Shown here piece by piece: positions 1 through 64,000 of a stretch of 64,000 bases of DNA. The DNA lies in NCBI RefSeq assembly GCF_015101885.1, contig NZ_CP062941.1:5124431-5188430 (forward strand), given 5' to 3'. The notes beneath the pieces are model-generated. The model searched no databases, was not told the origin of the DNA, and worked only from the letters and a program-made list of their open reading frames with translations. Made by a program: the position numbers and the translations under genes. Positions within the stretch are counted from its first letter, which is position 1, and each line of letters starts with the position of its first letter. Source of the DNA: Massilia litorea. Lineage in GTDB: Bacteria > Pseudomonadota > Gammaproteobacteria > Burkholderiales > Burkholderiaceae_D.

Positions 1-91
1 CGCTGACCATCTGATTCCAGTTACACCCGGCCGTGCGGGCGCGCGGTCGCATGGCGTGGTATGGTTGCCGTTTTTTGCCAGCTCGTCAGCC

Positions 92-490
92 ATGCCGTCT
101 TTCCTCTATTTTCTCCTGCTTGACCCGCGCCTCAACAAACTCCGCTATGCCGCGGCAATCCTCATGTTCCTTGCGATCGTGATTGCCGGATCGATCCCGG
201 GCGCGCGTGCCGGGATCGGCGAATACGCGCCCGGCGTGGTGCTGCACTCGTCGGCCTACTCGGTCCTTGCCCTGCTCTGGTTTACCGCCAGCCGCGGCAA
301 TGCGGCCAGCAGGACGGTCGCGACGGTCCTCGCGATCGCCGTCATGGGCGCGATCGACGAATCGGTGCAGAGCTTCTTCCCCTATCGCGGCGCCGACGTG
401 CGCGACTGGATGGTCGACTGCAGTTCGGCCCTGGCCACCTGCGCGATCCTGTGGATGATCCTGCCGAAAGCGGCGCTGCAGCGTAGCTGA
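92..490 (+). CDS. VanZ-like family membrane protein
   Basis: Small integral membrane protein of about 132 residues resembling the VanZ-like family. Hydrophobic segments lie near residues 15-35, 50-65, 75-90 and 108-125. Between the third and fourth is the family signature region with DESVQSFFPYRGADVRDWMVD, where acidic and Arg residues face a membrane boundary. VanZ relatives are linked to teicoplanin resistance in some Gram-positives, but the role in proteobacteria is unknown. I chose the ATG at 92, just before the first membrane segment. A GTG at 56 would add 12 residues, and neither start has a convincing Shine-Dalgarno. Family call fairly sure, function unknown. Confidence 0.7.
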   Translation: MPSFLYFLLLDPRLNKLRYAAAILMFLAIVIAGSIPGARAGIGEYAPGVVLHSSAYSVLALLWFTASRGNAASRTVATVLAIAVMGAIDESVQSFFPYRGADVRDWMVDCSSALATCAILWMILPKAALQRS

Positions 491-656
491 GCCCTGCGCT
501 GTGGCGCGTTTTTGTTTCTCCATGATCAGCTTCGCTTGATCTGGCTCATGCAAGACCTGAGCGAGCTGGAACGTTGTGCCTCGATTTCCCCTCTAACAGC
601 AGTGGCAGACTCCATCGTCACGCATACCCACTGACAAAATCAACGGAGGATCGATC

Positions 657-1349
657 ATGAAACAACAACATCAGAGCCTGGTCCTGGCGGGCCTGCTGGC
701 CACGGCGCTCGGCCTGTCGGGCTGCTCCGGCATGCGCGGCGGCAGTGACACGGGCGGCGACACCTCGGGCAGCGGCGCCAGCGGCAGCAGCAGCTCGCCC
801 AGTGCCACGACCGGCAGCTCGACGACCGGTGCGACCGGCAGCGACGCCGGCGGCATGTCGGGTACGGGCGCCGGCACCAGCACCAGCGGTTCGGCCGGCT
901 GGGGCGGCGGCACCAGCTCGGGCACCTCCGGCAGCGCGGGCAGCTCGGGCACTTCGGGCACCAGCGGCTACGACCAGTCCGGCGGCGCCGGCAGCGCAAC
1001 GTCGGGCAGCACGACCCAGGGCAGTTCGACCGGCACGATGTCCGACACCGCCAGCGGCAGCTCCCAGGGCGGCGCCGCCACCGGCAGCTCCGCGGCCGCC
1101 GGCGGCAGCCCGAACAGCACGGTGGTCTCGATCGAACTGGTGCCGCGTCCGTCCGGCGGCATGGGCGGCAGCGGTGCCAGCGGCAGCAGCAGCACCGGCA
1201 CCACTGGCAGCTCGATGACTTCCGACCGCGTCTACCGGGTCACCCTGCGCATGGACGACGGCAGCACCCAGGTCGTCACGCAGGACACCACGCCCAGCTT
1301 CCGCAGCGGCGACCGCGTCAACCACAGCGGCGGCATGATCAAGCACTAA
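657..1349 (+). CDS. Ser/Gly/Thr-rich lipoprotein
   Basis: Predicted outer-membrane or periplasmic lipoprotein of 230 residues. It has a lysine-containing signal peptide and a lipobox LSGC with the lipidated Cys at residue 23. Residues about 25-155 are low-complexity Gly/Ser/Thr repeats. The C-terminal 75 residues are ordinary sequence, with VVSIELVPRP, then YRVTLRMDDGSTQVVTQD and GDRVNHSGGMI, which resemble the C-terminal segment of SlyB-like outer membrane lipoproteins. The start at 657 is preceded by GGAGGA eight bases upstream. The gene stands alone. The long repeat probably spaces the small C-terminal domain from the membrane anchor (inference). Function unknown. Confidence 0.75.
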   Translation: MKQQHQSLVLAGLLATALGLSGCSGMRGGSDTGGDTSGSGASGSSSSPSATTGSSTTGATGSDAGGMSGTGAGTSTSGSAGWGGGTSSGTSGSAGSSGTSGTSGYDQSGGAGSATSGSTTQGSSTGTMSDTASGSSQGGAATGSSAAAGGSPNSTVVSIELVPRPSGGMGGSGASGSSSTGTTGSSMTSDRVYRVTLRMDDGSTQVVTQDTTPSFRSGDRVNHSGGMIKH

Positions 1350-1501
1350 GTTGCTCCCGGCGTATTTCTACCCGGCAGGCGCGGGCGGGCCCGCCTGCCG
1401 CTCCTGCGGCTGCAAGGGCGCAATCGATGTCTGCAAAATGCGTGAAAACTGCGTGGAATCTGCGCAGGGATATGCGTGCGTGCGCGGCATGGCCGCGTCA
1501 A

Positions 1502-1562
1502 GGCAGTGACGGGCAGTGATGGTCAGTGATGGGCAATGTTGGGCGGTGATGGGCAGGAGATG
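1502..1562. repeat. Degenerate decamer tandem repeat
   Basis: Six imperfect copies of a 10-base unit close to GGCAGTGATG lie head to tail in the gap between the lipoprotein and the convergent GH2 gene. An inverted repeat follows at 1562-1582 (arms GGGCGGC and GCCGCCC, 7-base loop), which may stop transcription of the galactose operon although it has no U-run. No function is evident. Confidence 0.5.
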
Positions 1563-1606
1563 GGCGGCCGGTCCAGCCGCCCATTTCCTGCGCCGCAGTG
1601 GGAGAA

Positions 1607-3412
1607 TCAGGCCGGATCGGCCCCGTTCTCGTCCTCGGCCTTGACCGGCTTCACCTGCGCATTGCGCGTCGCCGCCGAGATCATTTCGAACGGTAATTTC
1701 GGCGTGCGGTCGGCGTTCAGCAGGCCGTTGGCCTCCTGGAAGGTATCGGCGAACTGGGTATAGCAGAAGCCGCTGAACATGAAGGTTTCGTTGACCACCT
1801 TCAGCAGGCCGCGGTACAGGTTGTGGAAGCCATCGGCCGTGGTCGAGCGCGAATAGCCCCAGGTGCCCTCTTCCGGCGTGCCCGTGGTGTCGTAGGCGAT
1901 GCCGCCGAATTCGGTCAGCACGATCGGCTGGCCGCGGTGCGGGAAGCCGTCCAGGGTCAGGATGCGTCCGCCCGGACGCCGTTGATCGAACAGGGTGCGC
2001 ACCGGGTCGCTGACCTCGTAGCGCGCCTTGACCTTTTCCGGATCGCAGTCGTAGTCGTGGATGCCGAGGATGTCGGTGGCCGAGGCCTCCCAGCCATCGT
2101 TGCCGATCACGGGCCGCGTCGCGTCCAGCGTGCGCGTCAGGTGGTACAGCGCCTCGACGGCATTGCGATGCGCCTGGGTCAGCGTCAGGTTCGGCACGCC
2201 CCAGGATTCGTTGAAGGCCACCCAGACGATGATGCAGGGGTGGCTGTAGTCGCGGTCGATCGCTTCGGTCCACTCGCGCACCATGCGTGTGATCGCCTTC
2301 GGGCTGAAGCGGTAGGCCGATGGCATTTCTTCCCACACCAGCAGGCCGAGCTTGTCGGCCCAGTACAGGTAGCGCGGGTCTTCGATCTTCTGGTGCTTGC
2401 GCACGCCGTTGAAGCCCATCAATTTCGCCAGTTCGACGTCGCGTTTCAGGTGGTCGTCGGACGGACCGGTGAGGAAGGATTCCGGCCAGTAGCCCTGGTC
2501 GAGCACAAGGCGCAGCTGGTATGGCCTTCCATTCAACATCAATCGGTCGCGGTTGATCGCGAACGAGCGCAGCGCCGTGTAGGACTTGATGCGGTCGACC
2601 ACGCGGTCGCCGCAGCGCAGCGTCACTTCGGCGTCGAGCAGGGTCGGACGCTCCGGGCTCCACAGCAATTCGTTGCGCGAATCGTCGATACCGGGGTCGG
2701 ACAGCGCGATCTTGCGGTTCGCTTCGCCGGCCAGCAGCTTGTAGTGGTCGTCGGCCAATAAATGTTCGCCGTGCCAGATCTTGACTTCGATGAACATGTC
2801 GTCGCGGATCTCGCCGCCGGCGAACACCTCGCAGCCGATCTCGAAGGTCTCGAAAATCGGGGTCCACTTCAGCTTCTGGATGAAGGTCTTTTCGACCTGC
2901 TCGACCCAGACGGTCTGCCAGATGCCGGTCGTGCGCGGATACCAGATCGAGTGCGGCTCGAGCAGCCAGTCCTGCTTGCCGCGCGGCTTGGCAAGGTCGG
3001 CAGGATCATCCTCGACATACACGGTGACGACCTGCTTGCCGTCAGCCTTCATGGCCGAGGTGATGTCGGCCGAGAACGGCGTGTGGCCGCCCTCGTGCTC
3101 GGCCACGAGATAGCCGTTGACCCAGACACGCGCCGAATAATCGACCGCCCCGAAGTGCAGGATGGTGCGGCCCTCGTTGGGCAGCACGGTGAATTCGCGC
3201 TCGTACCAGCAGACACGGTGGAAACCGGTGTCGCCGATGCCGGACATTTTCGTTTCCGGCGCGAACGGCACCTCGATCTCGTGGGTCCATTCCGGCACCT
3301 CGCCCGGCAGCTTGAAGCGCATCTCGTCGTCGAAACAGAAGCGCCACTTGCCGTTCAGGCTGATCCAGTTGTCGCGTACCAGTTGGGGACGTGGGTATTC
3401 AAACTGACTCAT
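1607..3412 (-). CDS. Glycoside hydrolase family 2 (beta-galactosidase/beta-glucuronidase type)
   Basis: Glycoside hydrolase of 601 residues with the GH2 layout: N-terminal sugar-binding jelly-roll (about 10-175), immunoglobulin-like domain (about 180-285) and a TIM barrel from about 290. The acid/base is in FNESWG (Glu402) and the nucleophile in LTEFGG (Glu501). No signal peptide is seen, so it is probably cytoplasmic and hydrolyses an imported galactoside or glucuronide. It is the last gene of the galT-M24-galK operon and its start overlaps the end of galK by 14 bases, which argues that its product feeds the Leloir pathway, so beta-galactosidase is favoured. The GH2 class is certain but the exact substrate is not. 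Confidence 0.88.
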   Translation of the reverse strand: MSQFEYPRPQLVRDNWISLNGKWRFCFDDEMRFKLPGEVPEWTHEIEVPFAPETKMSGIGDTGFHRVCWYEREFTVLPNEGRTILHFGAVDYSARVWVNGYLVAEHEGGHTPFSADITSAMKADGKQVVTVYVEDDPADLAKPRGKQDWLLEPHSIWYPRTTGIWQTVWVEQVEKTFIQKLKWTPIFETFEIGCEVFAGGEIRDDMFIEVKIWHGEHLLADDHYKLLAGEANRKIALSDPGIDDSRNELLWSPERPTLLDAEVTLRCGDRVVDRIKSYTALRSFAINRDRLMLNGRPYQLRLVLDQGYWPESFLTGPSDDHLKRDVELAKLMGFNGVRKHQKIEDPRYLYWADKLGLLVWEEMPSAYRFSPKAITRMVREWTEAIDRDYSHPCIIVWVAFNESWGVPNLTLTQAHRNAVEALYHLTRTLDATRPVIGNDGWEASATDILGIHDYDCDPEKVKARYEVSDPVRTLFDQRRPGGRILTLDGFPHRGQPIVLTEFGGIAYDTTGTPEEGTWGYSRSTTADGFHNLYRGLLKVVNETFMFSGFCYTQFADTFQEANGLLNADRTPKLPFEMISAATRNAQVKPVKAEDENGADPA

Positions 3413-4496
3413 TGTTTTCCTTTCCTTCAGTCGGAACCGGGATCAGCAGACGACCCTGGCGCCCGTTCCTGTTGTATTCGTTAAGTGCGGCCTCGGCCGC
3501 CGCTTGGGCGTGACCGGTCTTGCACAGCGCCACGCAGGCGCCGCCGAAACCGGCGCCGGTCAGGCGTGCGCCGACCACGCCTTCCTGAGCACGCAGCAGC
3601 GCGCACAGTTCGTCGAGTTCGGGGATCGATACTTCGTAATCGTCGCGCAGGCTGAAGTGCGAGGCGTTCATCAGCTCGCCGAAGCGCTCCAGGGAGACGC
3701 CGCCGGCCGCTTCCAGCACGCGCAGGTTTTCCTGCACCACGTGGCGGGCACGGCGTTTCAATGGCTCGGGCAGGCTTTCCACCGACTCAGGGTCCGTCAC
3801 GTCGCGCAAGGCCGCCACGCCAAGCTTGCGCGAGGCTTCCTCGCACTCGGCGCGCCGTTCGTTGTACTTGCTGCCGGCCAGCTTACGGGCGATGCCCGAG
3901 TCGATGACGATGATTTCGGCGCCCTGGGGCAGCGGCGCGAGACGGTGTTCGAGCGTGCGCGCGTCGATGAACAGCATGTGCGACTCGTCGGCCAGGCTGG
4001 ACGCCATCTGGTCCATGATGCCGCAGTTCACGCGCGCATATTCGATCTCGGCGCGCTGGGCGATGCGCGCCAGTTTCACGTCGTCGAGTTCGAAGCCGAG
4101 CATCTGGCGCAGTGCGCGCAGGGTCGCCACCTCCAATGCCGCGCTCGAGGACAGGCCGGAACCGACCGGCACGTCCGTCGACACCCAGACCCGCAGCGGC
4201 GGCACGGTGACGCCCTCGGCTTCGACCAGGCGGATGCAGCCTTCGATATAGCTGCCGAAGCCGGCCGGCGCGCTGCCGTCGGGCGCGAAGGTGACGTTCG
4301 CATCGAGCGTGCTCGAATAGAAGACGAAGTGGCCGTCGTTGCTGCGGGAAAGCGCCACCGTCGTGCGCTGGGGCGTCGCCACCGGCAGCATGAAGCCGTC
4401 GTTGTAATCCGTATGTTCGCCCAGCAGGTTCACGCGTCCGGGTGCGGAGGCGTTGACCTCGGGCGCGCCGCCGAAGAAGGAATCGCTTGTCACCAT
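3399..4496 (-). CDS. galK: Galactokinase
   Basis: GHMP-family kinase of 365 residues that phosphorylates alpha-D-galactose to galactose 1-phosphate in the Leloir pathway. Visible motifs are the galactokinase signature GRVNLLGEHTDYNDG near residues 20-34, the glycine-rich ATP loop PVGSGLSSSAALE, the catalytic-Asp region CGIMDQMAS, and the C-terminal GARLTGAGFGGACVAL. The ATG at 4496 fits the family N-terminus (ASAPGRVN within 20 residues) and overlaps the upstream M24 gene stop by one base (TGATG), implying coupled translation. Its own 3' end overlaps the GH2 start by 14 bases. Confidence 0.96.
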   Translation of the reverse strand: MVTSDSFFGGAPEVNASAPGRVNLLGEHTDYNDGFMLPVATPQRTTVALSRSNDGHFVFYSSTLDANVTFAPDGSAPAGFGSYIEGCIRLVEAEGVTVPPLRVWVSTDVPVGSGLSSSAALEVATLRALRQMLGFELDDVKLARIAQRAEIEYARVNCGIMDQMASSLADESHMLFIDARTLEHRLAPLPQGAEIIVIDSGIARKLAGSKYNERRAECEEASRKLGVAALRDVTDPESVESLPEPLKRRARHVVQENLRVLEAAGGVSLERFGELMNASHFSLRDDYEVSIPELDELCALLRAQEGVVGARLTGAGFGGACVALCKTGHAQAAAEAALNEYNRNGRQGRLLIPVPTEGKENNESV

Positions 4497-5584
4497 CAGT
4501 TTGTCTCCAGCCAAAGGGGCCGCTGGCGGCCATGCACGGTCACGGCGGGCCACTGCGGATCCAGGGTCAGGTTGTCCAGTCCCTGCGGGCCGAGGAGGAA
4601 GGTATCCTCGATTTTCAGGCCCGCAAAGCTGGGGTTGAACGCAAAGGCCATGCCCTCTTCCAGTTCGGTCGCCGTACTGGGCGTGGCGACGATCTCGCGC
4701 GCCAGGTAGCCGGTGATGCCGCCCTGGTGGTGCTCGTTGATTGCGTCCAGGCGGTCGGCATGGTTGTAGGCCGCGGCGAACGCGTGATAGACGGCGGACA
4801 GCGATTTGCCGGGCGTGACAGTGGCCAGCCCCGTGGCCTCGACCTCCATCAGCGCGGCCTGGTCTTGCGGCGCCTGTCCAAAGCTGACGAAGCGCGTCAG
4901 ATTCGCATACAGGCCGTGCCGGCGCGCGCAGAACACCAGCATGGCGCGCGCGCCGAGCGGTGCATGCGACGGCGTCGGATGGCGGTAGAGCGGCAGGCGC
5001 CCTTCGCCGGCCGCCAGCACCAGCGCCGGGTGGATCCCGCGCCGCCACAGGGCCGCCGCGCCGGCAGCGGCCAGCTCGTATTCGGTCCATTCGGGGCGCA
5101 CGGCGCGCATGGTTTCGGTCATTGCCTCGGCCGCTTCGCGCCCCAGCACGCGGTAGCGCGCCTGCTCCGATGCACTCAACACGAGCCTGCGCTTCTGCAG
5201 GGCCGTCGGCAAGGGCTGCTCGCCGTTGCGCGGACGGTCCGACAACACCGGCCGATCGCCGGCCAGGCCCAGCACATAGCGTTCGCGCAGCTCGACCTGG
5301 GCCCAGGGCGTGACGTGGAAGGTAAAGCCTTCCGGGACCTCTTCCTCGCGCAGGCGGGCCGCCTCGATCTCGTCGGTGAGAATCACCGCGTCCTCGCGCG
5401 TGACCAGCACTTCGGCCACGCCCAGTTCGGACGTATGCAGCACGGCGCTCGATCCGCCCGCCGTGGCCCAGGCGAACCAGTCGATGCCGCGCAGGTGAAT
5501 CGCGGCCGCGCCGGTGCGCTCCAGGCAGTCGCGCAGCAAGGCCAGCTTGGCCGCCACCTCGGCGGCGCGCTCGAAACCGCTCAT
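4496..5584 (-). CDS. M24 (Xaa-Pro peptidase/creatinase fold) family protein lacking metal ligands
   Basis: Protein of 362 residues with the two-part creatinase/prolidase layout: an N-terminal domain to about residue 150, then a pita-bread fold. In active M24 metallopeptidases the ligands are two Asp, one His and two Glu. Here the first Asp region reads LVFCA, the second reads YANLTR (Asn in place of Asp), and the Glu of the usual EPG motif is Asn in FNPS. The final Glu (KIEDTF) and a His (EHHQGG) remain. It is therefore probably not a normal dimetal peptidase. The gene is fused by 1- and 4-base overlaps between galT and galK, so it is co-translated with galactose enzymes. Role unknown. Confidence 0.85.
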   Translation of the reverse strand: MSGFERAAEVAAKLALLRDCLERTGAAAIHLRGIDWFAWATAGGSSAVLHTSELGVAEVLVTREDAVILTDEIEAARLREEEVPEGFTFHVTPWAQVELRERYVLGLAGDRPVLSDRPRNGEQPLPTALQKRRLVLSASEQARYRVLGREAAEAMTETMRAVRPEWTEYELAAAGAAALWRRGIHPALVLAAGEGRLPLYRHPTPSHAPLGARAMLVFCARRHGLYANLTRFVSFGQAPQDQAALMEVEATGLATVTPGKSLSAVYHAFAAAYNHADRLDAINEHHQGGITGYLAREIVATPSTATELEEGMAFAFNPSFAGLKIEDTFLLGPQGLDNLTLDPQWPAVTVHGRQRPLWLETN

Positions 5585-6675
5585 GCGCCCTCCTCCAGCG
5601 TCACCTGCACCGCCTGCAGCTCGGCCGCCGTGTTCTCGGGCAGCACGTCCATCGCGAACATGCCGGCGCCCAGCTCGGTGCCGGCCAGGTATTTCAGGCG
5701 GTCGCGCGAGCGGTAGGGCGGATAGAACTGGGCGTGCAATTGCGTTTCCGGGTGTGCCGCGCCATCGGTCGGCGCCTGGTACCAGGCCATCAGGTAAGGG
5801 AATGGCCGGTTCCACATCGTCTCGTACTTGAGCAGCACGGTCTTCAGGCAGCGCGCGAGGCTGGCGCGCTGCACATCGGAGAGCGAGGCGAAATCCTGGC
5901 ACGGCTCGGTCGGCATGACCCAGACCTCGTACGGATAGCGCGCGCAGGCCGGCACGAAGGCAATCGCATGCTCATCCTGGAACAGCACGCGGCGCCCGTC
6001 GGCCGCTTCGTTCTTCGCCATGTCGCACAGCAGGTTGGTTCCGTGCTGGAGGAAGTACTCGCGCTCCTGGGCCAGCATGCGCGCCGGCACCTGCGGCACG
6101 AAGGGGTAGGCATAGATCTGGCCGTGCGGATGGTGCAGCGTCACGCCGACCTCGGCGCCGCGGTTCTCGAACGGCAGCACGTACTCGATCTGCGCGTTCG
6201 CCCCGATGCGCCGCGTGCGGTCGCCCCAGACTTGCAGCAGCAGCTCGATACGCGACAGCGGCAGGTGCACCAGCGCCGTGGTCGGGTCCTGGGTGAACAC
6301 CACCACTTCGCAGTGGCCGTTGGCGGGCGCGGTGGGCACCGTCAGGTGCGGCGGGTCGTGCGACTCGAGCGCCAGCGAAGGAAAGCGGTTGTCGAACACG
6401 GCGATCTCGTAATCGCCCTGGGGCAGCTCGGTCGGGTTCGCGGGGTCTTTCGTCACCGCCAGCGGGTTGTACTCGGGCGGCGGCAGGAAGGTACGGTTCT
6501 GGCGGAACCCGGCGTAGGTCACCCACTCGCCGCGCAAGGGATGCCAGCGCAGATGCGGGTTGGCATTCATCGGGTCGGGGAAAGGACTGGGCGCAACCAT
6601 TCCCTCCGGAATCGGCCGGTTGCTGTAGAGAGTCAGGTGTCGTCCGTCGGGCTTTGTCAGTTCTTTACTATGCAT
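5581..6675 (-). CDS. galT: Galactose-1-phosphate uridylyltransferase
   Basis: HIT-superfamily transferase of 364 residues that exchanges UMP between UDP-glucose and galactose 1-phosphate. Seen directly are the N-terminal [11 protein letters not shown] and NRFPSL segments and the active-site [12 protein letters not shown], whose His184 should carry the uridylyl intermediate. C-terminal HAQFYPP supplies further conserved His residues. It is the first gene of the minus-strand operon, and its last codons overlap the M24 gene start by four bases (ATGA). A 14-base palindrome about 80 bases upstream is a candidate operator. galE is not in this window. galM is present but lies about 9 kb away. Confidence 0.96.
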
Positions 6676-6756
6676 GGCATCGCTTTATCTCGGGAGATCA
6701 CATACGCGCGCAGGCAATTCAATCCCTGCGTACGCGGCTAGGGAGTGATCCTAACA

Positions 6757-6770
6757 TGGCGTTTACGCCA
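6757..6770. promoter_or_regulatory. Candidate operator upstream of galT
   Basis: TGGCGTTTACGCCA is a hyphenated palindrome (arms TGGCGT and ACGCCA) in the 396-base gap between galT (minus strand) and the M20 peptidase gene, about 80 bases before the galT start. Its size fits a LacI- or GntR-type dimer site. No regulator gene is adjacent. The rest of the gap (6771-7071) shows nothing I recognise. Confidence 0.4.
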
Positions 6771-7071
6771 CATTTTCTTCACGGAATGTATGTTTTTTCC
6801 AACAGTTAATGACTTAACTGAGCAGTTCTACCTGATAGCGGGTCAGGCGGTCCGTCTCTCCTATGAAAACGCATTCCGTTGGGCAGTACGGCAGCTTCTT
6901 CCAGCGCTGTTTGTAGTCCCATACCTACAAAACTAATGGAAGTATTTACGGGGTTCGGCAAGACATACACTGACAAGCCCAACTGGAGCGGAGAAGATCG
7001 AAACGGCCTCTTGCAGACTGTTGTGGCAGCCAGGAAAACGCCGGCACGGGGAGCGCCGGCGTAACGAGCGC

Positions 7072-8586
7072 CTACTTCGCCAGTTCGGCCAGCACCGCCG
7101 TGTACATCTGCAGGTTGAGCAGCAGCTGCTTGAGCGTGATGAATTCATGCTCGGAATGGCCTGTGTAGACCTGGCCCGGCATGCCTGGCCCGAAGCTGAC
7201 CGCATTCGGGAACAGGCGCGAATTGGTGCCGCCGCCGATCGCCACCGGCTTCGGATCCTTCATGCCGGTGAAGTAGGAAAACACGTTCATCAGCACCGGC
7301 AGTTGCGGCGCATCCTTGCGCAGCCAGGGTTCGCTCGTTTTCACCGTGACGTTCGCCAGCGCCAGGTTGCGGCTCTGCCAGCCTTCGAGGGCTGCATTGA
7401 CCTCGCCCGTCAGCTGCTCCGCACTCTTGCCCTGCGGACGGCGCAGGTTGATCGAGACCTCGATGCCCTCGTCCTTCTGGCGGATCACGGTCGGGGCCAC
7501 CGTCATCGGGCCCATGAAGCTGTCGCGGTAGGCGATGGCGCCGAATTTTTCCCCGTACAGGCCGGTGCCGACCAGCTCGTTGAGATAGTTGACGGCGGCG
7601 CCGGCCGTCGTATTCGGCCAGGGCCGCACGGCCAGCGCATCGGCCAGCATCGCCACCGCGTTCACGCCATCCTCGGGCTTCGAGGAGTGCGCCGACACGC
7701 CGCGCGCGCGCACCTCGAGCTCGCTGCCCTTGCGCGTGAATTCGTAGCGCATGCCCTCCTGCTTCGCGCCGCGCTCGCGCACCTGCGCTTCCAGGGCCGG
7801 CGTCGCATTCGCGATCGTCGCGTTCGCGTCTTCCGGAATCTGGCTGCCGAAGAAGCCGCCGCCGAAGGCCGCGAGGTAGGGTTCGCCCGCCGCCGGCACC
7901 ACCGCCTTCGCTTTCGGGAAGGTGACGGCGATCGTGCCCGAGGCCTTTTCGGCGACGACCGCCGGATACTCGGCGTCGAGCGTGATGTTCATCTGCGGCG
8001 GCTCGTTCGTTTTCAGGAAATCGATCAAGGGCTGCCAGTTCGATTCCTCGCCCATGTAGACATACAGCTCGATGCGCTTCGACAGCGGCAGCTGTTGGTC
8101 CTTCAGGGCCTTCATCGCGTACAGGGCGGTGGCGATCGGCCCCTTGTCGTCCTCCGCGCCGCGCGCCAGCAGCTTGCCGGGCTCGCTGGTCTGGTCCAGC
8201 ACGAAGGGCGACTTCTTCCACTTCGACGGATCGACCGGCTGGACGTCGCCGTGGGTGACGACACCGACGCGTTCATCGCCTTTGCCCATGCCGACGACGA
8301 CGACCCAGCCATGGTCGGCGAAATCGAAACCGAGACGGTTTGCCTCGGTTTTCAGATAGTTCTTGAAGGCGATGTGCTGCGGGTCCTGGTCGGACGGGAT
8401 CTTCGGATCGGCCACCGTGTTGAAGCTGACCAGGCTGGCGAGCGTCCTGACGACGTCGGTACGGTAGGTGGTGACGGCATACTTGGCGGCCTTGACGGCG
8501 GCCGGACTCGGCGCGGCGGTGTTCGGCGCGGCGTGTGCATGCAGCGCGCAGGCCAGCAGCAGGCTGGCGAGTATCGTTTTTTTCAT
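7072..8586 (-). CDS. Secreted M20 family dipeptidase
   Basis: Exported metallopeptidase of 504 residues. Residues 1-20 (MKKTILASLLLACALHAHA) form a signal peptide, so it should act in the periplasm. M20 zinc-site segments are visible: VVTHGDVQPVD, GAEDDKGPIATAL, YMGEESNW and the late HSEHEF. The long insert between the EE and final His motifs is the dimerisation lid typical of the PepV/Sapep dipeptidase branch. I start at the ATG at 8586 because the signal peptide begins there and GGAG lies upstream. A start at 8604 would put METIRD before it. The gene stands alone. Confidence 0.85.
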   Translation of the reverse strand: MKKTILASLLLACALHAHAAPNTAAPSPAAVKAAKYAVTTYRTDVVRTLASLVSFNTVADPKIPSDQDPQHIAFKNYLKTEANRLGFDFADHGWVVVVGMGKGDERVGVVTHGDVQPVDPSKWKKSPFVLDQTSEPGKLLARGAEDDKGPIATALYAMKALKDQQLPLSKRIELYVYMGEESNWQPLIDFLKTNEPPQMNITLDAEYPAVVAEKASGTIAVTFPKAKAVVPAAGEPYLAAFGGGFFGSQIPEDANATIANATPALEAQVRERGAKQEGMRYEFTRKGSELEVRARGVSAHSSKPEDGVNAVAMLADALAVRPWPNTTAGAAVNYLNELVGTGLYGEKFGAIAYRDSFMGPMTVAPTVIRQKDEGIEVSINLRRPQGKSAEQLTGEVNAALEGWQSRNLALANVTVKTSEPWLRKDAPQLPVLMNVFSYFTGMKDPKPVAIGGGTNSRLFPNAVSFGPGMPGQVYTGHSEHEFITLKQLLLNLQMYTAVLAELAK

Positions 8587-8725
8587 GTCGCGGATGGTCT
8601 CCATTGCATAGGCGCAACGAGTCTAGCACAGGGGTCCGCGGCAGGCAGGCGCGCCAGGGCGACAGACATTACGGTATCGTGGCACTCATTGACTACATCA
8701 ATCGACAAGACCAACGAGAAAGCAC

Positions 8726-9589
8726 ATGAGCGATAAACTGGTACGCCGGATTCACCCGGCGCTGCGCGACGATATCGGCGACCTGATTACCCAGCGCCCG
8801 GTCCCCACACGCCACCTGGACCAGGTCGATCCCTTCCTGTTCCTGAACCACCACGGCCCGCAAACCTACCCGCCGCACAACCGCGGCCTGCCCTTCGGGC
8901 CGCATCCGCACCGCGGCTTCGAAACCGTCACCTTCATCCTGGAGGGCATGCTGATGCACAAGGACAGCGCCGGCTATGAGAGCATCATCCGCGCCGGCGG
9001 CGTGCAGTGGATGACGGCCGGCAGCGGCCTGATTCACGCGGAGATCTCGCCGCCCGAATTCCTGCAGGCCGGCGGACCGCTCGAGATCCTGCAACTGTGG
9101 GTCAACCTGCCGCCGCACCTGAAAATGACGAAGCCCGCCTACACCGGCCTGCAGCAGGACGAGATCCCGGCGCTCGCGCTCGACGGCGGCCGGGTCACGA
9201 TGCACCTGACTGCCGGCGAATACGAAGGGACGCGCGGCCCGGTGCAGTCGCTGACCGGCGTCTTCATGAGCACGATCGCCTTCCAGCCGGGCGGGCGCCT
9301 GCGCGTGCGCGCCCTGGCCGAGCGCAACGTGTTTCTCTACGTCGTGCGCGGGGCGCTGCAGGTCGGCGTGGCGGAAGACCGCGTCAGCGCCTTCCATCTC
9401 GTCGAACTCGGGCATGAAGGCGACGAACTGGAGATGACGGCGCTGGAAGATGCCGTGGTCCTGTTCGGCCATGCCGAGCCGATCGGCGCGCCGGTGGTGT
9501 CGCACGGTCCCTTCGTCATGAATTCGCGTGCCGAGATCGAGCAGGCCATTCGCGATTACCAGGCCGGACGATTCGGGGTGCCGATGTAA
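8726..9589 (+). CDS. Pirin family protein
   Basis: Bicupin of 287 residues. The N-terminal cupin carries the pirin metal-site pattern FGPHPHRGFETVTF followed by GSGLIHAE, giving the expected three His and one Glu. The second cupin (about 150-285) is more divergent, as in the family. Pirins bind Fe(II) or Ni; some have quercetinase activity and others act as redox-sensing regulators. The sequence does not distinguish these. The ATG at 8726 is preceded by GAGAAAGCAC. The gene is followed in the same direction by the asparaginase gene, 67 bases downstream. Confidence 0.88.
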   Translation: MSDKLVRRIHPALRDDIGDLITQRPVPTRHLDQVDPFLFLNHHGPQTYPPHNRGLPFGPHPHRGFETVTFILEGMLMHKDSAGYESIIRAGGVQWMTAGSGLIHAEISPPEFLQAGGPLEILQLWVNLPPHLKMTKPAYTGLQQDEIPALALDGGRVTMHLTAGEYEGTRGPVQSLTGVFMSTIAFQPGGRLRVRALAERNVFLYVVRGALQVGVAEDRVSAFHLVELGHEGDELEMTALEDAVVLFGHAEPIGAPVVSHGPFVMNSRAEIEQAIRDYQAGRFGVPM

Positions 9590-9656
9590 GGGGGTGCGCT
9601 GCGTTTTTGCCGGCTCGATTAGAGTAAACGGATACCCAACTACACGAGATCCGAGC

Positions 9657-10679
9657 ATGAGCGCAGTTCCCCTTGCCGCCACCACGCGCGGCTATCCAGA
9701 TTCCGGCTACACGATCGAAAACGTCCACGCCGGCTCGATCGCCGTCGTCGACACCGCGGGCCACCTGCTCGCCTGGGCCGGCGATCCGCACTATCAAACC
9801 TTCACCCGCTCGGCCCTGAAGCCCTTCCAGGCCCTGCCCTTCCTGCTCGCCGAAGGCCCGGCCAGATTCGGCCTGGCGGAAGAAGAACTGGCGCTGCTGT
9901 GCGCCAGCCACTCGGGCGAAGAAAAACACCTGAACGGCGTGCGCTCGATCCTCGCCAGGATCGGCCTGGACGCCGGCCACCTCGAATGCGGCTGCGGCGC
10001 GCCGCTGTACTACGAGGCGAACAACCTGCCGGTGCCGCAGGACCGCGCCTGGACCCCGCTCCACCACAACTGCTCGGGCAAGCATGGCGGCTTCCTGGCC
10101 TGGTGCCGCCAGCACGGCGCGCCGACGCGCGGCTACGTCGAACCGGACCATCCGCTGCAGCGCGCCATCCGCAGCGCCCTGGCCGATGCCGTGCACTTGC
10201 CGGAGTCAAGCCTGCCGAGCGGGATCGACGGCTGTTCGGCGCCGAACTATGCGCTGCCGCTGGCCAGCCTGGCCCACCTGTACGCGCGCCTGGCGCAGGG
10301 CGCGGCCGACCCGCTGCTCGGGACCGCGCTCGGGCCCCTGTTCGACGCCATGACGCATCGGCCGGACATGGTCTCGGGTACCGAGCGCAGCGACCTGGTC
10401 CTGATGACGGCGGGCGGCGGCGACTGGGTCGCCAAGATCGGCGCCGACGCCGTGCAGGCGATCGGCATCCGCTCGAAAGGGATCGGCATCGCGATCAAGG
10501 TCGCGGACGGGAATAACCGCGGGCTGCACACGATTACCTACAATGTGCTCGATCAATTGGGCTTGCTGGACGAGGGAAAACGCGCCGTGCTGGAACGCTT
10601 CCGCCAGCCCCTGATTCGCAATGCGCGCGGAACGGTGGCCGGTGATATCCGCACGCTGTTCACGCTGCAGCACGCGTAA
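9657..10679 (+). CDS. Asparaginase (RmAII/Rhizobium-type, PF06089-like)
   Basis: Protein of 340 residues matching the asparaginase family first seen in rhizobia, unrelated to E. coli AnsA/AnsB. Recognisable blocks are ENVHAGSIAVVD, FTRSALKPFQALPFL, LCASHSGEEKHL, LHHNCSGKHGGFLAWC and SGIDGCSAPNYALPL. Ser and Lys in the SALKPFQ and HSGE blocks form the catalytic region in this family. No signal peptide, so cytoplasmic hydrolysis of L-asparagine is expected. I took the ATG at 9657, since upstream in-frame sequence overlaps the pirin gene and looks non-coding. The stop is followed at once by a REP-like inverted repeat. Confidence 0.88.
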   Translation: MSAVPLAATTRGYPDSGYTIENVHAGSIAVVDTAGHLLAWAGDPHYQTFTRSALKPFQALPFLLAEGPARFGLAEEELALLCASHSGEEKHLNGVRSILARIGLDAGHLECGCGAPLYYEANNLPVPQDRAWTPLHHNCSGKHGGFLAWCRQHGAPTRGYVEPDHPLQRAIRSALADAVHLPESSLPSGIDGCSAPNYALPLASLAHLYARLAQGAADPLLGTALGPLFDAMTHRPDMVSGTERSDLVLMTAGGGDWVAKIGADAVQAIGIRSKGIGIAIKVADGNNRGLHTITYNVLDQLGLLDEGKRAVLERFRQPLIRNARGTVAGDIRTLFTLQHA

Positions 10680-10787
10680 CGTAGGGTGGGCACTCGTGCC
10701 CACGCGGTGATACGTACTCCCTCCGATTTCGTGCTCGACGATCTCGCCGTCGCGTATCACCGCGTGGGCATGAATGCCCACCCTACG
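10680..10787. repeat. REP-like inverted repeat, full copy 1
   Basis: A 108-base imperfect palindrome. It begins CGTAGGGTGGGCA, continues with GCCCACGCG and TGATACG, and closes with CGTATCA, CGCGTGGGCA and TGCCCACCCTACG. A second complete copy is at 38885-38990 and a half copy at 31775-31801. This copy separates two convergent genes and contains the stop codon of the hydrolase gene. No RAYT transposase gene is present here. Confidence 0.8.
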
Positions 10788-11643
10788 AAACCATTCGCCT
10801 CAACATCCCCGCCAGCGGCTCGAGCACTTCCTTGTCTTGCCAATAGCTGTTGTGCGACAGCGGATTCCAGCTCTTGAGCATCCACCCCACCGCCCCTTGC
10901 CCGGCATTGATGACACGGTCTTCGACCAGCGTCCGATAGCCCTCCGACAGCGGCTGCAGCGGCCAACCGAGCACGTCGTCCGGATCGTACAGGTTCAGCC
11001 AGCGAAACAGCGGGGTCGGCGGCGCGATCGGCTTGATCTGCATTTCCTTGTGCGCGGCGACGAAAATCGGAATGTTGCAACCGGTCGTCACCAGGCCGGT
11101 GCAGGTGCCGCCCGCCAGGTAGTGCTTCTCGCGCTCGCTGAGCAGGCGCCCCAGCGCCGGACGCGACCAGGCATCGATGTCGCGCCAGATGCCGGCGCCG
11201 ACCCGCCCGCCGCCAAGCGCCTTCTGCCCGTCGTAGATATAGCTCGACAGCACCTGGCAGCCGAGCGAATGCGCGAGGAACACGACCGGCATGCCGGGGT
11301 TGGCGGCGCAGGCAGCCAGCAGGGCACGTGCGATCTGGCCTTGCGCCAGTTCGTAGACCGAGGCCGGGTCTTCCTTGCGGTTCTCCAGCCCGGCGGCGTC
11401 GGCGAAGCCGAACAGCATGAACTTGCGCAGCTGGTCGTAATGGACCTTGCTGCCGCCGTCGACGCGGTCCCAGACGAGCTGCTCGTTCTTTTGAAGGATG
11501 TCCTGGTAATACACCGAATACAAGGCCACGCGTTCGCGCAGCGCCGGGCCGAGGCGGTTGCGCATCTCGCCGAATACGCCGGCCGCGTAGTCGCGCGGCG
11601 TTTCGCCCATTCCGTGAACCGTGATCAATGCGACCTGGGGCAT
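10783..11643 (-). CDS. Alpha/beta hydrolase
   Basis: Cytoplasmic alpha/beta-hydrolase-fold protein of 286 residues. The N-terminus reads ALITVHGMGETP, with an oxyanion-hole HG motif. The nucleophile elbow AHSLGCQV follows the strand MPVVFL, placing the catalytic Ser near residue 130. A His in SHNSYW near the C-terminus could complete the triad. It resembles uncharacterised lipase-like proteins and the substrate is unknown. The ATG at 11643 has GGAGGTCACC directly upstream, a strong ribosome site. The TAG stop lies inside the REP-like repeat, so the last few codons come from that repeat. Confidence 0.75.
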   Translation of the reverse strand: MPQVALITVHGMGETPRDYAAGVFGEMRNRLGPALRERVALYSVYYQDILQKNEQLVWDRVDGGSKVHYDQLRKFMLFGFADAAGLENRKEDPASVYELAQGQIARALLAACAANPGMPVVFLAHSLGCQVLSSYIYDGQKALGGGRVGAGIWRDIDAWSRPALGRLLSEREKHYLAGGTCTGLVTTGCNIPIFVAAHKEMQIKPIAPPTPLFRWLNLYDPDDVLGWPLQPLSEGYRTLVEDRVINAGQGAVGWMLKSWNPLSHNSYWQDKEVLEPLAGMLRRMVS

Positions 11644-11856
11644 GGTGACCTCCTTCCGGACCAAGAGCCTTTTGTCAGAAACGTCCTCATGACTGAAGCC
11701 GATTCCTAACTCCAGCTTACCACCAGCCGAGGCGCAATGGATGGCCGCACGCGTCCGGAATCCGGGCGCGCACGCTTGCCCTTTACTGCATTTGTTATAG
11801 GAACTATAATTTTCTTAAACATAACTGCATTTGCTCAATTGTATGTACACACTATT

Positions 11857-12638
11857 GTGAACCCGCTGCTGTTTCCCGAATACGCCGATGCCATCCGCGC
11901 ACTCGACCTGGCGGCGATCGGTTCACCGGCCGCCCTGCCCGAGCGCTTCCTGCTGGCGCACGAAGGCCGCTTCAGCGTGCACTACATCCCTTTCGAGTAT
12001 GTGAACCCGGCGGCGCGCATCGTCGTCGTCGGCATCGCGCCGGGCTTCGTGCAGTGGAAGAATGCGATGGCGGAAACCCAGCGCCGCATGGCCGCCGGCG
12101 CCGCGCAGGACGAGGTGCTGCGCGCGGCGCGCCTGGCCGGGGCCTTCAGCGGCGCCATCCGCCCGAACTTCGTCGCCCTGCTGGACGCCATCGGCGTGCA
12201 GCGCTGGCTCGGCATCGCCAGCTGCGCTTCGCTGTTCGACCACGATGCCCACCTGGTACAGATCAGCGCCATCCTGCGCCACCCGGTGTTCGTCGACGGC
12301 CGCAACTACAGCGGCACGCCCGGCATGGCCAAACTCCCCTTCCTGCGCGAACAGGTGCTGCGCTATTTCGCGCACGAGGCGGCGCAACTGCCCGATGCGC
12401 TCTACATCCCGATGGGCGGAAGCGTCGCCGAAGGGCTCGACTGGCTGGCGCGCGAAGGCGTGATCCGGCGCGAGCGCATCCTGCACGGCTTGCCCCACCC
12501 GTCCGGCGCGAATGCCGAACGGGTCGCCTATTTCCTCGGCCGCAAGGAGCGCGCGGCCCTCTCCTCGCGCACCAACGCGCGCCAGATCGATGCCGCGCGC
12601 GCGACCTTGCTGGCGCAGATGGCCGCGCTCAGCGAAAG

Positions 12639-12642
<4 letters not shown>
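11857..12642 (+). CDS. Uracil-DNA-glycosylase-superfamily-like protein
   Basis: Protein of about 261 residues with features of the uracil-DNA glycosylase fold: VVVGIAPGFVQWKNA early, where glycosylases have their water-activating loop, and LHGLPHPSGANAERV late, like the HPS-type DNA-intercalation loop. The middle is divergent and activity cannot be inferred. I chose the GTG at 11857 because the preceding 80 bases are AT-rich (containing TATAAT) and look like promoter. An ATG at 11737 with a GAGG nearby would add 40 residues including a hydrophobic stretch. Its stop shares the bases CTAG with the stop of the convergent kinase gene. Confidence 0.6.
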
Positions 12643-15323
<2,681 letters not shown>

Positions 15324-15495
15324 GCGGAAATGGTGCCATATCGACAAGGGAATCAGTCGATTATAGCGGCCGAACGCGCGCCGAAACAGCGAATGTCACA
15401 CTGCCGTGACGATGTCATGCGCACCGGGTAGAAGCCATGCGGCGCGCATGAAAAACGGGCCGATTCGGCACAATCGGCGTGCCGGTGCCTTGCGA

Positions 15496-16545
15496 TCAGG
15501 GCTCGATCGAAAAGCGGAACCGCGATTCGGTCGCGTAGACCTCGCCCGGCCGCAGGATCGTGTTCGGAAAGGCCGGCTGGTTCGGCGAATCGGGGAAGTG
15601 CTGCGGCTCGAGGCAAAAGCCGCTGCGGTACGCATAGACCCGGCCCTTGCCGGCAAGCGAACCGTCGAGGAAGTTCCCGCTGTAGAACTGGACGCCCGGC
15701 TCCTGCGTAAACAGCTCGAGCACGCGGCCGGAACCGGGATCACGCACGCGCGCCGCCCGGCTCATCGCGCCCGGCGCCGGTTTGTTCAGGACGAAGCAGT
15801 GGTCGTAACCGCCGCCGTTGCGCAGCTGTTCGTCGGCCTCGTCGATGCGCGCGCCGATCGGCCGGGGGACGCGAAAATCGAAGGGCGTGCCGGCCACGGG
15901 CGCCAGGTTCCCGAGCGGGATCGAACCGGCATCGATCGGGACAAATGTGTCCGCATCGATCGTCAGCTCGTGGTCCAGGATATTACCGCCGCCGGCGAGA
16001 TTGAAATAGCTGTGCTGGGTCAGGTTGACCGGCGTGGCGCGGTCGGTGACGGCCGAAAAACGCACCACGATTTCGTTGTCGGCGGTGAGCCGGTAACGGA
16101 CGCTGGCATCCAGCGTGCCGGGATAGCCCTGCTCGCCGTCGGGGCTGCGGTAGTCCAGCACCAGTTCGTCACCCTCGATGCGCGAGCGCCACTGCACGCG
16201 GTCGAAGCCGGGCACGCCGCCGTGCAGGTGGTTCTTGCCGTTGTTGACCGGCAGCGCGAAGTCCTGGCCGTCGAGCGTGAAGCGGCCGGCGGCGATGCGG
16301 TTGCCGTAGCGGCCAATCAGCGCGCCGAAATACGGGCTGTCGCCGCGGTAGGGTTCGAGCGTGTTGAAGCCGAGCGCCACGTCGGCGAACACGCCGTCGC
16401 GGTCGGGTACGTGGATCTCGGTGATGATGCCGCCGAAGTCCAGGATCCTGACCGTCATGCCGGCCGCGTTGGCGAGCGTGAAGACCTGCACTTGCGCGCC
16501 GTCGGGCAGCTGGGCGAAAGGGGCTTGCTGGATGCCGGGTTGCAC
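15496..16545 (-). CDS. galM: Aldose 1-epimerase (mutarotase)
   Basis: Aldose epimerase of 349 residues that interconverts the alpha and beta anomers of galactose or glucose. Conserved blocks are DFGGIITEIHVPDR, the substrate-binding YFGALIGRYGNRIA, NHLHGG, the catalytic-His segment LTQHSYFNLAG, GYDHCFVL and the catalytic-Glu region CLEPQHFPDSPN. The best start is the GTG at 16545, preceded by AAAGGA nine bases upstream; ATG alternatives lie far upstream in non-coding-like sequence. It stands apart from the gal operon but would supply alpha-galactose to GalK. Confidence 0.93.
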   Translation of the reverse strand: MQPGIQQAPFAQLPDGAQVQVFTLANAAGMTVRILDFGGIITEIHVPDRDGVFADVALGFNTLEPYRGDSPYFGALIGRYGNRIAAGRFTLDGQDFALPVNNGKNHLHGGVPGFDRVQWRSRIEGDELVLDYRSPDGEQGYPGTLDASVRYRLTADNEIVVRFSAVTDRATPVNLTQHSYFNLAGGGNILDHELTIDADTFVPIDAGSIPLGNLAPVAGTPFDFRVPRPIGARIDEADEQLRNGGGYDHCFVLNKPAPGAMSRAARVRDPGSGRVLELFTQEPGVQFYSGNFLDGSLAGKGRVYAYRSGFCLEPQHFPDSPNQPAFPNTILRPGEVYATESRFRFSIEP

Positions 16546-16715
16546 TGGATTGCGTCCTTTCTGGGTTGGCTGTCGTGATGCCGCGATCCTAGCATGGGCG
16601 CCGCATCGCGCCGCGCCGCCTTGCGCGCCCGGCATCCCGCCACGCAAGCCGAGCGCCGGATGTATGCGGCCAGGCGCGCCGGCAAGGGCCAGGCGCTGCG
16701 AAACCCCGGCTCGCT

Positions 16716-18353
16716 TCAGCGCTTGACCCGCCCGAACGCATCCCCCTGCTTCCACGTCGGCATGGCCGGCGCGTTCGCCACCGCATAGCCCAGGTTCAGC
16801 GTGAACTGGGCCTGCTGCGTCATGCCCGACAAATCCCAGTTCGCGTGGTACTCGTCCGTCACCTGGTGGTAGTCGCCCTTGAAGCCGACCATGGTGGCGC
16901 TCGCGCGCGCATGGTCGTGCTCGAACTCGAAATGGCCGTCGCCCGAGAACACGGCCGAGCCGACATTAAAGGCCGGCACGCCCGCCTTGGCGAAATTGAA
17001 GTGGTCGGCGCGGAAGTAGGCGCCGGACAGGTCGGGAATGGTCGGCGCCAGGGTCAAGCCCATCTTTTTCGCCACCGCCGCCGCCGTGCCATACAGGCTG
17101 CTGCGCTCGGCGCCGGGCACGCCGATGTCCTTCGTGCGGCCGACGAAGTTCAGGCTGTCAAGGTTCAGGTCGGCGGCGGTCCTGGCCAGCGGGATCACCG
17201 GGTTGGCGACATAGGCGGCGCTGCCCAACAAACCCTGCTCTTCGGCGGCCGGCCACAGGAAGACCTGGGTGCGGCGCGCGGGTTTGCGCACCGCCTCGGC
17301 CGCCATCGCCAGCAGCGCGGCGCTGCCGGTGGCGTTGTCGACCGCGCCGTTGAAGATGCGGTCGCGCCCTTCCGGGATGTTCTGGTCGATGCCGAGGTGG
17401 TCCCAATGCGCCGAATACACGACCACCTGCTCCTTCAGCTTCGGATCCGTACCCGGCACGATGCCGACCACGTTGAAATCCTCGACCTGGCGGATCGCCG
17501 ATTTCAGCTCGACGTGGGCGGCGGTCTTCAGGTCGACCGGCGTGAAGTCGCGCCGCTCGGCCTGGGCGCGCAGCTTGTCCAGATCGAAACCGGCGGCCGC
17601 GAACAGTTCGCGCGCGGTGTCTTCCTGCAGCCAGCCCTCGATGCGGTTGCCGGCGCCGGCCAGGTGGAAGCGCTCGTGCGAGAAGCTGTTGGCCGGCACG
17701 CTCCAGGCATAGGATGCCGATGGCGTGGTGTGGATCAGCAGCGCGCCGGCGGCGCCGCGGCGCACGGCCTCTTCGAATTTGTACAGCCAGCGGCCGTACC
17801 AGGTATAGGCCTTGCCGGCGAAGCGGTTCGGTTCATCAGCGGTGGGCTGCGGGTCGTTGACCATCATGACGAGGATCTTGCCCTTCACGTCGACGCCCTT
17901 GTAGTCGTCCCATTTCTCTTCCGGCGCACTGACGCCGTAGCCGACGAAGACCAGCGGCGCGTCGAAGGACAGGCCCGTTTGCCCGCTGCCGGTGCCGAAC
18001 ACGATGCCCTCGCCCAGCTTCGGATTCAGGCGCTTGCCGCCGGCGTCGAAACTCACCGCGCTGCCCGGCAGCAGGCGGGTGCCTTCGATGGCGACCTTCT
18101 GGCGGTAGCCGCCCGATGGCATGGGTTTCAAACCGATCGCCGCGGCCTGGGTTTCGAGGTAGCGCACCGCCAGCGCGCCGCCGCGCTGGCCGGTACCGCG
18201 GCCCTCGAGCAGGTCGTCGGCGAGGAAGGACAGGTGGGCACGCAGCGCCGCTTCGGAGATGGCGGGCGCCTCTTGCGCAAGGGCGCTGCAGGACAGGGAC
18301 AAGGCGGAGAAGGCAGAGAAAGCGGCGCGGGCGGCCAGGGGGCGAAGACGCAT
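16716..18353 (-). CDS. Secreted M28 family zinc peptidase
   Basis: Exported aminopeptidase-like protein of 545 residues. Residues 1-26 form a signal peptide ending SALAQ. A protease-associated domain lies about 130-260 (VDVKGKILVMMVND, RRGAAGALLIHTT). The M28 catalytic domain follows, with metal ligands visible in AHWDHLG, GAVDNATGSA, PAAEEQGLLGS, LNLDSLN and RADHFNFAKAG. It probably cleaves peptides or amino acids in the periplasm or outside the cell. The ATG at 18353 starts the signal peptide. No operon partner. Confidence 0.9.
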   Translation of the reverse strand: MRLRPLAARAAFSAFSALSLSCSALAQEAPAISEAALRAHLSFLADDLLEGRGTGQRGGALAVRYLETQAAAIGLKPMPSGGYRQKVAIEGTRLLPGSAVSFDAGGKRLNPKLGEGIVFGTGSGQTGLSFDAPLVFVGYGVSAPEEKWDDYKGVDVKGKILVMMVNDPQPTADEPNRFAGKAYTWYGRWLYKFEEAVRRGAAGALLIHTTPSASYAWSVPANSFSHERFHLAGAGNRIEGWLQEDTARELFAAAGFDLDKLRAQAERRDFTPVDLKTAAHVELKSAIRQVEDFNVVGIVPGTDPKLKEQVVVYSAHWDHLGIDQNIPEGRDRIFNGAVDNATGSAALLAMAAEAVRKPARRTQVFLWPAAEEQGLLGSAAYVANPVIPLARTAADLNLDSLNFVGRTKDIGVPGAERSSLYGTAAAVAKKMGLTLAPTIPDLSGAYFRADHFNFAKAGVPAFNVGSAVFSGDGHFEFEHDHARASATMVGFKGDYHQVTDEYHANWDLSGMTQQAQFTLNLGYAVANAPAMPTWKQGDAFGRVKR

Positions 18354-18427
18354 CGATTGGTTCCGTCGGGAGTGAAAGGATGCGCAACATGTTACCGCAG
18401 CGCGAACGCGCGCGGCGGCATGACCGA

Positions 18428-19798
18428 TTACAGCGGGACGCGTTCCAGCGCGCGCTTGAGGGCATCGAAGCAGCGCGCATCGAGGGCCGTGCCGACCGTC
18501 TTCTCCATCATCTCGAGCGCCTGCGGCACCGGAATCGCGCCGCGGTAGGGGCGCTCGGCGGTGATGGCATCGAAGATGTCGGCGGTGGTGATGATGCGCG
18601 TCTCGATGTCGATCTGGTCGCCTGACAGGCCGCGCGGATAGCCGCCGCCGTCGAGGCGCTCGTGGTGGGCGCCGGCGATGCGGCCCAGTTCCGCGAAGGC
18701 GCTGATGCGGCCCAGGATGGTTTCGGTGAATTCGGCGTGCTGGCGCACGGCGGCCCATTCCTCGCGGTCGAGGGCGCCGGCCTTGTCCAGCACACTGTTG
18801 CTGACGCCGAGCTTGCCGACGTCATGCAGCAGCGCGCCGCGCTTGAGCCAGCGGCGGCGTTCGGCGGACAAGCCGAGGGCTTCGGCGATCATGTCGGTGT
18901 AGAGCGCCACGCGCCCGCTATGGCCGCTGGTATAGGGACTCTTCGAGTCGACCACCTGGCCGAAGGCGGCGGCGATGTCGTCCAGGTAGTCGTCGTCGAG
19001 CGGGATCGTGTGCTCGGCCGGCTCCATGGCGAACACGGTCTTGTCGAGGTCTTTTGACGCGAGCATGTCCCAGAAGGCCTCATTCTTCGCGACGCGCTCG
19101 AAGGCGTCGACCAGGCGCGGGTCGAACCAGCTGCCGGCACGCATACGCGCTTCCTTCAGGGCGGCGGCGCGCCCGCCGTCGGCATGGAAGACGTCGACCA
19201 CCTGCGCCAGCAGGGCGATGCGGGCGTAGACCGGAATGGCCTCCCCCGCCAGCTGGGCCGGCTTGCCCTTGCCGTTGAAATGTTCGTCGAGGCTGTAGAT
19301 GCCGTTCGCGACGCGCTCGGGAAAGCGCAGCAGGCGGGCGATCTCGGCGCCGCGCGAGCAGCGGGTGGCGATCATCTCCTGGGCGATCGCGGGACCGTCG
19401 CGCAGGATCGTCATCACGCTGCGGAAGCGCTCGGCCAGGCCCGCCTTCAGGCCGGTATGCTTGAGCACGAAGCCGAGCACCTGCGGCAGGCTGTCGCCGA
19501 CCGTCTTGAATTCGCGCTTGAAGTCGAGGTCGTCCGTCAGGTAGAGCTCGCAGATGCGCGCGGCGTTGCTGCTGCAGCCGAGGTCTTTCAGCAGCAGGGT
19601 GTAATACAGCTCCCACAACTGCTCCGAATTCATCCCGGCGTCGCGCCCGATGTGCATGCCGATCCAGCAGACGCGCACGCAATGGCCGGCCGGCTGGCCT
19701 TCGGTGATGTCGAGCGCATAGCTCAGCGAGCCGATCAGCTCGGACAGTTTCAGGTCCGTCGGCTGGATGGTGGCGGCTGTATGGGGGAATCGGTCCAT
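18428..19798 (-). CDS. HD-GYP domain protein (cyclic-di-GMP phosphodiesterase type)
   Basis: Cytoplasmic protein of 456 residues with two HD-like regions. The N-terminal one (about 20-190) is degenerate. The C-terminal one carries an HD-GYP core: TSGHSGRVALYTD, LLHDVGKLGVSN, GRIAGAHHERLDGGGYPRGLSG and ADIFDAITAERPYR. HHERLDGGGYP is the signature loop, so hydrolysis of cyclic di-GMP is likely. No receiver or membrane sensor is fused. I chose the ATG at 19798, and the upstream in-frame sequence looks non-coding. Convergence with neighbours is absent and the gene appears monocistronic. Confidence 0.88.
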   Translation of the reverse strand: MDRFPHTAATIQPTDLKLSELIGSLSYALDITEGQPAGHCVRVCWIGMHIGRDAGMNSEQLWELYYTLLLKDLGCSSNAARICELYLTDDLDFKREFKTVGDSLPQVLGFVLKHTGLKAGLAERFRSVMTILRDGPAIAQEMIATRCSRGAEIARLLRFPERVANGIYSLDEHFNGKGKPAQLAGEAIPVYARIALLAQVVDVFHADGGRAAALKEARMRAGSWFDPRLVDAFERVAKNEAFWDMLASKDLDKTVFAMEPAEHTIPLDDDYLDDIAAAFGQVVDSKSPYTSGHSGRVALYTDMIAEALGLSAERRRWLKRGALLHDVGKLGVSNSVLDKAGALDREEWAAVRQHAEFTETILGRISAFAELGRIAGAHHERLDGGGYPRGLSGDQIDIETRIITTADIFDAITAERPYRGAIPVPQALEMMEKTVGTALDARCFDALKRALERVPL

Positions 19799-19908
19799 GG
19801 CTGAATTATTGCCGTGATGAAATAAGCCATTGTACTCAGCAATATCTCCCTGTGCGCCCGGGGCTGGCGATTCGTGATGTTCGCCAGCTAAATTGTGCTG
19901 TTCTGTCG

Positions 19909-20895
19909 TCAGGCCGCCACGGCGCTGGGGCCGGGTGCCGCATGCAGACGCACCGACCAGGTGACGCCGAGCACCAGCAGCGCGATGGCGGCGAGTTCGA
20001 GCAGACGCGGCGCCTGCGCACGCCAGACGAAACCGTAGAGCATGGCGGACACCGTCTCGAACAGGATCAGCTGGCCTGTCAGCGTGACCGGCAGGCGCCG
20101 GCTGGCGATGTTCCACAGCTGGTTGCCGATCACCGAGGCGCCCAGCGCCAGCAAACCGTTATAAGCCCAGAACAGGAACCAGTCGCGCGCGGGCGCAGCC
20201 GCCTCGAGGACGCCGGCGTGGGAGAACAACAGGCTGGCGGCGCCGATCGGCAAGGCGACCAAGCCGCTGGCCAGGCCGTAGAGCGAGGACCACTGGCCGC
20301 CGCTGAACTGGGGGTTGCGCTTCAGGTAGCGCGCATTGTCGACGGCATACCAGGTCCAGCAGGCGAGCGCGCCGACGGCGCAGGCCAGGCCGAGCACGGT
20401 CGAGGACAAGGGCGCCCCGCCCGCTTTGGCATGCTGGAAGGCGTCGACATTGATGCAGGCGATCGCGATGCCGACGATGGCAAGCGGCGCGGCCAGGCGC
20501 CGCAGCGGCACCGCGCCCTGGTCGCGCCGGCCGAGCAAGGTAACGGCCACCGGGATCAGTCCGATGATGAGCGAGGTCGGCGCCACCCCGGCCAGTTTCA
20601 CGCCCAGCGCCAGCAGCATGTAGTAGACGAGGTTGCCGCTCAGCGCCTGGCGCAGCAGGGCAAGATAATCGGGCGGGGCGAGACGGCGCAGCAGGCGGCG
20701 CAAACCCGGCAGCATCAGCCCGAAGGAGATTGCGCCATAGGCCAGGTAACGCCCGACCGCCAGTTCGACCGGGGTAAAGCCCGGCAACAATTCCGGCACG
20801 ATGAACACCATGCCCCACAAGGCGCCGGCCAGCACGCCACACAATACTCCAGTCAACACATGCGCTCCAGCGACCTGCTGCGGCGCCCGAGGCAT
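19909..20895 (-). CDS. EamA/DMT-superfamily transporter
   Basis: Integral membrane protein of 328 residues with ten predicted membrane helices arranged as two EamA-like repeats, the usual drug/metabolite transporter layout. The first repeat shows GVLAGALWGMVFIVPELL and the second CAVGALACWTWYAVDNARYL. Such proteins usually export amino acids or metabolites, but the substrate cannot be read here. The ATG at 20895 lies shortly before the first helix. Upstream in-frame sequence to 21000 is Cys/Arg-rich and unlikely to be translated. Confidence 0.82.
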   Translation of the reverse strand: MPRAPQQVAGAHVLTGVLCGVLAGALWGMVFIVPELLPGFTPVELAVGRYLAYGAISFGLMLPGLRRLLRRLAPPDYLALLRQALSGNLVYYMLLALGVKLAGVAPTSLIIGLIPVAVTLLGRRDQGAVPLRRLAAPLAIVGIAIACINVDAFQHAKAGGAPLSSTVLGLACAVGALACWTWYAVDNARYLKRNPQFSGGQWSSLYGLASGLVALPIGAASLLFSHAGVLEAAAPARDWFLFWAYNGLLALGASVIGNQLWNIASRRLPVTLTGQLILFETVSAMLYGFVWRAQAPRLLELAAIALLVLGVTWSVRLHAAPGPSAVAA

Positions 20896-21118
20896 GCCGC
20901 GAAAACACGATTGTGCCAGAGTCGGCCGGCGGGCGTTGGCGTGCCTGCCGCGCATTAATGCATGGCACGCAGGATTCAGAAACGACGAAGCGCCGCACAC
21001 GTGGTCGAACGACCGGTGTGGCGGCGCGTTTGCACGGTCGGAGTGGGAGTCCCCGCCGCTACCTGCATCAGCCTGCCCTGCGGCCGAGGCCGCTCAGGCA
21101 GGGTAGGATGACAACTAC

Positions 21119-21544
21119 TTAGCGCTTGTTGTCGTTCTTGTGGCTTTGACGGCCGGCTTCGGCGTGCTGCTCGGGCGAGCCGCCGCGGGTGTTGCCACCC
21201 TGGCCGCCCTGGTTGCCGCCCTGGTTGCCCCCGCGGCCGGCCTGGTTACCGCCCTGGCCGCCGCTCTGCTGGCTGCCGCCGCCACCCGACTGGTTGTTGC
21301 CGTCGTTCTTGTGGCTCATCGAGCCGGCACGGCGTGCTTCTTCCGAGTTGAACTCGTGCGCGTTACCGGATGCGTGTGCTGCACGACCGCCTTCGCTGGC
21401 GATCTCGCGCTGGCGATCCGGATCCATCGATGCGAAGCCGCGGTTGCTGGTATCGCCGCTCTGCTTGCTGCCCTGGTTACCCTGGTTGCCGCCCTGGTTG
21501 CCCTGGTTGCCGCCCTTGTTACCACCTTGGTTGTTCGATGCCAT
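21119..21544 (-). CDS. KGG-motif (stress-induced acidophilic repeat) protein
   Basis: Hydrophilic protein of about 141 residues, almost entirely Gly, Gln, Asn and Ser. It contains two copies of the stress-induced bacterial repeat related to E. coli YciG and fungal con-10: RGFASMDPDRQREIASEGGR followed by the HASGNAHEF/RRAGSMSHKN half, and the C-terminal SPEQHAEAGRQSHKN half. Between them lies a GGNQ-rich linker. It is likely disordered and stress-linked, by family. I favour the ATG at 21544, because AGGAGG is only two bases from the alternative ATG at 21547. Confidence 0.85.
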   Translation of the reverse strand: MASNNQGGNKGGNQGNQGGNQGNQGSKQSGDTSNRGFASMDPDRQREIASEGGRAAHASGNAHEFNSEEARRAGSMSHKNDGNNQSGGGGSQQSGGQGGNQAGRGGNQGGNQGGQGGNTRGGSPEQHAEAGRQSHKNDNKR

Positions 21545-21801
21545 CATTGCCTCCTGTTATGAGTGAAGTGCCAGCCTCGGAATCGGCTGAGACAGGTACA
21601 TCCTAGTCATCGCGAAGCGTAGTGACCACTTAGCGCGTCCCGTCGCCGGGTAGGACTAGACCCCATTGGCTTGTCGTCCAGGACTTCCAATTTTGAGTGC
21701 AATTTTTCTCTTTCGACAGCATCGTCGCTCATCTTCTGCTCTGCGAAACACTCCATCCAGCCGAAGGCAGCGGCCGCAGCCGGTGCCCTCGGTGGGCCGG
21801 C

Positions 21802-22383
21802 TCAGCCCTTCCTGCGGCGGCGCGCGGCCATCACGCTCGCCATGCACAGGGCCGGCAGCAGCAGCGCAACAGTGGACGGCTCGGGGACCTCGGCGCTGAT
21901 GGCGAAGGTGTCGCCGGCAGCCAGGCCGCGCGTATCGAGGAACCAATCGGTCTGGTTCGCCAGCGCCAGCGGATTACCGAAGTGGAATTCTGCCCACTCG
22001 GGTGAAGCGAAAGCGATGCCGGCGGCGTCCGCGCCATGGGTGACGCCGCCCAGCGTGCCGAAGGTTGGCGTCACGCTGCCGGCCGCCAGGTAAGAAATCC
22101 CCTGCAGGTTGAAGTAAAAACCGTTCAGCGCCGCCCCGCTCAGGTTGCGCACGATGGCATTCAGGCTCAGCGGTCCGAGCAGGTCGTCCGCCTCGATCAC
22201 GAAGCGCAGCGTGGTCGGGCTCAGGTGTTCCAGGTCGAGGTCGAAGGAGACGGCGCCCGGACCGCTGTAATCGGTGACCGTATTCGCGGCCGAGCCGGTC
22301 GAACCGAGCAGGAGCGCGGCGTCGGCCGAGGTCGAGAAGGACAGCGCGGCCACCAGCGCGGCGGCATATTTGGCGAAATGCAT
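21802..22383 (-). CDS. PEP-CTERM sorting domain protein
   Basis: Exported protein of 193 residues: signal peptide 1-22 (ending SADA), a beta-rich domain about 25-160, and a C-terminal sorting signal made of VPEPSTVALLL, a hydrophobic helix and ARRRRKG. PEP-CTERM proteins are processed by exosortase and are typically surface or exopolysaccharide associated. No exosortase is in this window. The gene lies 29 bases downstream of the PhoX-like gene on the same strand and could be co-transcribed. Confidence 0.88.
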   Translation of the reverse strand: MHFAKYAAALVAALSFSTSADAALLLGSTGSAANTVTDYSGPGAVSFDLDLEHLSPTTLRFVIEADDLLGPLSLNAIVRNLSGAALNGFYFNLQGISYLAAGSVTPTFGTLGGVTHGADAAGIAFASPEWAEFHFGNPLALANQTDWFLDTRGLAAGDTFAISAEVPEPSTVALLLPALCMASVMAARRRRKG

Positions 22384-22412
22384 GGAGTTTCCCTATTTTT
22401 CGATGATGATGA

Positions 22413-23906
22413 TTACAGCGGGCCCTTGGCCCATGGGCCGGCGATCGCGAAGGTGATACCGGGCGTCTGGATGTTCACGAACAGGTAGCGGCCGGTCGGA
22501 TCGAAGCAGGCGCCGGCGAATTCGTTGGCGCGGTGGTCGCCCGCCAGGCCCGCCTGCTTGCCCGCGCCCTGCAGCTGGGACGCGGTCAGCACGACATTGT
22601 TCTTGGCGAAGATATAGGCGTCGCCCTGCCCCGTGATGCCCATCAGGCGCTGGCCGAAGCCGAACGAATCGGTGGCGGCGGTCGAGGCGTCTTCGCAGAT
22701 CAGGATCGCGTTGCGCGGGCTCACCGTCAGGTTGTCGCCCATGTTGCCGACCAGCGGGCTCGGGCTCGAATAGATGCAGGTCAGCACTTGGGTTGCCAGG
22801 TCCAGTTCCCAGATCGCACCGCGTTGGACGGCGCCGCCCGCGGTATCCATGATGAACATCTTGCCCTGCGCGAACCAGATGCCTTCGCCGCGGTTCATGC
22901 GCAGCGCGCCCAACTGCCAGCCCTGGACAAACGGACCGGCGGCATTCGTGATTGCGATGCCGGTCTGGCCGACGGCATTGCCGCGATTCGCGTCCGGGTC
23001 GGCAATGGTTACCCATTCCAGCTCGTAACGCGCGTTCAGCTGCGCGGTGGCCAGGTTGGCGTTGGGCATGCCCTTGACCTTGGCCATCTGCAGCACCCCA
23101 CCCAGCGCCAGCGAACCTGGCGCACCCGTTTTGACGTCCGGCACGTAGCGATAGAAACCCGACTTGCCCGAGCTGTCTTCGGTCTGGTAGACGTTGCCGG
23201 TCACCGGGTCGACGGCTGCCGCTTCGTGGCCGAAGCGGCCCATGCCGACGATCGGCAGGCCGGTGGTCAGGGCCGGATCAGGATGGACTTCGAACACATA
23301 GCCGTGCTTGCGGCCCGACGCGCTGACGGCGTCCGAGCTGACTTCCTCGCAGCTGAGCCAGGTGCCCCAGGGGGTAATGCCGCCGGCGCAGTTGGTCTGC
23401 GTGCCGCCCAGGCTCGGCGTCATGCTGACCCAGTTCCCGTCGCGGAAGACCAGGTTGGTCGTGCCGCCGCCGAACTTGTTGCTCGAGCTGGCCGTGCTGT
23501 TGCCGCTGTCATAGACGCCGGGTGCGTTGATAAAATTGCCGGCCGAGGTGGCGCCGACTTCGTGGTTCCGCACCAGCACCAGTTCGCTGCTGCGGCCGAC
23601 CTTGCGCGCGACGACGACGCCCATGCCGTCGTGCCCGGCCGGACAAGGCAGCCCATTGGCCATCGTATCGCCGCGCCAGCCGAAGCTTTTATAGGTAAAG
23701 CCCGGCGGCAGCTGCAGCAGCGGCAGGCCGGTCGTCATGTCGGCAACCGGGCGGATCGGGCCGTAGGGGCTGGCGATCAGTTCGGTAGCGCCGTTGGCGG
23801 CGCGGGACTGTTGCGACTGCATCGCCATGAAAGCCCCGACGAAAGGCAGCGCCGACGCGCCCTTGAGCAGATTGCGCCGCGAGGGCGAGAGGTCCTTGTT
23901 AGTCAT
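22413..23906 (-). CDS. PhoX-like (DUF839) alkaline phosphatase family protein
   Basis: Exported protein of 497 residues with a twin-arginine signal (PSRRNLLKGASALPF, residues 8-22), so it is probably folded in the cytoplasm before export. The body matches the PhoX/DUF839 beta-propeller: ELVLVRNHEVG, TPWGTWLSCEE, GRFGHEAAAVDPVTGNVYQTED, FYRYVPD and the late RGEGIWFAQGKMFIMDT. PhoX enzymes are Ca/Fe-dependent phosphomonoesterases, but several relatives are untested. The start chosen is the ATG at 23906 (MTNKDLSPSRR), with GGAG ten bases upstream. Confidence 0.87.
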   Translation of the reverse strand: MTNKDLSPSRRNLLKGASALPFVGAFMAMQSQQSRAANGATELIASPYGPIRPVADMTTGLPLLQLPPGFTYKSFGWRGDTMANGLPCPAGHDGMGVVVARKVGRSSELVLVRNHEVGATSAGNFINAPGVYDSGNSTASSSNKFGGGTTNLVFRDGNWVSMTPSLGGTQTNCAGGITPWGTWLSCEEVSSDAVSASGRKHGYVFEVHPDPALTTGLPIVGMGRFGHEAAAVDPVTGNVYQTEDSSGKSGFYRYVPDVKTGAPGSLALGGVLQMAKVKGMPNANLATAQLNARYELEWVTIADPDANRGNAVGQTGIAITNAAGPFVQGWQLGALRMNRGEGIWFAQGKMFIMDTAGGAVQRGAIWELDLATQVLTCIYSSPSPLVGNMGDNLTVSPRNAILICEDASTAATDSFGFGQRLMGITGQGDAYIFAKNNVVLTASQLQGAGKQAGLAGDHRANEFAGACFDPTGRYLFVNIQTPGITFAIAGPWAKGPL

Positions 23907-24114
23907 GCTGAGCATTCTCCGAGTGGTCGAATCGAGCCGGGTCTTCCGGCGATGGAGGGCGACCGGTGACTCCGGCCCCGCCGCGCCTGGCTTGGCGCGG
24001 ATGCATTCATTACAACAAACAAAAATGTCCGTTCGATGACAGCAAAATGACAAGCTTAAATATTTGCTCTTCGGTATCTGAGGCGTGGCCGTGCGGCTGG
24101 CGGTGGGAATGTGC

Positions 24115-24142
24115 TTGAACTGCCGAGAATTGTTGCTATAAT
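24115..24142 (+). promoter_or_regulatory. Sigma-70 promoter of tRNA-Ser
   Basis: TTGAAC at 24115-24120 and TATAAT at 24137-24142 are separated by 16 bases and lie 29 bases before the tRNA-Ser gene, a good housekeeping promoter. Confidence 0.8.
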
Positions 24143-24170
24143 AGGCGGCTTCGTTACGGCGAAGCATGCA

Positions 24171-24261
24171 GGAGAGATGGATGAGTGGTTTAAGTCGCAC
24201 GCCTGGAAAGCGTGTGTAGGTTCATAGCCTACCGGGGGTTCGAATCCCCCTCTCTCCGCCA
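24171..24261 (+). tRNA. serX: tRNA-Ser (GGA anticodon)
   Basis: A 91-base tRNA with acceptor GGAGAGA paired to TCTCTCC, discriminator G and encoded CCA. The anticodon arm shows CTGGAAA with anticodon GGA, reading UCC/UCU. The long variable arm (GTGTAGGTTCATAGCCTAC) is typical of serine tRNAs. The T-loop reads GGTTCGAATCC. Its 3' end is the attachment site of genomic island 1, and the tRNA stays intact because the island carries the matching 14 bases. The symbol is a guess based on the E. coli GGA isoacceptor. Confidence 0.96.
24248..24261 (+). other. attL core of island 1
   Basis: CCCTCTCTCCGCCA, the last bases of tRNA-Ser including CCA, is repeated exactly at 31520-31533. Similarity continues beyond it: AGACAACAGTG here versus GGACAACAATG there. 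Confidence 0.85.
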
Positions 24262-24302
24262 AGACAACAGTGTTCATGCGGGTTCCAGGCCCCTTCCTGG
24301 TT

Positions 24303-24326
24303 TCTACCCACACTTCTACCCATGTT
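24303..24326 (+). repeat. Arm-type repeat pair, left end of island 1
   Basis: Two tandem TCTACCCA units 12 bases apart, identical over 24 bases to 31368-31391 at the other end of the island and in the same orientation. This is the expected layout for integrase arm-binding sites on both sides of the core. The gap 24262-24439 contains nothing else recognised apart from an inverted repeat GAGCTTATA...TATAAGCTC near 24330-24359. Confidence 0.65.
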
Positions 24327-24439
24327 TAAGAGCTTATAGCCGAGTTAGGTTATAAGCTCTTTGCGTTTCCATATCGCAAGCTGCCATTGGATTACGCTTA
24401 GCTCCTGGAACTAATTGGGTTTTGCCGGATCTAACATGG

Positions 24440-25138
24440 ATGACTCCATGTGTGAAATGTGGCTCGACCGACTTCTACGTGTGGAAAGGCCACCGCAAGT
24501 GCAAAGCGTGCGCCAATGCGTACCGCAGGCACCGCTACGCGACAAACGAGCGGGAGCGAGCCGTTAGAAAAGCGTGGCAGAAGGCACACCCGGAGAAGGT
24601 AAAGGAGTACCAGAAGAAGGTCGGCCCGATGAGTGAGGCGTCACTGTCCCGACCATGCAAGGTGTGTGGCTCGACCGAGTTTTACGTACGGCCTGACGGC
24701 AGGCACCGCGAATGCAACGTGTGTAGGAAAGCCAAGCGCGCGGAGCGTTATGCCGCTGACCCGGACGCGGCCAAGCGCGCAGTGAAAGAATGGCAAAAGG
24801 CGAACCCGGAAAAGGTAGCGCAATTCTGGCGACGGTGGCTAGAAGCAAACCGCGACGTCGTGCGCGTCAGGAATCGCAACAGAAACGCTAGGAAACGCGC
24901 TAATGGTGGGCGACTGTCGCCCGACATCATCTCCAGTCTGTATTCTAGCCAGCGGGGCATGTGCGTCTGCTGTCACCAGCCGCTCGGTGACGATTACCAC
25001 CTCGACCACATCATTCCGCTGTGCCAGGGCGGCACGAACACGGACGATAATGTGCAACTGCTGCGCGCGCAATGTAACCGTGAGAAAAGCCGGCTCGACC
25101 CGATCACGTTTATGCAGCGGCGTGGCTTCCTGCTCTAG
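24440..25138 (+). CDS. HNH endonuclease
   Basis: Protein of 232 residues with two N-terminal zinc-finger-like Cys clusters (CVKCGSTDFYV...CKAC and CKVCGSTEFYV...CNVC), a basic helical middle, and a C-terminal HNH nuclease: CVCCHQPL, DYHLDHIIPLCQGGTNTDDNVQLLRAQCN with the catalytic His and Asn. HNH proteins of this type accompany phage terminases or act as free nucleases. The start could be the TTG at 24422 or the ATG at 24440; I chose the ATG. It is the only main gene on the plus strand of island 1 and faces the cyclase-like gene. Confidence 0.85.
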   Translation: MTPCVKCGSTDFYVWKGHRKCKACANAYRRHRYATNERERAVRKAWQKAHPEKVKEYQKKVGPMSEASLSRPCKVCGSTEFYVRPDGRHRECNVCRKAKRAERYAADPDAAKRAVKEWQKANPEKVAQFWRRWLEANRDVVRVRNRNRNARKRANGGRLSPDIISSLYSSQRGMCVCCHQPLGDDYHLDHIIPLCQGGTNTDDNVQLLRAQCNREKSRLDPITFMQRRGFLL

Positions 25139-25187
25139 CGGAGGCGACGTCCGCACCGGCACCGCCCATTAAAAGGCGGGTCACGAA

Positions 25188-26039
25188 TTATTCTAGTTTA
25201 TGTTCAAAGGCCGCAAAAATTTTGTGGATTCTTTCATCAGTCCGATCACATAATTGCAACTGAGTATCGATGGCTCGAATGTAATGATTTCCTTTTGATA
25301 CCGCATTTTTGTTATTTTGGTCAATGAGGGATAAGACCCTTTCCTTCATGTCACGCAAATTTTTCCTTAGGTTGTTATTGGCTTTTAGCTCTTCATTTGG
25401 ATCAAATGTCTTGCCCATACCTAAAACTATGAACGAGTGCCTAAGCCTCTGAAACGGGAATAATACAACGATGTGGCCATCGCGCTTGACCATGCGACCA
25501 AACATTTCTTTCACGCATTCATCCGGTTGCGAATCAATATAGTTTGCAACTTCGGCATCGACTTCGACGTATGGGGTTCCCCGCTCGTCAGCTTCGTGTT
25601 TGAAGGCTGTAACTCTTGACTCGGCTGCGTAAGCGTCGTGATATCCCGAGCCGACAACTTGCGTGTCGGTGTGATATACAGAGCCACGCTTAATGTAGCC
25701 TCGGCACATGATTCCGTGCCCCATTAACTCAATGACCGCGCCCCAGCAGTGGGAAATCAAGTTGATAACTCCAGCAGGGGAAACCTCGCTGGAAACAATT
25801 ACGCAGTCTGAAATTTGCGTTACGCGGAAGTCCAGGTTTTTTTGAAGGCGCGGAGCCGTCGGGCAGCAAGTAGGACCATACTTCTCGAAGATACCCCGCT
25901 CTGTGCCATTACCTAATTTCCTCAAGCATGAGAGTAGGTCTGGTAGTGACATCCCTACCCCTCGCTCGCACTTAGCTTCAAGATCTTTAAACCCAAGTAT
26001 GTCAACAAACGCAACGAACTTGTCGGAAAAAGTTGTCAT
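25188..26039 (-). CDS. Class III nucleotidyl-cyclase-like protein
   Basis: Protein of 283 residues, AT-rich relative to its neighbours. KFVAFVDILGFKDLE at the start places an Asp (residue 13) where class III cyclases bind the first metal. QISDCVIVSS (Asp78) fits the second metal Asp. GIMCRGYIKRGSVYHTDTQVVGSGYHDAYAAE resembles the later G-x-x-G and substrate-binding stretch. This pattern is also found in stand-alone cyclase-like proteins of defence islands, including the Pycsar cyclase family. No obvious membrane or TIR effector is adjacent. The cyclase call is inference from motif order. The start is the ATG at 26039. Confidence 0.5.
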   Translation of the reverse strand: MTTFSDKFVAFVDILGFKDLEAKCERGVGMSLPDLLSCLRKLGNGTERGIFEKYGPTCCPTAPRLQKNLDFRVTQISDCVIVSSEVSPAGVINLISHCWGAVIELMGHGIMCRGYIKRGSVYHTDTQVVGSGYHDAYAAESRVTAFKHEADERGTPYVEVDAEVANYIDSQPDECVKEMFGRMVKRDGHIVVLFPFQRLRHSFIVLGMGKTFDPNEELKANNNLRKNLRDMKERVLSLIDQNNKNAVSKGNHYIRAIDTQLQLCDRTDERIHKIFAAFEHKLE

Positions 26040-26112
26040 AAGCTGAGCCTTCAAACATGCGCTGGAGAAAGCGTAGTTTATGAGGCACGTCCCTTTTGCA
26101 GCAAGCGGTTTC

Positions 26113-26349
26113 TTATCCACCTTTGCTAATAGGGGCCAGCCCGAGCAGCGCCGCCTGCCAACCCAATACCAGCAGATACCCATTTATCGCGGTCGGGTTG
26201 CTCCTTAAGGCACGCTGGAACGTCGCATGGGTGAGCGTGTTCAGACGCTCTAATTTCAGCGTCAGCAACTCGCTGCTGGCTTCGGCGATACCGCATTGCG
26301 CGGCCTCCACTGCAAGGCGCAGAAAGCGCCTGAGGCTGCCCTCCACCTG
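26113..26349 (-). pseudogene. Degenerate terminase-small-subunit-like remnant
   Basis: The C-terminal half of a protein paralogous to the one at 27425-27802. Both share ELLTL-LERLN-LT, then QRA and AINGYLLVL or ALNAYLLIL, ending AALLGL. Here the N-terminal half has no matching helix-turn-helix in any frame, so the copy appears truncated or decayed. Nothing else is recognised between 26040 and 26476. Confidence 0.5.
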
Positions 26350-26476
26350 GCTTACGCATCCGCCGAATCGCCCGGTGCGCGTCCACCTGAGCGAAGGCAC
26401 GTACTTCTTGCATGCCCGACCACCGTATTGCCACCAGCGCGGCTGGGTCCAGACGCAACACCTGCTGCCATCCAAC

Positions 26477-27061
26477 TCAATCCCGCACTACTGGCCGCAC
26501 GTACCGGCGTTTGAAACGCCAATTCGAGGGCGGCAATCCCTCGGTGGCGGGACGCCAGGTTTCGCGCGTCTTGATCTGCCGGACGGTGTTGGGCCTGATG
26601 CCGTAACGCGCAGCCAGCACGATAGTCCGCTCGTCGCTGAGGTAGATGGCGGCCGCCTGTTCGCGGGTTAGCTTGGCCCCCGGCCGCCGTTCCATCAGCG
26701 GGAAGGTGCCGTGCCGCTTGGCGTCCGCGATGTTGTCGGCGCGGGTGCCGTAGGCTAGGTTACTGAGCCGGTTGTTCAGGTAATCCCCGTCGAGGTGCCG
26801 CACTTCGATGCCTTTGGCCTGCGGGCCAATGAACGCGCGCATGACGAGCTGGTGAACCGGGCGCTCATGGACTTTGGGATGGACGTACAAGCAGGCGTTC
26901 AGGTAGTTCCCCTTTCGGTCCATCTTGAGCTTGAGGATTTTGCCGACGTAACTGCCAGGGCACGGCAAGCGACGACGCACGCGCCCGAGGTCGCTCACTT
27001 CGTATGCGTGGAAGCCGACGACCGGATGCCATTGCTCATCGAACAGGTCGGCAATGTACAT
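26477..27061 (-). CDS. NUMOD4-HNH endonuclease
   Basis: Protein of 194 residues. The N-terminal NUMOD4 motif reads EQWHPVVGFHAYEVSDLGRVR, followed by an HNH core VHQLVMRAFIG, VRHLDGDYLNNRLSNLAYGT with its His and Asn residues. A C-terminal helix-turn-helix (LTREQAAAIYL, TIVLAARYGIRPNTVRQI) probably binds DNA. This architecture is typical of phage-borne homing endonucleases. The ATG at 27061 gives the family-like N-terminus. It sits between two terminase-small-like copies, which suits homing within packaging genes (inference). Confidence 0.85.
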   Translation of the reverse strand: MYIADLFDEQWHPVVGFHAYEVSDLGRVRRRLPCPGSYVGKILKLKMDRKGNYLNACLYVHPKVHERPVHQLVMRAFIGPQAKGIEVRHLDGDYLNNRLSNLAYGTRADNIADAKRHGTFPLMERRPGAKLTREQAAAIYLSDERTIVLAARYGIRPNTVRQIKTRETWRPATEGLPPSNWRFKRRYVRPVVRD

Positions 27062-27130
27062 GCGACTTACTGCTTGCAAGTGCGTGGAAACCACAATTTT
27101 AGCCTGGCCGACGCCGTCACGCTGGTGTCC

Positions 27131-27275
27131 AGTTGTCTCGTACTTGATGACCCCTTACAAAGCGGCCGATGCGACCAGCGAGACCAAGCGCCGGGGCGTG
27201 TTCAACTGGTATCAGAACACCTTGAGTTCTCGCCTAAACTCGCCCGAGACGCCTATCATAGTACCTGACCGACCG
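27131..27275 (+). pseudogene. Relic of phage terminase large subunit
   Basis: About 45 codons resemble the ATPase/nuclease junction of terminase large subunits: LVLDDP in one frame, then after a one-base shift YKAADATSETKRRGVFNWYQ and NTLSSRLNSP. The family pattern is DDP, SETxRxxVxxWYxxTLxSRLN. Upstream and downstream context is missing, so it is a fragment. The remainder of 27062-27424 shows nothing I recognise. Confidence 0.55.
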
Positions 27276-27424
27276 CTACAGCGAGCGCAGCAAGCGGGCG
27301 CGAAAGGGATCAACCAACAAATCGAAAAGCTGTAGGGCGTCGTCTGCCCGCGATTTATACCGATAGCAGGGCGGCTGGCAAAGGGCACATACCAAGCCGC
27401 GCCGCATAATAACAAGCCACATTC

Positions 27425-27802
27425 TTACTTGGCGCGTTTGCGACTGGCATCCAGTCCGAGCAGCGCCGCGCGCTGGTCCAATATCAGCAAATACGCATTA
27501 AGCGCCCCAAGGTCGCCCGCTATGGCACGTTGGTATATCGCCAGCGTCAGGGCGTTCAGACGCTCTAATTCCAACGTCAGCAGCTCGTCCTTTGCTCGGG
27601 CGATGACAGCGTGGCCTAGCCCCCTCCGCAGCGCGAAAAAGGCGCCTGAGCGACTGCGGTAGCCGAGCTTGATGGCGATTTCGGAGTAGGTATGCCCGGC
27701 TTTGCGCATCTGAAGTGCCGCGAGCTGCTTGCTGGCAGCGCACAGCCGCCGTTGGGACGTTTTGCTTTCGCCGCGTCGCACTTTAGGCCTCCGTGCCGAC
27801 AC
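27425..27802 (-). CDS. Helix-turn-helix protein resembling phage terminase small subunit
   Basis: Basic protein of 125 residues. An N-terminal helix-turn-helix (about 25-60) has AALQMRKAGHTYSEIAIKLGY, followed by helices with DELLTLELERLNALT and GALNAYLLILDQRAALLGLD. The second part matches a pattern common in prophage proteins thought to be small terminase-like DNA-recognition subunits. The remnant at 26113-26349 is a paralogue. Function is inferred from pattern only. The 299 bases between this gene and the MobV-like gene (27803-28101) hold nothing recognised. Confidence 0.5.
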   Translation of the reverse strand: MSARRPKVRRGESKTSQRRLCAASKQLAALQMRKAGHTYSEIAIKLGYRSRSGAFFALRRGLGHAVIARAKDELLTLELERLNALTLAIYQRAIAGDLGALNAYLLILDQRAALLGLDASRKRAK

Positions 27803-28101
27803 CGTTATTGTGGCGTGCCTGCTTCGTGAAAGGACCGTCGGCTTCCCCGGACGGAATTGGGAGCCTGTCTATATCGAGGGCCATGAAAATCGGCGCGGCG
27901 ACGAACCCTGCGGCGTGATGGGAAGCGGGCGGCATACAGGTGGGAGTGGTCATCGGGAGGTATCGGTCAGGTAGGCCAACAGGTTGGGAACGAGGGACAC
28001 GCGGCGGTCAGCATAGCGGCACAGTTTGTGAAACGGACCTAGCGAAACTGTGAACCCTACAGAGCATTGGGTTCTCGTCCGCCAGGTCATGGGGCGATGG
28101 C

Positions 28102-28860
28102 CTACACCCGTTTTGGCATCGGCCTGGTCATCGTCTTCACGAATGCGCTCGGCGCTTTGTACGGCACGGGCACCGGCAAGCCGAGCACCGCCAGCAACGG
28201 CGCCGGGTTTTGCAGATGCGGTTCCAGCAGCACGCCCAAGACCGCGTCTGACAGCGCGTGGCCTTGCAAGGCGGCGAAGGTGCGCTCAAGCGCCAGGCGG
28301 TTCGCAAAGCGGTAGGTATCGAGCATGGTGGCCTTCGTCATCAGGCCATAGCGTTTTCCTACCTTGTCGTGGAAGTCGGCCAGCATGCCGCGCAGTTTGG
28401 CCTTGTTCCCGTACAACTCGGAACCGATCATGCGACCCTTCACTAAGGGCAGGACGAGGATGTGGCAGTGCGGTGCCGCCTCGTCGCGGTGCGTCACCGC
28501 GCTGAGCACCGGGGCGTTGAAGTGGCTCTCGGTCCACTTCACGGCGTCCGAGAAAACCGCATCTTGCAACTCGGCGTCCATTTCGGGCGGCAAACTGACG
28601 AGGACTTCCAAGCCGAGGACGGCATCCTTCCTCAAGCTACCGATACCGGCTTCGCGCATCAGGCGCTGCGCGAGCCGGGCGACCTCCACCGCTTCGCACG
28701 GACCGGCAATCACCTGGTTGAGGTGGCTGCGGCGGCTGTCGATCTTGGTAGCGGGCGAACGCCATTCCGCAGCGATCTCGCGCAAGTTGTGGCGTGCGGC
28801 CACCTCGATGATGTTTTTTTCTTTCAGCCGTTTGAGCGACACGAATTGGTGGTGGCTCAT
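28102..28860 (-). CDS. MobV/Pre-type plasmid recombination (relaxase-like) protein
   Basis: Protein of 252 residues resembling the N-terminal domain of MobV relaxases. Motif I region: ARHNLREIAAEW and SRRSHLNQVIAG. The HUH motif is HRDEAAPHCHILVLPL, with the family HxDExxPHxH spacing. LYGNKAKLRGMLADFHDKVGKRYGL is also typical. Full MobV relaxases are longer, so this may be a minimal relaxase or a replication initiator. It ends the minus-strand run that begins with the integrase and starts three bases after the upstream gene ends, consistent with one operon. Confidence 0.75.
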   Translation of the reverse strand: MSHHQFVSLKRLKEKNIIEVAARHNLREIAAEWRSPATKIDSRRSHLNQVIAGPCEAVEVARLAQRLMREAGIGSLRKDAVLGLEVLVSLPPEMDAELQDAVFSDAVKWTESHFNAPVLSAVTHRDEAAPHCHILVLPLVKGRMIGSELYGNKAKLRGMLADFHDKVGKRYGLMTKATMLDTYRFANRLALERTFAALQGHALSDAVLGVLLEPHLQNPAPLLAVLGLPVPVPYKAPSAFVKTMTRPMPKRV

Positions 28861-28863
28861 GGC

Positions 28864-29109
28864 CTAGACCCTCCCGACGTAGGTATAACGGCGCACGCGG
28901 ACGAGTTTGCCGAAACGGGTGGGGACACGCTCCCAGCTCGCCAGGAACAGGTAGCCCTGGGCGCGCAAGCCCGCGATGGTGGAGGGGAGCACATGGTCGC
29001 CGAGCACCTCGGCCTCGAAGCGGTTCAGGCTTTTCCCGGCCCGCATCACGCGCAGGATCGTCTCGACCTTGTTGATCGACACTTCTGCCGTATCGCGCAT
29101 GTTGTCCAT
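28864..29109 (-). CDS. Small winged-helix DNA-binding protein
   Basis: Protein of 81 residues with a single helix-turn-helix: SLNRFEAEVLGDHVLPSTIAGLRAQG, then a hairpin wing FLASWERVPTRFGKLVRVRRY. This is the pattern of small phage winged-helix proteins (HTH_39-like). It sits one base after the AlpA-like gene and three before the MobV-like gene, so it belongs to the same operon. Likely a repressor or replication accessory protein (inference). Confidence 0.6.
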   Translation of the reverse strand: MDNMRDTAEVSINKVETILRVMRAGKSLNRFEAEVLGDHVLPSTIAGLRAQGYLFLASWERVPTRFGKLVRVRRYTYVGRV

Positions 29110-29110
29110 G

Positions 29111-29299
29111 TTACTTCCCCCCGTTAACGAGGGTCGCGATGTCCTCGGCGCGCCACGCGGTCACGCGGGTCGAGAGCTTGACGCCTGCCGGGTAACGACC
29201 GGACTTGACGCCGGCCCACCAGGTCGATTTCGAGACCGGATAGACCTTGAGAACCGCGGACAGGCGCAGGTAAACGGGGATGTGGAGAGGGTCGGTCAT
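29111..29299 (-). CDS. AlpA family regulator/excisionase
   Basis: Protein of 62 residues with the AlpA pattern YLRLSAVLKVYPVSKSTWWAGVKSGRYPAGVKLSTRVTAWRAEDI. In CP4-57, AlpA turns on excision, and in Gram-negative phage-inducible islands it controls induction. It probably serves as excisionase or activator for island 1. It is 68 bases downstream of the large palindrome, which is a likely operator for it. Confidence 0.85.
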   Translation of the reverse strand: MTDPLHIPVYLRLSAVLKVYPVSKSTWWAGVKSGRYPAGVKLSTRVTAWRAEDIATLVNGGK

Positions 29300-29367
29300 G
29301 ATTTCCTTTCAGTTGGATGTTGATGGACATCTTGGTGCCCGGTAGGGCCTGAAAGGAGTCTGCAAGG

Positions 29368-29400
29368 CAATTGCCAAGTAACGACGTTACTTGGCAATTG
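29368..29400. promoter_or_regulatory. Perfect 33-base palindrome before the AlpA-like gene
   Basis: Arms CAATTGCCAAGTAACG and its exact complement flank a single central A. It lies three bases after the stop of the HTH protein gene. The inner part (CAAGTAAC, three bases, GTTACTTG) recurs in island 2 at 55878-55895, in the same position relative to its genes, so it is probably the operator of the HTH protein or AlpA. Confidence 0.7.
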
Positions 29401-29403
29401 AGT

Positions 29404-30099
29404 TCATTTTTCGTTGTTAATGACGTTGTGAATGGTCGTACGGCTGACGCCATATTGGCGCGATAAACCCTGGGTCACGTTATACGTTGACCCGCATTTT
29501 TGGGCGTCTCGATAGGTTCGGATGATCCGGCGTTTTTCTGCTTCTGTTAGCTTGCCCTTCTTTTCTCGATTAGCCGCATTTGCCGACGATTGCTTAACAG
29601 CCTGGTTAAGGGCGTCGAAAATCGGCACGTCGCCATATTCTTGGGCGAGAATACAAGCTCGCAGCAGTTTCACGGCCTGCTGCTCCGTCTCGGTTGGGTC
29701 ATACTTTTCTACCAAGCCGCAAAAACTTACGGCTTCGTCATCGTGGTACAAACTGGCCGCGTCGGCGTCCAAGCGCCAAACTGGAGACATGCCGCGCTTT
29801 CGATATTCGGCCAGAATGCGGTCGGAGGCCATAGGGATACGCGCGGCCACATTCAGCAGTTGTAACGCCGCGCTGGTGCGTAACTGCGCGACGAGGGCAA
29901 GACGGGCGGACGTTGTCCTCGCTTTGGCCATCCGCACGGCGATGTCAGGGTCGGTGAAAAAAGGTTGTGCCATCCTAACTGCCTGCTCGACGCCAAATCG
30001 CCGCCGTACCGGCGCATGTGCCGGTTTGTTTTCCAACTCGTTGATTGCTACCTGATCGGCCTGGGCAGTTTCAGGCTCTGCTTGATCTTGTTTTTGCAC
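29404..30099 (-). CDS. Island regulator with C-terminal helix-turn-helix (island 1)
   Basis: Protein of 231 residues of unknown family. Residues about 1-180 are predicted helical with no recognised domain. The C-terminal 50 residues form a helix-turn-helix: KLTEAEKRRIIRTYRDA, then TQGLSRQYGVSRTTIHNVI. The island 2 protein at 55356-55877 has a clearly related C-terminus (RRI..Y.D, Y.VS.TTIH). The GTG start at 30099 has GAGAGG about five bases upstream. It lies 41 bases after the integrase and before the AlpA-like gene, with a palindrome just beyond its stop, suggesting it controls the AlpA promoter (inference). Confidence 0.6.
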   Translation of the reverse strand: MQKQDQAEPETAQADQVAINELENKPAHAPVRRRFGVEQAVRMAQPFFTDPDIAVRMAKARTTSARLALVAQLRTSAALQLLNVAARIPMASDRILAEYRKRGMSPVWRLDADAASLYHDDEAVSFCGLVEKYDPTETEQQAVKLLRACILAQEYGDVPIFDALNQAVKQSSANAANREKKGKLTEAEKRRIIRTYRDAQKCGSTYNVTQGLSRQYGVSRTTIHNVINNEK

Positions 30100-30140
30100 G
30101 CCACCCTCTCGCTTTGAGTGTGAATTGTGTAATGACAGCT

Positions 30141-31388
30141 TTATGCCGGCTCACGCACACGGATAGGAACAACTTCGCCCATCGCCTCGCCCTTCTTGGC
30201 GCAATGGGTAGCCCATGTTTCCATTAACGCCCGACGCTTTTCAAAAAGGTCACTCCTGAAATAGGCCGCTTCCGTCGAGTCCTTGATGGTATGAGCCAGG
30301 GCCGCCTCGCATACCTCGCGCGGGTAGGACGTGCGCTCGGCACACCAGTCCCGGAAAGTAGAACGGAATCCGTGGGCGGTGAACGTATAACCGAACCGGC
30401 GCAGCAGCATGGTGAAAACCATGTTGCTCAACATGCGTCCTTTTTGGTTGGCGAATACCAACTCGGAGCCAGTGTCGCGCCTGTGGGCCAGGATTTCCAG
30501 GCAGCGCGGGGCCAGGGGAATGCGGTGTTCGCGTGACGCCTTCATCCTTTCAGCAGGGATCACCCAGCGTTTTTGGGCGAAGTCGATTTCGGACCAGCGC
30601 GCCCCAAGGACTTCGCCTGTGCGGGCCGCTGTCAAGATGAGGAACTCGAAGGCGTCCCGGACCACTTCTTCGGCGCCCGACATGCGAACGGCATTGATGA
30701 CTTCGTTGACGACCAGGTAGGGACATGCCTCGAAATGCTTGGGCTTCTTGGCCTCGCTCGCACTGGGCAGCGCGCGGCTGATTTGATCCCACATATGCGG
30801 ATCATGGTTCTGGCGATAGTCGCGTGCGGCAGCCCAATCCAGTACCGCCCTGATGCGCTGGCGTACGCGGGCAGCAGTCTCCGGCTTCGTAGTCCAGATC
30901 GGCTCCAGCGCCCGCAGCACATCGGCTTTGGACACGGCCGTGACATCCTTTTTGCCGAACACCGGGTAAGCGTATGTCGTCAGAGTGTTAATCCATTGAT
31001 CGCCGTGTTTAACATTCTTCCAGGACGACCGCTTCAGCACATGAAGCTCGGCCGCGCATTGCTCAAAGGAGCGGCGCTGGGCGGCCGCCAGCATGATTTT
31101 GGCGTGCTCGGCATTACGGTGGTCAATGGGGTCGATCCTTTGCGTCAGCAGCTTGCGATAGCCTTGGGCCATTTCGCGGGCCTGTGCGAGGCCATAAAGC
31201 GAAGCCGAGCCAAGGCCCATTTCCCTGACACGTTTATTCAGGCTGTAGCGCAGTACCCAGGACTTTGCGCCTGAGGCAGATACCTGCAAATACAGGCCGT
31301 CGCCATCGCCGTAATAGCCCGGTTTTTTCTTCCCGTTGATGGCCAAGGCCGTGAGTTTGTTCCGCTCTCTACCCACACTTCTACCCAT
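30141..31388 (-). CDS. P4-type tyrosine integrase
   Basis: Integrase of 415 residues with the N-terminal arm-binding domain (LTALAINGKKKPGYYGDGDGLYLQVSASG...WVLRYSL), a SAM-like core-binding domain (about 105-195) and a tyrosine recombinase catalytic domain. Visible catalytic residues are Arg in ILTAARTGEVLGARW, HGFRSTFRDW, ALAH and the Tyr in AAYFRSDLFEKRR. It catalyses site-specific recombination at tRNA-Ser. The start codon lies within the right arm-type repeat, so bound integrase may repress itself (inference). Confidence 0.93.
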   Translation of the reverse strand: MGRSVGRERNKLTALAINGKKKPGYYGDGDGLYLQVSASGAKSWVLRYSLNKRVREMGLGSASLYGLAQAREMAQGYRKLLTQRIDPIDHRNAEHAKIMLAAAQRRSFEQCAAELHVLKRSSWKNVKHGDQWINTLTTYAYPVFGKKDVTAVSKADVLRALEPIWTTKPETAARVRQRIRAVLDWAAARDYRQNHDPHMWDQISRALPSASEAKKPKHFEACPYLVVNEVINAVRMSGAEEVVRDAFEFLILTAARTGEVLGARWSEIDFAQKRWVIPAERMKASREHRIPLAPRCLEILAHRRDTGSELVFANQKGRMLSNMVFTMLLRRFGYTFTAHGFRSTFRDWCAERTSYPREVCEAALAHTIKDSTEAAYFRSDLFEKRRALMETWATHCAKKGEAMGEVVPIRVREPA

Positions 31389-31391
31389 GTT
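31368..31391 (+). repeat. Arm-type repeat pair, right end of island 1
   Basis: Same 24 bases as 24303-24326, with TCTACCCA twice at a 12-base spacing. It overlaps the integrase start codon (complement of 31386-31388) and lies 128 bases from the right core site. Confidence 0.65.
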
Positions 31392-31420
31392 CCGAAACCG
31401 GATTTCAGTGTACTCCGATG

Positions 31421-31442
31421 AATCTCATTGGACAATGAGATT
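31421..31442. promoter_or_regulatory. Inverted repeat upstream of the integrase
   Basis: AATCTCATTG and CAATGAGATT form a perfect 10-base inverted repeat with a 2-base spacer, 33 bases before the integrase start. It probably binds a dimeric regulator of integrase expression. Confidence 0.55.
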
Positions 31443-31519
31443 TTATTTTTTCTTTAAATACAATAACTTAAGTGTAAACTTTGGGCGATATTGGACAAAA
31501 TGGACGATGGTTATAAAGA

Positions 31520-31533
31520 CCCTCTCTCCGCCA
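31520..31533 (+). other. attR core of island 1
   Basis: CCCTCTCTCCGCCA, the exact copy of the tRNA-Ser 3' end at 24248-24261. It marks the right boundary of the island. Confidence 0.85.
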
Positions 31534-31539
31534 GGACAA

Positions 31540-31579
31540 CAATGCAAAAAGGCCACCCTCGGGTGGCCTTTTTGCATTG
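31540..31579. terminator. Strong hairpin terminator, probably the original one of tRNA-Ser
   Basis: A stem of 19 base pairs (arms from CAATGCAAAAAGGCCACCC) with a T-run in the right arm. It follows the right att core by six bases. Before island insertion it would have stood just after tRNA-Ser, so it is likely the displaced tRNA terminator. Confidence 0.75.
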
Positions 31580-31589
31580 TTTCCTGTCG

Positions 31590-31734
31590 GAGAGAAGCAG
31601 AGCCCCTGCGGGCTCTGCGTGGGGGATTCGAAGGGCTGGGCATACTTGCCCAGCACTCTTCGAATCGCCTGACTGCCGTCGCCCTTGGGCGACGGCGCCG
31701 CGCGCCGAGGGCGCGCGCCGTACCTCTGACTCTC
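31590..31734. repeat. Cluster of four strong hairpins
   Basis: Consecutive hairpins at 31597-31618 (GCAGAGCCC stem), 31625-31666 (GATTCGAAG plus GCTGGGCA stem), 31675-31696 (GCCGTCGCCC stem) and about 31700-31716 (GCGCGCC stem), with GAGAG and CTCTC at the edges that could close a multibranched fold. No protein-coding signal. It could be a structured RNA or a REP-type element. Confidence 0.5.
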
Positions 31735-31774
31735 AGTCCTCACTCAACCAGCACCGTTACCCACACGAAGCAAA

Positions 31775-31801
31775 CGCGTGGGCACAAGTGCCCACCCTAC
31801 G
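31775..31801. repeat. REP-like repeat, half copy
   Basis: CGCGTGGGCA followed by CAAGTGCCCACCCTACG matches the right half of the complete copies at 10680-10787 and 38885-38990. It lies 23 bases past the GntR gene stop. Confidence 0.7.
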
Positions 31802-31824
31802 TGACGCTCAGCCCCCGGTCATCC

Positions 31825-32628
31825 TCACCGCCCCGCCCTGCTCAACACCGTCTCCTCCGACTCCGCCAGCCTCCTCGCCACTTCCCTGCTCGCCTCGCTC
31901 CACGACTCCACATCCGCCCCGCGAATCCGCGCCGCCACATTCGCAATATGATGCCGCGCCGCCTCGCGCGCGCCCTCCACATCCTGCCGGTCGATGGCCG
32001 CGGCCACCGCATGGTGCTCATCATGCAGCTGCGCCTCGATGTCCCCGAAGCGCGGCTCGCTCATGCGCCCCAGCGTGACGGCTTCACGCAGGAACTGGCG
32101 CAAAAAGCCCAGCAGCGAGGTATACAAAGGATTGCCCGTCGCGTCCGCGATCGCGTTGTGAAACGCCAGGTCCTCGTCGACGCCGTTGTGTCCGGCCGCC
32201 ACCGCGGCGTCGATCGCGTGCAGGGCGCGCTGGATCGCGGCGTTCTGGGCCGCGGTGCGGCGCTGCGCCGCCAGGGCCGCCACCTCGGCTTCGAGCCCGC
32301 TGCGCAATTCCATCACGCGCAGCACCGCCGGCACCGAACCGCCGGCGTCGACATCGATCTGGAAACGCGCCGACTGGCTGGGGCCGATGATCAGCGTGCC
32401 CTTGCCCTGGCGGGTTGCCACCACCCCTTCGGCTTTCAGCCGCGACACCGCCTCGCGGATCACGGTGCGGCTGACGCTGAAACGCAGCGCCAGCGCCGCC
32501 TCGGACGGCAGGCGGTCGCCGGCGGCGAATTCGCCGCTGCGGATTTTCCCCAGGAGTACGTCCGTCACGCGGTCGGCCAGCGTGGCGGGCAGGCCGATCG
32601 ATTCGTTCGGTGGACCTTCATTTTCCAT
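31825..32628 (-). CDS. GntR family regulator, FadR/FCD type (GlcC/LldR-like)
   Basis: Transcription factor of 267 residues. An N-terminal winged helix (about 18-80) has GDRLPSEAALALRFSVSRTVIREAVSRLKAEGVV. The C-terminal FCD helical domain carries metal/ligand-binding residues: the Asp in DLAFHNAIADATGN and later His residues (LHDEHHAVAAAI, AARHHI). It is divergent from the permease-glcDEF operon, and the shared region holds three FadR-type sites, so it probably represses that operon and responds to lactate or glycolate. Whether it corresponds to LldR or GlcC is uncertain. Confidence 0.88.
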   Translation of the reverse strand: MENEGPPNESIGLPATLADRVTDVLLGKIRSGEFAAGDRLPSEAALALRFSVSRTVIREAVSRLKAEGVVATRQGKGTLIIGPSQSARFQIDVDAGGSVPAVLRVMELRSGLEAEVAALAAQRRTAAQNAAIQRALHAIDAAVAAGHNGVDEDLAFHNAIADATGNPLYTSLLGFLRQFLREAVTLGRMSEPRFGDIEAQLHDEHHAVAAAIDRQDVEGAREAARHHIANVAARIRGADVESWSEASREVARRLAESEETVLSRAGR

Positions 32629-32655
32629 ACGTGACTCTCCTACAACATCGTTTCT

Positions 32656-32666
32656 TAGTGCGACAA
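32656..32666. promoter_or_regulatory. FadR-type operator, site 1
   Basis: TAGTGCGACAA fits the T-N-G-T-N3-A-C-N-A pattern of FadR-subfamily regulators. It lies just upstream of the permease -35 box and close to the GntR gene start. Confidence 0.55.
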
Positions 32667-32671
32667 CACGA

Positions 32672-32701
32672 TTGACAATTATAAATGCTGTTGCCTACAC
32701 T
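32672..32701 (+). promoter_or_regulatory. Promoter of the permease-glcDEF operon
   Basis: TTGACA at 32672-32677 and TACACT at 32696-32701 with an 18-base spacer. The 5' leader of about 140 bases carries two operator sites directly downstream. Confidence 0.6.
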
Positions 32702-32713
32702 GTGGTTTCAAAC

Positions 32714-32739
32714 TTGTATGACAAGTTATCGTCATACAA
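32714..32739. promoter_or_regulatory. FadR-type operators, sites 2 and 3
   Basis: TTGTATGACAA (32714-32724) and TCGTCATACAA (32729-32739) both fit T-N-G-T-N3-A-C-N-A and form a larger inverted pair. Placed about 10-35 bases beyond the likely transcription start, they would let the GntR protein block elongation or initiation. Confidence 0.6.
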
Positions 32740-32844
32740 GCGGAAACACGATAAAAAGCACGATCCAGCCACGACGCCGCGATCACCAGCCCCTTACAAC
32801 AACCACAGGGCTGGCCGAATGACTTTCTGAGGAGACCCAGCAGT

Positions 32845-34497
<1,653 letters not shown>

Positions 34498-34536
34498 GTA
34501 GCCGATCAAGCGCAGCACTACCAAGAAGGAAACAGC

Positions 34537-36024
34537 ATGAAGATGTCACCCGATCCGGACAACCTGGCCGCGCGCCGTCAACAGGTGGTCGAGGCCCTGC
34601 GGCCGGTGCTGCCGGCCGGCTCGCTGCTGGCCGACGTGGAGGACACCCGTCCCTACGAATGCGATGGCCTGTCGGCCTACCGCCAGCTGCCGATGGTGGT
34701 GGCCTTGCCGGAAAACGAGCAGCAGGTCATCGACGTGCTGGAAGTCTGCCGCCGCTTGCAGGTGCCGGTCGTGCCGCGCGGCGCCGGTACCGGCCTGTCC
34801 GGCGGTGCGATGCCGATCGTGGACGGCCTGGTGCTGTCGACCGCAAAGCTGAACCGCATCGTGCGCATGGATCCGGTCAGCCGCACGGCCATCGTCCAGC
34901 CGGGCGTGCGCAACCTGGCCATTTCCGAGGCGGCCGCGCCCCACGGCCTGTATTACGCGCCCGATCCCTCCTCGCAGATCGCCTGCAGCATCGGCGGCAA
35001 CGTGGCCGAGAACTCGGGCGGCGTGCACTGCCTGAAATATGGCCTGACCGTGCACAACGTGCTGCGCGTACGCGTCGTCACGATCGACGGCGACGTCGTC
35101 GAACTGGGCAGCGAGGCCCCGGATGCACCGGGCCTCGACCTGCTGGCCGTGTTCATCGGCTCGGAAGGCATGCTGGGCATCGTCACCGAAGTGACGGTGA
35201 AACTGGTGCCGAAGCCGGCCGCCGCCCAGGTGATCATGGCCTCGTTCGACGACGTCGTCACCGGCGGCAATGCAGTGGCCAGCGTGATCGCGGCCGGCAT
35301 CATCCCGGCCGGCCTGGAGATGATGGACCGCACCTCCTCGCGCATGGTCGAACCCTTCGTCAAAGCCGGCTACGACACCGATGCCGCCGCCATCCTGCTG
35401 TGCGAGGCCGACGGCACCGCGCTCGAAGTGGCCGAGGAAATCGAGCGCATGTCCGAGGTGCTGCAGGGGGCCGGGGCGACCGCGATCGCGGTCTCGCAGA
35501 ACGAGGCCGAGCGCCTGCGCTTCTGGTCGGGGCGCAAGAACGCCTTCCCGGCCGCCGGCCGCATTTCGCCCGACTACTACTGCATGGACGGCACCATTCC
35601 GCGCAAGCAGCTGGGCCATGTGCTGACCAGCATCGAGCAGATGGAATCCGTCTACGGCCTGCGTTGCGCGAACGTGTTCCACGCGGGCGACGGCAACATG
35701 CATCCGCTGATCCTGTTCGATGCGAACCAGCCGGGCGAATTCGAACGCGCCGAGGAATTCGGGGCCGCGATCCTGGCCCTGTGCGTGGAAGTGGGCGGCA
35801 CCATCACCGGCGAGCACGGGGTCGGCATCGAGAAGATCAATTCGATGTGCGTGCAGTTCTCGAGCGCCGAACTGGAAGCCTTCCACGCCGTCAAGCGCGC
35901 CTTCGACCCGCACCGCCTGCTCAACCCGGACAAGGCGATTCCGACGCTGAACCGCTGCGCCGAGTTCGGCCAGATGCACGTCCACGCCGGGCACCTTCCG
36001 CACGCGCACCTGCCGCGCTTCTGA
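34537..36024 (+). CDS. glcD: Glycolate (or D-lactate) oxidase FAD subunit GlcD
   Basis: FAD-linked oxidase of 495 residues. The N-terminal PCMH-type FAD domain shows VPVVPRGAGTGLSGGAMP, QPGVRNLAISEAAAPHGL and CSIGGNVAENSGGVHCLKYG. The C-terminal FAD-oxidase domain has the metal/substrate segment HAGDGNMHPLILFD and GEHGVGIEK near the end. In E. coli, GlcD works with GlcE and GlcF to oxidise glycolate to glyoxylate and pass electrons to the quinone pool; the family also oxidises D-lactate. Gene order here is permease-glcD-glcE-glcF. Confidence 0.93.
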   Translation: MKMSPDPDNLAARRQQVVEALRPVLPAGSLLADVEDTRPYECDGLSAYRQLPMVVALPENEQQVIDVLEVCRRLQVPVVPRGAGTGLSGGAMPIVDGLVLSTAKLNRIVRMDPVSRTAIVQPGVRNLAISEAAAPHGLYYAPDPSSQIACSIGGNVAENSGGVHCLKYGLTVHNVLRVRVVTIDGDVVELGSEAPDAPGLDLLAVFIGSEGMLGIVTEVTVKLVPKPAAAQVIMASFDDVVTGGNAVASVIAAGIIPAGLEMMDRTSSRMVEPFVKAGYDTDAAAILLCEADGTALEVAEEIERMSEVLQGAGATAIAVSQNEAERLRFWSGRKNAFPAAGRISPDYYCMDGTIPRKQLGHVLTSIEQMESVYGLRCANVFHAGDGNMHPLILFDANQPGEFERAEEFGAAILALCVEVGGTITGEHGVGIEKINSMCVQFSSAELEAFHAVKRAFDPHRLLNPDKAIPTLNRCAEFGQMHVHAGHLPHAHLPRF

Positions 36025-36062
36025 AAGCACGCCTCTCAAGCTCTACTTCAAGGTTTTAAAGA

Positions 36063-37136
36063 ATGGAACAGGTACTTCAGCAATTCCGCGACCGCATTGC
36101 GGCCGCCCATGCCGCGCGCACCCCGCTGCTCCTGCGCGGCGGCGGCAGCAAGGACTGGTACGGACAGGCGAGCGAGGGCGAGGTGTTCGATACCCGCGCC
36201 TACCACGGCATCGTCGACTATGAACCGTCCGAACTGGTGGTGACCGCGCGCTGCGGCACGCCGTTGGCCGAACTCGAGGCGGCACTCGCCGCGCAGAACC
36301 AGATGCTGGCCTTCGAGCCGCCCCATTTCGGGCCAGGGGCCACCGTCGGCGGCATGGTCGCTGCCGGCCTGTCCGGACCACGCCGCCAGGGCGCCGGTGC
36401 GCTGCGCGACTTCGTGCTCGGTGTCGACCTGGTCGACGGACGCGGCGAGCTGCTGCACTTCGGCGGCCAGGTGATGAAGAACGTCGCCGGCTACGACGTG
36501 TCGCGCCTGATGGCCGGCGCGCTCGGCACACTGGGCCTGTTGACCAGGGTGTCGCTCAAGGTCCTGCCGCGACCCGTGCGCGAGACGACGCTGGTGTTCG
36601 AGCTCGGCCAGCAGGAGGCGCTCGACAAGCTCAATGCCTGGGGCGGCCGTGCGCTGCCGCTGTCGTCCAGCGCCTGGCAGGACGGGCGCCTGGCGCTGCG
36701 CCTGTCGGGCGCGAACGCGGCCGTCAGTGCCGCCACGCGTGAGCTGGGTGGCGAAACAATGCCTGAGCCCGACCGTTTTTGGCACGACCTGCGCGAGCAG
36801 CGCAGCGCGTTCTTCGCCGGCGCCGGCGAAGGCAATGGCCTGTGGCGCCTCGCCCTGCCCACGATTTGCCCGCCGCTGGCCCTGCCGGGGCGCCAGCTGA
36901 TCGAATGGGGCGGTGGCCAGCGCTGGCTGCGCAGCGAGGATGGCCTGGACGCCGGCGCCATCCGCGCCGCGGCGGCGGCACACGGCGGCCACGCGACCCT
37001 GTTCCGCGGCGGAGATAAACGGCTCGGCGTGTTCGCGCCCTTGCAACCCGCGCTCGCGCGCGTCCACCAGCGGCTGAAGGAAAGCTTCGACCCGGCCGGC
37101 ATCTTCAATCGCGCGCGCATGTACAACGAACTTTGA
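36063..37136 (+). CDS. glcE: Glycolate oxidase subunit GlcE
   Basis: FAD-binding subunit of 357 residues, shorter than GlcD. It has a partial FAD domain with TPLLLRGGGSKDWYG, VVTARCGTPLAELEAAL, GATVGGMVAAGLSG and GGQVMKNVAGYDVSRLMAGALG, and a short C-terminus ending ESFDPAGIFNRARMY. It forms the complex with GlcD and GlcF at the inner membrane. The gene starts 38 bases after glcD and ends 12 bases before glcF. Confidence 0.92.
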   Translation: MEQVLQQFRDRIAAAHAARTPLLLRGGGSKDWYGQASEGEVFDTRAYHGIVDYEPSELVVTARCGTPLAELEAALAAQNQMLAFEPPHFGPGATVGGMVAAGLSGPRRQGAGALRDFVLGVDLVDGRGELLHFGGQVMKNVAGYDVSRLMAGALGTLGLLTRVSLKVLPRPVRETTLVFELGQQEALDKLNAWGGRALPLSSSAWQDGRLALRLSGANAAVSAATRELGGETMPEPDRFWHDLREQRSAFFAGAGEGNGLWRLALPTICPPLALPGRQLIEWGGGQRWLRSEDGLDAGAIRAAAAAHGGHATLFRGGDKRLGVFAPLQPALARVHQRLKESFDPAGIFNRARMYNEL

Positions 37137-37148
37137 CTGTCTTTTATT

Positions 37149-38414
37149 ATGCAAACCAATCTGGCTGATTTCATCAAGGGCACGGCCGACGGCGACCAGG
37201 CCGAGTCCATCCTGCGCAGTTGCGTGCATTGCGGCTTTTGTACGGCAACCTGCCCGACTTACCAGCTGCTGGGCGACGAGCTCGATGGCCCGCGTGGGCG
37301 CATCTACCTGATCAAGCAGGTGCTCGAAGGTGTGCCCGCCACCGCCAAGACCCAGCAGCACCTGGACCGCTGTCTCACCTGCCGCAATTGCGAAAGCACC
37401 TGCCCGTCGGGCGTGCAGTACGGGCGCCTGCTCGACATCGGACGCAAGGTGGTCGACCGCCAGGTGCAGCGCCCGCTGCGCCAGCGCGTCGCCCGCGCCG
37501 CACTCGCCGAACTGCTGCCGCGGCGCTGGATCTTTTCGCCGGCGATGAAAGCCGGCCAGGCGCTGCGCCCGCTGCTGCCGGCCGCCCTGAAACAGAAGGT
37601 GGGCAAACGCACCGCGCCCACGGCCTGGCCCGGACGCGCCCACGCGCACCGCATGCTGGTGCTCGACGGCTGCGTGCAGCCGTCGATGGCGCCGAACATC
37701 AACGCCGCCGCCGCGCGCGTGCTGGACAGCCTGGGTGTGCAGCTGGTCGTGGCGCCGAAGGCAGGCTGCTGCGGCGCGCTGCGCCACCACCTCGACGAAC
37801 AGGAAGCGGCGCTCGCCGATATCCGCCGCAACATCGACGCCTGGTGGCCGTATGTCGAAGGCGTTGACGGCGGCGGCGCGGCGGTCGAGGGGATCCTGAT
37901 GACGGCCTCCGGTTGTGGCGTGATGGTCAAGGACTACGGCCACCTGCTGGCGCAGGATCCGGCGTATGCGGACAAGGCGGCGCGCATCTCGGCGCTGACC
38001 CTCGACTTGTCCGAAACGCTGGCGCGCTTCGAGCCGGAACTGCGGGCGCGCCTGGCCGGACGCCAGGGCCCGCGCGTGGCCTACCATCCGCCCTGCACGC
38101 TGCAGCACGGGCAGAAGATCCGCGGTAGCGTGGAACGCCTGCTGGGGCTGGCGGGCGTCGACGTGAAGCTGTGCCAGGACAGCCACCTGTGCTGCGGCTC
38201 GGCCGGCACCTATTCGGTACTGCAGCCGGCCTTGTCGACCCAGCTGCGCGACCGCAAGATCGCCAACCTGGAGGCAACCGGCGCGCAGGAGATCGTCTCG
38301 GCCAACATCGGCTGCCAGAGCCACCTGCAGGGCGGAACCGACTTGCCGGTGCGTCACTGGATCGAAGTGATCGACCAGGCGCTGGCGGCCCAGCCTGTGC
38401 CGAAGGCTGCCTGA
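37149..38414 (+). CDS. glcF: Glycolate oxidase iron-sulfur subunit GlcF
   Basis: Fe-S protein of 421 residues. Two [4Fe-4S] ferredoxin motifs are near residues 25-36 (CVHCGFCTATCP) and 77-88 (CLTCRNCESTCP). Two CCG-type Cys-rich domains follow, with PKAGCCGALRHH and DSHLCCGSAGTYS. It transfers electrons from GlcD/GlcE to quinones at the cytoplasmic membrane. It is the last gene of the operon. Confidence 0.94.
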   Translation: MQTNLADFIKGTADGDQAESILRSCVHCGFCTATCPTYQLLGDELDGPRGRIYLIKQVLEGVPATAKTQQHLDRCLTCRNCESTCPSGVQYGRLLDIGRKVVDRQVQRPLRQRVARAALAELLPRRWIFSPAMKAGQALRPLLPAALKQKVGKRTAPTAWPGRAHAHRMLVLDGCVQPSMAPNINAAAARVLDSLGVQLVVAPKAGCCGALRHHLDEQEAALADIRRNIDAWWPYVEGVDGGGAAVEGILMTASGCGVMVKDYGHLLAQDPAYADKAARISALTLDLSETLARFEPELRARLAGRQGPRVAYHPPCTLQHGQKIRGSVERLLGLAGVDVKLCQDSHLCCGSAGTYSVLQPALSTQLRDRKIANLEATGAQEIVSANIGCQSHLQGGTDLPVRHWIEVIDQALAAQPVPKAA

Positions 38415-38498
38415 TTCGATCAACACCAGGCTGTTGAACACGCCCGTCATCGATGGCAAACTGGGGGCTGAAGCAGTCACCCACTCAGGAGATTTTCC

Positions 38499-38822
38499 AT
38501 GGCCACCATGACGGGCGGTAAGTTACCAGCAGCTAAACTCTCCGGTAAAAGCCTGCTGCGCATCGCGCTCGTCACGGCCGTGATCCTGCTGGTGCCGCTG
38601 GTCGCCATGCAGTTTACGCGCGAGGTGAACTGGACCTTGGGCGATTTCGTGGTCGCCGGCGGGTTGCTGATGGGGACCGGCTTGCTGTTCGACCTGGCAG
38701 TGCGCAAGATCCGGACCCAGAAGGCGCGCTTGATTACCATCGGCGCCATCGCGCTGGGCTTCCTGTTTGTGTGGACGGAACTGGCTGTGGGCATCGTCGG
38801 CAGCCCGTTCGCCGGATCCTGA
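38499..38822 (+). CDS. Small membrane protein of unknown function
   Basis: Protein of 107 residues with three predicted membrane helices (about 20-38, 48-65 and 77-100). A basic loop follows the second helix (LAVRKIRTQKAR). AGGAG lies upstream of the ATG. It is 84 bases past glcF and in the same direction but probably separate. I do not recognise the family with confidence. Confidence 0.7.
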   Translation: MATMTGGKLPAAKLSGKSLLRIALVTAVILLVPLVAMQFTREVNWTLGDFVVAGGLLMGTGLLFDLAVRKIRTQKARLITIGAIALGFLFVWTELAVGIVGSPFAGS

Positions 38823-38884
38823 GCCTCTCGAGAAGGCTGATGCCGGTCAGTTAAACTAGAACTGTCAGGTTGACTGTCGCGTAA

Positions 38885-38990
38885 CGTAGGGTGGGCTCCC
38901 GAGCCCACGCGTGATACGTGCCGGCTCCGATGTCGTATTCGACGATCTTGAGGGCACGTATCACGCGTGGGCACAAGTGCCCACCCTACG
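38885..38990. repeat. REP-like inverted repeat, full copy 2
   Basis: A 106-base palindromic element starting CGTAGGGTGGG and ending CCCACCCTACG, with inner arms GCCCACGCGTGATACGTG and CACGTATCACGCGTGGGC. It is related to copy 1 at 10680-10787 and lies between two convergent genes, as copy 1 does. Confidence 0.8.
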
Positions 38991-39054
38991 GTACTCGACG
39001 GCCAACGACACCGGTCATGGCCAGGGAAGGCCGCCTGTTTCATTCACGACGCCC

Positions 39055-41325
39055 TTACAAGTCGTACTTCAGCTCCGCCAGGAAGGTCCGCTGCGGGTAG
39101 GGATGGAAATTCCAGTACTTGTAATTGTTCAGGTTATCGATCCCCAGCGCGACGCTCCACTGCGCATTGAGCCGATACGTCGCGCGCAAGTCGGCCGTGA
39201 AATACTTGCTCGCGCCCTGGTACGCGAACCCGTTCGGGTCCGAATTGTCCAGGGTCGAAAACTGGTTGCCGCTATAGCGCGCGGCCAGGGTCACGGCGAG
39301 CTTGTCGTTGAAGCGATAGCTGGCCACGCCGGTGGCGCGCCACTTCGGAATACGCGGCTGGCGCTTGCCCACGCTGGCCGGAAACTTGTCGTTGCGCTCG
39401 ATCGTCGAATCGGTCCAGGTGAGACTCGCGTTCAGATCGAATCCCGGCCGCAGCACATCGGTCGCGCCATAGGCCAATTCGACACCTTGCGTGTCGATGC
39501 GTCCGACGTTCTGCACATTCGTCACGTTCGGCGTCACCAGCACGTTGGTCTGCGAATACAGCGCGTCGCGCGTGCGTTCGCCGAAGGCGGTCAGGCGCAG
39601 CGAGCCGGTCTCGAGCTTGCGCTCGGCCGTCAATTCTCCGGTCCAGGAGCGTTCCGGCGCCAGGTCCGGGTCGTTATTGATCAGCACGCCCGCGCCGTTC
39701 ACGCCGCCCTGGTAGAGCTCGGACACGGTCGGCATGCGCACCGCGCGCCCGAGCGAAGCTTTGAGGGTCCAGTCGGGCGTCGCCTGCCAGGCCAGCGCCG
39801 CTTTCGGCGACGCGTAGTTTCCGCTGCGCTCGGGGTGCGTCACGGTAGCGGTCGCGTTCGCCGTGCGGCCTTCGCTCGCGTCCCAGCGTTCCATGCGCAA
39901 GCCGAGTACGGCTTTCCAGTCGGGTGCGAAGCGCCAGGTGTCCTGGGCATACAGGGCCTGGGTCCGGGTGCGTCCGCCGAAAGCCGCGTTACGCGCTGCC
40001 GGGGCGCCGTCGATCCAGTCCGGCGTGGCGTTCTCGATGCTGGCCAGCTTGTAGCCTTCGCGCTGGTAGCCGAATTCGACCACATGCTTGCCGCCCGGCC
40101 GCCACACGCCTTTTGCGGCAAACGTGTTCCAGCCGGTACCGCTGCCGTCGACGATGCGCCCTGCCCCGCCACCTAGCGCGCCCGGCACCGCTACCGTGGC
40201 GGCACGCAGCAGGTCCTGGTCGTAATCATAGAGGCTGGCCGCCAGCTCCCAGTCGAACACGCCTTTCGTGTTGCTCTTCACCGAGAGGCCATGCATCACA
40301 TGGCGCAAGGCTTCGTTCGACACATTGAAGTCGGTCTGGCCGAGCGTGTACCTCCGTCCACCCACCGTCACCGGTCCGCTGTAGACGGGCTGGCCGCTGC
40401 CGCCCCGCAGATAGCTGTCGGGCCGGCCTTCGGATTCGTTGCGCCACAAGCCCAGCACATAGGTCGCGCGCAGGGTCGGCGAAAAGTCGTAGGCGAGCTT
40501 GGCTTTTACATGATCCTGCACCGTGTGGTATTGGGTGGCCGTCCCGAGTACGAGCCAGTCGCGGTAGCTGCGGTCCTGGCCGGGCACGGCGCCGCTCACG
40601 CTGTCGGGGGCGTTTGTTGCGACGCCGGCCGACGGCAGGCGGGTGACGAAAGTCTGGGGCTGGCCATCGCTGTCGTTGCGGCTCAGGTCGACAAACCAGG
40701 ACCACGCACCCTGCCGGTTGCCGAGCGAGACACTCCCCTGGTGCCCGTTGAAATCATCGCGCGTGTTGTAGAGCCGGAACGGCTGATGCGACAGCGACAG
40801 CCTGGCGTGGGCTTCGAAGCGGCGCGGCATGCGCGTGACGTAATCGACGACGGCGCCGACGGAATTGCCGCCATAGGCCGCCGAGAAAGGCCCGTACAGC
40901 ACGTCGACGCGCTCGATTTCGCTGGGAGTGACCATGCCCCAGCGCGGCGCGAAGGTGGCGCCATTGCCGAGGTAGTTCGAGAGCAGGATGCCGTCGGCGT
41001 ACACGGCCGAGCGCGCGCTGTTGCCGGTACCCGAGGCGCGCGTCGACAGCACTGCGTGGTTGTAATCGCCGATATAGCGCTTGCGCACCAGCAGGCTGGG
41101 CAGGTATTTGAGGGCATCTTCGGCGTCAAGGGCATTGACGGTGCGCGCGATGTCGGCGGCGGTAATGCCTTCGATCGTAGTCGGGATCTGGGTCGGCAGC
41201 GAGGTCGGGCGGTTGCCGGTGACGATCACAGTGCCCATCTCTTTCTCGGGGGCTTCCTGGGCCTGCACACCGGTGGCGAAAGCGCCCGCGATGGCGAGCG
41301 CGATGATCGATTTGCTTGGTTTCAT
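39055..41325 (-). CDS. TonB-dependent outer-membrane receptor (copper/metal type suspected)
   Basis: Outer-membrane receptor of 756 residues: signal peptide 1-22, plug domain (about 30-160) with TVIVTGNRP as the TonB-box region, YADGILLSNY and IERVDVLYGPFSAAYGGNSVGAVVDY, then a 22-strand barrel ending in YPQRTFLAELKYDL with a terminal aromatic pattern. It needs TonB-ExbBD, not found here. A DUF2946 protein is encoded just upstream, a pairing seen with OprC-like copper receptors, so copper is the suspected ligand. AGGA precedes the ATG at 41325. Confidence 0.88.
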   Translation of the reverse strand: MKPSKSIIALAIAGAFATGVQAQEAPEKEMGTVIVTGNRPTSLPTQIPTTIEGITAADIARTVNALDAEDALKYLPSLLVRKRYIGDYNHAVLSTRASGTGNSARSAVYADGILLSNYLGNGATFAPRWGMVTPSEIERVDVLYGPFSAAYGGNSVGAVVDYVTRMPRRFEAHARLSLSHQPFRLYNTRDDFNGHQGSVSLGNRQGAWSWFVDLSRNDSDGQPQTFVTRLPSAGVATNAPDSVSGAVPGQDRSYRDWLVLGTATQYHTVQDHVKAKLAYDFSPTLRATYVLGLWRNESEGRPDSYLRGGSGQPVYSGPVTVGGRRYTLGQTDFNVSNEALRHVMHGLSVKSNTKGVFDWELAASLYDYDQDLLRAATVAVPGALGGGAGRIVDGSGTGWNTFAAKGVWRPGGKHVVEFGYQREGYKLASIENATPDWIDGAPAARNAAFGGRTRTQALYAQDTWRFAPDWKAVLGLRMERWDASEGRTANATATVTHPERSGNYASPKAALAWQATPDWTLKASLGRAVRMPTVSELYQGGVNGAGVLINNDPDLAPERSWTGELTAERKLETGSLRLTAFGERTRDALYSQTNVLVTPNVTNVQNVGRIDTQGVELAYGATDVLRPGFDLNASLTWTDSTIERNDKFPASVGKRQPRIPKWRATGVASYRFNDKLAVTLAARYSGNQFSTLDNSDPNGFAYQGASKYFTADLRATYRLNAQWSVALGIDNLNNYKYWNFHPYPQRTFLAELKYDL

Positions 41326-41502
41326 TTTTTTCCTGTTCAGTACGGTCACGCAAGGAAGGTGCGTGAACCTTAGATGCTGTGACGCGGGCGCGCGTGCCGG
41401 CGACGGTCGAAAAAACGCGGTCGCCTGCGCAGGCTGCGCGAGCCGGTGCATTCCATTCAGATGCAACATACCAAGAGGCATGTGCACCCGGTCAGCGGAA
41501 GA

Positions 41503-41874
41503 TCAGGAAAGGCGCGGTGGCGCCCGCGACTGGGGCGCGGCCCAGTGGAACAGCGGCGTCGGCGCCGAATAGAACAGGGGAGGCAGAATGTGCCCGCCAA
41601 TGGCAACGAAGGCGGCAGGCGCCTGCGGCAACAGGCCGGGCGCGTGGTGCTGGTCGATGCAATACGGACAGTGTTTGGATGGATCGGCAGCCGGCTCGGG
41701 AAGACCGGGCAGCTTGACGCCGGCCGTGTGGCCCACGGCGCTGCAAATCGGAAACTCGAGCGACTGCGCCGCCGCTGGCGCAAACGCATGCGACAGCGCC
41801 GGCGCGAGCGCACCGAACAGGATCGCCAGCACGGCGATCCAGGCAGTCAGCGCACGTTGAAGAATCCGGGTCAT
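41503..41874 (-). CDS. DUF2946 family protein
   Basis: Protein of 123 residues with an N-terminal signal-anchor helix (about 8-30) and the DUF2946 core: SLEFPICSAVGH, then PSKHCPYCIDQHH, a Cys/His cluster able to bind a metal. The C-terminus has a second hydrophobic stretch. Such proteins are often encoded beside copper-related TonB receptors and may be periplasmic metal handlers (inference). The ATG at 41874 is favoured over the TTG at 41880. The receptor gene starts 178 bases further on. Confidence 0.75.
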   Translation of the reverse strand: MTRILQRALTAWIAVLAILFGALAPALSHAFAPAAAQSLEFPICSAVGHTAGVKLPGLPEPAADPSKHCPYCIDQHHAPGLLPQAPAAFVAIGGHILPPLFYSAPTPLFHWAAPQSRAPPRLS

Positions 41875-41933
41875 GCGCAAAGTATAACGAAAGCGGCCCG
41901 CGCACGGTGCGCGGGCCGTCTCCTCTGCAAGGA

Positions 41934-43931
41934 TTACGCCGATTCCTTGAGCTGATCGAGGATCGCCGGATTTTCCAGCGTCGACACGTCCTGGGTGATC
42001 GCTTCTCCCTTGGCCAGCACGCGCAACAGGCGGCGCATGATCTTGCCGGAACGCGTTTTCGGCAGGTTGTCGCCGAAGCGGATTTCCTTCGGTTTCGCGA
42101 TCGGGCCGATTTCCTTGCCGACCCAGTTGCGCAGCTCGGTCGCGAGTTTCTTCGCTTCCTCGCCGGTCGGACGGGCCTGCTTCAGGACGACGAAGGCGCA
42201 GATCGATTCGCCCGTCGTCTCATCCGGCTTGCCGACCACGGCCGCTTCGGCCACGATCGGGTTCGCGACCAGGGCCGACTCGATTTCCATCGTGCCCATG
42301 CGGTGGCCGGAAACGTTCAGCACGTCGTCGATGCGGCCGGTGATCGTGAAATAGCCGGTGTCCTTGTTGCGGATCGCGCCGTCGCCGGCCAGGTAGTACT
42401 TGCCGCCCAGTTCTTCCGGGAAGTAGCTCGTTTTGAAACGCTCCGGATTGTTCCAGATGGTGCGGATCATCGACGGCCATGGACGTTTCACCACCAGGAT
42501 GCCGCCCTGCCCGTTCGGCACGTCGGCCCCGGCTTCGTCGACGATGGCCGTCATGATGCCCGGCAGCGGCAGCGTGCAGGAACCCGGCACCATCGGTGTC
42601 GCGCCCGGCAGCGGGGTGATCATGTGGCCGCCCGTTTCCGTCTGCCAGAAGGTGTCGACGATCGGGCAGCGTTCCTGGCCGACGTTCTTGTAGTACCACA
42701 TCCAGGCTTCCGGATTGATCGGCTCCCCCACCGAACCCAAGAGGCGCAGCGAGGACAGGTCGTAGTTCTTCGGATGCACTTTTTCGTCGACGTCGGACGC
42801 CTTGATCAGCGAACGGATCGCGGTCGGCGCAGTGTAGAAGATACTGACCTTGTGCTTGGCGATGGTGTCCCAGAAGCGGCCGGCGTTCGGGAAAGTCGGA
42901 ATACCCTCAAACACGATCTCGGTGGCGCCGACGGCCAGCGGACCGTAGGCGATGTAGCTGTGGCCGGTGACCCAGCCGATGTCGGCCGTGCACCAGAACA
43001 CGTCGTCCGGCTTGATGTCGAAGGTCCATTTCATCGTCAGCGCGGCCCACAGCAGGAAGCCGCCGGTCGAGTGCTGGACGCCCTTCGGCGTGCCGGTCGA
43101 GCCCGACGTGTAGAGGATGAACAGCGGGTGCTCGGCGTCGACCCATTCCGGCTCGCACTCTGCGCTCTGGTTCTCGACCAGTTCGTGCAGCCAGATGTCG
43201 CGCCCTTCGGTCCAGGCAATGTTGCCGCCCGTGCGCTTGTAGACGATCACGTCGCGGATGGTGTCGCAGCCGCCCATGGCAAGCGCTTCGTCGACGATGG
43301 CTTTCAGGGGCAGCGACTTGCCGCCACGCTGTTGCTCGTCGGCCGTAATGACGGCCACGGCGCCGGCGTCGATGATGCGTTCCTGCAGCGATTTCGCCGA
43401 GAAGCCGCCGAACACGACCGAGTGGGTCGCGCCGATGCGGGCGCAGGCCTGCATTGCAGCCACGCCTTCGATCGACATCGACATGTAGATGATGACGCGG
43501 TCGCCCTTTTTAATCCCGCGCGATTTCAGGCCGTTGGCGAACTTGCAGACGCGCTCATGCAATTCACGATAGGTGGCGCGGGTAACCGTGCCGTCGTCGG
43601 ACTCGAAGATGATCGCGGTCTTGTCGGCGTTGCCGTTCTGCAAATTGCGGTCGAGGCAATTGTACGAGGCGTTCAACTGGCCGTCGGCGAACCATTTATA
43701 GAAGGGCGCGCTGGACTCGTCGAGGGTGCTGGTGAAAGGCTTGTGCCAGTCGAGGTGTTCGCGGGCCAGGCGGCCCCAGAAGCCTTCGTAGTCGGCGGCG
43801 GCTTCGTCGCACAATTTGTTGTACGCGTCCATGCCGGAGATGGCCGCGTTCGCTGCGAACTCGGCAGGCGGCGGGAATACACGGTGTTCGTGCAGTGCGC
43901 CGTGGTCTTGATTGGTCTCGGTCTCGGCCAT
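41934..43931 (-). CDS. acs: Acetyl-CoA synthetase
   Basis: AMP-forming ligase of 665 residues converting acetate, ATP and CoA to acetyl-CoA. Motifs: the ATP loop [46 protein letters not shown], and the C-terminal catalytic Lys in [10 protein letters not shown], which is the usual acetylation target. The start at 43931 (MAETETN) has GGAG with a 6-base spacing; the ATG at 43943 is less likely. It is divergent from yqhA across about 200 bases. Confidence 0.96.
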
Positions 43932-44133
43932 GCTAGTCTCCATAATAGTAATAGTTTTGCCATACCTTAGGCGTGCCCGCTTACTGAAGCCTTACGTCGT
44001 TGCGAGGCAGCCCTTCCCTATTCAGATGCGATTCTACCAACCTGCGGGCAAACCGATGCGGTCATCTGCAAGCGCGCGCGAGAGGTGTAAAATGATGGGC
44101 TGTATTTTGCCCGGCACTCTGGAGTCGTACTCG

Positions 44134-44745
44134 ATGTCCCAACAGCTTCCCCCGAACCACACACCCAAGCTCACCCCGCTCAATCAGCTGATTTTCTCCA
44201 GCCGCTGGCTGCAATTGCCGCTTTACCTGGGCCTGATCCTTGCGCAGTGCGTCTATGTGTTTCATTTCTGGGTCGAACTGAAGGACCTGATCGGCGCCGC
44301 GATGGGCAACATCGATTCGCTCAACCACATCCTCGACGTCGTCACCGTCCCCGGTTCGATCCGCCCGACCAAGCTGACCGAAACGACCATCATGCTGGTC
44401 GTTCTGGGCCTGATCGACGTGGTCATGATCTCGAACCTGTTGATCATGGTGATCGTCGGCGGCTTCGAAACCTTCGTGTCGCGCATGAACCTGGAAGGCC
44501 ATCCCGACCAGCCCGAGTGGCTCTCGCACGTGAACGCCTCCGTGCTGAAGACCAAGCTGGCGATGGCGATCGTCGGCATTTCGTCGATCCACCTGCTGAA
44601 AACCTTCATCAACGCCGGCGCCTACGATCCCAAGGTGCTGATCGCGCAAACCATCATCCACACCGTGTTCCTGCTGTCGGCGCTGGCGATCGCCTATACC
44701 GACCGCATCGTCACCTCCACGTACAACCAGTCCAAGCCTCATTAA
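44134..44745 (+). CDS. yqhA: YqhA family (UPF0114) membrane protein
   Basis: Membrane protein of 203 residues matching UPF0114/YqhA: SSRWLQLPLYLGLILAQ, LIDVVMISNLLIMVIVGG, FETFVSRM and the C-terminal KTFIN plus IAYTDRI. Four membrane helices are predicted. Function is unknown; it is often near fumarase or acs genes in betaproteobacteria. The ATG at 44134 gives the family start. The fumarase gene follows after 23 bases, so they may be one operon. Confidence 0.88.
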   Translation: MSQQLPPNHTPKLTPLNQLIFSSRWLQLPLYLGLILAQCVYVFHFWVELKDLIGAAMGNIDSLNHILDVVTVPGSIRPTKLTETTIMLVVLGLIDVVMISNLLIMVIVGGFETFVSRMNLEGHPDQPEWLSHVNASVLKTKLAMAIVGISSIHLLKTFINAGAYDPKVLIAQTIIHTVFLLSALAIAYTDRIVTSTYNQSKPH

Positions 44746-44768
44746 CACCTCCACTTCTGAGAATCGTC

Positions 44769-46301
44769 ATGACCGTCATCAAACAGGAAGACCTGATCGA
44801 ATCCGTCGCCGCGGCGCTACAATACATCAGCTATTACCACCCGGCTGACTACATCCAGCACCTGGCGCGCGCCTACGAGGCCGAGCAAAGCCCGGCGGCA
44901 AAGGACGCGATCGCGCAGATCCTGACCAATTCGCGCATGTGCGCCGAAGGCAAGCGCCCGATCTGCCAGGACACCGGCATCGTCAACGTCTTCCTGAAAA
45001 TCGGCATGGGTGTGCGCTTCGAAGGCTTCAGCGGCAGCGTCACCGACGCCGTCAACGAAGGCGTGCGCCGCGCGTACAACTTCGCCGACAACAAGCTGCG
45101 CGCCTCGATCGTCGCCGACCCGCATTTCGAGCGCAAGAACACGAAGGACAACACCCCGGCCGTGGTCCACATGGAACTGGTCGAAGGCAATACCGTCGAC
45201 GTGAAGGTCGCAGCCAAGGGCGGCGGCTCGGAAAACAAGACCAAGTTCGTGATGTTGAATCCTTCCGACTCGCTGGTCGACTGGGTCATGAAGACCGTGC
45301 CGCTGATGGGCGCCGGCTGGTGCCCGCCGGGCATGCTCGGTATCGGCATCGGCGGCAGCGCCGAAAAGGCGATGCTGATGGCGAAAGAGTCGCTGATGGA
45401 AGACATCGACATGTACGAGCTGAAACAGCGCGGCCCGCAGAACAAGCTTGAGGAACTGCGTATCGAACTGTGCGACAAGATCAACGCGCTCGGCATCGGC
45501 GCCCAGGGCCTGGGCGGCCTGACCACCGTGCTGGACGTGAAGATCAACATGTACCCGACCCACGCCGCATCGAAGCCGGTCGCCATGATCCCGAACTGCG
45601 CGGCCACCCGCCACGCCCACTTCGTGCTCGACGGCTCGGGCCCTTCGTACATCGAACCGCCGGCGCTGTCGACCTGGCCTGACGTGCAGTGGACCCCGGA
45701 CACGCAGAAATCGAAGCGCGTCGACCTGAACACGCTGACGAAGGAAGAAGTCGCTTCCTGGAAGCCGGGCCAGACCCTGCTCCTGAACGGCAAGATGCTG
45801 ACCGGCCGCGATGCTGCCCACAAGCGCATCCAGGACATGCTGGCCAAGGGCGAGCAGCTGCCGGTCGACTTCACCAACCGCGTCATCTATTACGTCGGCC
45901 CGGTCGATCCGGTGCGCGACGAAGTCGTGGGCCCTGCCGGTCCGACCACCGCGACCCGCATGGACAAGTTCACCGACATGATGCTGGAGAAGACCGGCCT
46001 GATCTCGATGATCGGCAAGGCCGAGCGCGGCCCGATGGCGATCGAATCGATCCAGAAGCACAAGTCGGCCTACCTGATGGCGGTCGGCGGCTCGGCCTAC
46101 CTGGTGTCGAAGGCGATCAAGTCGGCCAAGGTGGTCGGCTTCGAAGACCTGGGCATGGAAGCGATCTACGAGTTCGACGTGCAGGACATGCCGGTCACCG
46201 TCGCCGTCGATTCGAGCGGCACCTCGGTGCACAACACCGGGCCGAAGGAATGGGCGGCGAAGATCGAATCGCTGAAGGGCATTCCGGTCAACGTGGCCTA
46301 A
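44769..46301 (+). CDS. fumA: Fumarate hydratase class I
   Basis: Iron-sulfur fumarase of 510 residues that hydrates fumarate to malate in the TCA cycle. The N-terminal domain has KRPICQDTGIVNVFLK and the cluster cysteines in GWCPPGMLGIGIGGSAEKA and MIPNCAATRHAHF. The C-terminal beta domain carries LTGRDAAHKRI and GPAGPTTATRMD. The enzyme is oxygen-sensitive. It lies 23 bases after yqhA and 53 before murI on the same strand. Confidence 0.95.
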   Translation: MTVIKQEDLIESVAAALQYISYYHPADYIQHLARAYEAEQSPAAKDAIAQILTNSRMCAEGKRPICQDTGIVNVFLKIGMGVRFEGFSGSVTDAVNEGVRRAYNFADNKLRASIVADPHFERKNTKDNTPAVVHMELVEGNTVDVKVAAKGGGSENKTKFVMLNPSDSLVDWVMKTVPLMGAGWCPPGMLGIGIGGSAEKAMLMAKESLMEDIDMYELKQRGPQNKLEELRIELCDKINALGIGAQGLGGLTTVLDVKINMYPTHAASKPVAMIPNCAATRHAHFVLDGSGPSYIEPPALSTWPDVQWTPDTQKSKRVDLNTLTKEEVASWKPGQTLLLNGKMLTGRDAAHKRIQDMLAKGEQLPVDFTNRVIYYVGPVDPVRDEVVGPAGPTTATRMDKFTDMMLEKTGLISMIGKAERGPMAIESIQKHKSAYLMAVGGSAYLVSKAIKSAKVVGFEDLGMEAIYEFDVQDMPVTVAVDSSGTSVHNTGPKEWAAKIESLKGIPVNVA

Positions 46302-46354
46302 CTGCGTGGGGTGGACGGCTTGCCGTCCACCCGTTCGCGTTTGCATACCCGCCC

Positions 46355-47218
46355 ATGCCATCTCCCCTCCCCGACGCCCCCATCGGCATCTTCGATTCCG
46401 GCGTCGGCGGCTTGTCCGTCCTGCGCCACATCCGCGCGCAGCTCCCGCACGAACACCTGATTTATTTCGCCGACTCCGGCTTCGCCCCCTACGGCGACAA
46501 GCCCGAACACGTCCTCATCGAACGCGTGCTGGCCATCGGCGCCTTCCTGGTCGAACAGGGCGCGAAAGCCATCGTCGTCGCCTGCAACACGGCCACGGTC
46601 GCCGCGATTGCCGCCCTGCGCGAACGCTATCCCGGCATGCCGATCGTCGGCGTCGAACCGGGCCTGAAACCGGCCGCCGCCGCCAGCCGCAACGGCCTGG
46701 TTGGCGTGCTCGCCACCGAACGCACGCTGGCCGGCACCAAGTTCCTGCTGCTGCGCGACCAGATCGCGCAAAGCACCGGCGCCCGCTTCCTGCTGCAGCC
46801 CTGCATTGGGCTGGCCGACCAGATCGAGTTCGGCACCCTCGAGTCGGCAGAGACTGACGCCCTGCTGCGCCGCTTCATCCTGCCGCTGCTGGAAGAAGGC
46901 GCCGACACGCTGGTGCTCGGCTGCACCCATTACCCGCTGGTGCAGGCATCGATCGAGCGCGTGATCGCAGGCAGCACGGATCGTCCGGTCACGCTGATCG
47001 ACACCGGCGAAGCCGTGGCGCGCCAGCTGGCGCGGCTGCTGGCGGCCGGCGGCATTTCGCGCGCGGCGACGGATGCGCCTGCCCGCCTCGATGGCTACAC
47101 GAGCGCCAGCAGCACCGCGCTCGCGAGCGCCTTTTCCGGCCTGCTGGGCCTCGACCCGCCGACCCATGAGGTCGTCGCGGACAGCGCGGGCGGCATGTTG
47201 ATCGGGCAGAACAATTAG
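46355..47218 (+). CDS. murI: Glutamate racemase
   Basis: Cofactor-independent racemase of 287 residues that makes D-glutamate for peptidoglycan. Conserved: IGIFDSGVGGLSVL with the Asp/Ser pair, the catalytic Cys in VVACNTATV, and the second catalytic Cys in LVLGCTHYPLV. Later VTLIDTGEAVARQL is typical. It follows fumarase and precedes tRNA-His. Confidence 0.95.
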   Translation: MPSPLPDAPIGIFDSGVGGLSVLRHIRAQLPHEHLIYFADSGFAPYGDKPEHVLIERVLAIGAFLVEQGAKAIVVACNTATVAAIAALRERYPGMPIVGVEPGLKPAAAASRNGLVGVLATERTLAGTKFLLLRDQIAQSTGARFLLQPCIGLADQIEFGTLESAETDALLRRFILPLLEEGADTLVLGCTHYPLVQASIERVIAGSTDRPVTLIDTGEAVARQLARLLAAGGISRAATDAPARLDGYTSASSTALASAFSGLLGLDPPTHEVVADSAGGMLIGQNN

Positions 47219-47292
47219 ATTTGCCAGTTGGCCGTGAAGTTTGTATAATCTCGTTCTGTCTCGGCAGTGCTGAGATAGAAAAGCAAGACAAT

Positions 47293-47369
47293 GGTGGCTG
47301 TAGCTCAGTTGGTAGAGTCCAGGATTGTGATTCCTGTTGTCGTGGGTTCGAGTCCCATCAGCCACCCCA
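47293..47369 (+). tRNA. hisR: tRNA-His (GTG anticodon)
   Basis: A 77-base tRNA including the extra 5' G (position 47293) that pairs with C73, the histidine identity mark. Acceptor GTGGCTG pairs with CAGCCAC, the anticodon loop is TTGTGAT, and the T-arm reads GTGGGTTCGAGTCCCAT. CCA is encoded. A hairpin terminator follows 18 bases later. Confidence 0.96.
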
Positions 47370-47387
47370 AGAATTCGCAGTAAAAAG

Positions 47388-47423
47388 AAAGGCTTACATG
47401 CTTCGGCGTGTAAGCCTTTTTTG
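47388..47423 (+). terminator. Intrinsic terminator after tRNA-His
   Basis: Stem AAAGGCTTACA with TGTAAGCCTTT around a GCTTCGGC-type loop, followed by a T-run. It is a good rho-independent terminator for the tRNA. Confidence 0.85.
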
Positions 47424-47585
47424 TTTTCCGATGATTCTCTTTATGAGTACCTGGGCGGTGCGTGGTTGCAGTCTGATTCCGCTCAACACCCGCGCAGCCA
47501 TCACGCGTACATTCGAAAAGCCTTTTGGCGCGGCAAGCGTGTGTTTTTGCCTTCAGGGCATTTCAACTTCGTTGAGGTGATCAGC

Positions 47586-47996
47586 GTGGCCGTCGTGGAC
47601 AAGGATATTCTGGCTGGGCTTTCCACGTTCATCGTGCTTCTGCTTGTGGGCACCATCTTTCGACGCTTGCACGGCGGTGGCGACGGTGCGCTCGATCCCC
47701 TGGGAGATCGGGTTGCGTGCGGGCTGCTGGCGGTTCCGCTGATCTTCCTCCTCGTACGCCTGGCATTTCCCAAGGAAGACCCGGTCTGGGCACTTGCCGC
47801 TCCTTTACCGGTCCTTGTCTACACGGCCTTGCTTGCCGGTGGCGACACGGAGTGGGAAACGATCAAGACCCATTTTACGAAGATTCTCTTCGGGACTCTT
47901 GTTGCCCTTTATCTCTTCGGCGCCGCCTATTTTATCGGAGCGCACGCCAACGGCGGCGTGACCTTGACTGTGACGAAGACAGTGTCAGGCAAGTAA
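47586..47996 (+). CDS. Small membrane protein of unknown function
   Basis: Protein of 136 residues starting at a GTG with GAGGTG six bases upstream. Four hydrophobic segments (about 8-24, 42-58, 67-83 and 99-115) suggest an integral membrane protein. A short polar C-terminal tail reads GVTLTVTKTVSGK. The in-frame upstream extension into the tRNA-His gene is not credible. I do not recognise the family. Confidence 0.6.
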   Translation: MAVVDKDILAGLSTFIVLLLVGTIFRRLHGGGDGALDPLGDRVACGLLAVPLIFLLVRLAFPKEDPVWALAAPLPVLVYTALLAGGDTEWETIKTHFTKILFGTLVALYLFGAAYFIGAHANGGVTLTVTKTVSGK

Positions 47997-48037
47997 AGCA
48001 GACGAACCTCCAGTAACCGGCTTGCGGCCAACGCCGC

Positions 48038-48835
48038 CTACTGCGGGCCGTCCAGTTGCTCGTGAACGGCCATCGCAATGGTCCCGAGTTCGTTTTTCGT
48101 CACCCCCGCCGACAAGGCATAGCCGAACTTCCCATCGATCCAGTAGAACACGCCGACCGGTCCTTCCTGGGCAAAGCGGAAACCGGTATCGCGGTTGTGC
48201 GTCTGCCCGGTCGACACATACAAGGTCAGGCGTTGTCCCGCGAGGTTGTGATACATGAACTGTGCAACCGGTCCGCTCTCGCCGGGCAGGAGCCGGCCTC
48301 CGATCAGCTCGTAGCCCAGCTTGCCCAGGTGCGGCGGCCGGACGGGTGCACCGAGCCGTTTGGAGAGCCAGGCAACGAGGTGCTGCTCCTGGTCGGCGCC
48401 GACTTCGACCGGATGCCGCAGTTCGGGACTGTAGACCACGTGCGCGATGGCGGCCTGGCGCGGCAGGCTGTTCGCGGCCGGCCCCGCATCCGCACTGACA
48501 GAAACCGCGCCGTGCGCATCGGCCGCGGCGCGCAGCGTCCAGCCGGCAAGGCCACCGGCGAAGGCGATCGCCAGCGCCGCCGCACAACGCCCGGCGGGAC
48601 CGCTCCACCAGGCGCGGCGCGGCGCCGGAGCGCGCAGCGCCGCGGGGATGGGTTCATCGAGTACCGGATCGAAGAGGCGGCGCAGTTCGCGGTTTTGCTC
48701 GCGGTAGGCGGCAAGCCTTTCCGCTTCGTCGGGCCGGGTCAGCAGCCAGGCCTCCACCTCGGCCTGGCGCGCCGGCGGCAACAGGCCATCGACATACGCC
48801 TGCAGGTCCGCTTCGGTCATTGGTAAGCCATTCAT
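48038..48835 (-). CDS. Anti-sigma factor (zinc-finger-less, transmembrane)
   Basis: Protein of 265 residues paired with the ECF sigma gene. The N-terminal cytosolic part has MTEADLQAYVDGLLP and RLAAYREQNRELRRLFDP, a membrane helix is at about 82-100 (AALAIAFAGGLAGW), and the periplasmic domain follows. No HxxxCxxC zinc motif is seen. The start at 48835 overlaps the sigma stop by ATGA, so the two are translated together. It should bind and hold the sigma factor at the membrane until an envelope signal arrives (by family). Confidence 0.85.
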   Translation of the reverse strand: MNGLPMTEADLQAYVDGLLPPARQAEVEAWLLTRPDEAERLAAYREQNRELRRLFDPVLDEPIPAALRAPAPRRAWWSGPAGRCAAALAIAFAGGLAGWTLRAAADAHGAVSVSADAGPAANSLPRQAAIAHVVYSPELRHPVEVGADQEQHLVAWLSKRLGAPVRPPHLGKLGYELIGGRLLPGESGPVAQFMYHNLAGQRLTLYVSTGQTHNRDTGFRFAQEGPVGVFYWIDGKFGYALSAGVTKNELGTIAMAVHEQLDGPQ

Positions 48836-49341
48836 TTGATCACCTGCAGGGAAGCAGCGGGCGCCGCCCTCCCCTCCATCAAGGCGCGCAGGCTCGCGCG
48901 TCCGCGCGACAGGCGCGACATCACGGTCCCGGCCGGCAAGCCGAGTGCCTGTGCCACCTGTTCGTAAGTCATTCCCTCCAGCGCGACCAGCAGCACGATT
49001 TCGCGCTGCTCCGCCGGCAGCAGGTCGAGTGCGGTCTGCATGTCGCACACCTCCAGCCGCGCGGCCGGGTTGGCCGCAGGGGCCGGATACGGCGCATCGT
49101 CGTCCAGCGCCGTCGTCTGCAGGCGCCGCGCACGCATCTGGTCCACGTGCAGGTTATGCATGATCCCGAACAGCCAGGCCCGCATGTCGCCATCGCGGCG
49201 CCATTCGCCGATCCGGCTCCAGCCACGTTCGACGGTGTCCTGGACCAGGTCGTCCGCGCCGTTGCGCTCGCCCACCAGCGCCCGCGCGTAACGGCGCAGG
49301 CGCGGGATGCAGGCAAGCAGCTCTACGTCGGGGTCAAGCAT
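48832..49341 (-). CDS. ECF-type RNA polymerase sigma factor
   Basis: Sigma-70 family factor of 169 residues. Region 2 runs from about 10 to 80 (LRRYARALVGERNGADDLVQDTVERGW, FGIMHNLHVD) and region 4 from about 100 to 155 (LLPAEQREIVLLVALEGMTYEQVAQALGLPAGTVMSRLSRGR). No region 3 or 1. It forms an operon with the anti-sigma gene. A PF03640-type lipoprotein gene lies 28 bases upstream on the same strand, so the three may share regulation. Confidence 0.93.
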   Translation of the reverse strand: MLDPDVELLACIPRLRRYARALVGERNGADDLVQDTVERGWSRIGEWRRDGDMRAWLFGIMHNLHVDQMRARRLQTTALDDDAPYPAPAANPAARLEVCDMQTALDLLPAEQREIVLLVALEGMTYEQVAQALGLPAGTVMSRLSRGRASLRALMEGRAAPAASLQVIK

Positions 49342-49369
49342 GGCGAAAGCGGGTGCGCAGCCGATACGC

Positions 49370-49747
49370 TCAATCGGTCACGACGTGCCAGACATCCTTG
49401 ACCTTGTCGCCCTTGCGCTCGCCCGGCTTGGTGTCCTGGGCATAGAGGTACAGGGGCTTGCCGTTGCGCGCCAACTGCTTGCTGCCGTCGTCGCGCGTGA
49501 TCACCGAATACGGGGCCGGGTAGCTCGCCGCGGTCGCCGGCACCGCCGGCCAGAGGCCGATACATGGCCCGGCGCAGGCGCTTTGACCGCTGCCGGCGAC
49601 GTCCTTGTCGAAGGTATAGACCGTCATGCCCGCATCGTTGACGAGCACGCCGTCGGCAGTGCGGAGCGGGGAACTGGACATCAAGGCACAGGCCGAAAGG
49701 GCCAGCATGATGCTTGCGGTGCCGAGTGCGGTACGGATAAAGGGCAT
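49370..49747 (-). CDS. Lipoprotein with secreted-repeat (PF03640) motif
   Basis: Lipoprotein of 125 residues: signal with lipobox LSAC at about 16-19, then the repeat VLVNDAGMTVYTFDKDVAGSG, SACAGPCIGLWPAVPA and LARNGKPLYLYAQDTKPGERKGD, DVWHVV. The family is common in outer-membrane or periplasmic proteins, and its function is not known. The start at 49747 (MPFIRT) has GGAG upstream. The next gene downstream is the sigma factor gene, which suggests co-regulation. Confidence 0.82.
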   Translation of the reverse strand: MPFIRTALGTASIMLALSACALMSSSPLRTADGVLVNDAGMTVYTFDKDVAGSGQSACAGPCIGLWPAVPATAASYPAPYSVITRDDGSKQLARNGKPLYLYAQDTKPGERKGDKVKDVWHVVTD

Positions 49748-49850
49748 GGCGATCTCCTGTTTTTGTGGTTGGGATACTGGCGTATACGCAAACGGCAACG
49801 GGATTATTCCATGTCGGTAAAAATATTTTTCGGCTTTCGCATCGGCGACG

Positions 49851-49878
49851 AAAAAGGCCACCCGCAGGTGGCCTTTTT
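49851..49878. terminator. Rho-independent terminator
   Basis: AAAAAGGCCACC, a short loop, then GGTGGCCTTTTT. It lies after the YXWGXW gene on the minus strand and can also act in the plus direction. The same core appears in the hairpin at 31540-31579. Confidence 0.8.
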
Positions 49879-49913
49879 CATTTCAGGCGCCGGCTTCCGC
49901 CAGCCCTTCCCGA

Positions 49914-50303
49914 TCAGCTACGGTTCGGGTTGTTCGGACGCGCATCGTCGCGGTTGCGGATGCCGTCGCCATCGCGGTCGCCGTTCGGGCCGCGGCGCCA
50001 GCCGCCGCGCTCCAGGGTCCAGCCGTTATCGCCCTGGCGCCATTCCGGGCGGGAATACACATAACCATGGCGGACTTTTTCGTAGTGGCCCTTCACCCAG
50101 GTGTAGCGATGGCCGTTCCAGTTCCAGTAGCCAGGCGCCCATTCGTAGCCGCGGCGTGCTCGCGGAGTCGATTCGTGGCGCGGCGCAGGCGGCGCCTTCT
50201 GCACGACGATCACTTCGGTGCGGCTGTGCTGGGCTTGTGCCACCGGGGCGAAAGCGGCGGTGCTGATCACGGCTGCTGCAAGAGTGATGAGGATTCGTTT
50301 CAT
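49914..50303 (-). CDS. YXWGXW-repeat exported protein
   Basis: Exported protein of 129 residues: signal peptide 1-23 (ending AQAQ), a Pro-rich linker, then the repeat region [33 protein letters not shown], related to the YXWGXW repeats, and a basic Asp/Asn-rich tail [17 protein letters not shown]. Likely an envelope protein of unknown role. The ATG at 50303 has GGAGCACTACC before it, and the longer upstream reading is not signal-like. Confidence 0.85.
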
Positions 50304-50495
50304 GGTAGTGCTCCTTTCGGTTCGGTGTGAGACCACTATAGCCAGACGTTCCAGTGCACAGTAGAACTGATGCAAGTGCTTACAATCGATACATTTGGCC
50401 AGATTCCATTAACAGACTGGAAACCTTATGCTACCTCGGCAGGCGTTTTGCCAGCGCACGGTCGAGCTTGCCATTGAATCGGGAATCCACAACAA

Positions 50496-50523
50496 AACAG
50501 CCGGCGCAAAGGCCGGCTGTTCT
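50496..50523 (-). terminator. Terminator after the TonB-domain gene
   Basis: AACAGCCGGC, six-base loop, GCCGGCTGTT, with a T-run on the minus-strand side. It lies 23 bases beyond the stop of the TonB-C-like gene. Confidence 0.8.
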
Positions 50524-50545
50524 TCATGCAGGGATCGACGGATGA

Positions 50546-50890
50546 TCAGTCGAGCTTCCATGCGTAGTCGACCTTGGCCCAGGTTTGCGCTGGTGCGCCA
50601 TCCTTGGTGCCCGGCTTGAACTTGCAAGCCGACAGGCCTTTTTGGGCTGCCTTGTCGAGGCCTTTGAAGCCGCTCGACTTTTCCAGCTTCGAGTCGGCGA
50701 CGCTGCCGTCGGTGTTGACCAGGAAGGACATCGAGGTCGTGCCCTGCTCTTCATTCATCAGCGAGGCTTTCGGGTATTCGACCTTGCACTTCGACGGGTC
50801 GAACGAGGCCGGGACTTCACCGGCGAATGCCGAGCCGGCGATGGTGGCGAAAACGAGGGTGGCGATGGCGCTCAGGTAAGGCTTTTTCAT
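50546..50890 (-). CDS. Exported TonB C-terminal-domain-like protein
   Basis: Protein of 114 residues with a signal peptide (1-23, ending SAFA) and a small TonB_C-type domain: CKVEYPKASLMNEEQGTTSMSFLVNTDGSVADSKLEKSSGFKGLDKAAQKGLSACKFKPG. Two Cys residues could form a disulfide. It lacks the N-terminal membrane anchor and the Pro-rich spacer of true TonB, so it is a periplasmic relative and probably not an energy transducer. GGGA precedes the ATG at 50890. Confidence 0.82.
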   Translation of the reverse strand: MKKPYLSAIATLVFATIAGSAFAGEVPASFDPSKCKVEYPKASLMNEEQGTTSMSFLVNTDGSVADSKLEKSSGFKGLDKAAQKGLSACKFKPGTKDGAPAQTWAKVDYAWKLD

Positions 50891-50972
50891 GATTTTTATT
50901 TCCCAAAAAGGTAGTTGGTCTGCCGCTGACTGCCTGCGGTCTTTCAGTGAGTCCGGCTGGATTCGCCGTAAA

Positions 50973-52739
50973 TTAAAATTCTTCCCATTCGTCGCTGCCC
51001 GCTGCAACCGGTGCCTTCTTCGGCTTGGCCGGAGCTGCCGCAGCGGCGGGCTTCTTCAGTGCCGCGCGCGGCGTACGTGCCGGACGCGCTGCCGGCGTAC
51101 GCACTGCCGGCAAGGTCGCTACCGGTGCCGCTGGTGCCGGCGCTGCCAAAGTCGGCTCGACGCTCTGCTCTTCGCCTTCGACCAGCTTGAAGATGCTGAC
51201 CACGCGGCCCAGTTCGCCGGCCTGGTCCTGCAGGCTCTGGGCGGCGGCGGCTGCCTCTTCGACCAGGGCTGCATTCTGCTGGGTCATGCTGTCCATCTCG
51301 ATGATCGACATGTTCACCTGCTCGATGCCGGCGCTCTGCTCGGCGCTGGCGTTGGCGATCTCGCCCATGATGTCGGTTACGCGCTTGACGCTCGCCACGA
51401 CTTCATCCATCGTCACGCCGGCCTGGCCGACCAGCTTGCTGCCGCGCTCGACCTTCTCGACGGAATCGCCGATCAGGGTCTTGATCTCTTTGGCCGCCGC
51501 AGCCGAACGCTGGGCCAGGCTGCGCACTTCGGAAGCCACGACCGCGAAACCACGGCCCTGCTCGCCGGCACGTGCCGCTTCGACTGCCGCGTTCAGCGCC
51601 AGGATGTTGGTCTGGAAGGCGATGCCGTCGATGACGCCGATGATGTCGGCGATCTTGCTGGCCGAGCTGTTGATCTCGCCCATCGTGCCGACCACTTGCG
51701 ACACCACGTCGCCGCCCTTGCGGGCCACGTCCGAGGCGCTGGCCGCCAGCTGGTTCGCTTCACGAGCGTGCTCGGCGTTCTGGCGGACGGTGGTGGTGAG
51801 GGTTTCCATGGCCGAGGCCGTCTTTTCCAGCGAGCTGGCCTGCAGTTCGGTACGCGAGGACAGGTCGATGTTGCCGGCGGCGATTTCACGCGAAGCGGTG
51901 CCGATGGTCTCGGTACCGCGGCGCACCTGGCTGACGATGTCGACCAGGCTGTTGCGCATGCCGTTCATTTCGGCCAGCAGGCTGCCTTGTTCAGCGGTAC
52001 GGGTGTCGATGGCGATCGCCAGGTTGCCGTGGGCAATGCTGCCCGCGATCTTCGTGGTGTAGTCCGGCTCGCCGCCCAGTTGTTTGATCAGGCCGCGGGT
52101 GATGACCCAGGCCGCAGCGACGCCCATCACGACGGCGACGGCCAGCAGCACCAGCATGAAGTTACGGGCGTTGACGAATGCACTGGCCGCGTCTTCCTGG
52201 CTCTGCAGGCTCTGCTTGTCTTCCAGCTCCACCAGCTTGTCGAGCGCTTCGGTCCACTTCTTCTGGACAGGACGCACTTCCTTGATCATGACGCGGGTGG
52301 CGCTCATGGCGTCGTTCTTCAGGTACAGCTCGGACGCCTTGGCAATGGCAGGCATCGCGGTGGCTTCATGGCCCTTGATCTCGGCCAGCAACGCCTTTTC
52401 GGCGTCGGTGCCTTCGGCGCCGAAGATCTTGCTGACCTTGCTCTGGGCCGCGTCGTACTTGGCGGTCTGCTCCTTGAACTTCTTGAGCTCCGGTTCCATT
52501 TCGGTCGCGTCGGTCATCAGGGTCAGCACGCGCAGCGAGGCCAGGCGGTCACTGACGTTGTTGCGCATCTCGATGACGGCGCGGCTCGACACGTTGTTGA
52601 CGCTGACCACGTGGTCGAGGCGGTCCTGGATCTGCGCCATGCGCAGGACGCCGACCACGGTGACCGCGACGAGCAGCACCAGCACCAGGGCGAAGCCCAG
52701 TCCCAGGCGCATGCCGACTTTCATCTTCGATAAATTCAT
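50973..52739 (-). CDS. Methyl-accepting chemotaxis protein
   Basis: Chemoreceptor of 588 residues: membrane helix about 8-30, periplasmic four-helix-type sensor (about 35-190), second helix about 190-212, HAMP (about 213-265) and a cytoplasmic signalling domain with hairpin tip GVIDGIAFQTNILALNAAVEAARAGEQGRGFAVVASEVRSLAQRSA. The C-terminal tail is Ala/Pro/Lys-rich and ends DEWEEF, an xWxxF-type tether that can recruit CheR or CheB. The sensed ligand is unknown. Confidence 0.95.
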   Translation of the reverse strand: MNLSKMKVGMRLGLGFALVLVLLVAVTVVGVLRMAQIQDRLDHVVSVNNVSSRAVIEMRNNVSDRLASLRVLTLMTDATEMEPELKKFKEQTAKYDAAQSKVSKIFGAEGTDAEKALLAEIKGHEATAMPAIAKASELYLKNDAMSATRVMIKEVRPVQKKWTEALDKLVELEDKQSLQSQEDAASAFVNARNFMLVLLAVAVVMGVAAAWVITRGLIKQLGGEPDYTTKIAGSIAHGNLAIAIDTRTAEQGSLLAEMNGMRNSLVDIVSQVRRGTETIGTASREIAAGNIDLSSRTELQASSLEKTASAMETLTTTVRQNAEHAREANQLAASASDVARKGGDVVSQVVGTMGEINSSASKIADIIGVIDGIAFQTNILALNAAVEAARAGEQGRGFAVVASEVRSLAQRSAAAAKEIKTLIGDSVEKVERGSKLVGQAGVTMDEVVASVKRVTDIMGEIANASAEQSAGIEQVNMSIIEMDSMTQQNAALVEEAAAAAQSLQDQAGELGRVVSIFKLVEGEEQSVEPTLAAPAPAAPVATLPAVRTPAARPARTPRAALKKPAAAAAPAKPKKAPVAAGSDEWEEF

Positions 52740-53210
52740 TTCGCTTCCTAGCTGTTGATCAGATTTGCTTCGGTGGTGCCGTCGTCGGAGGCTGCGTTCC
52801 CTAACGGCAAGTCTTTCCCGTAGGATAAATCAAAAACTTACCGCCAAGGCTCGAAAACAGTGCAGTTATCAAAAAACGCAGGGCCGGGCGCAGAACGTTT
52901 TGTTGCAAATCCTCAATTCCGTGTTCGAAATTATGGAGCGGACCTTGCCATAGAGCAAGCGCAGCCTTCACCTGTCTACACAAATTTATATTTCCGTGTA
53001 GTAAATTTCCTACATGCAAGCAAAACAGCACGCATGTTCTTGTCGTACGCACCATAGCTGGTGACATAGGGCAATCGACATGATTGCCTCGACAATAACT
53101 GAACTACAAGAAGTGGGATTGGGAGAACGAAGCGCCTGCGAGCGCTGGGAGCAAACAGGAAGGCGAAGCAGGCGGCTGTCTGGCAGCCACCTGCCGGTAA
53201 GGCGATGGCC
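52740..53210. other. Intergenic region, no feature recognised
   Basis: About 470 bases between the chemoreceptor start and the dusA stop. It is AT-richer than its neighbours. I see no credible gene, tRNA or strong terminator apart from a weak hairpin GTAAGGC/GCCTTAC at 53197-53214 across the dusA stop. Confidence 0.4.
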
Positions 53211-54212
53211 TTACAGGCTGCGGATCTGGGCTGCCGCTTCCAGCAACAGGCCGGGGTTGGCCGTGGCCAGCCTCTTCGGGTCCGACAACATCTGGCGGAA
53301 GGCACGCGCCCCCGGCAGGCCGGCCGTCAAACCGAGCATGTGGCGCGTGATGCTGTTGAGCTTGAGGCCATGCCCGCCATATTGCGCGAGCTGGGCGGCG
53401 ATATACGGCACCATCGCCGCCAGCACCTCGGCGCGCGTCTTCGGCGCGGCGTCGTCGCCGTAGAAGCGGGCGTCCCAGTTCGCCATCGAATACGGGTTGT
53501 GGTAGGCCTCGCGGCCGAGCATGACGCCGTCCACGTGCTGCAAGTGCAGCGCGATTTCGTCATCCGTCTTGATGCCGCCGTTGATGATGATTTCCAGCTC
53601 CGGAAACTCACGCTTGAGTGCATATGCCACTTCGTAGCGCAGCGGCGGAATCTCGCGGTTCTCCTTCGGCGACAGGCCCTTCAGGATGGCATTTCTCGCG
53701 TGGACGATGAAGGTGCGGCAGCCGGCATCGGCGATCGTACCGACGAAATCACGCACAAAACCGTATTCCTCGTCCTTGTCGATGCCGATCCGATGCTTCA
53801 CCGTGACGTCGATCGACACCGCATCGCGCATCGCCTTGACGCAGTCGGCCACCAGCTGGGGCTCGTTCATCAGGCAGGCACCGAAGGCGCCGCGCTGCAC
53901 GCGCTCGGATGGGCAGCCGCAATTGAGGTTGATCTCGTCATAGCCCCACTCCTGGCCCAGCTTCGCGCTTTTCGCGAGGTCAAGCGGCTCGCTGCCGCCC
54001 AGCTGCAGCGCGACCGGATGCTCGATCTCGTCAAAACGCAGGTGGCGCTCGACGTCGCCGTAGACCAGGGCGCCGGTGGTCACCATCTCTGTATACAGCC
54101 AGGTATGGCGCGTGATCTGGCGGTGGAAGACGCGGCAATGGCGGTCGGTCCAGTCCATCATGGGGGCTACACTCAGTAACCTACTGTTTTTGTTACTCTT
54201 TTCGTTGTTCAT
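53211..54212 (-). CDS. dusA: tRNA-dihydrouridine(20/20a) synthase, 5' end remodelled by island 2
   Basis: FMN-dependent enzyme of 333 residues reducing U20/U20a in tRNA. Motifs: SVAPMMDWTDRHCRVFHRQI, LYTEMVTTGALVYG, LQLGGSEP, EINLNCGCPSERVQRGAFGACLM with the catalytic Cys, and GGIKTDDE. Only the codons from MMDWTD onward are original. The first about 22 residues (MNNEKSNKNSRLLSVAP) come from island 2, which inserted in this gene. An ATG at 54212 is the likely new start, with a TTG at 54230 possible. Promoter and ribosome site must now come from the island. Confidence 0.93.
   Translation of the reverse strand: MNNEKSNKNSRLLSVAPMMDWTDRHCRVFHRQITRHTWLYTEMVTTGALVYGDVERHLRFDEIEHPVALQLGGSEPLDLAKSAKLGQEWGYDEINLNCGCPSERVQRGAFGACLMNEPQLVADCVKAMRDAVSIDVTVKHRIGIDKDEEYGFVRDFVGTIADAGCRTFIVHARNAILKGLSPKENREIPPLRYEVAYALKREFPELEIIINGGIKTDDEIALHLQHVDGVMLGREAYHNPYSMANWDARFYGDDAAPKTRAEVLAAMVPYIAAQLAQYGGHGLKLNSITRHMLGLTAGLPGARAFRQMLSDPKRLATANPGLLLEAAAQIRSL
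54148..54165. other. att site, left end of island 2 (inside dusA)
   Basis: GTCCAGTCCATCATGGGG, exact copy at 61797-61814. It spans the codons for P-M-M-D-W-T of dusA. Confidence 0.88.
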
Positions 54213-54232
54213 TTTGGCTATGTGCAGCAATC

Positions 54233-54252
54233 AGTGCACACGTCGTGCACAC
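54233..54252 (+). repeat. Arm-type repeat pair, left end of island 2
   Basis: AGTGCACACGTCGTGCACAC, two TGCACAC units 11 bases apart. It matches 61741-61760 in 18 of 20 positions and has the same orientation. It lies 57 bases before the integrase start, consistent with integrase arm sites. Confidence 0.65.
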
Positions 54253-54309
54253 AGGGTAAATAATTCGTTCATAATCCGGGCATAACTCAACATACATGAA
54301 TTGCACACG

Positions 54310-55359
54310 ATGGCGACAATAACGAAGCTACCCAGCGGGAAATGGCGGGCACAGGTTAGGAAAGGTGGCATGTACCGGGGAGAGACGTTCACCCGAAAGC
54401 GTGACGCTGAGTCATGGGCGAAACAAGTAGAAGTTCAAGCGGAGCACATTGTTGCGAGCGGATACCAGCCCGTACCAGAAGGTTATAGCGTAGGCGACCT
54501 AATCGACGGTTACGCCCAAGAGTGTAACATGGGCGGCCGCACCAAACAGGCAACCCATGCCATGCTGAGGCGGGAGCTAGGGAGCGTTCCGCTGAAACGC
54601 CTCAACAGTATCCACTTGCGTGACTTCATCGACATAAGAGTTAAAGCTGGTGCTGGCGGCGTGACGATTGCCGCAGACCTGTCCTTCTTCGGGGCGATCT
54701 TAAAGTGGGGCAAGCACTCCAGACGGATGGACCTGCCGACTGACCTCGCCCGTGATGCGCGCAGGGATTTGAGCGCCCGAAACGTGAGCACCCGCAGTAG
54801 TGAGCGTGATCGCGAGCCAACCACGGCTGAACTCGAAAAGCTTTACGCATTCTGGACTGCCAACAAGCGCCAGACGATCCCCATGGCGACTCTCTGCGCG
54901 TTTGCCCTTGCTACAGCCATGCGCCAAGACGAGATTTGCTCGATCCAACTAGAAGATGTGGATGCGGAGAAGCGCACGGTTATCATTCGCGACCGGAAGG
55001 ACCCCCGCAAGAAAGAAGGAAACCACCAAACGGTTCCCCTGCTACCTGCTGCATGGGCACTAGTCGAACCACTACTGGCAATGCGAAAGATTGGACGGGT
55101 GTTTCCATATCAGGCATCCAGCGTAAGTACAGCATTCACCCGTGCATGTGCCAAGGTGGGCATCGAAGACCTTCGGTTCCACGATCTTCGGCATAAGGCC
55201 ACAAGCGACCTGTTCCGCCTTGGGCTGTCAATTCCAGAGGTTGCGGTACTGACAGGTCATAAAACGTGGACCCAACTGAAACGCTACACCCATACCAATT
55301 CGGAAGATGTACACGCGGCTGTGTTGGCGTTATCCAAAGTTCAGACTCAGACACCATGA
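54310..55359 (+). CDS. Tyrosine integrase of island 2
   Basis: Integrase of 349 residues, a different subfamily from that of island 1. The short N-terminal AP2-like part (ITKLPSGKWRAQVRKGGMYRGETFTRKRDAESWAKQ) is followed by a core-binding domain (about 60-160). The catalytic domain shows Arg in FALATAMRQDEI, HDLRHKATSDL, LTGHKTW and the nucleophile Tyr in YTHTN. ATG at 54310; a TTG three codons earlier is possible. dusA is a known target of this integrase class. Its stop overlaps the HTH gene start (ATGA). Confidence 0.92.
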   Translation: MATITKLPSGKWRAQVRKGGMYRGETFTRKRDAESWAKQVEVQAEHIVASGYQPVPEGYSVGDLIDGYAQECNMGGRTKQATHAMLRRELGSVPLKRLNSIHLRDFIDIRVKAGAGGVTIAADLSFFGAILKWGKHSRRMDLPTDLARDARRDLSARNVSTRSSERDREPTTAELEKLYAFWTANKRQTIPMATLCAFALATAMRQDEICSIQLEDVDAEKRTVIIRDRKDPRKKEGNHQTVPLLPAAWALVEPLLAMRKIGRVFPYQASSVSTAFTRACAKVGIEDLRFHDLRHKATSDLFRLGLSIPEVAVLTGHKTWTQLKRYTHTNSEDVHAAVLALSKVQTQTP

Positions 55360-55877
55360 CAAAAATTACTGACGAACCATTCAACGGCTTCCCAGCAGAC
55401 GGTACACCTGTACAGTTCTTCGAGTGCGTGCAGCGTGCTCTTACGTGGCTTGAACCCTACCTGAACGACAACGACATCAACCACGCTACCTTAGTCGCAT
55501 ATTGCCGCTCATATGCCAATTTGGTGTTCTGTGACGGCGAGCAACAAGCGTACGACAGTCAGGAATCGCTGAATGCAGCGTTGAAACAGGTAGTAGTCAA
55601 ACAGCAGCAGATCGTGACCGTTTTCAGCGGAGTACGGAACTCCATTTTGTCGGCACAGGCGCTTGCTCAGGTCGAAAGCCATAGCAAGACCCAGAGCGAG
55701 CGAGCATCGAAGCCTCGAAAACTGGAGGAAAGCGACTGCCGCCGCATCGCGAAGCGGTACTGGGACAGCAAAGCGGATGGGACCAGCTACGGTATTGTGA
55801 AGGCGCTTGCGGCTGAATACGATGTTAGCCCGACAACCATCCACGCCACAGCGAAAAAGTACAACCCGCTGAATTGA
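55356..55877 (+). CDS. Island regulator with C-terminal helix-turn-helix (island 2)
   Basis: Protein of 173 residues. An acidic N-terminal region (about 1-115) shows no known domain. The C-terminal helix-turn-helix has KLEESDCRRIAKRYWDS, VKALAAEYDVSPTTIHA and is homologous to the island 1 protein at 29404-30099. It overlaps the integrase by four bases (ATGA), so it is translated with it. A palindrome related to the one in island 1 follows its stop at once. Confidence 0.6.
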   Translation: MTKITDEPFNGFPADGTPVQFFECVQRALTWLEPYLNDNDINHATLVAYCRSYANLVFCDGEQQAYDSQESLNAALKQVVVKQQQIVTVFSGVRNSILSAQALAQVESHSKTQSERASKPRKLEESDCRRIAKRYWDSKADGTSYGIVKALAAEYDVSPTTIHATAKKYNPLN

Positions 55878-55895
55878 CAAGTAACCGGGTTGCTG
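55878..55895. promoter_or_regulatory. Candidate operator, counterpart of the 33-base palindrome in island 1
   Basis: CAAGTAACCGGGTTGCTG starts directly after the stop of the HTH gene. It matches the core CAAGTAAC-N3-GTTACTTG of the island 1 palindrome (29368-29400) at all but two symmetric positions. It is 52 bases upstream of the Xis-like gene. Confidence 0.65.
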
Positions 55896-55947
55896 AATAC
55901 TCGCACCTTACAGTTCAGTCCTCATCAACAACAGCAGAGGATCTGAA

Positions 55948-56202
55948 ATGCAGGCAACCCACACCACCACCCCCAACGTAGCCGACCTAGCCCGGCTTGT
56001 GAACTGCCTAGACGAGCATGGCTTTGCCACGCTTGCAGGAGTTAAGGTGTCCACACTTGACGCATGGCGCAAACGAGGCCAAGGCCCGGAGTACGTCTTG
56101 CTCGGCAGGAACTACCTGTACCCTATCGCCGCAGTCGAGCGCCACCTTTCTTCACTTGTCAGAACTCGTAGTCCCAGCAATCCAGCGAAGACACTGATGT
56201 AG
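55948..56202 (+). CDS. AlpA/Xis-like small DNA-binding protein
   Basis: Protein of 84 residues with an excisionase-type helix-turn-helix: LNEHGFATLAGVKV-like stretch LDEHGFATLAGVKVSTLDAW, then RKRGQGPEYVLLGRNYLYPIAAVERHL. This fits the MerR/AlpA-like Xis family with a helix and wing. Ribosome site GAGGATCTGAA before the ATG. Position matches that of AlpA in island 1. Probably excisionase or replication regulator. Confidence 0.7.
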   Translation: MQATHTTTPNVADLARLVNCLDEHGFATLAGVKVSTLDAWRKRGQGPEYVLLGRNYLYPIAAVERHLSSLVRTRSPSNPAKTLM

Positions 56203-56702
56203 TCGATTCTCTATCGCGAAGACAGAAAACCACAGCCTGGTTGAGCATTTCACTACGTTTTATATGTAATAGCGTTGCTGAATTTTTGAGCAGACTGGAT
56301 GCGGCGGTACCGCACTGACATCAACTGAGACAGCGCCAACTCAACAGCCTATCCAAGGCAATATAAGGCCCCTAGGAGGCGCTCAAAGAAGAAGTTGGTA
56401 GGCAGGTAGCCACCAAGAAGAAATCCACTCAGAAGACCGCTATTCCAAGATAGATAGCAAGCAGCACAGTTTGAAACACGTTATCGACAGGAATCCCGAT
56501 TCGCCTCTTTGGAAGAAAGCCATTATCTCAGGCTCTCCTATGATGACGGAGTTCTCTTGACCTGTCAATGAAAGCAGTGATTTAAGCCGTTTTAAGCACT
56601 CCCATATAGGAGAAACCCCTAACCCGCTCGTGTACCACCGCCAATTTGTACTAGTAAGTAAGGAGAAGCAGTGTAGGAGCAGTAACAGAAGGAGTATCAA
56701 CA
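56203..56702. other. 500-base non-coding stretch, candidate replication origin region
   Basis: AT-richer region between the Xis-like and Gp2-like genes with no credible gene. As the next gene is an HUH replication protein, its origin could lie here, but I see no clear iterons or nicking hairpin. The segment ends with a good ribosome site (GAAGGAG) for the Gp2-like gene. Confidence 0.25.
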
Positions 56703-57254
56703 ATGAAGAAGGAAGAGACAGCCATTACACTAGCCAACGGTGGAATGCACAGCCAGAAGGCATACCGGAAGATAAAGGATATGCTCAACAATAACTACTA
56801 CACCTCCCCACGCCTCTACCATCTTGTAATGATGGGTTCGGAACAGAGCCGAGACTACCAAGCAGCCATGAAGGCTCTTTGCCTCGAACTACGCAGGAAG
56901 GAGATCCCCTGTCAGTGGAAGGGTTGTCTTGAAGTAGAAGACGAGAAGGGATTGCATTTTCACGTGTTCATCCTGGCCGAAGCAAAGTATCGCAACCCAT
57001 GCTCCGTCCTCAACCATAACTCCCAGCACTGGCTGAACGTGATGATGCAGAAACGTGAACTGACCTACTACATCGCACCACCAGAGAACCCCATGCACCG
57101 CACGAGACTGGGTAAGCGGGTGAACTACGCCACCCTAGCTGGGGACAAACTCGCAGACTGTCTGGTTTGGATTTCGTATCTCGTAAAGAGTCGATCTAAG
57201 ATTCAAGGGATGAGTCGCACCTACTTCGGGAGCCAACCCAACCGCGCTTGTTAG
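56703..57254 (+). CDS. Inovirus Gp2/YagK-YfjJ-type HUH replication protein
   Basis: Protein of 183 residues resembling the domain of inovirus Gp2 and of YfjJ/YagK from cryptic prophages. The segment GCLEVEDEKGLHFHVFILAEA has the HUH pattern HFH after a strand, and an Arg/Tyr-rich region follows (LTYYIAPPENP, VWISYLVKSRSK) with candidate Tyr nucleophiles. It would nick an origin to start rolling-circle-like replication. Somewhat shorter than usual, so the C-terminus may be reduced. Confidence 0.7.
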   Translation: MKKEETAITLANGGMHSQKAYRKIKDMLNNNYYTSPRLYHLVMMGSEQSRDYQAAMKALCLELRRKEIPCQWKGCLEVEDEKGLHFHVFILAEAKYRNPCSVLNHNSQHWLNVMMQKRELTYYIAPPENPMHRTRLGKRVNYATLAGDKLADCLVWISYLVKSRSKIQGMSRTYFGSQPNRAC

Positions 57255-57329
57255 GAGAAAGCGTCGTACAGGCCAACGCTACTACCTTGGCGAAAGGTAA
57301 GCGCAAAGCAGCTCCCAGTTCTGCTCGCG

Positions 57330-57635
57330 CTACCGTTGTTTTGCAAAGGCCCTGCGACATTTCTCGAACATTCGCTGATAAGCGCTTTTCGATGGGACGT
57401 TTTCCTCATACACCCAAAGTACGGTGTTTACAACAAACGGCGCAGCCGAGTCTTTTGAGTCAAGCTTCCCTTCCCTTATGAGTGCTCGAAGAAGCTCGTC
57501 TTGAGACACTCCTCTGTCCCGCTGCTCAGCGGACATCTTTGCTAAAGCTGCCATCGGCCTACATACACTATCATCGGCAAATGCATGCGATGCACCTAAG
57601 ATCGCAAAGGAAAAAATCAGTGTTGTACGAAGCAT
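57330..57635 (-). CDS. Small exported protein of unknown function
   Basis: Protein of 101 residues with a signal peptide (1-20, ending HAFADD) and a helical body containing two Cys residues (CRPMAALA and EKCRRAFAKQR). No recognised domain. It is on the strand opposite to most island 2 genes and stands alone as probable cargo. Confidence 0.55.
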   Translation of the reverse strand: MLRTTLIFSFAILGASHAFADDSVCRPMAALAKMSAEQRDRGVSQDELLRALIREGKLDSKDSAAPFVVNTVLWVYEENVPSKSAYQRMFEKCRRAFAKQR

Positions 57636-57747
57636 TTAATTTTCCCGTCGTTAAAGTGATCTAGTATATTAACGAATGGAAAACATTGCTATCTCTAAGC
57701 GAGCAACTCCATATTTCTAACAATTATGCTTTCAACAGAGGGTTGGT

Positions 57748-58317
57748 ATGCGAACCGTATTACTTCATCTAGAACGCCTGCAACGTCACTACGAAGCCTC
57801 GGTACGATCCTACGATGAAGTTTCATTACTTGATCTCTCGCACTCCCTTCGCGTATGGGCTGATCTCAAAACGGTGTTGCCACAGTTAGCTCCCGCGTTT
57901 TCCAAAACCTTGAGCTTCAAAACTTCTACGCCTGCAAAGAAAGTCTTACGCGCAGCACGTGGCTCTCGATTCGTCTTCGCTTTCATGCCCGGGGGAGTGA
58001 TTACGTACGCAGCCAATGGAAGCATTGTCACAGGCCCTCAGGATATCAAGGATAGATCTTTCACTGTCGGGGTCAGCTGCAAAATCAACACTGATGGCTC
58101 GATGGAGCTAAAAAATTACTCTTTTATGGAAGTTGCCAGCGACCAACCAATGGTCAAGGCTGCTGCGGCAGAGGATGTCTCCCGCTGCAACTACTCCCAA
58201 TGGCTTGGAGCTGAAGCTGTAAGGATGTCGTATCCAGACAAGACCGGCGAGCTGAAAATAGTATCGATTACGAGGGAAATGCTGGCATTCCCCCACCAGC
58301 GCGGACACTTTCGATAG
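57748..58317 (+). pseudogene. Unknown gene interrupted by an IS3-family element (5' part)
   Basis: Reading frame of 189 codons, but the last five (GHFR and the TAG stop) come from the left inverted repeat of the IS. The native part is 185 codons: a helical N-terminus (LERLQRHYEASVRSYDEVSLLDLSHSLRVWADL), then a beta-rich domain (RFVFAFMPGGVITYAANGS, TVGVSCKINTDGSMELKNYSFM). No family recognised. The 3' part continues in frame at 59501-59584. Confidence 0.6.
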
Positions 58318-58344
58318 GTATGATGTCCCTATCGGAGGAGTTAC

Positions 58345-58632
58345 ATGGCACGTGAAAGACGGTTGTTTTCAGAAGAGTTCAAGCGCGAGGCAGTCAAGCT
58401 GGTAGGCCAGCCTGGTGCAAGCAAGGCGGCGATCGCCCGCGACCTTGGCATTGGCGCCAATTTGCTGGGGCGGTGGTGCAGAGACGCCAACGTGGATGCA
58501 GAGGTTACGGGCGGGGGCGAGAAGGTATCGACCCAGGAATATGAGCGCATGCGGCGCGAGCTGGCAAAGGTCAAGACGGAGCGCGACATCTTAAAAAAGG
58601 CGCTCGGCTACTTCGCAGCCGACCTCAAGTGA
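58345..58632 (+). CDS. IS3-family transposase OrfA
   Basis: Protein of 95 residues with a helix-turn-helix (FSEEFKREAVKLVGQPGASKAAIARDLGIGANLLGRW) and a C-terminal leucine-zipper-like helix (YERMRRELAKVKTERDILKKAL). It binds the IS ends. The A6G run near its end allows -1 frameshifting to make OrfAB. It overlaps OrfB by four bases. Confidence 0.9.
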   Translation: MARERRLFSEEFKREAVKLVGQPGASKAAIARDLGIGANLLGRWCRDANVDAEVTGGGEKVSTQEYERMRRELAKVKTERDILKKALGYFAADLK

Positions 58633-59489
58633 AGTACGGCTTCATCGCCAAATATAGAGCCATCTGGCCAACGCGAACGATGTGTCGTCTGCTTGGTGTG
58701 TCGAGCAGTGGTTTTTACGACTGGCTCGGCCGACCAATAAGTGCGCATGAACGTGAGAATGCGCAGCTCCTCAAGGCGATCAAGCACAGCCACGAAGCCA
58801 GCGATGGCACATACGGTTCGCCGCGCGTAGTGCGAGACCTTATCGATGCTGGCTTTGCCTGCAGTGAGAACCGCGTGGCACGGCTGATGAAAGCTGCCGG
58901 CATCAAGGCCCGCCACAAGCGTCGCCGCGCACCTGGGCAGCTCGATTCGCCAGTCCACGCCATCGCGCCGAACCTGCTGGACCGGCAATTTGAAGCGCCA
59001 GGCCCGAACCAGAAATGGGCTGCTGACTTTACTTACGTATGGACTGGCGAAGGCTGGCTGTTTGTCGCTGTCGTCCTTGACCTGTACTCGCGGCGTGTGG
59101 TGGGCTGGTCGATGCAACCGACCATGACAGCGCAGCTGGTAATGGATGCCCTGCTGATGGCCATCTTCCGCCGCGGCCGGCCTCGGGCAGTATTGCATCA
59201 CTCGGACCAGGGCTCGCAATACACCAGCGAAGACTTCCAGCGCTTGCTCGAATCGCACGGCATCGTTTGCAGCATGAGCCGTCGCGGCAACTGCTGGGAC
59301 AACGCTGCAATGGAAAGCTTCTTTTCGACGCTGAAAACCGAGCGGCTGAGCAAAAAGCACTACCGGACCAGGGATGATTTACGGGCAGACGTGTTCGACT
59401 ATATCGAAAGGTTCTACAATCCACGCCGGCGTCATTCCACTCTCGGGTATATCAGCCCGGTACAGTTTGAAAACCTAAAATGCGCCTAA
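58629..59489 (+). CDS. IS3-family transposase OrfB (DDE)
   Basis: Catalytic subunit of 286 residues, with an HTH_21-like N-terminus (DGTYGSPRVVRDLIDAGFACSENRVARLMK) and an rve integrase core. DDE residues are visible: WAADFTYV, LHHSDQGSQY, and the Glu in DNAAMESFFSTLK. The tail RRRHSTLGYISPVQFE is typical. It should be produced as the OrfAB fusion. The frame is intact, so the IS is probably active. Confidence 0.92.
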   Translation: MKYGFIAKYRAIWPTRTMCRLLGVSSSGFYDWLGRPISAHERENAQLLKAIKHSHEASDGTYGSPRVVRDLIDAGFACSENRVARLMKAAGIKARHKRRRAPGQLDSPVHAIAPNLLDRQFEAPGPNQKWAADFTYVWTGEGWLFVAVVLDLYSRRVVGWSMQPTMTAQLVMDALLMAIFRRGRPRAVLHHSDQGSQYTSEDFQRLLESHGIVCSMSRRGNCWDNAAMESFFSTLKTERLSKKHYRTRDDLRADVFDYIERFYNPRRRHSTLGYISPVQFENLKCA

Positions 59490-59500
59490 CGGAAGTGTCC

Positions 59501-59584
59501 GTGACGATGGGGGAAGGCCATGCTGATTCGGAGGGTCGCAAATACGCTCGATGGGTCGCATCCGTCAGCAGCTCACGAAGTTAG
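59501..59584 (+). pseudogene. 3' remnant of the gene interrupted by the IS
   Basis: Directly after the IS, an open frame reads VTMGEGHADSEGRKYARW to a TAG at 59582. Joining 58302 to 59501 keeps the frame of the upstream gene, giving a protein of about 212 residues without the IS. Confidence 0.5.
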
Positions 59585-59808
59585 CGAATTCGAGAACAGC
59601 TACGATCCTGCTGTTCATTACTTGCTTCAGTACTCAATGGGAGGGTTATCGCTTCCTTACTTCATCTTGCTGAAGATTGCCCAAGATATCGTCGCTATTG
59701 CTCCGAAGCTACTCCGCATCGAGTCCCAAACCGTCCCCACGTAAAATCGTTCTGTTAAATGTGCAAGAAGTACACCTTGATGAACACACTAAAACAGCCG
59801 AGAAACAC

Positions 59809-59875
59809 TGTTCAACAAGGCCGTAAAAGATAGTTGTTGCACATATTCCAACAATCTCTTAGACTTTGTTGAACA
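59809..59875. repeat. Inverted repeat upstream of the serine recombinase, res-like
   Basis: TGTTCAACAA (59809-59818) and TTGTTGAACA (59866-59875) are exact inverted copies 47 bases apart, just before the recombinase gene. They could be subsites of a recombination (res) site or its operator. Confidence 0.45.
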
Positions 59876-59896
59876 CATCAACGAAGGAGAAGGTGA

Positions 59897-60454
59897 ATGA
59901 CCGCAGGACAAATAGTTGGGTACGTGCGCGTGAGTTCGGTGGACCAGAACCTCGCACGTCAACTGGACGGTATAAAGCTGGACAGAGTGTTTGAAGATAA
60001 GGCATCCGGCAAAGATGTGAAGCGCCCTGCTCTGGTAGCCCTACAAGCTTTTGTTCGTGAAGGCGATACCGTTATGGTGCACTCTATTGACCGCCTTGCC
60101 CGTAACCTTGTCGATCTGCGAGCGATCGTTTCGGGCCTGAACGATAAGGGCGTAGCCGTTACCTTCGTCAAGGAAAACTTGACCTTCAGCGCAGACACTT
60201 CCAGTCCGATGAACACACTCATGCTTTCCATGATGGGAGCATTCGCAGAGTTTGAGCGGTCGATGATCCTGGAGCGACAGCGCGAAGGTATCGCGGCAGC
60301 GAAGGCAGCAGGCAAGCCCGCGGGCCGACCAGAACGGCTCAAGCCAGCCGATGTGGAAGCGATCAAGGCCCGCTGCGCTGCTGGCGATAGTAAGGTAGCA
60401 CTAGCGGCTGAATACAACGTGTCGAGAGGTACGCTTTACGCCGCCCTGAAGTGA
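59897..60454 (+). CDS. Serine recombinase (resolvase/invertase type)
   Basis: Protein of 185 residues. The N-terminal catalytic domain shows GYVRVSSVDQNLARQL with the active Ser, VMVHSIDRLARNLVDLR and the long E-helix region (MMGAFAEFERSMILERQREGI), followed by a C-terminal helix-turn-helix (VALAAEYNVSRGTLYAAL). Pin/TnpR-type size. It may resolve dimers or invert DNA of the island. A ribosome site GAAGGAG lies before the ATG. The 220 bases after it hold no gene. Confidence 0.9.
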   Translation: MTAGQIVGYVRVSSVDQNLARQLDGIKLDRVFEDKASGKDVKRPALVALQAFVREGDTVMVHSIDRLARNLVDLRAIVSGLNDKGVAVTFVKENLTFSADTSSPMNTLMLSMMGAFAEFERSMILERQREGIAAAKAAGKPAGRPERLKPADVEAIKARCAAGDSKVALAAEYNVSRGTLYAALK

Positions 60455-60678
60455 TTACGATAGCCGTAAATACGGCTTACTCCTTTCATCCCGTAATGAC
60501 TCGTACTTCGTTCAAAAACTGCTCAGTATCCAAAAAGTAGTTCGGATATGCTCTTTTGAGTGAATTTATCGAGGACACGGATACGAGAACCACGCGCACT
60601 GACGAGCCAGCAGGAATAAGGCTTTCAGCGGTTGTATATTCATGGTGTGCAAGTCTGGACTGTTCTTGCGATACCCTC

Positions 60679-61497
60679 TTACGAACACCCTTCGACCAGC
60701 AGGTTCGAGCCGGACGAGGAAGTAGCGCGCATTCTTCTGCTGCTCAACCCTCGGCAGAATCGCCTGTACGCCGCAAACACGTTCGCCATGTGATGACTAG
60801 CGTTAAGCTGCCGTATTTCTTCGGAGAGCTTGAGAAAGTCGTCGGACGTTCCTGGAACCGTAGGGCACCCTTCCCGCAGCGCAAAGACAGAACTCATCAG
60901 TGCGAAGAAGCGCCTCCATTCCTCGCTCCCTAGGTTCGACTTCAGGGCCTGCCCAGTGAATGTTTCCGCTGCCTCGACAGCAGTAGCCCATTTATGTTGT
61001 AACTGTGTCCGAATCTGGATTTCAAGCTTCAGCCCGGCATAGGGACTAGAAGCACCAGCGAACGTGTACATAAGGTGGACACCCCGGTAGCCAGTTGGTT
61101 TGGGTGTTGCAATATAGTCCTTGCTGTTCGACAGTGTATGGACTAAAGGCGAATTCACGTACGTCGCCTCCAACCGTCTGACCAATTGGACGGTCGGCAT
61201 GACGGCTCTACAACCACCAATATCCTGCATTTGCGTCAGCCGCATACTACTCTTGCTCCTGAGCTTGGCCGCAATCGAATCAAGTCGCTTGATACGCTGC
61301 ACCACTAGTGCTTTCGGGGCAAGCTTCTGAGCACGGTTCTTTAGCGTGGTATGGAAGGTGTTGAGAGGATGTGCATGCGAGGCGCGAAAGTTGTCGATTA
61401 TTGCCAAGCAGTCAGCGGGGTTTCCAACGGCGTCGGCAAAGGCACGACCAGCAGCGTTGTATTCGGTGCGGGTGAACTGTAGGGTAGCGTACGCCAT
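60679..61497 (-). CDS. RelA/SpoT synthetase-domain protein (toxSAS/defence candidate)
   Basis: Protein of 272 residues with one alarmone-synthetase-type domain and no hydrolase, TGS or ACT domains. Motifs: RIKRLDSIAAKLRSKSSMRLTQMQDIGGCRAVM, DYIATPKPTGYRGVHLMY, and LEIQIRTQLQHKWATAVEAAE (the family E-Q-R-T/QHxWA signature). The C-terminal 70 residues are helical and unknown. Such single-domain proteins on mobile elements include toxic SAS enzymes that pyrophosphorylate nucleotides or tRNA and act in phage defence. An antitoxin is not evident. Adjacent to the right att site, as typical cargo. Confidence 0.8.
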   Translation of the reverse strand: MAYATLQFTRTEYNAAGRAFADAVGNPADCLAIIDNFRASHAHPLNTFHTTLKNRAQKLAPKALVVQRIKRLDSIAAKLRSKSSMRLTQMQDIGGCRAVMPTVQLVRRLEATYVNSPLVHTLSNSKDYIATPKPTGYRGVHLMYTFAGASSPYAGLKLEIQIRTQLQHKWATAVEAAETFTGQALKSNLGSEEWRRFFALMSSVFALREGCPTVPGTSDDFLKLSEEIRQLNASHHMANVFAAYRRFCRGLSSRRMRATSSSGSNLLVEGCS

Positions 61498-61740
61498 ACT
61501 GCCTCTTGGAAAAAAAAGATCATTTTAATCCGTAGAGATGCAGGGCGGAAAATTATGAAGAACTAGGGCCGTGTTCCTTGTGAAGTGAGCGAACGGCAGC
61601 AGTCTCTTGTCGATATTTCAATTTCCGGAAATGCTACAGTTCGGTCATCCCCATTGGCGTTAAGCGGCGTAACCGACCTCGCGGATTTTTTATTTTTTTG
61701 ACAAACCTAGAGGAAAGATCGGGTTTTGCAGTCACCGATG

Positions 61741-61760
61741 AGTGCACACATCATGCACAC
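61741..61760 (+). repeat. Arm-type repeat pair, right end of island 2
   Basis: AGTGCACACATCATGCACAC, two TGCACAC units 11 bases apart, 36 bases before the right att core. It matches 54233-54252 in 18 of 20 positions. Otherwise 61498-61796 holds no gene. Confidence 0.65.
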
Positions 61761-61792
61761 GAACCTCTTGAAACCCGCATGAATACTGGAAA

Positions 61793-61843
61793 TTACGTCC
61801 AGTCCATCATGGGGCAACGCTGAGGGTGCGGGGCGGTAGTCAT
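61793..61843 (-). pseudogene. Displaced original start of dusA
   Basis: Reading leftwards from the ATG at 61843 gives MTTAPHPQRCPMMDWT and then a TAA supplied by the island. The MMDWT part is the att core. An AAGGA ribosome site precedes the ATG. This is the former 5' end of dusA, cut off by island 2. Its QRCPMMDW joint is two residues shorter than usual, perhaps a local sequence error. Confidence 0.8.
61797..61814. other. att site, right end of island 2
   Basis: GTCCAGTCCATCATGGGG, exact copy of 54148-54165, followed by the displaced dusA start. Confidence 0.88.
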
Positions 61844-61947
61844 GCGGAACAATCCTTTGCTGGCGCCTCGCGCGATCGGGGAAGGCGCAGCAAGCCGGGC
61901 ATTTTACAGAAGAATCGCCCTCCCCTCAAGCGGGGCCTGTTTATGCG

Positions 61948-62838
61948 TCACCGGCGGTGCGCTGCGCGGATGCCGTCGGCCAGGGCGATCCGTGGCTGCC
62001 AGCCCGGCGGCGGCGCGCCTCCCGTCCAGGGAAGCAGCATCTCGCGCGGTCGTCGGGCGCGCACCCCAGTCGGCGGCGATCGGCAGGCCGGCCACGGCCT
62101 CGAAGCGGCCACCAGCTCGGTCAGGCGCAGCGGCGCGCCGGACGATACCCGGTAGTGCAGCTGTCCCGGCCGGCCGTGCGCAAGGCATCCGCCGCCGCAA
62201 TATAGGCATCGACGACGTCGTCGACATACACCAGGTCGAGCAGCTGGCGGCCGCTGGACATGGCCAGCCGTTCGCCGCTGCGCGCCGCGCGCCACAGCGC
62301 GGTCATCAGCTTGGGCGGACGTCGCCCGGGCCGTAGGTGTCGAACAGCACCAGCGTCGCGACCCGGAATGCGTGCGCGTTGACGTAATACGCCAGGATCG
62401 CTTCGAAGGCCTGCTTGGTGGCGGCGTACAGGTTGACCGGATCGTAGTCGCGGGTCGCCGTAGTGCTGCCAGGCGGTGCCGGTATTGACCAGCTTGCGCA
62501 CGCCGGCGACCCGCATCGCCTCGGCCAGCTGGGTGGCGAACAGCAGGTTCGCCTGCACCAGCGGCGCGACGTCCTGGGGCCGGTGCTCCGGCGACGAAAA
62601 CGGCGGCCAGGTGAAAGACGACATCCGGCGCGGCCTGCTGCACGATCCGGACCAGGTCCTCGGTAGCGCCTTCGAAACGGTGCACGGTCAGGGCCGGCGC
62701 CGGTGCCGGAAAGCTGGAACCGGCGCGCAGCAGGACATGCACCTTCCAGCCCGCGGCCAGGAGCCTGCGCGCGAGATGTGACCCGACATAGCCGCTGGCC
62801 CCGGTGACCAGGGCGCGGCGAGGTGGCGCTTCGTTCAC
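61948..62838 (-). pseudogene. NAD-dependent epimerase/dehydratase, multiply frameshifted
   Basis: Extended short-chain dehydrogenase read in three frames. Fragments in order: RALVTGASGYVGSHLARRLL (NAD loop), FHLAAVFV, then in another frame ANLLFATQLAEAMRVAGVRKLVNTGTAW, then DPVNLYAATKQAFEAILAYY (YxxxK) and LFDTYGPGD, then LLDLVYVDDVVDAYIAAADA, and an end GWQPRIALADGIRAAHRR. At least five one-base shifts are needed, while all conserved motifs are kept. This looks like sequence error more than decay. Likely a sugar-nucleotide epimerase. Start GTG at 62838. Confidence 0.75.
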
Positions 62839-63126
62839 GTTAGTGCTCTGGACGAACAGGTTCGGCAACCAACGACATCGTCAAGACCTGCGGTAACGCC
62901 GCAAACCGGGCTGGCATGGGCTGCTGCCTGTTCCATCTGTCTTCCTCGTGACCCTCATGTGTGATAGCAAGATTATACGCTCGGGCAGCATGAGGCGCGC
63001 CGAGCGCTCCCACCTAAAATATTTCCACACGGCACTTAATGAACTGCTGAAAGCGGTCGTCTTGTACTTGTGAGAGCGCGAAGAGGCGCACCATTCAACC
63101 GATTCACCCAATACCAGGAGTTCACC

Positions 63127-63983
63127 ATGCTGAGCCTTCACACCAACGCCGCCGGCCTTTTCCGCCCAAAACTCGATCTCGCGCACCCAGACCAGCCTGT
63201 CGACCTCGATGACCCGCCTGTCGACCGGTTACCGCATCAACTCGGCAATGGACGACGCTGCCGGCCTGCAGATCGCCACCCGCCTGAAAGCACAGACCAG
63301 CGGCATGCCGTTGCAATGCGTAACACCCAGAATTCGACTTCGATGCTGCAGACCGCCGAAGGCGCGCTCGACGAAGTAAGCAACATGCTGGTCCGCATGA
63401 AAGACCTGGCAACCCAGGCCGGCCGACCAGTCGTCGACCCAGGCCGACAAGGACGCCATGCAGCTGGAATTCGACGCACTCGGCCTGGAACTGGGCAACG
63501 TGATGAAGAACACCACCTTCGGCGGCGCCAAGCTGCTGGTCGGCGGTACCGTTGCCAGCGCCATGAAATTCCAGATCGGCGCGAGCTCGACCGAAACGAT
63601 GGCGGTCGACCTGTCGGGTGACGTGACCGCGGCGACACCAACGTCGGCCTGGCCACCGCCAACTACGGCGGCGCCGCCACCGGCACCGAAAATCGCCAGC
63701 GGCGCTGCCGCCACCGCCTCGATCGCAAGCTCGACACCGCGCTGGCATCGGTCGGCAAGGTGCGTTCGGGCCTGGGCGCTGCCGCCAACCGCCTGGAACA
63801 CGTGTACAACAACCTGGCCAACGTCAGCACCAACAGCAAGGCCGCAACCGGCCGCATCATGGACACCGACTTCGCCACCGAATCGTCGAACATGACCGCC
63901 AAGCAGATGCTGATGCAAGCCGGCACCGCATGCTGAAGCAGACCAACCAGATGTCGTCGATGGTCATGTCGCTCCTGCAGTAA
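63127..63983 (+). pseudogene. fliC: Flagellin, multiply frameshifted
   Basis: Flagellin of about 280 residues spread over three frames. The start [12 protein letters not shown] is followed, after a one-base insertion, by [19 protein letters not shown], then [41 protein letters not shown], and the C-terminal half with NRLEHVYNNLANVSTN and KQTNQMSSMVMSLLQ before the TAA. About five single-base insertions or deletions are needed. Conserved D0/D1 ends are intact, so it is probably a real flagellin with sequencing errors. AGGAG precedes the ATG. Confidence 0.85.
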
Positions 63984-64000
63984 TCGAATTGTCACTGCGG

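Follow-up and report, generated by a model that had tools for sequence, protein, structure and literature searches.

The window analysed here, a stretch of 64,000 nt, forms the end of contig C1 (5,188,430 bases) of the Massilia litorea genome, which comprises two contigs (5.35 Mb). It holds two islands with a G+C content of 57.5% (island 1) and 52.7% (island 2), compared to 63.3% for the window. Island 1 is flanked by a repeated tRNA-Ser 3' end (24237-24272 and 31509-31544, 81%), the tRNA-Ser itself being at 24171-24261. Island 2 is inserted in the 5' end of dusA, between the copies of an 18-bp perfect repeat (54148-54165 and 61797-61814); an integrase adjoining the dusA 5' end together with a direct repeat, the combination by which dusA-inserted islands are recognized, was found for island 2 only. 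The integrases of the two islands differ in their Pfam domain make-up. The features of island 1 are as follows, in the direction of transcription.

30141..31388, minus strand: tyrosine integrase (Pfam Arm-DNA-bind_3, Phage_int_M, Phage_integrase)
29404..30099, minus strand: HTH1, HTH-tailed protein of 231 aa, GTG start, C-terminus homologous to that of HTH2
29386..29403, minus strand: conserved 18-bp element ACTCAATTGCCAAGTAAC, starting 1 nt past the stop codon
29368..29400, no strand: perfect palindrome of 33 bp (15+3+15), exact, overlapping the element
29357..29362, minus strand: putative -10-like box CAGACT, 29 nt after TTGCCA; weak, 3/6 to consensus
29349..29357, minus strand: predicted hairpin 5' arm TCCTTTCAG
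29304..29312, minus strand: predicted hairpin 3' arm CTGAAAGGA, containing the alpA SD; 9-bp perfect pairing
29124..29299, minus strand: AlpA-like protein (PF05930, 22.3 bits, cut-off 21)
28102..28860, minus strand: MobV-like relaxase (Mob_Pre, PF01076, 56.9 bits, cut-off 25.5)

The corresponding features of island 2 lie on the other strand.

54307..55359, plus strand: dusA-type integrase, 76-90% identity across 7 dusA islands
55356..55877, plus strand: HTH2, HTH-tailed protein of 173 aa, overlapping int by ATGA
55868..55885, plus strand: conserved 18-bp element GCTGAATTGACAAGTAAC, spanning the HTH2 stop codon
55880..55894, plus strand: dyad AGTAAC-CGG-GTTGCT, after the stop codon
55909..55914, plus strand: -10-like box TACAGT of a putative promoter, 29 nt after TTGACA
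55916..55923, plus strand: predicted hairpin 5' arm CAGTCCTC
55937..55945, plus strand: predicted hairpin 3' arm GAGGATCTG, with one bulged T, containing the xis SD
55948..56202, plus strand: xis-like small HTH protein (HTH_17, PF12728, 19.6 bits, below the cut-off of 27), conserved in dusA islands
56703..57254, plus strand: HUH protein, REP_ORF2/G2P-like, replaceable (25.4 bits, just under the cut-off of 27.8)

Several other repeats were seen in the islands. A perfect 24-bp repeat near both ends of island 1 (24303-24326 and 31368-31391; TCTACCC twice) overlaps the int start and looks like arm-type integrase sites or the relic of a tandem island. A 28-nt repeat (82%; 54225-54252 and 61733-61760) with GTGCACAC-like motifs, found close to either end of island 2, probably represents integrase arm sites. 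Island 1 also contains a diverged duplicate (71%; 26122-26289 and 27437-27604) within a small HTH-like gene (27425-27802 matches phrog_645). The cargo of island 2 includes a RelA/SpoT-domain protein (60679-61497), possibly a defence gene, with a serine resolvase (59897-60454) and an IS3-like element (58345-59489) as neighbours. The contig start (C1:1-13772) repeats the contig end (window 50241-64000) at 99.8%; this repeat of island 2 is most likely an untrimmed overlap of a circular contig, a real duplication being the possible alternative.

The C-termini of HTH1 and HTH2, which the preliminary description had taken to be homologous, proved to be so when compared (37% identity across 62 residues, pairwise E=2e-10), and the HTH1 tail is 29-37% identical to the other tails. 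C-terminal helices are predicted for HTH1 (residues 181-230, block pLDDT 76-88), and its AlphaFold model (mean pLDDT 63.9) gave no Foldseek match at E≤0.001. For neither protein does a Pfam or NCBIfam match reach the cut-off, the best PHROG match having E 0.059. HTH1 has three other close homologous proteins (P0002-P0004, the closest named one being P0002, ACI48D_04860, from Massilia sp. LXY-6), and further HTH homologues are P0025-P0033; all of these are known as proteins only. No further full-length match to HTH1 was found in 392 genomes of the family and 62 of the genus (overlapping sets). No relatives of HTH1 or HTH2 were found in the viral contigs searched, plasmids and phages gave no match to either in tblastn, and the genome contig collection gave none to HTH2, though the xis search found relatives there. 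The int and HTH genes overlap by 4 nt in 7/8 dusA loci (8 nt in L025), and because of the 4-nt overlap they are probably co-transcribed; in island 1, a 41-nt gap separates the two genes, with no overlap.

The search with HTH2 identified eight other genomes among 392 of the family at E≤0.001. One of these hits, L027, was left out, being a 747-aa transposase-like frame (E 6e-4). The seven remaining relatives (L020-L026) are dusA islands, with integrases 76-90% and xis-like proteins 54-86% identical. Together with islands 1 and 2 they make up nine loci, eight of them at dusA, that have a firm tail match and DNA past the stop codon; the island 1 version of the element comes from a single HTH1-type locus with DNA after the stop codon. 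A profile of all HTH proteins gave ten further weak matches (E 7e-4 to 0.009), which were left out of the counts: the best one, L178 (E 7e-4), showed no element among the 60 best places listed, and the nine others (E 0.0016-0.0086) stand outside the nine-locus count. The xis alignment refound six of the seven relatives among genome contigs, from Duganella, Massilia and Herbaspirillum, with one doubtful match (L064); across the order it matched in 36/399 genomes, with only generic-looking matches outside the window's own genome. Relatives of the island 1 integrase occur in 70/368 genomes at E≤1e-60. In 20 regions with such an integrase, some ending at contig ends, no match to HTH1 was found, and the sole palindrome-like place lies in L141, with 3 mismatches.

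All nine loci carry an element of the general form ACTCAATTGaCAAGTAgC plus a dyad where the HTH-tailed gene ends, at its stop codon; thus the homologues of the HTH proteins with a firm tail match do keep the site, as the preliminary description had predicted. Aligned at the stop codons, it reads ACTCAATTGACAAGTAGC, then CGG, then a partial mirror. It starts between -25 and +1 relative to the end of the stop codon and lies in all three frames (0, 1, 2), and since it is read in three frames among the nine loci, it is conserved as DNA and not as protein. The 33-base palindrome originally reported in island 1 is indeed perfect and ranks second in the window among perfect palindromes with spacers of 0-8, the first being 31538-31581. 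As the general form of the site it did not hold: it is perfect in island 1 only, of the nine loci, and the dusA relatives have short imperfect dyads. Conservation extends 12 nt upstream of the dyad. The same site had also been placed right after each stop codon, which is correct for island 1; in island 2 the element spans the stop codon and only the dyad follows it.

The statistical weight of the element comes mainly from matrix scans. A weight matrix built from the seven relatives alone placed the island 1 element at rank 1 of 127,966 window positions, and 0/1,096,776 background positions reached its score, in a background that includes one copy of the island 2 element, scoring slightly lower than island 1. 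In leave-one-out scans, the element was the best place in each of the seven relatives' loci (14-16 kb each). With a nine-locus matrix applied to all loci, the places above 22.1 bits are element copies behind an HTH tail, and the next one is in L132 (22.1). Pairwise element alignments are weaker than the matrix because the site is so short (p 0.0025 to 0.013 for 3/8 partners and 0.03 to 0.56 for the other five). Three mismatches separate the island 2 copy (55878-55896) from CAAGTAACNNNGTTACTTG; with up to that number allowed, this sequence occurs at three places in the window, the third at 27413, and in shuffles on average 0.09 times. The 15-mer CAATTGNCAAGTARC at ≤1 mismatch was found in the 5.35-Mb genome only in the two islands and in the near-identical island 2 repeat; at ≤2 mismatches the whole genome gave 18 matches, compared to 19 for the reversed control, and nothing further. 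The palindrome core was also found in eight stretches of viral contigs, which were taken as chance since none of them encodes the 19 island query proteins or HTH homologues (tblastn). A weak second copy of the element (76%) lies in island 2 at 56259-56283, upstream of the HUH gene; the motif scans did not recover it.

It is worth noticing that the recognition helix of the HTH protein varies together with the element core: TTI accompanies AAGT (6/6), TVR accompanies AAA[CT] (2/2) and TAI accompanies AAGC (1/1), a co-variation spotted post hoc by eye in nine loci that are not independent of one another. From the shared tail, the shared site and this helix/core match in the nine loci, we infer that the HTH protein binds the element.

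Downstream of the element, a promoter-like box is kept at a fixed distance. From TTGnCA to TAxAGT (TAcAGT or TAaAGT; CAGACT in island 1) there are exactly 29 nt in 7/9 loci, the exceptions being L023 (30) and L025 (32 for TAATGG or 30 for CATAAT), and the stretch between them is little conserved. A random hexamer fits NANANT at a given spacing with a chance of 1/64, so the island 1 box is by itself weak support. In island 2, a rival promoter may be formed by TTGACA-16-AATACT, from which the start would fall upstream of the hairpin.

The 5' arm of a predicted hairpin directly follows the box, and the xis/alpA SD falls within its 3' arm. Such a hairpin is predicted over the SD in 9/9 loci, so that the SD lies within an inverted repeat, as in fold-back inhibition. 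The arms of island 1 (TCCTTTCAG/CTGAAAGGA, loop 36) have another sequence than those of the dusA loci, in the same place. In hand-aligned arms of the eight dusA loci, the inner five pairs are Watson-Crick in 40/40 cells and the outer pairs often break; two-sided changes occur at three of the inner five pairs, in L020 (pairs 2, 3 and 5) and L021 (pairs 3 and 5). The cost of opening the SD in the read-through message is 7.1-11.9 kcal/mol (median 9.9) in the nine loci, compared to 1.8-3.6 kcal/mol (about 3.0) for messages starting 6-10 nt past the box; the low cost for a message that starts inside the arm is partly trivial. The median cost for 20 dusA-type xis genes is 7.9, versus 4.7 for 129 controls, which are frames of ≥200 codons with starts picked by the best SD (Mann-Whitney p 2e-5, an optimistic value given the relatedness among these xis genes). 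Stems of at least 6 bp were found in 11/20 of these xis genes versus 9/129 controls, and the stem of island 1 has 9 bp, the maximum among the controls being 8. When the sequence upstream of the fixed SD was dinucleotide-shuffled, 9/21 genes were matched in strength by ≤1/60 shuffles, namely those of the two islands of the window, of L020, L022, L024 and L026, and of three viral contigs. Among the element-bearing loci this gives 6/9, the others being L021 (3/60), L023 (13/60) and L025 (29/60). The xis relatives in viral contigs (L073-L080, L085, L086, L088, L089) show several other SD hairpins, of which 3/12 clearly beat the shuffles. AlpA genes occur in 43/62 genomes of the genus; 30 loci were read and 29 measured, and because the SD hairpins among these 29 are mixed, the hairpin is not an AlpA rule (stems here allowed G-U and several starts are doubtful, so these figures are not comparable with the 20-versus-129 stem counts). 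The inverted repeat at the SD could equally be a DNA operator instead of an RNA hairpin.

In other dusA-type elements from viral contigs (L073, L075-L079, L086, L088), one or more genes lie between int and xis, some of them with another kind of DNA-binding-like C-terminus, and a hairpin unrelated in sequence is often predicted at the SD of xis.

An AlpA/Xis gene had been assigned to both islands. This stands for island 1, where the match to PF05930 is borderline and the place is missing from the output of a six-frame search of the genome with this family. The island 2 protein matches neither PF05930 nor a PrtN model, and BLAST does not align the small HTH proteins of the two islands with each other. 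The HUH proteins do differ between the islands, matching different families as the preliminary description had stated (the island 1 relaxase gives 70.5 bits with NCBIfam MobV, below the cut-off of 100), but the idea that the HUH gene belongs to the unit was not upheld: an HUH2-like protein is present in only 2/7 relatives, L022 (89%) and L025 (38%), and in the other five (L020, L021, L023, L024, L026) a DUF5906 protein of 444-473 aa takes its place. An HUH2-like protein (32%) also lies behind island 1-type integrases in L128 and L129, and this distribution indicates that the replication gene is exchanged separately. What remains of the shared module is the HTH tail and the DNA element, found with different integrases, at a place where the xis-like gene could be controlled; that it controls excision is what we infer. 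Overall, the shared site is confirmed, and its interpretation is partly supported.

The gene layout resembles that of the PICMI satellites of Vibrionaceae, small elements with the order int, overlapping gene (most often by ATGA), alpA and replication gene (PMC10803314). In PICMI115 the genes are int, iolg (sharing an ATGA overlap with int), alpA, prim, up1 and up2; phage-induced excision requires int, iolg and alpA, and expressing alpA is enough to trigger it (PMC10803314). Its early regulon consists of alpA, up1 and prim, the mode of activation by the phage being left open by the authors (PMC10803314). A gene overlapping int (iolg) is present in 21/35 subfamilies, and iolg-type genes fall into 13 families of unknown function; induction and packaging depend on a helper phage, and alpA is described as a putative excisionase (PMC10803314). 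Like PICMI, the dusA islands have int and an int-overlapping gene, and the DUF5906 replication gene is shared by 5/7 relatives, whereas islands 1 and 2 carry HUH proteins and no DUF3987/DUF5906 primase was found in their 19 scanned ORFs. With respect to AlpA, island 1 scores above the cut-off of PF05930 (22.3 bits, cut-off 21), and island 2 stays below that of PF12728 (19.6 bits, cut-off 27). PICMI lie beside fis, whereas the islands described here are at dusA or tRNA-Ser, in Massilia and relatives. Because of the site and the lack of DUF5906 among the genes found in islands 1 and 2, the dusA islands are not filed as PICMI; the likeness is one of gene layout. An arrangement of int, overlapping gene, alpA and replication gene is therefore known, and to that extent the claim that the module is undescribed does not hold; the words "palindrom" and "operator" are absent from the main text of the PICMI report, an SD hairpin was not seen in its description of these satellites (PMC10803314), and no description of such an element, or of an SD hairpin before xis/alpA, was found in titles and abstract beginnings of the open-licence literature.

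Other known systems share single traits. The dusA-associated islands and their integrases have, like island 2, a site in the dusA 5' end, an adjoining integrase and a direct repeat, and the main text of that report has no occurrence of excisionase, directionality or AlpA (PMC4482086). RdfN of Vibrio dusA elements, needed for excision from dusA and under a dedicated regulated promoter, is a small DNA-binding protein like the island 2 xis product; it has a PrtN domain (PMC8409611), unlike the latter, which matches HTH_17 weakly and no PrtN model. The Pseudomonas islands that a jumbo phage moves also have int, AlpA, an HTH protein and an inovirus Gp2-like protein, but use a tmRNA site and carry AlpA at the element's far end (PMC12595487).

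The common element and the SD hairpin in two unrelated islands suggest a small shared switch that would lock the islands in the chromosome. Directly supported are the conserved element, its position and spacing, the possible hairpin with two-sided changes and the homologous tails. In the proposed mechanism, the gene after int would encode a protein whose DNA-binding tail is conserved and whose N-terminus varies; the operator of this protein, at the stop codon of its own gene, would cover the upstream part (about -34) of the alpA/xis promoter. Binding would probably activate this promoter, repression being less likely, because a TAxAGT-like -10 is present without any -35 that can be recognised at the normal spacing. 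As long as the switch is at rest, both int and the HTH gene would be expressed, and the read-through message would fold into the hairpin hiding the xis SD, so that Xis would not be produced. Once the xis promoter fires, transcription would start in the hairpin 5' arm, leaving the SD free, and Xis would be made; the island would then leave and replicate with the replication gene that follows (HUH or DUF5906 protein). In fold-back inhibition of IS10 transposase translation, reportedly described by Davis, Simons and Kleckner in 1985, a repeat is said to hide the SD in read-through messages, and the element's own promoter to start inside the repeat. The switch proposed here differs in standing before a xis/alpA gene and in having an operator-like element upstream; the start inside the repeat is here a prediction. 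That the whole is a small exchangeable control cassette for excision, with HTH binding, start site, direction of control and excision all deduced from sequence, is a proposal for and against which we see the chances as balanced. A wider version of it is more tentative: the iolg-position gene of PICMI-like islands may be a regulator with an operator at its own stop codon driving xis/alpA, xis may be translatable only from that promoter owing to fold-back inhibition of read-through, the cassette may pass from island to island even where their integrases and replication genes are unrelated, and the variable N-terminus may sense the inducing signal.

The same observations can be read the other way round, with the HTH protein as a repressor that sits on the element, keeps the xis promoter off and is released when a phage or stress signal inactivates the variable N-terminus. 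The position of the element and the helix/core co-variation fit this too, variable N-termini would suit sensing, and promoter control of an AlpA excisionase has a precedent in alpA of CP4So in Shewanella, repressed at its promoter by H-NS (PMC5148205). However, the absence of a -35 where the dyad sits favours an activator, and loss of iolg, to which the HTH genes are likened by layout, abolishes excision of PICMI115 (PMC10803314), which makes repression rather unlikely. It is improbable that the element is the binding site of an excision complex (AlpA/Xis, or the HTH protein as an accessory excision factor) and not a promoter operator. The PICMI authors do place IOLG in an excision complex with Int and AlpA, not at a promoter, leaving open how the three cooperate (PMC10803314). 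Yet the nearer att repeat is about 1.7 kb away from the element in island 2 and about 2.1 kb in island 1, the 29-nt spacing to the promoter-like box is kept in 7/9 loci, and the element is common to islands whose AlpA/Xis proteins do not align. That the palindrome acts as RNA, or as a terminator separating xis from the HTH gene, is very improbable: the predicted fold has a 15-bp perfect stem and the site is terminator-like on the plus strand, opposite to the genes, but the minus strand (the gene strand) has no T run following and no terminator listed there by the scan, and short imperfect dyads in the dusA relatives with conservation reaching upstream of them do not fit. Least probable of all is shared ancestry without function, by recent copying of the HTH gene end and the following DNA between islands; the tail is homologous too, but 18 bp are kept next to a diverging spacer and coding sequence (29-37% identity for the HTH1 tail), and different loci read through the element in different frames.

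If activation by the HTH protein combined with fold-back inhibition is correct, then the gene next to int would be a regulator with a target site defined to the base, and fold-back inhibition would be extended from transposases to excisionases. It would also explain how excision is kept off where an island transcribes int together with the gene that follows.
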